This document shows, one piece after another, positions 1-22,499 of a stretch of DNA of 22,499 nt. Position numbers and translations under genes: made by a program. The stretch comes from a virus: positions 1-22,499 of the IMG/VR virus record IMGVR_UViG_3300037842_000176, one strand, 5' to 3'. Under the pieces are notes generated by a model that was not told the DNA's origin, ran no database searches, and worked only from the letters and a program-made list of their open reading frames with translations. Positions within the stretch are counted from its first letter, which is position 1, and each line of letters starts with the position of its first letter.

Positions 1-10
1 AAAGGCATAT

Positions 11-415
11 ATGTGGACTTGGCACGAGAAAGAAACCAACAACAAGTCTGAGCAACCTGGAGTGTCTCATCTACTTTGGGAAATGGGATTAGATAATGAT
101 GATTCTTGGAAAGGTAATAAGACACAATCTGCTAATGCCAGGGAACAATATGAATTATATGATTGGTGGACAAACCAAAGACCATATAGACAAGACGATG
201 CTATGGAAGAATGGGAAGCATATCATAAAGTAAAGAAAGAGGTTTATGGTGACGATGCTGATAACTTCTTTAGAGATGATTTAGATACTAAAGAGTTAAA
301 GAAACTTCAGAAGAAGTGGTTAATCAAATCAAATAAGATTGAGAAGGATAATCTTAAAGAAGATGAGAAGATGCTTATTAGACTTGTTAAAATTAGGAGT
401 TCGTTATGGACTTAA
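11..415 (+). CDS. Conserved marine T4-like phage hypothetical protein, possibly 5'-truncated
   Basis: The function is unknown. The 134 residues are rich in Trp and charged residues. An early segment reads ELYDWWTNQRPYRQD (about residues 48-62) and the protein ends MLIRLVKIRSSLWT. From memory, this Trp-Trp-Arg-Pro segment and Leu-Trp-Thr C-terminus recur in a family of hypothetical proteins from T4-like marine phages, whose members are usually longer at the N-terminus. The frame stays open to the left edge of the window, so the gene may begin upstream. Against that, AAAGG at 1-5 is a plausible ribosome binding site for the ATG at 11. The 3' end overlaps the next gene by 10 nt, which suggests translational coupling. 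Confidence 0.65.
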   Translation: MWTWHEKETNNKSEQPGVSHLLWEMGLDNDDSWKGNKTQSANAREQYELYDWWTNQRPYRQDDAMEEWEAYHKVKKEVYGDDADNFFRDDLDTKELKKLQKKWLIKSNKIEKDNLKEDEKMLIRLVKIRSSLWT

Positions 416-606
416 ATGTTATGGACTTAAGTGATATTGAAGCAGGGGAAGTAACAGTTAAAGGTATTGAAGTTAATCAACCATCCAATTGGGAATGTTA
501 CCTCACTCCAGATTTAATACTTAATCCAACTATGGGCAATGAACCTAATTGGTTTAATAGAAAGATGCAAGAGTTATGCTTTGGTTTTAAATGGAGAAAG
601 AAATGA
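406..606 (+). CDS. Small hypothetical protein (66 aa)
   Basis: I do not recognise this 66-residue soluble protein. Its start is supported by AGGAG at 395-399, six bases before the ATG, inside the end of the preceding gene. Near the N-terminus it carries DLSDIEAGEV, which resembles DLDAIEAGDV at the C-terminus of the protein encoded at 3406-3717. This may be a short shared peptide or chance. The C-terminus is basic (FKWRKK). The stop codon overlaps the next small gene in an ATGA arrangement. Confidence 0.6.
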   Translation: MDLNVMDLSDIEAGEVTVKGIEVNQPSNWECYLTPDLILNPTMGNEPNWFNRKMQELCFGFKWRKK

Positions 607-713
607 TATTGTTATGGGCTATGTTTATACTCGGTGTTGTATTTGGTATGTCACTTTTAATGGGTGTTATGGAATATATGAAGTACAAAGAATATCAAAA
701 ATATGTTGAATAA
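603..713 (+). CDS. Single-span membrane microprotein (36 aa)
   Basis: This 36-residue reading frame begins ATGA on the stop of the preceding gene, a classic coupled start. Residues 1-23 (MILLWAMFILGVVFGMSLLM and on) form one hydrophobic span, followed by a charged tail rich in Lys, Tyr and Glu. It is probably a small inner-membrane protein of unknown role. It ends just before the promoter at 717-745, so it appears to be the last gene of its transcription unit. Confidence 0.5.
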   Translation: MILLWAMFILGVVFGMSLLMGVMEYMKYKEYQKYVE

Positions 714-716
714 AGG

Positions 717-745
717 TTTACTTTTGGTTGAATGTAGGGTATAAT
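717..745 (+). promoter_or_regulatory. Sigma70-type promoter P1 (TTTACT / TATAAT)
   Basis: TTTACT at 717-722 and TATAAT at 740-745 are separated by exactly 17 bp. The -10 lies in the context GGGTATAATATA. The same arrangement recurs at 3355, 6184, 16340 and 17884. It lies right after the stop at 713 and about 30 bp before the ATG at 775, so it should drive the 775-1631 group. Confidence 0.75.
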
Positions 746-774
746 ATAGGTATTGATTGAATAAAAGGGAAAAT

Positions 775-972
775 ATGAAAAATGTGAGCGATACGTTAGA
801 CGATATTATGGTTATGGGTAAGGAGATAGATGACAAAGTTTCATCACTATCCGATTTGATTGAGACAATGATGTTGACAAATCAAGATATGTTTAATAAG
901 ATTCAGTTCTTAGAGAAACGTATCAATCTAATTGAAGACGAAGACGTTGTTGTTGGATGGGAACCTAAGTGA
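775..972 (+). CDS. Small coiled-coil hypothetical protein (65 aa)
   Basis: The function is unknown. The predicted protein is largely helical, with heptad-like spacing of Leu, Ile and Met (IDDKVSSLSDLIETMML, then FLEKRINLIEDE), suggesting a short coiled coil and an oligomer. The ATG at 775 is chosen because AAAAGGG lies 5-11 bases upstream. An in-frame TTG at 757 would fall almost on the transcription start of promoter P1 and has no ribosome binding site. The gene ends inside the GTG start of the metallophosphoesterase (GTGA overlap). Confidence 0.6.
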   Translation: MKNVSDTLDDIMVMGKEIDDKVSSLSDLIETMMLTNQDMFNKIQFLEKRINLIEDEDVVVGWEPK

Positions 973-1631
973 ATCTACATATAATATCAGATACGCATAC
1001 TAAACACAGAGAACTAAACTTACCAGGCGGAGATGTACTTATACACGCCGGTGACTTTATGAGTTCTGGTTATGGGTTGGATGATGCTATTGATTTTCTT
1101 AATTGGTTTGAGGTTCAAGATTATAAGCATAAAATCTTTATTGCTGGTAATCACGATAGAATATTCGAAGACAATCCAGAAGGAATGAAACTTGTGTTAG
1201 ACGCATACCCAACAATAACTTATTTACAAGATGAAGGTTGTACTATTGATGGTATTAACTTTTATGGTTCTCCTTGGACCCCTGCATTTTGTGGCTGGGC
1301 ATTTCAATTACATAATGATTATGAAGATACAGAAATTTGGAGAAAGATTCCAACAGATACTGATGTTCTTATTACACACGGACCTGCCTATGGCTTTCTT
1401 GACCAATTTGTTATGCCTACGGGCGATTTAAGTGCTAGACTTGGTTCTAAGGGATTGCATAATTGGATTGATGCCAATAATCCTAATGTACATATCTGTG
1501 GGCATATTCATACACCACCTGAGCAAATCTTAGATGGTTACGGCGAGATTACGACACACATCAATGCTGCATGTTTAAACGAGAGTTACGAATTTAAAAA
1601 CAATAAAGGTTATATAGAATGGGTGCTTTAA
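969..1631 (+). CDS. Calcineurin-like metallophosphoesterase
   Basis: This 220-residue protein is predicted to be a dinuclear-metal phosphoesterase acting on a phosphomonoester or phosphodiester; the substrate is unknown. The conserved motifs occur in order: DTH at residues 8-10, GD at 28-29, GNHD at 60-63, a single His in THGP at 137, and GHIH at 178-181. These supply the usual metal ligands. Its size and motif spacing resemble the small single-domain metallophosphatases related to MPPED1/UPF0046 rather than Mre11/SbcD nucleases. The start is GTG, overlapping the previous stop. The gene overlaps the next by 13 nt. Such enzymes are common accessory genes in T4-like marine phages. Confidence 0.88.
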   Translation: MNLHIISDTHTKHRELNLPGGDVLIHAGDFMSSGYGLDDAIDFLNWFEVQDYKHKIFIAGNHDRIFEDNPEGMKLVLDAYPTITYLQDEGCTIDGINFYGSPWTPAFCGWAFQLHNDYEDTEIWRKIPTDTDVLITHGPAYGFLDQFVMPTGDLSARLGSKGLHNWIDANNPNVHICGHIHTPPEQILDGYGEITTHINAACLNESYEFKNNKGYIEWVL

Positions 1632-1819
1632 AAGATGCATTTGAGGCATACGAGGAGAAGATAACCGATCTAACCAATAAGGTTAATGAGTTGGAGACAG
1701 AATTAAAGTCTGTACACGGACGGTATGAAGACCTCTGTGCCGTATTAAGGAAGAAAGCGAACGAAGAAAGGAACGAAGATTATTCCTCAACTGATTATAA
1801 TGACGGAGATTTTTACTAA
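1619..1819 (+). CDS. Small coiled-coil hypothetical protein (66 aa)
   Basis: The N-terminal two thirds is a clear heptad pattern (ITDLTNKVNELETELKSV), followed by an acidic, Tyr-rich tail (YSSTDYNDGDFY). The start lies within the last 13 bases of the metallophosphoesterase gene, and the stop (TAA) overlaps the next ATG, so it is part of a tightly coupled unit. The role is unknown. It may be an oligomerisation or accessory protein for a neighbour, but that is a guess from position only. Confidence 0.55.
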   Translation: MGALKDAFEAYEEKITDLTNKVNELETELKSVHGRYEDLCAVLRKKANEERNEDYSSTDYNDGDFY

Positions 1820-1923
1820 TGAGTGCAGATGCAGCAGTTTGGATGTTTATCACTATTACGGTGGTTTTGTTTTGGGGAACTCCAGACATACACGACGCAA
1901 TAATTAATTACTTAATGAAATGA
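1819..1923 (+). CDS. Membrane microprotein (34 aa)
   Basis: This 34-residue frame starts at an ATG that shares its A with the preceding TAA stop and ends with ATGAAATGA, overlapping the next gene start at 1920. Residues 5-20 form a hydrophobic segment (AAVWMFITITVVLFWG), then a short polar tail. The tight overlaps on both sides are the main reason to accept it. The function is unknown. Confidence 0.45.
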   Translation: MSADAAVWMFITITVVLFWGTPDIHDAIINYLMK

Positions 1924-2993
1924 CAAAAGACGATGCACTAAAGTGTGTTGATGTTATAAAGAATTACTTTGATGAGTTTGATAACATTGAAGATTACATC
2001 AGAAGGCAGAAGTTAGCAAAGGTAGATTTAATGCCTGCGTCACTGCCAGGAATGGGAATTGAAAATGATTTGTTTACGGACTTCTCAATCTCACCTAATG
2101 ATATGGATTTTGAGATTGTTCAATTAAGAACTAATGTATGGGATAACTATATCAACATCATCTCAAGTCATACTAATATGACATCTATTCCAGGAAAGCA
2201 AATCAAGTTAGCGATTAAGGAAACAAACACTAATAAGTTTGTAGGGTTTATTCGATTGGGTTCACCCGTTATTAATTGTAAACCAAGGAATACGTTATTA
2301 GGTAAAGTGCCTGACTTAGATCCATTCAATAAGAGTGTTGTTATGGGATTCGTTGTAGTTCCTGCTCAACCGTTTGGGTTTAATTATCTAGGTGGTAAGT
2401 TGTTAGCAGGTATATGCTGTTCTCATACTGTAAGGAAAATGATTGATGATAAGTATGGATCTAATATAGTAATGTTTGAAACGACATCTCTATATGGTAA
2501 CAGCAAATCGTCAAGTCAGTATGATGGAATGAAACCGTTTCTAAAGAATAAGGGTTTGACTGAGAGTAATTTTATGCCTACGATTATAGGTGATGCATTT
2601 GATGAGTTGTTGAAAATATCAGGGCATAAAATAGATTGGGACCAATCAAGTCCGAAGATGAAAGCAACTTATACCATACTTGGTGCTATTAAGAAACAAC
2701 TTGATAAAGAAGAAACAAAAGAATTCAATAAGGTTATCGAGAAGTCAAAGAACTTAATAGAACAGAAACGGTATTATGTATCGAACTATGGCATAGAGAA
2801 CTATGTTGATGTTGTAAACGGTGCGACTGAGATTAAGAAGTCGGATAGTTATGACAAATTTGAATTAGGTAATATTATATCTTGGTGGAAAAAGAAAGCA
2901 ACTAAGAGATATGATAAACTAAAAGAGCAAGACCGAATCAGAAATGATATAGAGATTTGGTCTAATGATTGTAACATTGACATAATAAGGTGA
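1920..2993 (+). CDS. DUF4338/DruA-like hypothetical protein
   Basis: This 357-residue protein has a central region that looks like the DUF4338 family, which includes DruA of the Druantia defence system. It has KFVGFIRLGSPV at about 106-117, a strand-rich VVMGFVVVPAQPFGFNYLGGKLLA at about 140-163 (the 'rFlilP...n.L..k.La' pattern of that family), then a helical VRKMIDDKYG and NIVMFETTSLYG at about 182-193 where the family has a 'lleTf' segment. The match is by eye only. No catalytic role can be assigned, and phage relatives of DruA need not be defence proteins. The C-terminal 130 residues are Lys-rich and helical. The start overlaps the upstream microprotein by four bases. Confidence 0.5.
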   Translation: MTKDDALKCVDVIKNYFDEFDNIEDYIRRQKLAKVDLMPASLPGMGIENDLFTDFSISPNDMDFEIVQLRTNVWDNYINIISSHTNMTSIPGKQIKLAIKETNTNKFVGFIRLGSPVINCKPRNTLLGKVPDLDPFNKSVVMGFVVVPAQPFGFNYLGGKLLAGICCSHTVRKMIDDKYGSNIVMFETTSLYGNSKSSSQYDGMKPFLKNKGLTESNFMPTIIGDAFDELLKISGHKIDWDQSSPKMKATYTILGAIKKQLDKEETKEFNKVIEKSKNLIEQKRYYVSNYGIENYVDVVNGATEIKKSDSYDKFELGNIISWWKKKATKRYDKLKEQDRIRNDIEIWSNDCNIDIIR

Positions 2994-2995
2994 AT

Positions 2996-3190
2996 ATGGA
3001 AATATCAGAATACTATAAAGCAGACGGTACGTTTGCCCAAGTTAGACAAAACCCAGAGACAAAAGAACATTACATAATATACTTCGATGAAAGAGGTAAT
3101 ATCTTTAACACAGAACAGTTTCCTGGCAAGGCATTGAATTATGTTGAGGATGCTGCAGAAAATTATGCACTAGGGATTAAAACGTTATGA
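2996..3190 (+). CDS. Small hypothetical protein (64 aa)
   Basis: This is a mixed alpha/beta small protein with no recognised domain. It has an apparent two-strand start (EYYKADGTFAQVRQNPETKE then YIIYFDERGNIFN) and an acidic helical end. The ATG at 2996 is preferred because AAGG at 2987-2990 gives 5-base spacing. A GTG two codons earlier, overlapping the previous stop, is an alternative. The stop overlaps the next ATG (ATGA). Confidence 0.55.
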   Translation: MEISEYYKADGTFAQVRQNPETKEHYIIYFDERGNIFNTEQFPGKALNYVEDAAENYALGIKTL

Positions 3191-3351
3191 ATATTAATAG
3201 TTTAAAAGAAGCACAAGTATTAAAGATTATTGAAGCACTTTCTTTAATCAATGATAGGGAAACTGCTGGTTGGGTATTCAAACAATACTCTGAACAAAAG
3301 AAAGGTGGTCCGTGGAAGAAACGGTTAAGAGAGCAAGGATATACAGTTTAA
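3187..3351 (+). CDS. Small hypothetical protein (54 aa)
   Basis: This 54-residue frame begins ATGA on the stop of its neighbour and ends four bases before the -35 of promoter P2, so it closes the operon that began at P1. It is helical at the N-terminus (LKEAQVLKIIEALSLIN) and basic at the C-terminus (GGPWKKRLREQG). The role is unknown. The coupling and the exact fit between start overlap and promoter support it being real. Confidence 0.5.
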   Translation: MNINSLKEAQVLKIIEALSLINDRETAGWVFKQYSEQKKGGPWKKRLREQGYTV

Positions 3352-3354
3352 AAC

Positions 3355-3383
3355 TTTACTTCTTGTCTAAATACGGGTATAAT
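3355..3383 (+). promoter_or_regulatory. Sigma70-type promoter P2 (TTTACT / TATAAT)
   Basis: TTTACT at 3355-3360 and TATAAT at 3378-3383, with a 17-bp spacer and GGGTATAATATA context. It follows the stop codon at 3351 and precedes the ATG at 3406 by 22 bases. It should transcribe the 3406 gene and the halogenase. Confidence 0.78.
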
Positions 3384-3405
3384 ATAAGTTAAACGAGGAA
3401 TAATT

Positions 3406-3717
3406 ATGAATAAAAACTACAAGTTCAACGAAGAAAGAAACTGTTATGAATTTTGCGATGGTAAGGATTGCGATCTTCAAGACCAATTGAAGCACGGTGA
3501 TTTGCCACACAAATTATGTTCTGAATGTATTGGACAGTTTGAAGGTGTTGCTCCAGATAACAGCGAGTTATCTTCAACAAGTAAAATTAGAAGAGCAAGA
3601 AAAGAAGAAGTTCCTCACGCAACCGAGTTTATTAGTGGCGTGGGTACTAGTAGTCATAGAAAACGTACTCTTCAGAGTCGACCAGACCTAGATGCTATTG
3701 AAGCAGGAGATGTTTAG
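3406..3717 (+). CDS. Hypothetical protein upstream of the halogenase (103 aa)
   Basis: I do not recognise this protein. The N-terminal half has four Cys (CYEFCDGKDC, then LCSEC), which could bind a metal or iron, although the spacing is not a standard zinc ribbon. The C-terminal half is basic and Ser/Thr-rich and looks disordered. It is the first gene after promoter P2, and GAGG upstream of the ATG serves as ribosome binding site. Its last codons contain AGGAGA, the likely ribosome binding site for the TTG-initiated halogenase, so the two genes are translationally linked. A role as a small partner of the halogenase is possible but unsupported beyond position. Confidence 0.6.
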   Translation: MNKNYKFNEERNCYEFCDGKDCDLQDQLKHGDLPHKLCSECIGQFEGVAPDNSELSSTSKIRRARKEEVPHATEFISGVGTSSHRKRTLQSRPDLDAIEAGDV

Positions 3718-5199
3718 TTGATTAAGAATGTAACTGTACTCGGAGCAGGCACGGCAGGAATGTTGTCTGCCTTATGGGCACAAAAGTTTTTAGTTGATTC
3801 GAATGTTACTGTTATTGAGAATAGCAAGAAAGGTATTATTGGTGTTGGTGAAGCAACAATACCATCCTTCCCAGGGTTTCTGAGAATGATTGATATAGAC
3901 CCATTGCATATGTTGAAGTCTGTTAAAGGAACAATCAAAAACGGAATAAGTTTTGAAAATTGGAACGGTGATGGGGATAGATTTCTGCACGATTTTTCAT
4001 ATTCTGGGGATTTGGGCGAAGTGATATCAAATGCCAACATCCTTCCAATATTCACACACGATTGTGGTGTTCCTTATTATCAAAAACAATTAATCAATAA
4101 GGGTATCAAGTTTAAAGATTATTTCTATTCCCCCAGAATTTCATACGAAAATAAAGTAGATTTAAATAATGTGACATATGCGTTCCATTTTAATACCAAT
4201 AACGTTTCAAAGTATTTAAAAGAAGTTGCTGAAAGTAGAGGTATTAAATTTGTTGACGGCAATTTCGAAGGTGTTTCTCAAGACGAAAATGGTTATATCA
4301 ATCAAATTTTTTTAGAAGAAGAAACTGTCGACACTGATTTCGTATTTGATTGTAGTGGTATGGCGAGATTAATTCTTGGTGGGGTTTATAATGAAAAGTG
4401 GGTTTCATACAAAGAGTATTTACCTATGAAATGTGCCATCCCATTTTTCTTAGAAAATGAATACGATATAAAACCATACACCTCAGCAATCGCAATGAAG
4501 AACGGTTGGATGTGGAACACACCATTACAAGATAGAATCGGAGCAGGTTATGTTTTCGACTCAGATTATATTACCCCAGAAGAAGCACAACAAGAAGTTG
4601 AAGAATTTCTCGGGAAGAAGATAGCAGTTAATAAGACCATACACTTTGATGCTGGGAGGTATGAGAATATTTGGGTTAAAAATTGTATTGGTTTAGGGTT
4701 GTCTTCGAATTTCATTGAACCATTAGAATCAACTTCGATTGCGATGACGACAGACACCTTATCATACTTATTAAATTATGTTAATAATATGAATTCGAAG
4801 GAACAAACATCCAATATTAAATCATTCAACAAAAGAATGTCCGATGAGTATGAAGCAGTAAAGGAATTCATATATATGCACTACTTAACAAAAAGGCAAG
4901 ATTCTAAATTCTGGAAGGAATTCAGAGATAAGCACCCAATTCCAAAGAAATTAAGTTCTAAATTGGAATTACTATCAAATAACGACTTTAAGACTATAAA
5001 CATCAATACTAAAGAAGATGGCGGAATATGGAATTGTGAAAGTTATATGGCAATTGCAGAGGGTTTAGGTTTAATGGGTACTGGCAGCAACCTTGGATAC
5101 GAAAATATATCCCCGTCATTAGAGGAAATGGAAAATATATTTGATAAATTCAAAATAAATAATGCGATAACCCATAAAGAAGCATTACAACAATTATAA
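3718..5199 (+). CDS. Flavin-dependent tryptophan-halogenase-like enzyme
   Basis: This 493-residue protein is predicted to use FADH2, O2 and halide to halogenate an aromatic substrate. The N-terminal FAD motif GAGTAG is at residues 9-14. TIKNGISFENW at 72-82 contains Lys74, equivalent to the catalytic Lys of PrnA-type enzymes. The WxWxIP-like motif is WMWNTP at 264-269, with Thr in place of Ile, followed by PLQDRIGAGYVF. EPLEST at 334-339 supplies the conserved Glu near the active site. Length matches the family (about 500-540). The start is TTG immediately after the upstream stop, with AGGAGA seven bases before it. No flavin reductase is visible nearby, so reduced FAD would come from the host. 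The substrate is unknown; it could be free Trp, a peptide or a host metabolite. Confidence 0.9.
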   Translation: MIKNVTVLGAGTAGMLSALWAQKFLVDSNVTVIENSKKGIIGVGEATIPSFPGFLRMIDIDPLHMLKSVKGTIKNGISFENWNGDGDRFLHDFSYSGDLGEVISNANILPIFTHDCGVPYYQKQLINKGIKFKDYFYSPRISYENKVDLNNVTYAFHFNTNNVSKYLKEVAESRGIKFVDGNFEGVSQDENGYINQIFLEEETVDTDFVFDCSGMARLILGGVYNEKWVSYKEYLPMKCAIPFFLENEYDIKPYTSAIAMKNGWMWNTPLQDRIGAGYVFDSDYITPEEAQQEVEEFLGKKIAVNKTIHFDAGRYENIWVKNCIGLGLSSNFIEPLESTSIAMTTDTLSYLLNYVNNMNSKEQTSNIKSFNKRMSDEYEAVKEFIYMHYLTKRQDSKFWKEFRDKHPIPKKLSSKLELLSNNDFKTININTKEDGGIWNCESYMAIAEGLGLMGTGSNLGYENISPSLEEMENIFDKFKINNAITHKEALQQL

Positions 5200-5209
5200 A
5201 GGAAAAATA

Positions 5210-6181
5210 ATGTCATTAAATATTGTAAACGATACTGAAACAGTAGAACTTGGTCCATCTAAAGACGGCACGTATGATGGTGCTATGGGTGGTACTGAGT
5301 TAATGAATAAAGCACTATACGAAAGAGTAGATAATGATTTACTTGATGAGTTCTTTATTATTAAGTCTAGAGTGAGTGTTCTTGATAAGGATAAACCTAA
5401 CGTGTTATGGTTACACGATACTTGGGACGATCCGGAAGTACAACACCTTAAAGAACAAGAGAGCAGAGATAGGTTTGCTAAACTTGTATTCGTATCAAAC
5501 TATCAACTAGCAACGTATAACTTAGCATTGGGTGTTCCGTATGCTAATGCTACTGTATTAAGAAATGCTATTGACCCAATCGAGTATAAAGAAAAGGATA
5601 AGGATGTTATTCGTATCATCTATCACACTACTCCGCATCGTGGATTGAATCTTGTTGTTGCTGCAGTTAATGCAATTGCTAAAGAATTCGGTGATAAAAT
5701 TCATCTAGATGTGTTCTCATCGTTCGAAGCATATGGTTGGAAAGAACGAGATAAACCTTATGAAGAAATGTTTGAGGAAATTAGACAACACCCACAAATG
5801 ACGTATCACGGTTATCAATCTAATGACGTTGTTCGTAGTGCATTACAAGAAGCACATATCTATGCATACCCTAGTGTATGGCCAGAAACAAGTTGTATCT
5901 CTGCTATTGAAGCAATGAGTGCAGGTTGTGAAGTAGTATGTCCTAACTTCGCAGCACTTCCAGAAACTACTGGTAACTTTGCTCGTATGTATCAATTCAA
6001 TGAAGATATGAATGAACACGCAAACGTATTTGCCAATCAACTATATCAATCAGTCATTGAACATCGCGATCCAAATCTACAAAAGAAGTTAATGTTCCAG
6101 AAAAACTGGGTAGATAATTTCTATAATTGGGATCTACGTGCAGCAGAGTGGACTGATATGTTGAAAAATATTAAACGGTAA
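5210..6181 (+). CDS. GT-B fold glycosyltransferase (family 4-like)
   Basis: This 323-residue protein resembles GT4-type glycosyltransferases. A short N-terminal domain contains GGTELMN (27-33) and LWLHDTWDD (67-74). The C-terminal nucleotide-sugar domain has YHTTPHRGLNLVV (138-150) and the EX7E motif with Glu226 and Glu234 in PETSCISAIEAMSAG. It is somewhat shorter than typical GT4 enzymes (350-400), mainly in the N-terminal domain. It lies 10 bases behind the halogenase with AAGGAAAA as ribosome binding site. Likely targets are phage DNA bases, a virion protein or a host surface glycan. The sequence does not decide between them. Confidence 0.85.
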   Translation: MSLNIVNDTETVELGPSKDGTYDGAMGGTELMNKALYERVDNDLLDEFFIIKSRVSVLDKDKPNVLWLHDTWDDPEVQHLKEQESRDRFAKLVFVSNYQLATYNLALGVPYANATVLRNAIDPIEYKEKDKDVIRIIYHTTPHRGLNLVVAAVNAIAKEFGDKIHLDVFSSFEAYGWKERDKPYEEMFEEIRQHPQMTYHGYQSNDVVRSALQEAHIYAYPSVWPETSCISAIEAMSAGCEVVCPNFAALPETTGNFARMYQFNEDMNEHANVFANQLYQSVIEHRDPNLQKKLMFQKNWVDNFYNWDLRAAEWTDMLKNIKR

Positions 6182-6183
6182 AC

Positions 6184-6212
6184 TTTACTTTCATCACAAT
6201 TAAGAGTATAAT
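6184..6212 (+). promoter_or_regulatory. Sigma70-type promoter P3 (TTTACT / TATAAT)
   Basis: TTTACT at 6184-6189 and TATAAT at 6207-6212 with a 17-bp spacer, in the context AGTATAATATA. It starts three bases after the glycosyltransferase stop and lies 19 bases upstream of the ATG at 6232. It should drive the RNase H operon. Confidence 0.78.
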
Positions 6213-6231
6213 ATAACTTGAAGGAGAAACT

Positions 6232-6399
6232 ATGAGCAGTTGGGCAAATTTAAAAGAGAAGATTAAAACAACATTCAAAAGGACAGACTACAAGGTTCTT
6301 TATGAAGAAGAACGTAAAGTTGCTGAGAGTTGGGAATTTAAGTACAACAAGTTATATCGTCAATTAGGTGCAATTATAAAGGAGTCAAAAGGTGGGTAG
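6232..6399 (+). CDS. Small helical hypothetical protein (55 aa)
   Basis: This 55-residue frame has an excellent ribosome binding site (AAGGAG, about six bases before the ATG) and is the first gene after promoter P3. The protein is basic and helical (LKEKIKTTFKRTDYKVLYEE), with no recognised domain. It overlaps the next gene by 8 bases, and AAAGGAG near its end serves as that gene's ribosome binding site. The role is unknown. Confidence 0.6.
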   Translation: MSSWANLKEKIKTTFKRTDYKVLYEEERKVAESWEFKYNKLYRQLGAIIKESKGG

Positions 6400-6853
6400 G
6401 AAAATGACTGAAGAACAAAAGCAAGAAGCAGGTGATAGATTAGCAAAGGCACGTGCCTTAAAGAATCCACCACAATATAAAAATATTCATCCGAACGTGT
6501 TAGCACTTGATGATTCTGACCAACTCTCAATGAAGAGTGTTAAAGGTTGGATTAAACATCAACGTGAGTTATTAAAGACTGAACGTTATAATCATCGTAA
6601 GGGTGATAATAAAGCATTGTCTAGGATGAATAACATTCAAGGTTATATTCGTCAGTTACAATATTATCTAGAGAATGGTGATTATGTCGCATTACGGTCT
6701 GGTGCTGAAGAACAACATAAGGTAACTCAAGTTTGTACTGCTATGGCATATGATGCAGATGGGTTTGTTAAACGAAACATTGGTGTTGTATATCCAGATA
6801 TCGGTGGCGTTTGGACTAAAGAAATGGATGATGTAAATCGAGGTAAGATTTGA
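6392..6853 (+). CDS. Conserved phage hypothetical protein upstream of RNase H (153 aa)
   Basis: The function is unknown. The N-terminal 45 residues are charged and probably flexible. Residues 50-90 form a Lys/Arg/Gln-rich helical region (KGWIKHQRELLKTERYNHRK, then YIRQLQYYLENGDYV), and the C-terminus is a mixed region ending in DIGGVWTKEMDD. The basic helices could bind nucleic acid, which would suit its place directly ahead of the replication nuclease, but this is inference. GTG at 6392 is chosen for the GGAG at 6381-6384. ATG at 6404 is an alternative with a poorer site. The stop overlaps the TTG start of RNase H (TTGA). Confidence 0.65.
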   Translation: MGRKMTEEQKQEAGDRLAKARALKNPPQYKNIHPNVLALDDSDQLSMKSVKGWIKHQRELLKTERYNHRKGDNKALSRMNNIQGYIRQLQYYLENGDYVALRSGAEEQHKVTQVCTAMAYDADGFVKRNIGVVYPDIGGVWTKEMDDVNRGKI

Positions 6854-7713
6854 TTTTCGTCGACTTTAGTCAGGTAATGATTTCAAACACAATGGTACAT
6901 CTAGGCAAGACACAAACAACTGTAGATGAAGGTATGATGCGTCATATGATTTTAAATAGTCTGAGAATGTTTAAGAACTCATATGGTAAGAAGTATGGTG
7001 AGTTAGTTATCTGTGTTGATGATAGAAGTTATTGGCGTAGAGATATCTTTCCGTACTATAAGGCACATCGTAAGGAAAGTCGTGATAAGAGTCCAGTTGA
7101 TTGGAGTCAAGTATATGGTGTGCTCAATAAGATTCGTGATGAGATTGCTACCGTATTTCCTTACAAGGTTATTGGAGTAGAGAAAGCAGAAGCAGATGAC
7201 GTTATTGGAGTCCTTTCAAAGCATTTTGGAACTGTACTAAATAATGATTCTACTGAAAGAAACTTAATCTTATCAAGTGATAAAGACTTTGGTCAGTTGC
7301 AGAAGTTTGCTAACGTTGATCAATATAGTCCTATTACTAAGAAGTGGTTGCGTATTGATAATCCTAAGGACTTCCTAATGGAGCATATCATTAGAGGCGA
7401 TAGAGGTGATGGTATTCCTAACTTCTTATCTGATGATAGTGCTATTATTAGTAAGACTAGGCAGACTGCTATTGCTAAGAAGAAAGTTGAAGTTTGGTTG
7501 AAACAAGAACCTGCTGAGTTTTGTGATGATAATATGATGCGCAATTTCAAAAGGAATGAGCAATTGGTTGATTTAGAAATGATTCCTAATAAGATATCTT
7601 CTGAGATTATCAACCAGTTTGAGAATTATAAAGTCCCTGAACGTAGAGGACTATTGAACTATTTCATCAAGAACAAATTAAAGAACTTGATGGATGTGAT
7701 TGGAGAGTTTTGA
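6850..7713 (+). CDS. rnh: T4-type RNase H (FEN-1 family 5' nuclease)
   Basis: This 287-residue protein is a clear relative of T4 RNase H, the 5'-3' exonuclease that removes RNA primers and adjacent DNA from lagging-strand fragments. Family features line up in order: FVDFSQ with Asp5, CVDDRSYWRRDIFPYYK with Asp57 (T4 has a nearly identical YWRRDF segment), EKAEADD at 111-117, SSDKDF with Asp144 and Asp146, and GDRGD with Asp184 and Asp187. The C-terminus (ERRGLLNYFIKNKLKNLMD, then EF) also matches the T4 ending. It lacks about 14 N-terminal residues relative to T4. The start is TTG, overlapping the previous stop. It should work with the DNA ligase at 10422 in Okazaki fragment maturation. Confidence 0.95.
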   Translation: MIFVDFSQVMISNTMVHLGKTQTTVDEGMMRHMILNSLRMFKNSYGKKYGELVICVDDRSYWRRDIFPYYKAHRKESRDKSPVDWSQVYGVLNKIRDEIATVFPYKVIGVEKAEADDVIGVLSKHFGTVLNNDSTERNLILSSDKDFGQLQKFANVDQYSPITKKWLRIDNPKDFLMEHIIRGDRGDGIPNFLSDDSAIISKTRQTAIAKKKVEVWLKQEPAEFCDDNMMRNFKRNEQLVDLEMIPNKISSEIINQFENYKVPERRGLLNYFIKNKLKNLMDVIGEF

Positions 7714-8145
7714 ATGAATAAAACATTTTATGAGATTTTTAAAGAGGTCCACAATGCTAAGAAGAAAGCAGAAAAGATAGCAGTACTTCATCATTATAGT
7801 AGTGCTTCGTTAAAGACTATTCTGGGTTATACGTATGACCCACGTATCAAGTGGTTGTTACCTGAAGGAATTCCCCCATATACTCCATTACCAGATGCTG
7901 CAGACCAAGAAGCAGGACTGGCTGCTGAGTTGAGACGGATATACTTATTCGTTGAGGGTAACTCAGAAACTCAAAGAAACCTAAAGCAAACAAGACGTGA
8001 GCAAATCTTTATTGATATGCTTGAGTCAGTAGACCCACGTGATGCTAAAGTATTAATCGGAATGAAAGAAGGTAAACTGCCATTCAATGGATTAACACGT
8101 AAGTTAGTAGCAGAAGCATTCCCAAACATTTCTAAAGACTGGTGA
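7714..8145 (+). CDS. Conserved marine T4-like phage protein (DUF6433-like)
   Basis: This 143-residue protein directly follows RNase H with no gap. In T4-like marine phages a protein of this size and character (helical, starting with an 'FYEIFKEVHNAKKKAEKI' type helix and containing GKLPFNGLTRKLVAEAFP near the end) is recurrent. From memory it corresponds to DUF6433; I cannot confirm that here. The last third (VLIGMKEGKLPFNGLT) looks like a conserved functional patch. Its linkage to RNase H suggests a replication or nucleic-acid role, which remains inference. Confidence 0.7.
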   Translation: MNKTFYEIFKEVHNAKKKAEKIAVLHHYSSASLKTILGYTYDPRIKWLLPEGIPPYTPLPDAADQEAGLAAELRRIYLFVEGNSETQRNLKQTRREQIFIDMLESVDPRDAKVLIGMKEGKLPFNGLTRKLVAEAFPNISKDW

Positions 8146-8189
8146 AAGCAAGATAAACGTTTAATATGGATAAAGGTTAAAGGACTAAT

Positions 8190-8774
8190 ATGGAATTAAT
8201 TAATGATGTAGGTATTTTCGATCACTTCTTATCAGACGATGAGTGTGATTACTTCATTGAGTTGTTTAAGAATAAAGAAAAGAATGGGTTTGTTTTTAAT
8301 AGGCAAGACTCAGAGAACAGTCCTGGGACAATAAAAAAAGATGATTCGATGGGAATAAATCTTGCTGATTGTACAGGAAACGATAAACTTGACGAACGAA
8401 ATAAATCTTTTATTGAAAATTTTTGGAACAATGCGTTCAAGGAATATACAGACCATTATTCTTCGTTGATTGATCATGGATTAAGTTATCACTTATATGC
8501 ATATAAAGTGCAAAAGACTTTGCCTGGAGGTGGATACCACGTATGGCATTACGAGAATAATTCAGGTTATGTCGCATCTAGGGTGTTGACTTGGATAATC
8601 TATTTGAATGACGACTTTGAAGGTGGTGAAACGGAATTCTTATATAAAAATATGAGAGTGAAATCGAAGAAAGGCACGTTAGCAATATTTCCTTGCAATT
8701 ACACCCATACTCATAGAGGAAACCCTCCATTAACTGGAGAGAAATATATTATGACGAGTTGGATACATAACTGA
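8190..8774 (+). CDS. 2OG-Fe(II) oxygenase (prolyl 4-hydroxylase-like)
   Basis: This 194-residue protein is predicted to be a 2-oxoglutarate and Fe(II)-dependent hydroxylase of the P4Hc/PF13640 type. GGGYHVWHYEN (113-123) provides the HxD/E pair as His120-Tyr-Glu122. YTHTHRGNPP (171-180) provides the distal His, and Lys185 in GEKYIMTSW sits where 2OG is bound. WIIYLNDDFEGGETEF (135-150) is the typical core of phage P4H-like enzymes. The start has AAGGA about 6-10 bases upstream of the ATG. Marine T4-like phages often carry several such enzymes. The substrate (protein, nucleotide or lipid) is not known. Confidence 0.88.
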   Translation: MELINDVGIFDHFLSDDECDYFIELFKNKEKNGFVFNRQDSENSPGTIKKDDSMGINLADCTGNDKLDERNKSFIENFWNNAFKEYTDHYSSLIDHGLSYHLYAYKVQKTLPGGGYHVWHYENNSGYVASRVLTWIIYLNDDFEGGETEFLYKNMRVKSKKGTLAIFPCNYTHTHRGNPPLTGEKYIMTSWIHN

Positions 8775-8778
8775 TTTA

Positions 8779-9366
8779 ATGAGTATAATTAATCCAGCAA
8801 TCATCATTGGCAATGGACCAAGTCGTAATGATATTGACTTACATAAGTTAGTAGGTAAAGCACCACTATATGGTTGTAATGCATTGTATAGAGATTTCGA
8901 CAAATGGGATTATCTAGTTGCAATTGATAATGGAATGATTAATGAGTTACATAAAGAACAAGTTGATAATGGAAACTTAATCATCCCTGCTGAAGAAGAA
9001 CGTTGGGAAAGTGCTGAATATAATCCCAACCGCAGACGTAACAATGCTGGAATGATTGCTATGGACTATGCTATTAAACATAAGCACAACCTATTATACT
9101 TGCTTGGGTTCGACTTTATACTTGCGGGTGAAGACTCTGTAGATAATGTCTATAAAGATAGTAAGAACTATGGACCTGAAACTCATGCACGTGAAGAAGA
9201 CAACTATTTTAGATTGAAATACTTTGAATGGTATGCGAGTAAGAACCTAGGAACATCAGTCATATTCGTTGTACCTGATGAGAAGATTGAAACGTGTAAG
9301 AGTGTGAGAGCAGGAAACGTAAGAGCAATGAAAACATCAGACTTTTTAAATAAATTGGAGAATTGA
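8779..9366 (+). CDS. GNGPS-motif Rossmann-like protein (DUF115/MptE-like or glycosyltransferase-like)
   Basis: The 195-residue protein begins with a strand followed by IIGNGPSRNDIDL at 9-21. The GNGPS loop is shared by DUF115/MptE-like proteins and by some sialyltransferase-like enzymes, where it binds a nucleotide or nucleotide sugar. Further Rossmann-like strands are visible (YLVAIDNG about 45-52, LLYLLGFDFIL about 105-115 and SVIFVVPDE about 160-168), and a NNAGMIAMDYAI helix follows an Arg-rich segment. The motif supports a nucleotide-dependent transferase, possibly acting with the glycosyltransferase at 5210. I cannot choose between the families. Confidence 0.6.
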   Translation: MSIINPAIIIGNGPSRNDIDLHKLVGKAPLYGCNALYRDFDKWDYLVAIDNGMINELHKEQVDNGNLIIPAEEERWESAEYNPNRRRNNAGMIAMDYAIKHKHNLLYLLGFDFILAGEDSVDNVYKDSKNYGPETHAREEDNYFRLKYFEWYASKNLGTSVIFVVPDEKIETCKSVRAGNVRAMKTSDFLNKLEN

Positions 9367-9666
9367 ATGAGTAATAAAGATATACATATTGATAAGTGGT
9401 TTGATGATAGAGGGATTACTGAGAACGGTAAAGCAATGAGTCAAGCAATTAAGACTCTGGAAGAAGTCACTGAGATGTTCGACGCACTAAATAGGAATAA
9501 CGTTCACGATGTTATGGATGCCGTTGGTGATATCTATGTAACACTTCGTGGAGTATGCTTAACCTATGGAATTGAAATGGATGAGTGTATTAACCAAGCA
9601 TATGATGAGATTAAAGACCGTAAAGGTTATCTAACACCAGAAGGAACATTCATCAAGGAGTCGTAA
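9367..9666 (+). CDS. mazG: MazG-like nucleotide pyrophosphohydrolase
   Basis: This 99-residue all-helical protein matches the MazG-like NTP-PPase pattern. LEEVTEMFDAL has Glu32, Glu33 and Glu36, and DAVGDIYVTL follows with Asp51 and Asp55, giving the EExxE...(E/D)xxxD metal-binding set. The size fits a single MazG domain. It would hydrolyse (d)NTPs or an alarmone-like nucleotide to monophosphate and pyrophosphate. Phage MazG proteins have been proposed to adjust nucleotide pools or ppGpp during infection. It begins directly after the upstream TGA and is followed by a coupled small membrane gene. Confidence 0.82.
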   Translation: MSNKDIHIDKWFDDRGITENGKAMSQAIKTLEEVTEMFDALNRNNVHDVMDAVGDIYVTLRGVCLTYGIEMDECINQAYDEIKDRKGYLTPEGTFIKES

Positions 9667-9831
9667 ATGATAGAACTTTGGATTGTAATATTTTTAATAT
9701 TTGTAGCATTATCAACAACCATTTCATATGCAGTAGGTTATTCACGTGGTAGAGAATATGGAATGAATTTTGTCGTAGATGATATGATAGATAAAGGAAT
9801 CCTCGAAGTCATAAACGAAGAAGATGAGTGA
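9667..9831 (+). CDS. Single-span membrane small protein (54 aa)
   Basis: The ATG follows the mazG stop with no gap (TAA ATG), and CAAGGAG just upstream serves as ribosome binding site. Residues 2-24 are a strong membrane span (IELWIVIFLIFVALSTTISY), followed by a charged cytoplasmic-type tail with RGRE and an acidic end (EVINEEDE). It overlaps the next gene by 8 bases. The function is unknown. Confidence 0.6.
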   Translation: MIELWIVIFLIFVALSTTISYAVGYSRGREYGMNFVVDDMIDKGILEVINEEDE

Positions 9832-10351
9832 TGAAAGAACTGTTAATCCTGACGCAATTCTACAAAAAAAGGTAACTGGTGATTATAGAATTGTTGATGA
9901 TTTTTTAGAATTAAATGATTATCATCAGTTAGTAAAACTTTTACTCAACGGTGAGTTTGACTGGTATCATAACCACGACACAAACCGTGATGACTTACAT
10001 TACTTCACCCATATGTTCTATAACAACTATGGGTTTTGTAGTAAGTATCACAACAAGTTAGGACAATTCATAAGCAAAATGAACCCTGCATCATTCGTTC
10101 AGATAAGGGCAAACCTATTCTCAAAGAGTGACAAAGTTGTAGAATTCGCACCAACTCAAAGTTTCGCATTCGAACATAAGTGTATGATGTTCTTTGTCAA
10201 TGCTAATGACGGATATACTAAACTGAGTGATGGTTCTAAAATATACTCTAAAGATAACCGTGCAGTATTCTTTAACGTTAAAGAACCATTCATTGACACC
10301 TCTTGCACTGATGATGTATTCCGTATGACTATGTCTTTCCACTACTTCTAA
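9824..10351 (+). CDS. 2OG-oxygenase-fold protein, apparently lacking the metal-binding residues
   Basis: This 175-residue protein has the framework of a phage 2OG-Fe(II) oxygenase subfamily: MNPASFVQIRANLFS (86-100), MMFFVNANDGYTKLSDGSKI (121-140), DNRAVFFNV (144-152) and TSCTDDVFRMTMSFHYF to the end. Active relatives, as I remember them, have an HxD pair shortly before the 'YvNtNdGyT' strand and a His before 'tscTD'. Here those places read EFAPTQ and PFIDTSC, so both His and the Asp seem to be missing, while the 2OG-binding Arg167 remains. It may be a non-catalytic binding protein or have changed chemistry. Promoter P4 begins nine bases after its stop. Confidence 0.6.
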   Translation: MSDERTVNPDAILQKKVTGDYRIVDDFLELNDYHQLVKLLLNGEFDWYHNHDTNRDDLHYFTHMFYNNYGFCSKYHNKLGQFISKMNPASFVQIRANLFSKSDKVVEFAPTQSFAFEHKCMMFFVNANDGYTKLSDGSKIYSKDNRAVFFNVKEPFIDTSCTDDVFRMTMSFHYF

Positions 10352-10359
10352 AATAACGC

Positions 10360-10388
10360 TTGACTTTTGAGTCAAACTAGGGTATAAT
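10360..10388 (+). promoter_or_regulatory. Sigma70-type promoter P4 (TTGACT / TATAAT) with inverted repeat over the -35
   Basis: TTGACT at 10360-10365, a 17-bp spacer, then TATAAT at 10383-10388 with GGG before it. This is the closest to the bacterial consensus of all promoters in the window. A perfect inverted repeat TTGACT-TTTG-AGTCAA (10360-10375) covers the -35 and could be an operator. The DNA ligase ATG lies about 26 bases past the predicted transcription start. Confidence 0.8.
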
Positions 10389-10421
10389 ACTTAGTATAGA
10401 CGATAAAAAAGGAAATGTGTT

Positions 10422-11696
10422 ATGAGTGTTAGTGAAATATTAGAAGAATGTGCAAGTGATAATGGACGTTTATTTAAAATAGATGTTCTAGAAAGAAACA
10501 AGGATGACGAACTTCTTAGGAAAGTCGTCAAAGCATCCCTCGACCCATATACTCAATACTATATCAGGAAGATCCCTGATTACATCACGGTTAAATTTCG
10601 TGAGTTCGAAAGTCTTGAATGGGCATTAACCGAATTAAAACAACTGTCATCTAGATCTGTTACTGGTAATGATGCCATCTCGCATTTAAGACTAGTCCTA
10701 CGATCTGTAAGTCCTAATGATGCTGAGGTTATTGAACGAGTAATCGGAAAAGACTTAAAGTGTGGTATTCATACATCAACTGCTAATAAAGTATATGGTA
10801 AGGACTTCATCGAGAAGTATCCTTGTATGTTAGCAGGTGCGATGAATGAAAAGAACTTCAAACATATCCAATTCCCTGCCTATGCCCAGACTAAAATGGA
10901 CGGTATGCGTGCAAACATAATCTTTGACAATGATGGTAACGTTAGTGTTCGTAGTCGTAACGGTAAGCACATTGAGTTACACGGATGGTTTGATAACGTA
11001 TCTAATATATCTAACGCAGTTATCGATGGTGAGTTAATCGTGCTTGATGAAGATGGTAATACCTTAGACCGTAAGACTGGTAATGGTATTCTCAATAAAG
11101 CAGTTAAAGGTACTATAACAAAAGAACAGACTGAGTTCGTAAGAATGACTGCTTGGGATATTATACCTCTAGACGATTTCAAAGCAGGTAAATCTGATAC
11201 ACCATATTCAGAAAGGTTTGCATCGTTAGCATTAATTGAACTTGACGATAAGGTAAGGATAGTTGATAATTATAATGCTGAAGATATGCCAGAGGTACAG
11301 ATTCTATTTAAAGAGTCATTAGCACAAGGTGAAGAAGGTGTTATCGTTAAGAATATGAATTCTATCTGGGAAGATAAACGTTCTAAAGGTCAAGTTAAAA
11401 TGAAAGTAGAACTTGAAGCAGACCTATTAGTTACTGCTTGGAATGAAGGTACGGGTAGAATTAAAGGATTAATGGGAAGTGTAACGGTTGTGTCTGCTGA
11501 TGGTGGTGTTGAAGTTAATGTCGGTTCTGGATTCAATGATGAAGATAGGAAGATGTTACCTGAAGATATTGTAGGTAAAATCATCACCGTTAAGTATAAT
11601 GAGATTATCCAAGATAAGAACTGTAACACTAAATCGTTATTCCTACCAATCTTCATTGAGATAAGACTTGATAAATCGTCTGCTGATATTCTATAA
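10422..11696 (+). CDS. ATP-dependent DNA ligase (T4 gp30-like)
   Basis: This 424-residue enzyme seals nicks in duplex DNA through a ligase-AMP intermediate. Motif I is TKMDGMR with the adenylated Lys158, almost the same position as Lys159 of T4 ligase. Motif III is IDGELIVLD (201-209), motif IV EEGVIVKN (304-311), and motif V lies around QVKMKVELEADLLV (325 onward). The C-terminal OB-fold region follows. An all-helical N-terminal domain (1-150) contains CGIHTSTANKVYG, typical of the phage family. It is about 60 residues shorter than T4 ligase (487). AAAAAAGGAAA upstream of the ATG is the ribosome binding site. It partners functionally with the RNase H at 6850. Confidence 0.95.
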   Translation: MSVSEILEECASDNGRLFKIDVLERNKDDELLRKVVKASLDPYTQYYIRKIPDYITVKFREFESLEWALTELKQLSSRSVTGNDAISHLRLVLRSVSPNDAEVIERVIGKDLKCGIHTSTANKVYGKDFIEKYPCMLAGAMNEKNFKHIQFPAYAQTKMDGMRANIIFDNDGNVSVRSRNGKHIELHGWFDNVSNISNAVIDGELIVLDEDGNTLDRKTGNGILNKAVKGTITKEQTEFVRMTAWDIIPLDDFKAGKSDTPYSERFASLALIELDDKVRIVDNYNAEDMPEVQILFKESLAQGEEGVIVKNMNSIWEDKRSKGQVKMKVELEADLLVTAWNEGTGRIKGLMGSVTVVSADGGVEVNVGSGFNDEDRKMLPEDIVGKIITVKYNEIIQDKNCNTKSLFLPIFIEIRLDKSSADIL

Positions 11697-11721
11697 CCCT
11701 ATTATAAAGGTGGGTTTATTT
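11694..11721 (+). terminator. Possible weak terminator after DNA ligase
   Basis: AACCC at the ligase stop can pair with GGGTT about 12 bases later, followed by TTATTTAT. The stem is short and AT-rich, so this is a weak candidate. A similar ACCC...GGGT arrangement follows the stop at 12286, so it appears to belong to the duplicated module. Confidence 0.25.
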
Positions 11722-11725
11722 ATGA

Positions 11726-11795
11726 AATTAGCCACCTATTCCTGCAGTTTAGGGTATAATAGGTGGTATAAGGTTGATTAATAAAGGAGTATGTT
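11726..11795 (+). repeat. 70-bp exact direct repeat, copy 1 (promoter plus leader plus RBS)
   Basis: Positions 11726-11795 are identical, base for base, to 12306-12375. The unit contains a GGGTATAAT -10 element, an inverted repeat around it, a short leader and AAAGGAG. Both copies end exactly at the start codon of a different gene (GTG at 11796, ATG at 12376). Weaker similarity continues upstream to the preceding stop codons, interrupted by an indel of roughly 11 bases. Confidence 0.95.
11732..11766 (+). promoter_or_regulatory. Promoter P-R1 with 9-bp inverted repeat flanking the -10
   Basis: TATAAT at 11755-11760, preceded by GGG. The region 17 bp upstream reads CCACCT, which is not a -35 match, so the promoter may depend on the extended -10 or an activator. 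CCACCTATT (11732-11740) and AATAGGTGG (11758-11766) are a perfect 9-bp inverted repeat whose right arm overlaps the -10 and the expected start site. This arrangement suits a dimeric regulator. Confidence 0.65.
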
Positions 11796-12044
11796 GTGGA
11801 TGATTTAAGAAAATTTAGTTTAGATATTATTAAAAAGAACCCAGAATTGGGTGGTGAGATTGTTGATTTATTTTCAATGATGATGGAAGAGGTTGAGGAT
11901 GGTTCTTCTGAAGAACTTGAACGTGACCGATTTGTTTGTAGTGTTGAAGAACTTGTTTATGCTAAAGAAGAAAAAGAAGCAGAAGAAGATGAGTCAACTT
12001 GTAATGATGGTGGAATACCTATCCCAATTTATAGAAACAACTAA
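11796..12044 (+). CDS. Acidic small hypothetical protein (82 aa)
   Basis: This protein is very acidic (EEVEDGSSEELERD, then KEEKEAEEDEST) and mostly helical, with no recognised domain. It starts at GTG, seven bases after the GGAG supplied by the 70-bp repeat; in the second copy of the repeat the corresponding start is ATG, which supports this start. Very acidic small phage proteins sometimes mimic DNA to block host DNA-binding proteins, but here this is only a possibility raised by composition. It is followed 11 bases later by another small gene. Confidence 0.6.
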   Translation: MDDLRKFSLDIIKKNPELGGEIVDLFSMMMEEVEDGSSEELERDRFVCSVEELVYAKEEKEAEEDESTCNDGGIPIPIYRNN

Positions 12045-12055
12045 GAGGAGAATAT

Positions 12056-12286
12056 ATGAAATATAAATTAAAAAATCCAGATGAGTTCAATACATATTTA
12101 GAGAGTGTCGGTTCATTTGCTGATGCTCAGGGTCTTCATCCTATTAATGAAGATGGTACAGTTGATTTTGAAAAGGATATGGTTGTTAAGTATTCTGAAA
12201 TTGACGATCTAGAGTTCATACAAATTATGTCTGAAGAAGATGCTAATGCTTGGAAAACACTAAGAAAGCATTTTGGTGTATTATGA
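12056..12286 (+). CDS. Small hypothetical protein (76 aa)
   Basis: This is an acidic, probably alpha/beta protein of unknown function (YKLKNPDEFNTYLESVG at the start, LEFIQIMSEEDANAWKTL near the end). GAGGAG ends five bases before the ATG, a strong ribosome binding site. It is the last gene before the second copy of the 70-bp repeat, so it forms a two-gene unit with the 11796 gene. Confidence 0.6.
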   Translation: MKYKLKNPDEFNTYLESVGSFADAQGLHPINEDGTVDFEKDMVVKYSEIDDLEFIQIMSEEDANAWKTLRKHFGVL

Positions 12287-12305
12287 CCCTTTTATAAACG
12301 TGGGT

Positions 12306-12375
12306 AATTAGCCACCTATTCCTGCAGTTTAGGGTATAATAGGTGGTATAAGGTTGATTAATAAAGGAGTATGTT
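12306..12375 (+). repeat. 70-bp exact direct repeat, copy 2
   Basis: This stretch is identical to 11726-11795, offset by 580 bp. It carries the same -10 element, inverted repeat, leader and ribosome binding site, and abuts the ATG of the next gene. Perfect identity between copies implies a recent duplication, gene conversion or strong constraint. Confidence 0.95.
12312..12346 (+). promoter_or_regulatory. Promoter P-R2 with 9-bp inverted repeat flanking the -10
   Basis: TATAAT at 12335-12340 lies within the same CCACCTATT/AATAGGTGG inverted repeat (12312-12320 and 12338-12346) as in copy 1. It should drive the 12376-14652 cluster. Confidence 0.65.
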
Positions 12376-12528
12376 ATGAACAAGAAAATAATTAATAAAG
12401 AAATTAAAAGAGTTAAAGCAGATAAGACTATTGATGCTAAAAATAAAGAATTCTTAACTGCTTGGTTAAAGAAAGGTTATGATGGTCCTGACCAGTTACT
12501 TAAAGAAGAAATTGCTCTCCGTGGTTAA
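12376..12528 (+). CDS. Small basic hypothetical protein (50 aa)
   Basis: This 50-residue, Lys-rich helical protein (MNKKIINKEIKRVKADKTID) starts seven bases after the GGAG of the second 70-bp repeat. The role is unknown. Its position as the first gene behind a duplicated promoter and its proper start site are the reasons to accept it. It overlaps the next gene start by about 8 bases. Confidence 0.6.
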   Translation: MNKKIINKEIKRVKADKTIDAKNKEFLTAWLKKGYDGPDQLLKEEIALRG

Positions 12529-12736
12529 GGTTGGTGAGTTTTTATATGAAGTCGTTACACGTGGTGAGGCGAAATACTTTATCCGCAATGATGTTATTGG
12601 TGGAGTCGATGTTGAGAAAGATGATGATATGATATTGACTCAGATGTCTGACTTTGTAATGGAGTTTAGAAAGAATCGAAACCCTGCTGCAATTGGTGAA
12701 TGGTTTGTGAATAGAGGAGGAAATAATGAGTTATAA
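12521..12736 (+). CDS. Small hypothetical protein (71 aa)
   Basis: The function is unknown. It opens with a beta-type segment (VKVGEFLYEVVTRGEAKYFI) and continues acidic and helical. The GTG at 12521 overlaps the preceding stop by 8 bases and is my preferred start. The frame is open further upstream to an ATG at 12479, but that would overlap the upstream gene by 50 bases. The gene carries AGAGGAGG near its 3' end for the next gene. Confidence 0.5.
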   Translation: MVKVGEFLYEVVTRGEAKYFIRNDVIGGVDVEKDDDMILTQMSDFVMEFRKNRNPAAIGEWFVNRGGNNEL

Positions 12737-12959
12737 ATTGGTTAGAGTTGAGTATAAGAGTTCTGTTGAATGGTATGATGTTGATACTAAATTGACTGAT
12801 GAAGATGTTAATCAAATTGAAGAATTGTATGCTGGTGATGTCGGCGCATTCCTTGACAATAATCGTCGAATCGATGAGGATAAGGTTTGGGAAGGCGAAT
12901 TGATTCGAGAGAAAGATACTGGCACTACTGTTGAATGGTTAATTGAGGAGGAGTTATAA
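12726..12959 (+). CDS. Small acidic hypothetical protein (77 aa)
   Basis: This acidic protein has a beta-strand-like N-terminus (YKLVRVEYKSSVEWYDVD) and alternating charged segments. No family is recognised. GAGGAGGAAATA lies immediately upstream of the ATG, within the previous gene, giving strong coupled translation. Its stop overlaps the next start (TAATG). Confidence 0.6.
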   Translation: MSYKLVRVEYKSSVEWYDVDTKLTDEDVNQIEELYAGDVGAFLDNNRRIDEDKVWEGELIREKDTGTTVEWLIEEEL

Positions 12960-13123
12960 TGAGTGAATTATTTAGAAAAATGATTAGGGTTGTTGGTGGT
13001 GTCGTTTTGGTTACTGCTGGTGCTGCTAAGATTGTGAGTTTATCTGGTGGTGATTTGATGTCATTATTATTTGTATTTGGTATCGTTGTTGGTACAGTTG
13101 CTCTTACGGTAGGTGACCAATGA
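12959..13123 (+). CDS. Two-span membrane small protein (54 aa)
   Basis: This frame is coupled on both sides (TAATG start, ATGA end) and preceded by GAGGAGG. The protein has a basic N-terminus (FRKMIR), a span at about 11-28 (VVGGVVLVTAGAAKIVSL) and a second at about 33-51 (LMSLLFVFGIVVGTVALTV), with a short Gly-rich turn between. Two helices in 54 residues resembles small holins or superinfection proteins, but it sits far from the late lysis-like genes, so this is only a possibility. Confidence 0.6.
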   Translation: MSELFRKMIRVVGGVVLVTAGAAKIVSLSGGDLMSLLFVFGIVVGTVALTVGDQ

Positions 13124-13500
13124 ATTATACAGTAAGTGATGATTTTTATGATGGTGGTCCATCTGATAGTTTAGACTATGGTCCATCGTTTAAAGGTATG
13201 CCGATGTGGACTCAGTTCGGAAAGATTGAAGACTCTCAAACATTAGAGGGTGTGATTAAAGCAAAGAAATTAAGAAAGGTTAGTTCAGTTACTACTGACG
13301 ATGATAAGAAGTTTATCCTAACTGCTAAAGATGTCAAAACTATTAAGGAGATAATCTTAGCATTCCCCACTCAAGTTCGTAGTGAGGTGTTTAGGGAAAT
13401 TCAATCAGCGAAGGGTTTGACTTCTGTGATAAAGTGGAGTAAAATAGATAAGGTGACTGACGATATTTTAATAAAGATTTGGGAAGAAATGAATGAATGA
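13120..13500 (+). CDS. Hypothetical protein (126 aa)
   Basis: I do not recognise this protein. The N-terminal 35 residues are Gly/Asp/Tyr-rich and probably disordered (DDFYDGGPSDSLDYGPSF). The rest looks like a helical domain with basic patches (TAKDVKTIKEIILAFPTQVR). It starts ATGA on its neighbour's stop and overlaps the HAD gene by 8 bases, so it belongs to the same operon. Confidence 0.6.
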   Translation: MNYTVSDDFYDGGPSDSLDYGPSFKGMPMWTQFGKIEDSQTLEGVIKAKKLRKVSSVTTDDDKKFILTAKDVKTIKEIILAFPTQVRSEVFREIQSAKGLTSVIKWSKIDKVTDDILIKIWEEMNE

Positions 13501-14074
13501 AAAAGTAATTATTACTGATGTAGATGGAGTGCTGTTAGATTGGTTGCATTCTTTTACTGAATATATGAAAAGTAAGGGTGATAACCCAGTTAATCCTGAA
13601 GAGTATCAGGTCCACGTTCACTTTGATATTGATAAGGCATATGCCAAGCAATGTGTTCGTGCGTTTAATGAGAGTGCGGATATTGCCTTCTTAACACCGT
13701 TCAAAGATGCTATTAAGTATGTAAGGAAACTACACGAAGAACACGGTTATGTGTTCCACGTTGTTACCTCTCAGTCTAACAATAAGAATGCTCAGAACCT
13801 AAGAATCCAAAACCTTAAGAACGTATTTGGTGACACGGTGTTTGAGGAGTTCACTATTTTGGATACTGGTGCTGATAAGAATGATGCATTGAAGAAGTAT
13901 CGTGGGTCTGGCTGTTACTGGATTGAAGATAAACCTGAGAATGCTGAGGTTGGTGTAGATCTTGGACTTGAAGGAATTCTGATGGAGCATGATCATAATA
14001 AGGATTACCTTAACGTGAACATTAAGACTGCTAAGAATTGGAAAGAAGTTTATAATATCATCACTGGAGAATAG
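13493..14074 (+). CDS. HAD-superfamily phosphatase
   Basis: This 193-residue protein is a haloacid dehalogenase-type hydrolase. Motif I is DVDGVLLD with Asp9 and Asp11 (nucleophile and acid/base). A Ser/Thr motif II candidate occurs in HVVTSQS at about residue 90, a Lys motif III candidate in ADKNDALKKY, and the acidic motif IV in WIEDKPENAE. The small cap between motifs I and II contains YQVHVHFDIDKAYAKQC. HAD phosphatases of this size in phages are often nucleotidases or sugar phosphatases; the substrate is unknown. It overlaps the preceding gene by 8 bases. Confidence 0.85.
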   Translation: MNEKVIITDVDGVLLDWLHSFTEYMKSKGDNPVNPEEYQVHVHFDIDKAYAKQCVRAFNESADIAFLTPFKDAIKYVRKLHEEHGYVFHVVTSQSNNKNAQNLRIQNLKNVFGDTVFEEFTILDTGADKNDALKKYRGSGCYWIEDKPENAEVGVDLGLEGILMEHDHNKDYLNVNIKTAKNWKEVYNIITGE

Positions 14075-14077
14075 ATA

Positions 14078-14212
14078 ATGAACAACGTAGATTTAGATAA
14101 AGCGATAAAACAAGAACATAAAGAGATAAAGAGTGAAATGTCTCAAATAAGTGTATTACTCGATAAGATACTAACGCACTTACAAAAAGATAAAGGTAAT
14201 GCAAAAGTATAA
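14078..14212 (+). CDS. Small helical hypothetical protein (44 aa)
   Basis: This 44-residue frame begins four bases after the HAD stop; GGAG in 'tcactggagaatag' is its ribosome binding site. The sequence is a continuous amphipathic helix (LDKAIKQEHKEIKSEMSQIS, then VLLDKILTHLQK), suggesting a coiled coil. It overlaps the next frame by 14 bases. The role is unknown. Confidence 0.5.
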   Translation: MNNVDLDKAIKQEHKEIKSEMSQISVLLDKILTHLQKDKGNAKV

Positions 14213-14360
14213 ATTCTCATTAGAGTGGATAAGTGGGTTTAAAAGTTTTCATTATATTCACGGAAGTGAAAAATCAGTAGAAAATGAAAAGAAGTTCTTA
14301 GATGGGTTAAATTATTTGTCTAAATATAAAATTAAAGAAGTAAAATTTAAAGGATGGTAA
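14199..14360 (+). CDS. Small basic hypothetical protein (53 aa)
   Basis: This basic, aromatic-rich protein (YKFSLEWISGFKSFHYIHG) has no recognised family. AAAGG precedes the ATG. Coupling to the gene before it (14-base overlap) and a short gap to the next support it being translated. The role is unknown. Confidence 0.5.
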   Translation: MQKYKFSLEWISGFKSFHYIHGSEKSVENEKKFLDGLNYLSKYKIKEVKFKGW

Positions 14361-14362
14361 GT

Positions 14363-14473
14363 ATGGGTGAATATGTATTCGGTATGGTTATTCTAGGATA
14401 TTTTGGATTGGTTGTTTATATGTGGGATGTTGATTCTCATAACGTAAAGGAAGTGAATAAATGTCAGAACTAA
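14363..14473 (+). CDS. Membrane microprotein (36 aa)
   Basis: This 36-residue frame has one hydrophobic span (residues 4-20, YVFGMVILGYFGLVVYM) followed by a polar tail. AAAGGATGG lies upstream of the ATG. It overlaps the next gene by 13 bases, whose ribosome binding site AAGGAAG lies inside it. The function is unknown. Confidence 0.45.
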   Translation: MGEYVFGMVILGYFGLVVYMWDVDSHNVKEVNKCQN

Positions 14474-14652
14474 TTAAAGAAGAATACATCCCATACATAT
14501 GGATGGTGATAATGGCAATAGTCGTTTTCATCAACCTATTATACCCCTGCAGGCATGAGAGAAGATTAAAAGAACTTGTTGCCGATATAGAGTATAAACG
14601 TGTGCCTGAGGATACGAAGGATTCCTCTGAGTTAAACAACGGAACTAAATAG
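14461..14652 (+). CDS. Single-span membrane small protein (63 aa)
   Basis: An acidic N-terminus is followed by a span at about 10-30 (YIPYIWMVIMAIVVFINLLY) and a charged tail (CRHERRLKELVADIEYKRVP). The ribosome binding site AAGGAAG is eight bases upstream. It is the last gene of the small-gene cluster before the 27-bp repeat at 14656. The function is unknown. Confidence 0.6.
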   Translation: MSELIKEEYIPYIWMVIMAIVVFINLLYPCRHERRLKELVADIEYKRVPEDTKDSSELNNGTK

Positions 14653-14655
14653 ACG

Positions 14656-14682
14656 TATGCTTTACGAATATAAGAACACCAC
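14656..14682 (+). repeat. 27-bp direct repeat, copy 1 (orphan 5' end of the 15346 gene)
   Basis: These 27 bases are identical to 15345-15371, the start of the 15346 gene. Here the frame MLYEYKNTT continues only to a stop at 14707. The copy lies immediately before the oxygenase gene at 14700, as expected if that gene was inserted at the 5' end of the 15346 gene and the target's first codons were duplicated. Confidence 0.85.
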
Positions 14683-14707
14683 CAGAATAGGAGATTATTA
14701 TGTTTGA
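14657..14707 (+). pseudogene. Truncated 5' remnant of the 15346 gene
   Basis: ATG at 14657 encodes nine residues identical to the N-terminus of the 15346 product (MLYEYKNTT), then diverges and stops after 16 residues. It also supplies the GGAG ribosome binding site (about 14689-14692) used by the oxygenase at 14700. It is most simply an insertion scar. Translation of this leader peptide could couple to the next gene. Confidence 0.5.
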
Positions 14708-15344
14708 GAAAGAAACATTATTCGGGTTTCCTGTGTATAAGGTTAAAGTTGACCCGAGATCATTTGATAAAGATAAAATTGTTGATGATATAACAGAAAA
14801 TTATAAGAGAAGTCCAACAAGAAGTCAGTTTCCTTATAATGACGCCGATTGGCACCATGGATTTGGATCTAGAGGTAATGACGATTTTATAACAATCGAT
14901 TTTACCCGACTCACCCTAATATATAACACAATCCTTGGCGATTTCTTTAATAACACATATGGTAGTCTTGGCAGATTTTTTTATGAATTTAATATCGCAA
15001 ATTACACAGCGAGTAAAACTGGACAGAGCATGCGACCCCACTCCCACCTACCGTCATCTTTTTCATGCGTACATTATTTGAAGTTTAATGAGCAGGAACA
15101 TATACCTGTTAAGTTCGAGAACCCTGGACACTATCATAAATATTCAGACAGTATCAATCCACAAGAACAAGATATTATGAGTAAGGATTTAACTACTAGC
15201 TATATGGCATGTGAATGGTCGCCAAATGTTGAGGAAAATGATATGATAATTTTCCCAGCAGCATTAGAGCACAGAGTCCCGATGCAGCAATCAGACGATC
15301 TCAGAATCTCTATCGTAACAAACATAGACATAACACTACCATAA
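14700..15344 (+). CDS. Putative 2OG-Fe(II) oxygenase (PF13759-like)
   Basis: This 214-residue protein resembles the phage 2OG-Fe(II) oxygenase family in which an HxH-type motif precedes a Ser-rich strand: MRPHSHLPSSFSCVHYLKF at 111-129, with His114 and His116. The distal part DMIIFPAALEHRV has His191, and LRISIVTNI has Arg202 for 2OG, about 11 residues later. The N-terminus (LFGFPVYKVKVD) is the usual start of this family. The substrate is unknown. The gene is bracketed by the 27-bp direct repeats and looks like a recent insertion. It ends one base before the 15346 ATG. Confidence 0.82.
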   Translation: MFEKETLFGFPVYKVKVDPRSFDKDKIVDDITENYKRSPTRSQFPYNDADWHHGFGSRGNDDFITIDFTRLTLIYNTILGDFFNNTYGSLGRFFYEFNIANYTASKTGQSMRPHSHLPSSFSCVHYLKFNEQEHIPVKFENPGHYHKYSDSINPQEQDIMSKDLTTSYMACEWSPNVEENDMIIFPAALEHRVPMQQSDDLRISIVTNIDITLP

Positions 15345-15371
15345 TATGCTTTACGAATATAAGAACACCAC
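15345..15371 (+). repeat. 27-bp direct repeat, copy 2
   Basis: Identical to 14656-14682; here it forms the base before the ATG and the first codons of the intact gene at 15346. The two copies bracket the oxygenase gene. Confidence 0.85.
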
Positions 15372-15669
15372 TACAAACGAAGTCTATTCACTCACACAGA
15401 CGTGGGAAGAAAAGGAACAATACTTAATAGACAACCCAGATGTTCAGTCGCACTTTAGTAAGATGCCTGGATTCATATCTGGTTCTGGGTTAGAAGGAAA
15501 ACTTGATGATGGTTGGAAAGAAAACCTTTCAAGGATTGCTGAAGCACATCCTCAATCTGCTCTTGCAGATAAGGTTGGTGGTCGAAGTGTTAAAGAAGCA
15601 AAGAAGCAATCTATTTTAAAGAAGCACGGTCTTGATAAGAAAAGTAATTATAATATGGGTGATATGTAA
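15346..15669 (+). CDS. Conserved T4-like phage protein (FmdB-like start)
   Basis: This 107-residue protein starts with MLYEYKNTTTNEVYSLTQTW, the beta-hairpin opening seen in FmdB-like small proteins and in a conserved protein of T4-like marine phages. The zinc-ribbon Cys residues of FmdB are absent. The middle (FISGSGLEGKLDDGWKENLS) and the basic end (EAKKQSILKKHGLDKK) fit the phage family as I remember it, often next to a PD-(D/E)XK nuclease gene as here. The precise role is unknown. Its 5' end is duplicated upstream at 14656. Confidence 0.7.
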   Translation: MLYEYKNTTTNEVYSLTQTWEEKEQYLIDNPDVQSHFSKMPGFISGSGLEGKLDDGWKENLSRIAEAHPQSALADKVGGRSVKEAKKQSILKKHGLDKKSNYNMGDM

Positions 15670-16334
15670 TGTTTCAACACACAGACTTTAAATTTGATGA
15701 GGTAGAAACTAAACAGATTAATGGCAAACGTCATTACATAACACCGAAAGGTAACTATCCCTCAATAACAACTGTATTAAGTATATTATCTAGAAAGGGT
15801 ATTGCTGAATGGAGGGCGAGGGTCGGTGAAGCAGAAGCAAATAAAGTTTCTACTCGTGCAGCCAGACAAGGCACTAACGTTCACTTGATGTGTGAGCAGT
15901 ATGTTAATAATGAATTAGACATCGGTAAGTTTATGCCTAATGAAAAGGCAATGTTCAATTCTATCAAACCTATCTTAGATGAACACATTGGAGAAGTTTA
16001 TGCGCAAGAAATACCTTTGTGGTCTAGTTATCTTGGTGTTGCTGGTAGAGTGGACTGCATTGCCGAATACGATGGTCGGCTCTCCGTTATTGATTACAAG
16101 ACATCTGGAAAACCTAAGAAGAAAGAATGGATTGGATCCTATTTTCAACAAGCATCTGCATACTGCGTTATGTTTGAAGAAAGAACCAAAACACCCATTG
16201 ACCAAATCGTTATCATCGTAGCAGTTGCTGATGGTACATCTCAAGTGTTCGTAGAGAAACGTGATAATCATATTATGGACTGTATCGACACTATCCACCA
16301 ATACTATCAAGAACAGATAGATATTAAATCCTAA
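15669..16334 (+). CDS. RecB-like PD-(D/E)XK nuclease
   Basis: This 221-residue protein has the core of a RecB/Cas4-type exonuclease. ARQGTNVHLMCEQY (65-78) carries the family GTxxH with His72. GRVDCIAEYDGRLSVIDYKTSGKPK (126-150) gives the catalytic Asp129, Asp142 and Lys144. YFQQASAYCVMF (about 158-169) is the usual QxxxY motif. The N-terminal part reads NYPSITTVLSIL, common in phage members. It probably acts in DNA recombination, repair or host DNA breakdown. It overlaps the previous gene by one base (TAATG). Promoter P5 begins after its stop. Confidence 0.9.
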   Translation: MFQHTDFKFDEVETKQINGKRHYITPKGNYPSITTVLSILSRKGIAEWRARVGEAEANKVSTRAARQGTNVHLMCEQYVNNELDIGKFMPNEKAMFNSIKPILDEHIGEVYAQEIPLWSSYLGVAGRVDCIAEYDGRLSVIDYKTSGKPKKKEWIGSYFQQASAYCVMFEERTKTPIDQIVIIVAVADGTSQVFVEKRDNHIMDCIDTIHQYYQEQIDIKS

Positions 16335-16339
16335 AAAAC

Positions 16340-16368
16340 TTTACTTTTTCCCACTTTCGTAGTATAAT
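16340..16368 (+). promoter_or_regulatory. Sigma70-type promoter P5 (TTTACT / TATAAT)
   Basis: TTTACT at 16340-16345 and TATAAT at 16363-16368 with a 17-bp spacer, in AGTATAATATA context. The expected start (about 16375) coincides with the first base of a 42-bp palindrome. It provides an early transcript for the 16475 gene. Confidence 0.78.
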
Positions 16369-16373
16369 ATAAC

Positions 16374-16415
16374 TATACATTAGAAAAGTCTAATATTAGA
16401 AATCTATAATGTATA
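16374..16415. repeat. 42-bp imperfect palindrome in the leader of the 16475 gene
   Basis: Two 21-bp arms meet at 16394/16395 and match at 17 of 21 positions, including the outer nine (TATACATTA/TAATGTATA) and the inner six (TCTAAT/ATTAGA). It can also fold as smaller hairpins (ATTAGA-AAAG-TCTAAT). It lies between the early promoter P5 and the late octamer at 16412. Confidence 0.8.
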
Positions 16416-16419
16416 AATA
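16412..16419 (+). promoter_or_regulatory. T4-type late promoter octamer TATAAATA
   Basis: This is an exact match to the T4 late promoter consensus recognised by gp55. Transcription would start at about 16426, giving a leader of about 50 bases to the ATG at 16475. The leader contains ACCAAC/GTTGGT (16436-16441 with 16451-16456), a 6-bp hairpin that ends nine bases before the AGGAG site. Confidence 0.65.
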
Positions 16420-16474
16420 GAAGTAAGTGAGGCAAACCAACCCTCTTTAAGTTGGTAAAATTTAGGAGAATTAA

Positions 16475-16771
16475 ATGAAAAATTTAATCGCAGCATTAAC
16501 AGTGCTTTTAACAATCGGTTCAGCAAACGCATTCTGGAATAACAATTCTTGGGACACACCTTGGAATAGTAATCACTCGAATGGTTACCAAGAAGATAAT
16601 GGTATCTTTGCATATAACAGTTATGATTTCTGGGATCCACGTTGGTACTCGCAAGAGTTTACTAACTTTGTAACAGAGATGGATGATGAGTTTAGTAATG
16701 ATGACTATTCAAAGCGTTCATACTACACGGTAGGTAATAACAACTTCCCAGCAGTAGATACTACTAAATAA
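16475..16771 (+). CDS. Exported Asn/aromatic-rich small protein (sulfur-globule-protein-like)
   Basis: This 98-residue precursor has a clear signal peptide, MKNLIAALTVLLTIGSANA, with cleavage predicted after Ala19. The mature part begins FWNNNSWDTPWNSNHSNGYQ and is rich in Asn, Trp, Tyr and Ser, with no Cys. Such composition recalls the small structural proteins that coat periplasmic sulfur globules in sulfur-oxidising bacteria, and the TusA and DsrC genes follow within 750 bases. The resemblance is compositional, so another envelope role is possible. The gene has both an early and a late promoter, AGGAG nine bases before the ATG, and a strong terminator behind it, so it can be expressed alone. 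Confidence 0.65.
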   Translation: MKNLIAALTVLLTIGSANAFWNNNSWDTPWNSNHSNGYQEDNGIFAYNSYDFWDPRWYSQEFTNFVTEMDDEFSNDDYSKRSYYTVGNNNFPAVDTTK

Positions 16772-16794
16772 GGATATAATAATATCTTAATTTG

Positions 16795-16818
16795 AGGAGT
16801 CCTTCGGGACTCCTTTTT
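16795..16818 (+). terminator. Rho-independent terminator (UUCG tetraloop)
   Basis: AGGAGTCC (16795-16802) pairs perfectly with GGACTCCT (16807-16814) across a TTCG loop, followed by a T-run to 16818. It is the only strong intrinsic terminator I see in the window and separates the exported-protein gene from tusA. Confidence 0.93.
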
Positions 16819-16827
16819 GGGTATAAT
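16819..16827 (+). promoter_or_regulatory. Candidate extended -10 promoter for tusA
   Basis: GGGTATAAT directly abuts the terminator T-run. The position for a -35 falls in the terminator stem and has no TTGACA-like sequence, as in the two 70-bp repeats. The tusA ATG is 17 bases downstream, with AAGGAG between them. Confidence 0.5.
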
Positions 16828-16843
16828 CAATAAGGAGTAATTT

Positions 16844-17068
16844 ATGGCAGATCAAACGTTAGACGCAAGTGGATTAAATTGTCCACTACCAATATTAAAG
16901 ACTAAGAAAGCATTAAATAAAATGGAGTCTGGTCAAATCTTAGAAGTTATTTCAACAGATGCAGGGTCAGTAAAGGATTTAGAAGCATTTTGTAATCAAA
17001 CAGGTAATAAATTAATTTCAACCGAAGAAGTTGCTGGAAAGTATCTCTTCACAATAGAGAGAGTATAA
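16844..17068 (+). CDS. tusA: TusA-family sulfur-carrier protein
   Basis: This 74-residue protein is a TusA/SirA-like sulfurtransferase. LDASGLNCPLPILKTKKAL contains the hallmark CPxP motif, with Cys13 as the persulfide-carrying residue at the start of the first helix. The rest follows the family fold, with EVISTDAGSVKDLEAFCNQTGN and a final strand. It carries sulfane sulfur between sulfurtransferases. In sulfur oxidisers it hands sulfur through DsrEFH to DsrC, and a DsrC gene lies 123 bases downstream. AAGGAG precedes the ATG. The stop overlaps the next small gene (TAATG). Confidence 0.93.
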   Translation: MADQTLDASGLNCPLPILKTKKALNKMESGQILEVISTDAGSVKDLEAFCNQTGNKLISTEEVAGKYLFTIERV

Positions 17069-17181
17069 TGAATATTAAAGAACAAGCAACGATGGCATTC
17101 ACAATGTGGAAAATGAATTGTCCAACACCAAGAGCATATAGATGGGTTGCGACTCATTTAAAAAATTTAGACACAAAATAG
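17068..17181 (+). CDS. Small protein between tusA and dsrC (37 aa)
   Basis: This 37-residue frame starts on the tusA stop (TAATG) and ends ten bases before the dsrC ATG. It is basic and helical, with the sequence MWKMNCPTPRAYRWVATHLK. The CPTP tetrapeptide looks like the CPxP of TusA, but there is no room for the TusA fold, so the likeness may be accidental. Its placement inside the sulfur cassette with coupled translation makes a role there plausible. It contains the only Cys that could serve as a sulfur or metal ligand. Confidence 0.55.
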   Translation: MNIKEQATMAFTMWKMNCPTPRAYRWVATHLKNLDTK

Positions 17182-17191
17182 GAGTACGAGT

Positions 17192-17515
17192 ATGGCACAG
17201 ATATTAGGTGTAGAAGTAGATGAAGAAGGTTTCTTAGTAGATCTTAAAGAATGGAATAAAGAAATCGCTATTGAAATGGCAAAGTCAGATGAGATTGAAT
17301 TAACAGAAGAACATTGGGAAGTATTAAACTTCCTACGTGACTACTATGAAGAATATCAAGTAGCGCCAGCAGTTAGAGTATTGACTAAGCAAATTAAAAA
17401 GACTATGGGAAAGGATAAAGGCAATTCAAAATACCTTTATGAGTTATTTCCATATGGACCAGGAAAGCAAGGTTGTAGGTTTGCTGGACTTCCGAAACCA
17501 ACTGGTTGTATCTAA
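17192..17515 (+). CDS. dsrC: DsrC/TusE-family sulfur-carrier protein, with both DsrC cysteines
   Basis: This 107-residue protein is a full-length DsrC-family member. EDGFL-type start (VDEEGFLVDLKEW), ELTEEHWEVLNFLRDYYEEY (36-55), the GKDKGNSKYLYELFP region (73-87) and GPGKQGCRFAGLPKPTGCI at the C-terminus all match. Both redox cysteines are present: Cys95 and penultimate Cys106, eleven residues apart. TusE proteins keep only the last Cys, so this is DsrC proper. DsrC carries the trisulfide or persulfide that links sulfur transfer to the Dsr sulfite reductase and membrane complex DsrMKJOP. Phage dsrC genes are known from SUP05 viruses. GGAG lies seven bases before the ATG. Confidence 0.95.
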   Translation: MAQILGVEVDEEGFLVDLKEWNKEIAIEMAKSDEIELTEEHWEVLNFLRDYYEEYQVAPAVRVLTKQIKKTMGKDKGNSKYLYELFPYGPGKQGCRFAGLPKPTGCI

Positions 17516-17628
17516 TGTTTGAGTCATTTTTAATGGGGGCAATACTATTCTTTGCCTTCTATATAACACAGCAAGATAGAAACTATTTCTGTCAAAAAGT
17601 ATGGAGTAAATTATGGAAACAAAAATAG
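17515..17628 (+). CDS. Membrane microprotein after dsrC (37 aa)
   Basis: This frame starts on the dsrC stop (TAATG) and overlaps the following gene by 16 bases. It has a hydrophobic span at about 4-17 (SFLMGAILFFAFYI), then a basic tail (KVWSKLWKQK) and one Cys. The function is unknown. It appears to be co-translated with dsrC. Confidence 0.5.
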   Translation: MFESFLMGAILFFAFYITQQDRNYFCQKVWSKLWKQK

Positions 17629-17882
17629 GAAAATTAGTAGGTGCTGGTATAGCGATTGTATTATGGATAGGGTTATTATTACTATCTAACTCTGCTAAGG
17701 CAGATTATATTACAATGGACGTAGATTCATCTGTACAAAGTGGCACGGTGGTATGTGATAGTGTTAAGAGTTGTTATGTTAAGACATTACAGATGGAGCA
17801 ACGTGGTTCTGCTCAATACTGTAACTCAGTTGTAATTAAGAGAGATGGTAGAGTAGTTTGGTTTAAAAACTATTATAGATAA
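17613..17882 (+). CDS. Exported small Cys-containing protein (89 aa)
   Basis: A basic N-terminus and long hydrophobic stretch (GAGIAIVLWIGLLLLSNSAKA) form a signal peptide with likely cleavage before Asp31. The mature 59 residues contain three Cys (CDSVKSC, then YCNS), consistent with a periplasmic disulfide or a redox or sulfur-binding site, and appear beta-rich (VVIKRDGRVVWFKNYYR). No family is recognised. It is the last gene of the sulfur cassette, and promoter P6 begins two bases after its stop. It could be a periplasmic partner of the sulfur genes or an unrelated envelope protein. Confidence 0.65.
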   Translation: METKIGKLVGAGIAIVLWIGLLLLSNSAKADYITMDVDSSVQSGTVVCDSVKSCYVKTLQMEQRGSAQYCNSVVIKRDGRVVWFKNYYR

Positions 17883-17883
17883 C

Positions 17884-17912
17884 TTTACAATTGATATGAA
17901 ATAGGGTATAAT
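17884..17912 (+). promoter_or_regulatory. Sigma70-type promoter P6 (TTTACA / TATAAT), possibly giving a leaderless mRNA
   Basis: TTTACA at 17884-17889 and TATAAT at 17907-17912 with a 17-bp spacer and GGGTATAATATA context. The expected transcription start (about 17919) falls at the ATG of the methyltransferase at 17920, which has no Shine-Dalgarno sequence. Confidence 0.75.
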
Positions 17913-17919
17913 ATACTTT

Positions 17920-19263
17920 ATGGATTTTGAATTATATAATTATTATGACCAACGAACAGTAAATAACGTTCCGTTCCTTAACTCTAAGGAATTCAAATAT
18001 ATAACAAACAAATGGGGCAAAGTAGAATGTAGAGAAACCCTCGCAGAATACATTGCCTCTAACCAATCTACATTTCCTTTTAATATTATCAATAAAAGGG
18101 CAATGGTTAAAAACTTTCTCAAATTGAATACTACTAGGTATGAGAAATACTTAACACCATCATCACCAGAAGTTGATAGTAATATTCTTGAGAAGTATGA
18201 TGACTACAAATACGATTATCATAGTAATGCATTAGGTATGGTTGACTGTCCTTCTGCACCATTTAATAGGGTATCTGATTATTTCATGAGGAAACTTAGA
18301 TGGTCTTGTCCATCATATGGACACAAGAGTCCAATTGAAGTGTGGGAAAATGGTGAAGCAAAGGAAATTTGGGGTGTGCTTGGAGTTCTGTGGCGAGGAG
18401 TTAATGGTACACATTTTAACGATGATGGTGAGTGCACTGCTGGGGAATTGTCGAGCAACTCATATGCCGTGGCATTCAGACTAGGTTCTTACATAGCAAC
18501 TCAATTCAAACCAATAGTAGCAAAGTCTGTATATGAGATGACAGATGCTAAACGTGTATTAGATACAAGTATGGGATGGGGAGATAGACTAGCAGGGTTC
18601 TTTGCGTCATCAGCAACAGAGTATATTGGTTGTGACCCAAACCCAAATACCTTTAAGATATATAAAACAATGGCAGTTGAGTATTCAAACATACTCTCTA
18701 ATGACCACACTATCACTGCTGATATTGAAGACTACTTTGAATTAGTCGGTGATAAAAAATCAATTAAAATATATCGTTGCGGTGCAGAGAATCTACCTTG
18801 GGATAGTATAAGCGATATAGATTGTGCATTCACCAGTCCACCATATTTTAGCACTGAGAGATATAACGAGGGTGGTGATAAAGAATCTGACCAGTCATGG
18901 AGTAAGTTTAATGAGTATAATAATTGGAGGGATGACTTCTACCTGCCAGTTGCTAAACACTCATTTGAATCATTATCTGATAAAGGATTCTTAATCGTGA
19001 ACATAATGGATCCTAAAATCAAAGGTGTTAGGTATTATTCGTGTGATGAATTAGTTGATTCGTTAAAGGATAAGTTTATTGGACAGTTTGGCATGAGGAT
19101 AATGCAAAGACCACAAGGTAGGCATTTATATTCAACTCCAGAAGAATTGAAGGAATATCTTAATAAGTCTTATATCGAAAACGTATGGTGTTTCAGTAAG
19201 AGTGATGAACCAATTGATTTGTTTAGAGAGTCAAGAGTAGCAACACTAGATTCTTTCTTTTAG
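17920..19263 (+). CDS. DNA methyltransferase (SPPY amino-methyltransferase)
   Basis: This 447-residue protein is predicted to methylate an exocyclic amino group in DNA (N4-cytosine or N6-adenine). The S-adenosylmethionine motif I is VLDTSMGWGDRLAGFFAS (213-230), and IGCDPNPNTFKIYK (236-249) is motif II. The catalytic motif IV is TSPPYF, with SPPY at 306-309. A 200-residue N-terminal extension, containing GVLWRGVNGTHFNDDG, may be a target-recognition region. No restriction enzyme is next to it, so it is probably a solitary modification enzyme that protects phage DNA or regulates it. The gene seems to be translated from a leaderless transcript, and its end overlaps the convergent metalloprotease by four bases. 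Confidence 0.88.
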   Translation: MDFELYNYYDQRTVNNVPFLNSKEFKYITNKWGKVECRETLAEYIASNQSTFPFNIINKRAMVKNFLKLNTTRYEKYLTPSSPEVDSNILEKYDDYKYDYHSNALGMVDCPSAPFNRVSDYFMRKLRWSCPSYGHKSPIEVWENGEAKEIWGVLGVLWRGVNGTHFNDDGECTAGELSSNSYAVAFRLGSYIATQFKPIVAKSVYEMTDAKRVLDTSMGWGDRLAGFFASSATEYIGCDPNPNTFKIYKTMAVEYSNILSNDHTITADIEDYFELVGDKKSIKIYRCGAENLPWDSISDIDCAFTSPPYFSTERYNEGGDKESDQSWSKFNEYNNWRDDFYLPVAKHSFESLSDKGFLIVNIMDPKIKGVRYYSCDELVDSLKDKFIGQFGMRIMQRPQGRHLYSTPEELKEYLNKSYIENVWCFSKSDEPIDLFRESRVATLDSFF

Positions 19264-19775
19264 TTAGTGACGATACCCATATCATTATAATCTTGTTTTA
19301 ACCATTCAAGCTCTAGTTCTCTATCTTGAGCATATAAATCTTCTACATCACCTTTAGTATCATTGATGATATCTAGTTTAGCAGTTCCATTAATGATAAC
19401 ATTTTTATGGTTTGCCATAGCACAATGATATATCTCATGTCCCATTATTGTCATTGCCTCTCTATCATCCCAAATCTCAGCAGGAATGATATGAACGAAG
19501 CAAACATCTTCATCTGGATTAACAACAGCAAACCCTCGTACACCAGCACCATCTGGTAATTTCTCACCAGTATTTTTTTCAAATGCTTCGTTTAACCTTT
19601 CGGGGAATTTGTATAATATAAGTTTAACAATGAAGTTAGTTCGTCCAATTTCGGATGTATCATCTCCTCCATACTTTGCTAGATTGAAGTCGTCAAGTGC
19701 TTCCACTTGTGAATATATTAGTGCGAATGCAAACCACACAAAGAATGTAATTACTATCTTGTCGAATACTCTCAT
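19260..19775 (-). CDS. Exported zinc metalloprotease (HExxH)
   Basis: This is the only convincing minus-strand gene. The 171-residue precursor has a signal peptide (FDKIVITFFVWFAFALIYSQVEA, cleavage near residue 26) and a zinc motif GHEIYHCAMANH. The His113-Glu114-xx-His117 pair is followed by His123, fitting HExxHx5H. The preceding strand VCFVHIIPAEI and the acidic tail are compatible with a small compact metallopeptidase; I cannot place it in a named family. It could cleave envelope or surface proteins. A late-promoter octamer lies on the minus strand at 19790-19783, so transcription should begin next to the ATG, leaving practically no leader. Confidence 0.75.
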   Translation of the reverse strand: MRVFDKIVITFFVWFAFALIYSQVEALDDFNLAKYGGDDTSEIGRTNFIVKLILYKFPERLNEAFEKNTGEKLPDGAGVRGFAVVNPDEDVCFVHIIPAEIWDDREAMTIMGHEIYHCAMANHKNVIINGTAKLDIINDTKGDVEDLYAQDRELELEWLKQDYNDMGIVTN

Positions 19776-19782
19776 AACTACT

Positions 19783-19796
19783 TATTTATATAAATA
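19783..19796. promoter_or_regulatory. Palindromic bidirectional T4-type late promoter
   Basis: The 14-bp perfect palindrome TATTTATATAAATA contains the T4 late octamer TATAAATA on the plus strand (19789-19796) and also on the minus strand (19790-19783). It lies in the only 36-bp gap between divergent genes in the window, between the metalloprotease and the holin/curli operon. Confidence 0.7.
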
Positions 19797-19811
19797 CTGA
19801 AATATACAACT

Positions 19812-20102
19812 ATGGTTTCAGGCATGGATTTTCTATCAATTGTAAGTGAAGTTGGGTTCCCAATAGCAGGTGCTGGTGCAGCAGGATACTTCGTATTTCT
19901 AACAGTTAAGTTTATTCTTGCTGGTGTTACTGGTGGTGTGCACGGACTTAAAAATATCATCGGTGCTTTAGATAATAGAGTACAGACAATGAATAACGAC
20001 TTAGTAAAGATTGATGCTCTTATGAGTTATGCATTAAAGGTCAAACCTAACATTGACAGAATTGCTGCCAATGAAGGAAAGGAGGATGCTCGACGTGACT
20101 GA
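19812..20102 (+). CDS. Holin-like membrane protein, first of a tandem pair
   Basis: This 96-residue protein has a short N-terminus followed by SEVGFPIAGAGAAGYFVFLTVKFILAG (about 12-38), one membrane span, and then a helical cytoplasmic-type region with heptads (IIGALDNRVQTMNNDLVKID). The 'GFPI' start of the span and trailing coiled coil are typical of small phage holin-like proteins and YvrJ/BhlA-type families. The next gene encodes a close paralogue. The ATG at 19812 has no good ribosome binding site; an ATG at 19824 (MDFLSIV) is equally plausible. It is the first gene after the late promoter at 19789. Confidence 0.65.
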   Translation: MVSGMDFLSIVSEVGFPIAGAGAAGYFVFLTVKFILAGVTGGVHGLKNIIGALDNRVQTMNNDLVKIDALMSYALKVKPNIDRIAANEGKEDARRD

Positions 20103-20430
20103 TACTTTAGTGAATGGCATTAGTCAATACGGATTCCCAATCATTGCTGCAATGGGACTTGGTTACTTTGTATTTTATATATGGCAATGGGTGACTACAG
20201 AAATTAAACCAGTTATAAGTTCTGCTCAAAAGACTTTAATTGGATTGGTAGATAGAATTAGAATGTTAGATAATGATATGATACGTTTGAATACAAAACT
20301 TCAAATGGTATTAGAATACCACGAAAAGAATGGTATTCCTATTGACGGTGAATTGAAAGATATAATGGAGAAGTATGCGTCAAGTAATACACAATTTAAT
20401 CAAGACTCTAATCGTAATAAGTCTAAGTAA
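20095..20430 (+). CDS. Holin-like membrane protein, second of a tandem pair
   Basis: The protein starts TDTLVNGISQYGFPIIAAMG and shares the GFPI...GYFVF span with its neighbour, so the pair arose by tandem duplication. The span (about 12-33) is followed by a longer coiled-coil region (LVDRIRMLDNDMIRLNTKLQ, then MVLEYHEK) and a polar tail. GTG at 20095 is chosen because AAGGAGG ends nine bases upstream and it overlaps the previous stop by 8 bases. Internal ATGs further upstream lie within or before that site. A holin/antiholin or two-component pore pair is a reasonable hypothesis. Confidence 0.65.
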   Translation: MTDTLVNGISQYGFPIIAAMGLGYFVFYIWQWVTTEIKPVISSAQKTLIGLVDRIRMLDNDMIRLNTKLQMVLEYHEKNGIPIDGELKDIMEKYASSNTQFNQDSNRNKSK

Positions 20431-20824
20431 TGTAATAGCAAGTCCGTTTACGCACGAGTTTTCAAATCCATCGTTTACTGGTAACGCAGGTGCACATTGG
20501 TTAAGCATTGAAGAGAAACTACTAAAGAAGAAAGAGATGTTTGCTGATAGGAAACGTGCTGAAGCAGAAAAGGCATTAGCATTATCGAATAAAAGCAATC
20601 TTAAAAAGTTCTTTGCTAACGTAGAAGCACGTATCTATGCTAACTTATCAAAGCAATTGGTAGACCAGATGTTTGGGGAAACCTCATCAACAACTGGCAC
20701 AGTAACAGTAGAAGGCAATACCATCACTTATATTAAGACTGATGATAGTATCGTATTAACAGTCGTAAATGAAGATGGTACTACAACTGAAATGACTTTA
20801 CCAGTTAATTCCTTTACATTCTAA
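20375..20824 (+). CDS. csgF: CsgF-like curli assembly factor
   Basis: This 149-residue precursor has a signal peptide (HNLIKTLIVISLSNVIA, cleavage after Ala22). The mature N-terminus carries FSNPSFTGNAGAHWL (29-43), matching the F-x-NP-x-F-G-GN segment of CsgF that inserts into the CsgG channel and forms its second constriction. The middle is helical (LSIEEKLLKKKEMFADRKRA), and the end is a beta-rich domain (TGTVTVEGNTITYIKTDDSI). The start overlaps the upstream holin-like gene by 56 bases but has GGAG in place. CsgF sits at the outer membrane with CsgG. It is directly followed by csgG, as in curli operons. Confidence 0.85.
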   Translation: MRQVIHNLIKTLIVISLSNVIASPFTHEFSNPSFTGNAGAHWLSIEEKLLKKKEMFADRKRAEAEKALALSNKSNLKKFFANVEARIYANLSKQLVDQMFGETSSTTGTVTVEGNTITYIKTDDSIVLTVVNEDGTTTEMTLPVNSFTF

Positions 20825-21591
20825 TGGAATATCTATTAGCAATATTATTAGTATGTACATTATCAGGTTGTGCCACACTAGATGGACCTGAGTTTAATGA
20901 TATGAGTCAAGCAACTATACCTACAATACCTGTTCTTGATGGCGAGCCAATGATGGTTGCTGTTTATAAGTTTAGTGATTTGACAGGACAAAGAAAACCT
21001 GGAGAGAAGTTTGCTAATATATCCACGGCAGTAACTCAAGGTGGGTTAGAACTACTAATAATGTCACTTAATGAGATTGGTGATGGTAAATGGTTTAGTG
21101 TATTAGAACGAACGAGTTTAGATTCTCTTATTAAAGAACGACAATTAATAAGGAATGGAAGGGAATCGGTTGAAGGTGATGCTTCTCAGAAATTACCAAC
21201 ACTTGTATTTGCAGGTGTGATGATTAATGGTGGTATTATAGGATATGATTCTAATATAACCACAGGTGGTTCAGGTGCTAGGTTCTTAGGAATCGGTGCT
21301 GTTACTGAGTACAGAGAAGATATGGTTACAGTATCTTTGAGGTTGACTTCAATTGCTACTGGCGAAGTATTATTATCATCAACGGAATCGAATATAATTT
21401 ATAGCAAGTCTGTTGATGGGAACATATTTAGATTTGTAGATTTGGGGACAGAACTTGTAGAATTAGAATCTGGTGCGACAAAGAACGAACCAGTAACATT
21501 CGCAGTAAAGAGGGCAATTGATAAAACGATTGTTAGTTTAATCCATAAGGGAAATAAAAAAGACTTATGGAAATTTAAAAGAGGAGAATAA
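20824..21591 (+). CDS. csgG: CsgG-like outer-membrane secretion lipoprotein
   Basis: This 255-residue protein is a CsgG-family lipoprotein. The signal ends with the lipobox LSGC, so Cys16 is lipidated. The family core is recognisable: MVAVYKFSDLTGQRKPGEKF (44-63), STAVTQGGLELLIMSLNE (67-84) and FSVLERTSLDSLIKERQLIR (92-111). Beta-barrel strands follow (TLVFAGVMINGGIIGYDSNI, then MVTVSLRLTSIATGEVLLSS), with a C-terminal helix. CsgG forms a nonameric pore in the outer membrane for curlin secretion. It starts on the csgF stop (TAATG). In a phage the pore could serve secretion or envelope disruption. Confidence 0.93.
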   Translation: MEYLLAILLVCTLSGCATLDGPEFNDMSQATIPTIPVLDGEPMMVAVYKFSDLTGQRKPGEKFANISTAVTQGGLELLIMSLNEIGDGKWFSVLERTSLDSLIKERQLIRNGRESVEGDASQKLPTLVFAGVMINGGIIGYDSNITTGGSGARFLGIGAVTEYREDMVTVSLRLTSIATGEVLLSSTESNIIYSKSVDGNIFRFVDLGTELVELESGATKNEPVTFAVKRAIDKTIVSLIHKGNKKDLWKFKRGE

Positions 21592-21592
21592 G

Positions 21593-22294
21593 ATGAATAA
21601 GTTTATCGCATTCTTTGTTATGAGTTTGATGACATTTATATCATACGGTGCTGACAATAAGTTATACATCGACCAAACTGGTGATACGTTAAGTGCAACT
21701 ATTGTACAAGATGGTGGTGGTAATACTATCGGTACATCAGTAACAGACTTCACTTTGAAAGGTGATACGATGACATTTAACGTAGACCAAACAGGTAGTA
21801 CGAATACATTAACTGGTGTTGTTGCTGGTGATGATTCCGATACAGTGATTGCTGTTACAGGTTCATCAAATGACATTGCGTTAAATGTATGTACATCAAG
21901 TACAACAGCAGGTGCTGGTAATTGTGAAGACGTAGATACTAATATAACATTAGATGGTTCGTCGAATGACTTGACTGTTGATGTTGGTTTAGTAACTGAT
22001 GCAGGTGGATTGAATTTAGCAATTGATGTAACTGGAAGCACAAACACAATTGACATGGATTTAGATTCTGGTAGTGATGGTTTAACCAATTCATCAGTTG
22101 ATTTAGATATTACTGGTAGTACAAATACTGTAACACTTGACCAAACAGGTACGTTGACATCTAATGTGTTTAAACTTAACCACACTGGTGGCACGAGTGG
22201 CTTCACTATTACGCAGACTGGTGGTACTAATAATAATGTATTGGATTTAACTACTACTGGTGATGGGCATACGGTTACTGTTACTCAGCAGTAG
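21593..22294 (+). CDS. Curlin-like repeat protein
   Basis: This 233-residue precursor has a signal peptide (MNKFIAFFVMSLMTFISYGA). The mature protein is built of short beta repeats with N-x-(V/I/L) strands and QTG/TGS turns: DQTGD at 27-31, DQTGSTNT at 65-72, TGSSND at 89-94, DGSSND at 121-126, TGSTNT at 147-152 and 174-179, DQTG at 183-186, and QTGGTNN at 208-214. Such Gln/Asn/Gly repeats are typical of curlin-type amyloid or beta-solenoid subunits. It has almost no Lys or Arg after the signal, two Cys near 100-111, and few aromatic residues, unlike E. coli CsgA. It begins just after csgG with AGAGGAG upstream, and is the likely substrate of the CsgG/CsgF pore. Confidence 0.8.
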   Translation: MNKFIAFFVMSLMTFISYGADNKLYIDQTGDTLSATIVQDGGGNTIGTSVTDFTLKGDTMTFNVDQTGSTNTLTGVVAGDDSDTVIAVTGSSNDIALNVCTSSTTAGAGNCEDVDTNITLDGSSNDLTVDVGLVTDAGGLNLAIDVTGSTNTIDMDLDSGSDGLTNSSVDLDITGSTNTVTLDQTGTLTSNVFKLNHTGGTSGFTITQTGGTNNNVLDLTTTGDGHTVTVTQQ

Positions 22295-22499
22295 TTTATT
22301 ACTTTCTCTCAATGTATTTGGGAGTATCGGTAATATAACTACACATGAAGGTATTGGTGAAATTAACCGTGGTAAAGATAAGTTCGTCACTGAATCTAAA
22401 CTTGGTGTAGAACAACTTGATGATATACGAACTGGCAGTGGCAAGATTGGTATCACGTTTGAAGACTCGACTAAGGTTAAGATATCTAAGAACTCAAGT
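22263..22499 (+). CDS. Exported FecR-domain protein, partial (runs off the window)
   Basis: This frame stays open from an ATG at 22263 to the window end (79 codons). It overlaps the curlin-like gene by 32 bases. The start MGIRLLLLSSSLLLSLNVFG is a signal peptide. The mature part matches the FecR-domain pattern: GIGEINRGKDKF, then DDIRTGSGKIGITFEDSTKV and ISKNSS, with the expected 'rTg...i.f.D.t.v.i..nS' residues. In exported proteins this domain is a beta-rich module often paired with adhesins or surface fibres. It extends the curli-like operon; its C-terminal part lies outside the window. No clear ribosome binding site precedes the ATG. Confidence 0.7.
   Translation, partial: MGIRLLLLSSSLLLSLNVFGSIGNITTHEGIGEINRGKDKFVTESKLGVEQLDDIRTGSGKIGITFEDSTKVKISKNSS

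Follow-up and report, generated by a model that had tools for sequence, protein, structure and literature searches.

Genes A and B and the role of a phage curli operon

A virus record of 22.5 kb, analysed here over its whole length (the window), ends in six same-strand and mostly overlapping genes that run from position 19824 to the end in the order A, B, csgF, csgG, a curlin-repeat gene and a FecR-domain gene. The operon raises the question of what a phage does with a curli-type secretion pore that is preceded by two small membrane proteins of holin-like appearance. An earlier note made from the sequence had suggested either a lysis route through outer-membrane pores or release of an amyloid-like fibre during lysis. 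The comparisons reported here move the question from a lysis pore to a late surface or secretion function, and two genes, A and B, are named.

Gene content and late promoter of the operon

Domain matches confirmed the operon's gene content and coordinates as first described, with two start codons corrected (Table 1). The most likely start of A is the ATG at 19824 rather than 19812, because the phrog_18771 profile aligns from 19824. The start of B was moved to a GTG that lies 9 nt after an AGGAGG. The gene overlaps also held, at 8 bp for A/B, 56 bp for B/csgF, 1 bp for csgF/csgG and about 35 bp for curlin/FecR. The late promoter proposed earlier was supported as well: of 72 distinct A genes, 21 have the T4-type motif in the 100 nt that precede them, versus 1.4 expected in shuffles.

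Table 1. Features of the operon at the end of the window
Feature	Position	Strand	Evidence and remarks
T4-type late promoter motif TATAAATA	19789..19796	+	upstream of gene A; sequence and enrichment in related phages
Gene A	19824..20102	+	92 aa, single TM; phrog_18771 E=9e-31; linkage; alignment
Gene B	20095..20430	+	111 aa, single TM, paralogue of A; phrog_18771 E=3.7e-29; linkage; alignment
csgF	20375..20824	+	PF10614 E=3.6e-15; signal peptide, then FxNPxF motif
csgG, outer-membrane pore lipoprotein	20824..21591	+	PF03783 E=4.4e-49; lipobox LSGC
Curlin-repeat protein, predicted substrate	21593..22294	+	PF07012 E=1e-7, two stretches; signal peptide
FecR-domain exported protein, 5' part only	22260..22499	+	phrog_37870 E=1.3e-12; contig ends there

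A near-identical contig (L005), which overlaps window positions 17413-22499 at 99.1% identity, completes the operon. It carries the full-length FecR gene (4848-5843; PF04773, E=4e-10), followed by a CHASE2-nucleotide cyclase that we read as adenylate-type because of its motifs FTDVRGFT, KYIGD and VNLGAR. The locus thus has adjacent csgF and csgG, a curlin-repeat substrate gene adjoining them, and FecR and CHASE2-cyclase genes downstream, the last of these seen in L005 since the window genome is a fragment. CsgE, which the earlier note had not seen in the operon, was not found in four related records either (HTVC008M, Melnitz, L012 and L030). A DUF1353 gene was considered as a further member of the module and set aside, since it lies close to A or to the cyclase in no more than some of the loci.

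The window and L005 encode other genes of interest. Directly upstream of the operon and divergent from A, the minus strand (19260-19775) encodes an exported protein that weakly resembles peptidase M48 (E=0.08) and contains the HExxH motif as GHEIYHCAM. TusA-like (16844-17068; PF01206, E=5e-26) and DsrC-like (17192-17515; PF04358, E=1e-44) sulfur-relay genes precede it, and L005 has a second DsrC-like gene (8994-9284). The window also encodes a phage protein with a DruA-like domain (1920-2993; PF14236, E=9e-8) and a tryptophan-halogenase family protein (3718-5199; E=2e-109), with a similar-looking ORF at 9951-11399 of L005. A phage-encoded GroES co-chaperonin (13087-13362; phrog_3188, E=3e-24) is present in L005.

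Predicted secretion pore and curlin substrates

The lipobox cysteine of CsgG (Cys16) is invariant in the alignment, and residues 4-252, nearly the whole protein, align with the E. coli CsgG structure 3x2r (E=4e-44). The predicted model is of moderate confidence (pLDDT 67), and its best matches in a fold search are CsgG structures (4uv2, E=9e-20). CsgF is 40-44% identical to the CsgF proteins of Melnitz and HTVC008M, and a sequence search of the PDB with it returned no match. Structure predictions were run on an input alignment from which one row, taken from an annotated record, had been left out.

The domain match in Table 1 upholds the suggestion that a curlin-like substrate is encoded. For this protein AlphaFold2 predicts an all-beta repeat fold with good confidence (pLDDT 86, pTM 0.83); the model has no significant fold match in the PDB, and there is a weak match to the curlin-repeat structure 8c50 (E=0.0075). 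Nearly all loci carry one to two curlin genes. The second curlin of HTVC008M bears a PA14 domain, and no second curlin was detected in L005. The predicted curlin fold and the PA14 domain are more in keeping with adhesive proteins, secreted or at the surface, than with a lysis pore.

Two small membrane proteins tied to the curli module

Genes A and B encode paralogous small proteins of roughly 80-145 aa with one TM segment, and both belong to phrog_18771, a PHROG of unknown function. The tandem pair of small TM genes pointed out in the earlier note is there, and its assignment to a holin family is not firm: "holin-like" describes an architecture of one TM segment and an amphipathic tail, and none of the 34 A and B members examined matches a Pfam holin or another curated holin family. 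The charges of the flanking residues suggest an N-out/C-in orientation for A and are less clear for B.

The distribution of the pair was followed in 80 viral loci fetched by CsgG, 80 loci in genome assemblies fetched by CsgG and about 140 further viral loci fetched by A or B. Every csgG-fetched locus that covers the module and still has flanking sequence at either end has both A and B (21/21). Conversely, module genes are present in each of the 30 A/B-fetched loci that extend for about 10 kb to either side; three of these loci reach cyclase, FecR or curlin genes and have no csgF or csgG in the stretch covered. Among the distinct csgG loci without A and B, the contig ends on one side in all except L070, whose flanks measure 3.9 and 2.6 kb. 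In a collection of 50,697 phage records, A and B occur only in the records of HTVC008M and Melnitz.

This association persists through several layouts. Most commonly A-B lies upstream of csgF; in 28 distinct loci the pair sits beyond the cyclase on the opposite strand, in five A is found between csgF and csgG (B-csgF-A-csgG), and other layouts are rarer. Across 69 loci, mean pairwise identity reaches 60% in A and 50% in B, compared with 40-50% in CsgF, CsgG, FecR and the cyclase; A is thus better conserved than the secretion genes. In a co-evolution comparison meant to name a partner, A and B scored 0.62 with each other, 0.29-0.35 with the cyclase and 0.13-0.16 with csgF, csgG and FecR; as a control, a small set of core genes (gp32 and gp59) followed A, B and CsgG to much the same degree, so that the scores single out no partner.

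We also considered A and B as parts of bacterial curli systems and as generic holins. The former was rejected: the bacterial curli operons examined lack both genes, and a B profile matched none of 289 alphaproteobacterial genomes while recovering 6 of 6 phage records as a positive control. Five A/B loci bear bacterial titles (L084, L085, L091, L110 and L162) and are probably misbinned phage contigs. The latter was rejected for want of a curated family match and of any csg-free occurrence. The association of A and B with the curli module in all loci with enough flanking sequence, and in several layouts, is the new observation here. Linkage this conserved suggests that the pair works together with the secretion system, and A and B look more like part of a secretion module than of a lysis cassette.

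Lysis, uptake and kinase readings

A lysis route would have A and B act as holins, or CsgG act like a pinholin, with the CsgG pore opening the outer membrane and timing progeny release. Late timing suits lysis too, the one-TM architecture of A and B is compatible with it, and such a role has been proposed for the CsgG of Melnitz (PMC9004378), which also means that the idea was not a fresh one when the earlier note raised it. Some members (3 of 17 for A, 8 of 17 for B) match the holin family phrog_4898, weakly and locally, with a best E of 1.1e-4; 16 residues, a short motif, are covered in the single alignment inspected. Against this stand the related phages. HTVC008M has a glucosaminidase endolysin (record positions 141029-141661) apart from the module. 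In its sister Mosig, which infects the same host strain and has a 72% identical capsid, A, B, CsgF, CsgG, curlin, FecR and cyclase are all missing; this phage encodes a glucosaminidase along with a GH108 endolysin. Because Mosig has endolysins and no module, the module is, as judged from gene content, dispensable for lysis of that host by a related phage. A lysis cassette elsewhere in the genome, which the earlier note had named as a point to check, is thus found in part: the endolysin of HTVC008M is separate, and neither HTVC008M nor Mosig yielded an identified holin or spanin, so the module may contribute to lysis in phages that carry csg genes. No endolysin gene was noticed beside A and B in the window, L002, L003 or L005. 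Where flanks allow, the strongly conserved A and B never occur away from the curli module; the earlier note would have counted a complete lysis cassette elsewhere, together with a lack of conserved holin-csgFG linkage, against itself, and for the linkage the opposite was found. With no curated holin match, an A gene that outstrips the secretion genes in conservation, csg linkage in all loci that could be checked and a sister phage lacking all these genes, the holin reading is not supported and we consider a lysis route unlikely.

It also seems improbable that CsgG serves as an uptake pore that lets nutrients or cofactors into the infected cell while FecR and the cyclase act as sensors. This was suggested in PMC7029224 and PMC9599517 and agrees with the finding of no CsgE plug, but it leaves unexplained both the conserved csgF and the curlin genes, and the promoter is late, not early. 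A further reading concerns A and B alone. According to PMC9599517, one or two genes labelled HK always precede csgF, which is the place of A and B here, and by position these HK genes would correspond to A and B. That would make the pair small histidine kinases regulating the type VIII secretion system (T8SS). None of 34 A and B members has a HisKA or HATPase match in Pfam, however, and their length leaves no room for a kinase core; we regard this reading as very hard to maintain.

Proposed role in late secretion

The best explanation, to which we assign a probability of roughly 0.6, is late secretion of curlin-type adhesins to the surface of the infected cell, with A and B as dedicated inner-membrane accessories. 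In this reading the operon is the type VIII (curli-type) secretion module that marine T4-like phages express late. CsgG, helped by CsgF, would form a pore in the outer membrane of the infected host, and the beta-rich curlin-repeat proteins would be exported by Sec and then pass through this pore to the surface. There they may assemble or adhere, altering the surface or aggregation properties of the cell before lysis. The exported FecR protein and the inner-membrane CHASE2-adenylate cyclase could provide a sensing or signalling arm, and A and B may be a dedicated single-TM inner-membrane pair for assembly, gating or signalling rather than a phage holin. Secretion, fibre formation, surface function and the role of A and B are all inferred.

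Late secretion is supported by the domain matches, the CsgG and curlin predictions, the PA14-bearing curlin, the linkage of A and B, the late motif, the separate endolysin of HTVC008M, the gene content of Mosig and the same gene order in HTVC008M and Melnitz. On the other side, no clumping was seen in Melnitz cultures (PMC9004378), CsgE was not found, and the structural models give a curlin without a significant fold match and a CsgG of moderate confidence. Aggregation, competitor exclusion and uptake are candidate benefits for the phage, and sequence does not choose among them.

More tentatively, phage curli systems could depend on A and B as an inner-membrane component peculiar to phages. 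The pair may gate or drive secretion in place of CsgE, or couple secretion to the CHASE2 cyclase. If they are needed, the phage T8SS would be mechanistically distinct from its bacterial counterpart.

Comparison with bacterial and phage curli systems

CsgF, CsgG and curlin repeats are common to the phage module and to the curli operons of bacteria, both csgDEFG-csgBAC and the alphaproteobacterial variants, but the bacterial loci examined lack A and B. Among these loci, FecR and cyclase genes adjoin csg genes in a single one, on a 705-kb contig of Hyphomonas sp. TMED17 (L100), where csgF-csgG-curlin-FecR-CHASE2/cyclase (7345-13368) lies among bacterial-type genes and has no A or B. PMC9599517 states that T8SS operons of bacteria do not include the histidine kinase and cyclase; the TMED17 locus departs from this pattern in having FecR and the cyclase. 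Its CsgG groups with those of phages at a split that sets them apart from other bacterial CsgGs (99% SH-aLRT in a quick tree without bootstrap), and the operon is possibly a cellular source or a recapture of the phage module. A 1499-bp unannotated record titled Salmonella phage S.Kent 1-2-1 (OR851715) also encodes CsgG and is perhaps host DNA.

The window operon is a further example of a published type of phage T8SS module. That CsgG and CsgF occur in marine T4-like phages of SAR11 and OM43, as the earlier note stated, is on record: both proteins were described in pelagimyophages (PMC7029224), and curli genes were described in Melnitz, with a pinholin- or secretin-like lysis role proposed for CsgG (PMC9004378). 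The combination with a phage curlin substrate, which the earlier note stressed, is already described together with FecR in PMC9599517, which reports HK gene(s), csgF, csgG, csgA/B, FecR, a second csgA/B and AC in podo- and myophages and finds phage-borne curli systems widespread in the ocean.

HTVC008M and the pelagimyophages (PMC7029224; KC465899) share the arrangement A-B-csgF-csgG-curlin-FecR-(curlin 2)-cyclase. HTVC008M differs in its PA14-bearing second curlin, and its CsgG is 47% identical to that of the window. The Methylophilales phage Melnitz (PMC9004378; MZ577096) has the same gene order, with A 80% and B 63% identical to those of the window; it differs in having a second curlin, and its CsgG is likewise 47% identical. 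HTVC023P-type pelagipodophages (PMC9599517) share the set of T8SS partner genes, including FecR and adenylate cyclase, but their pre-csgF gene(s) are called HK, whereas no kinase domain was found in A or B. Two small membrane proteins always accompany the module where this can be checked, and a sister phage manages without the whole module.
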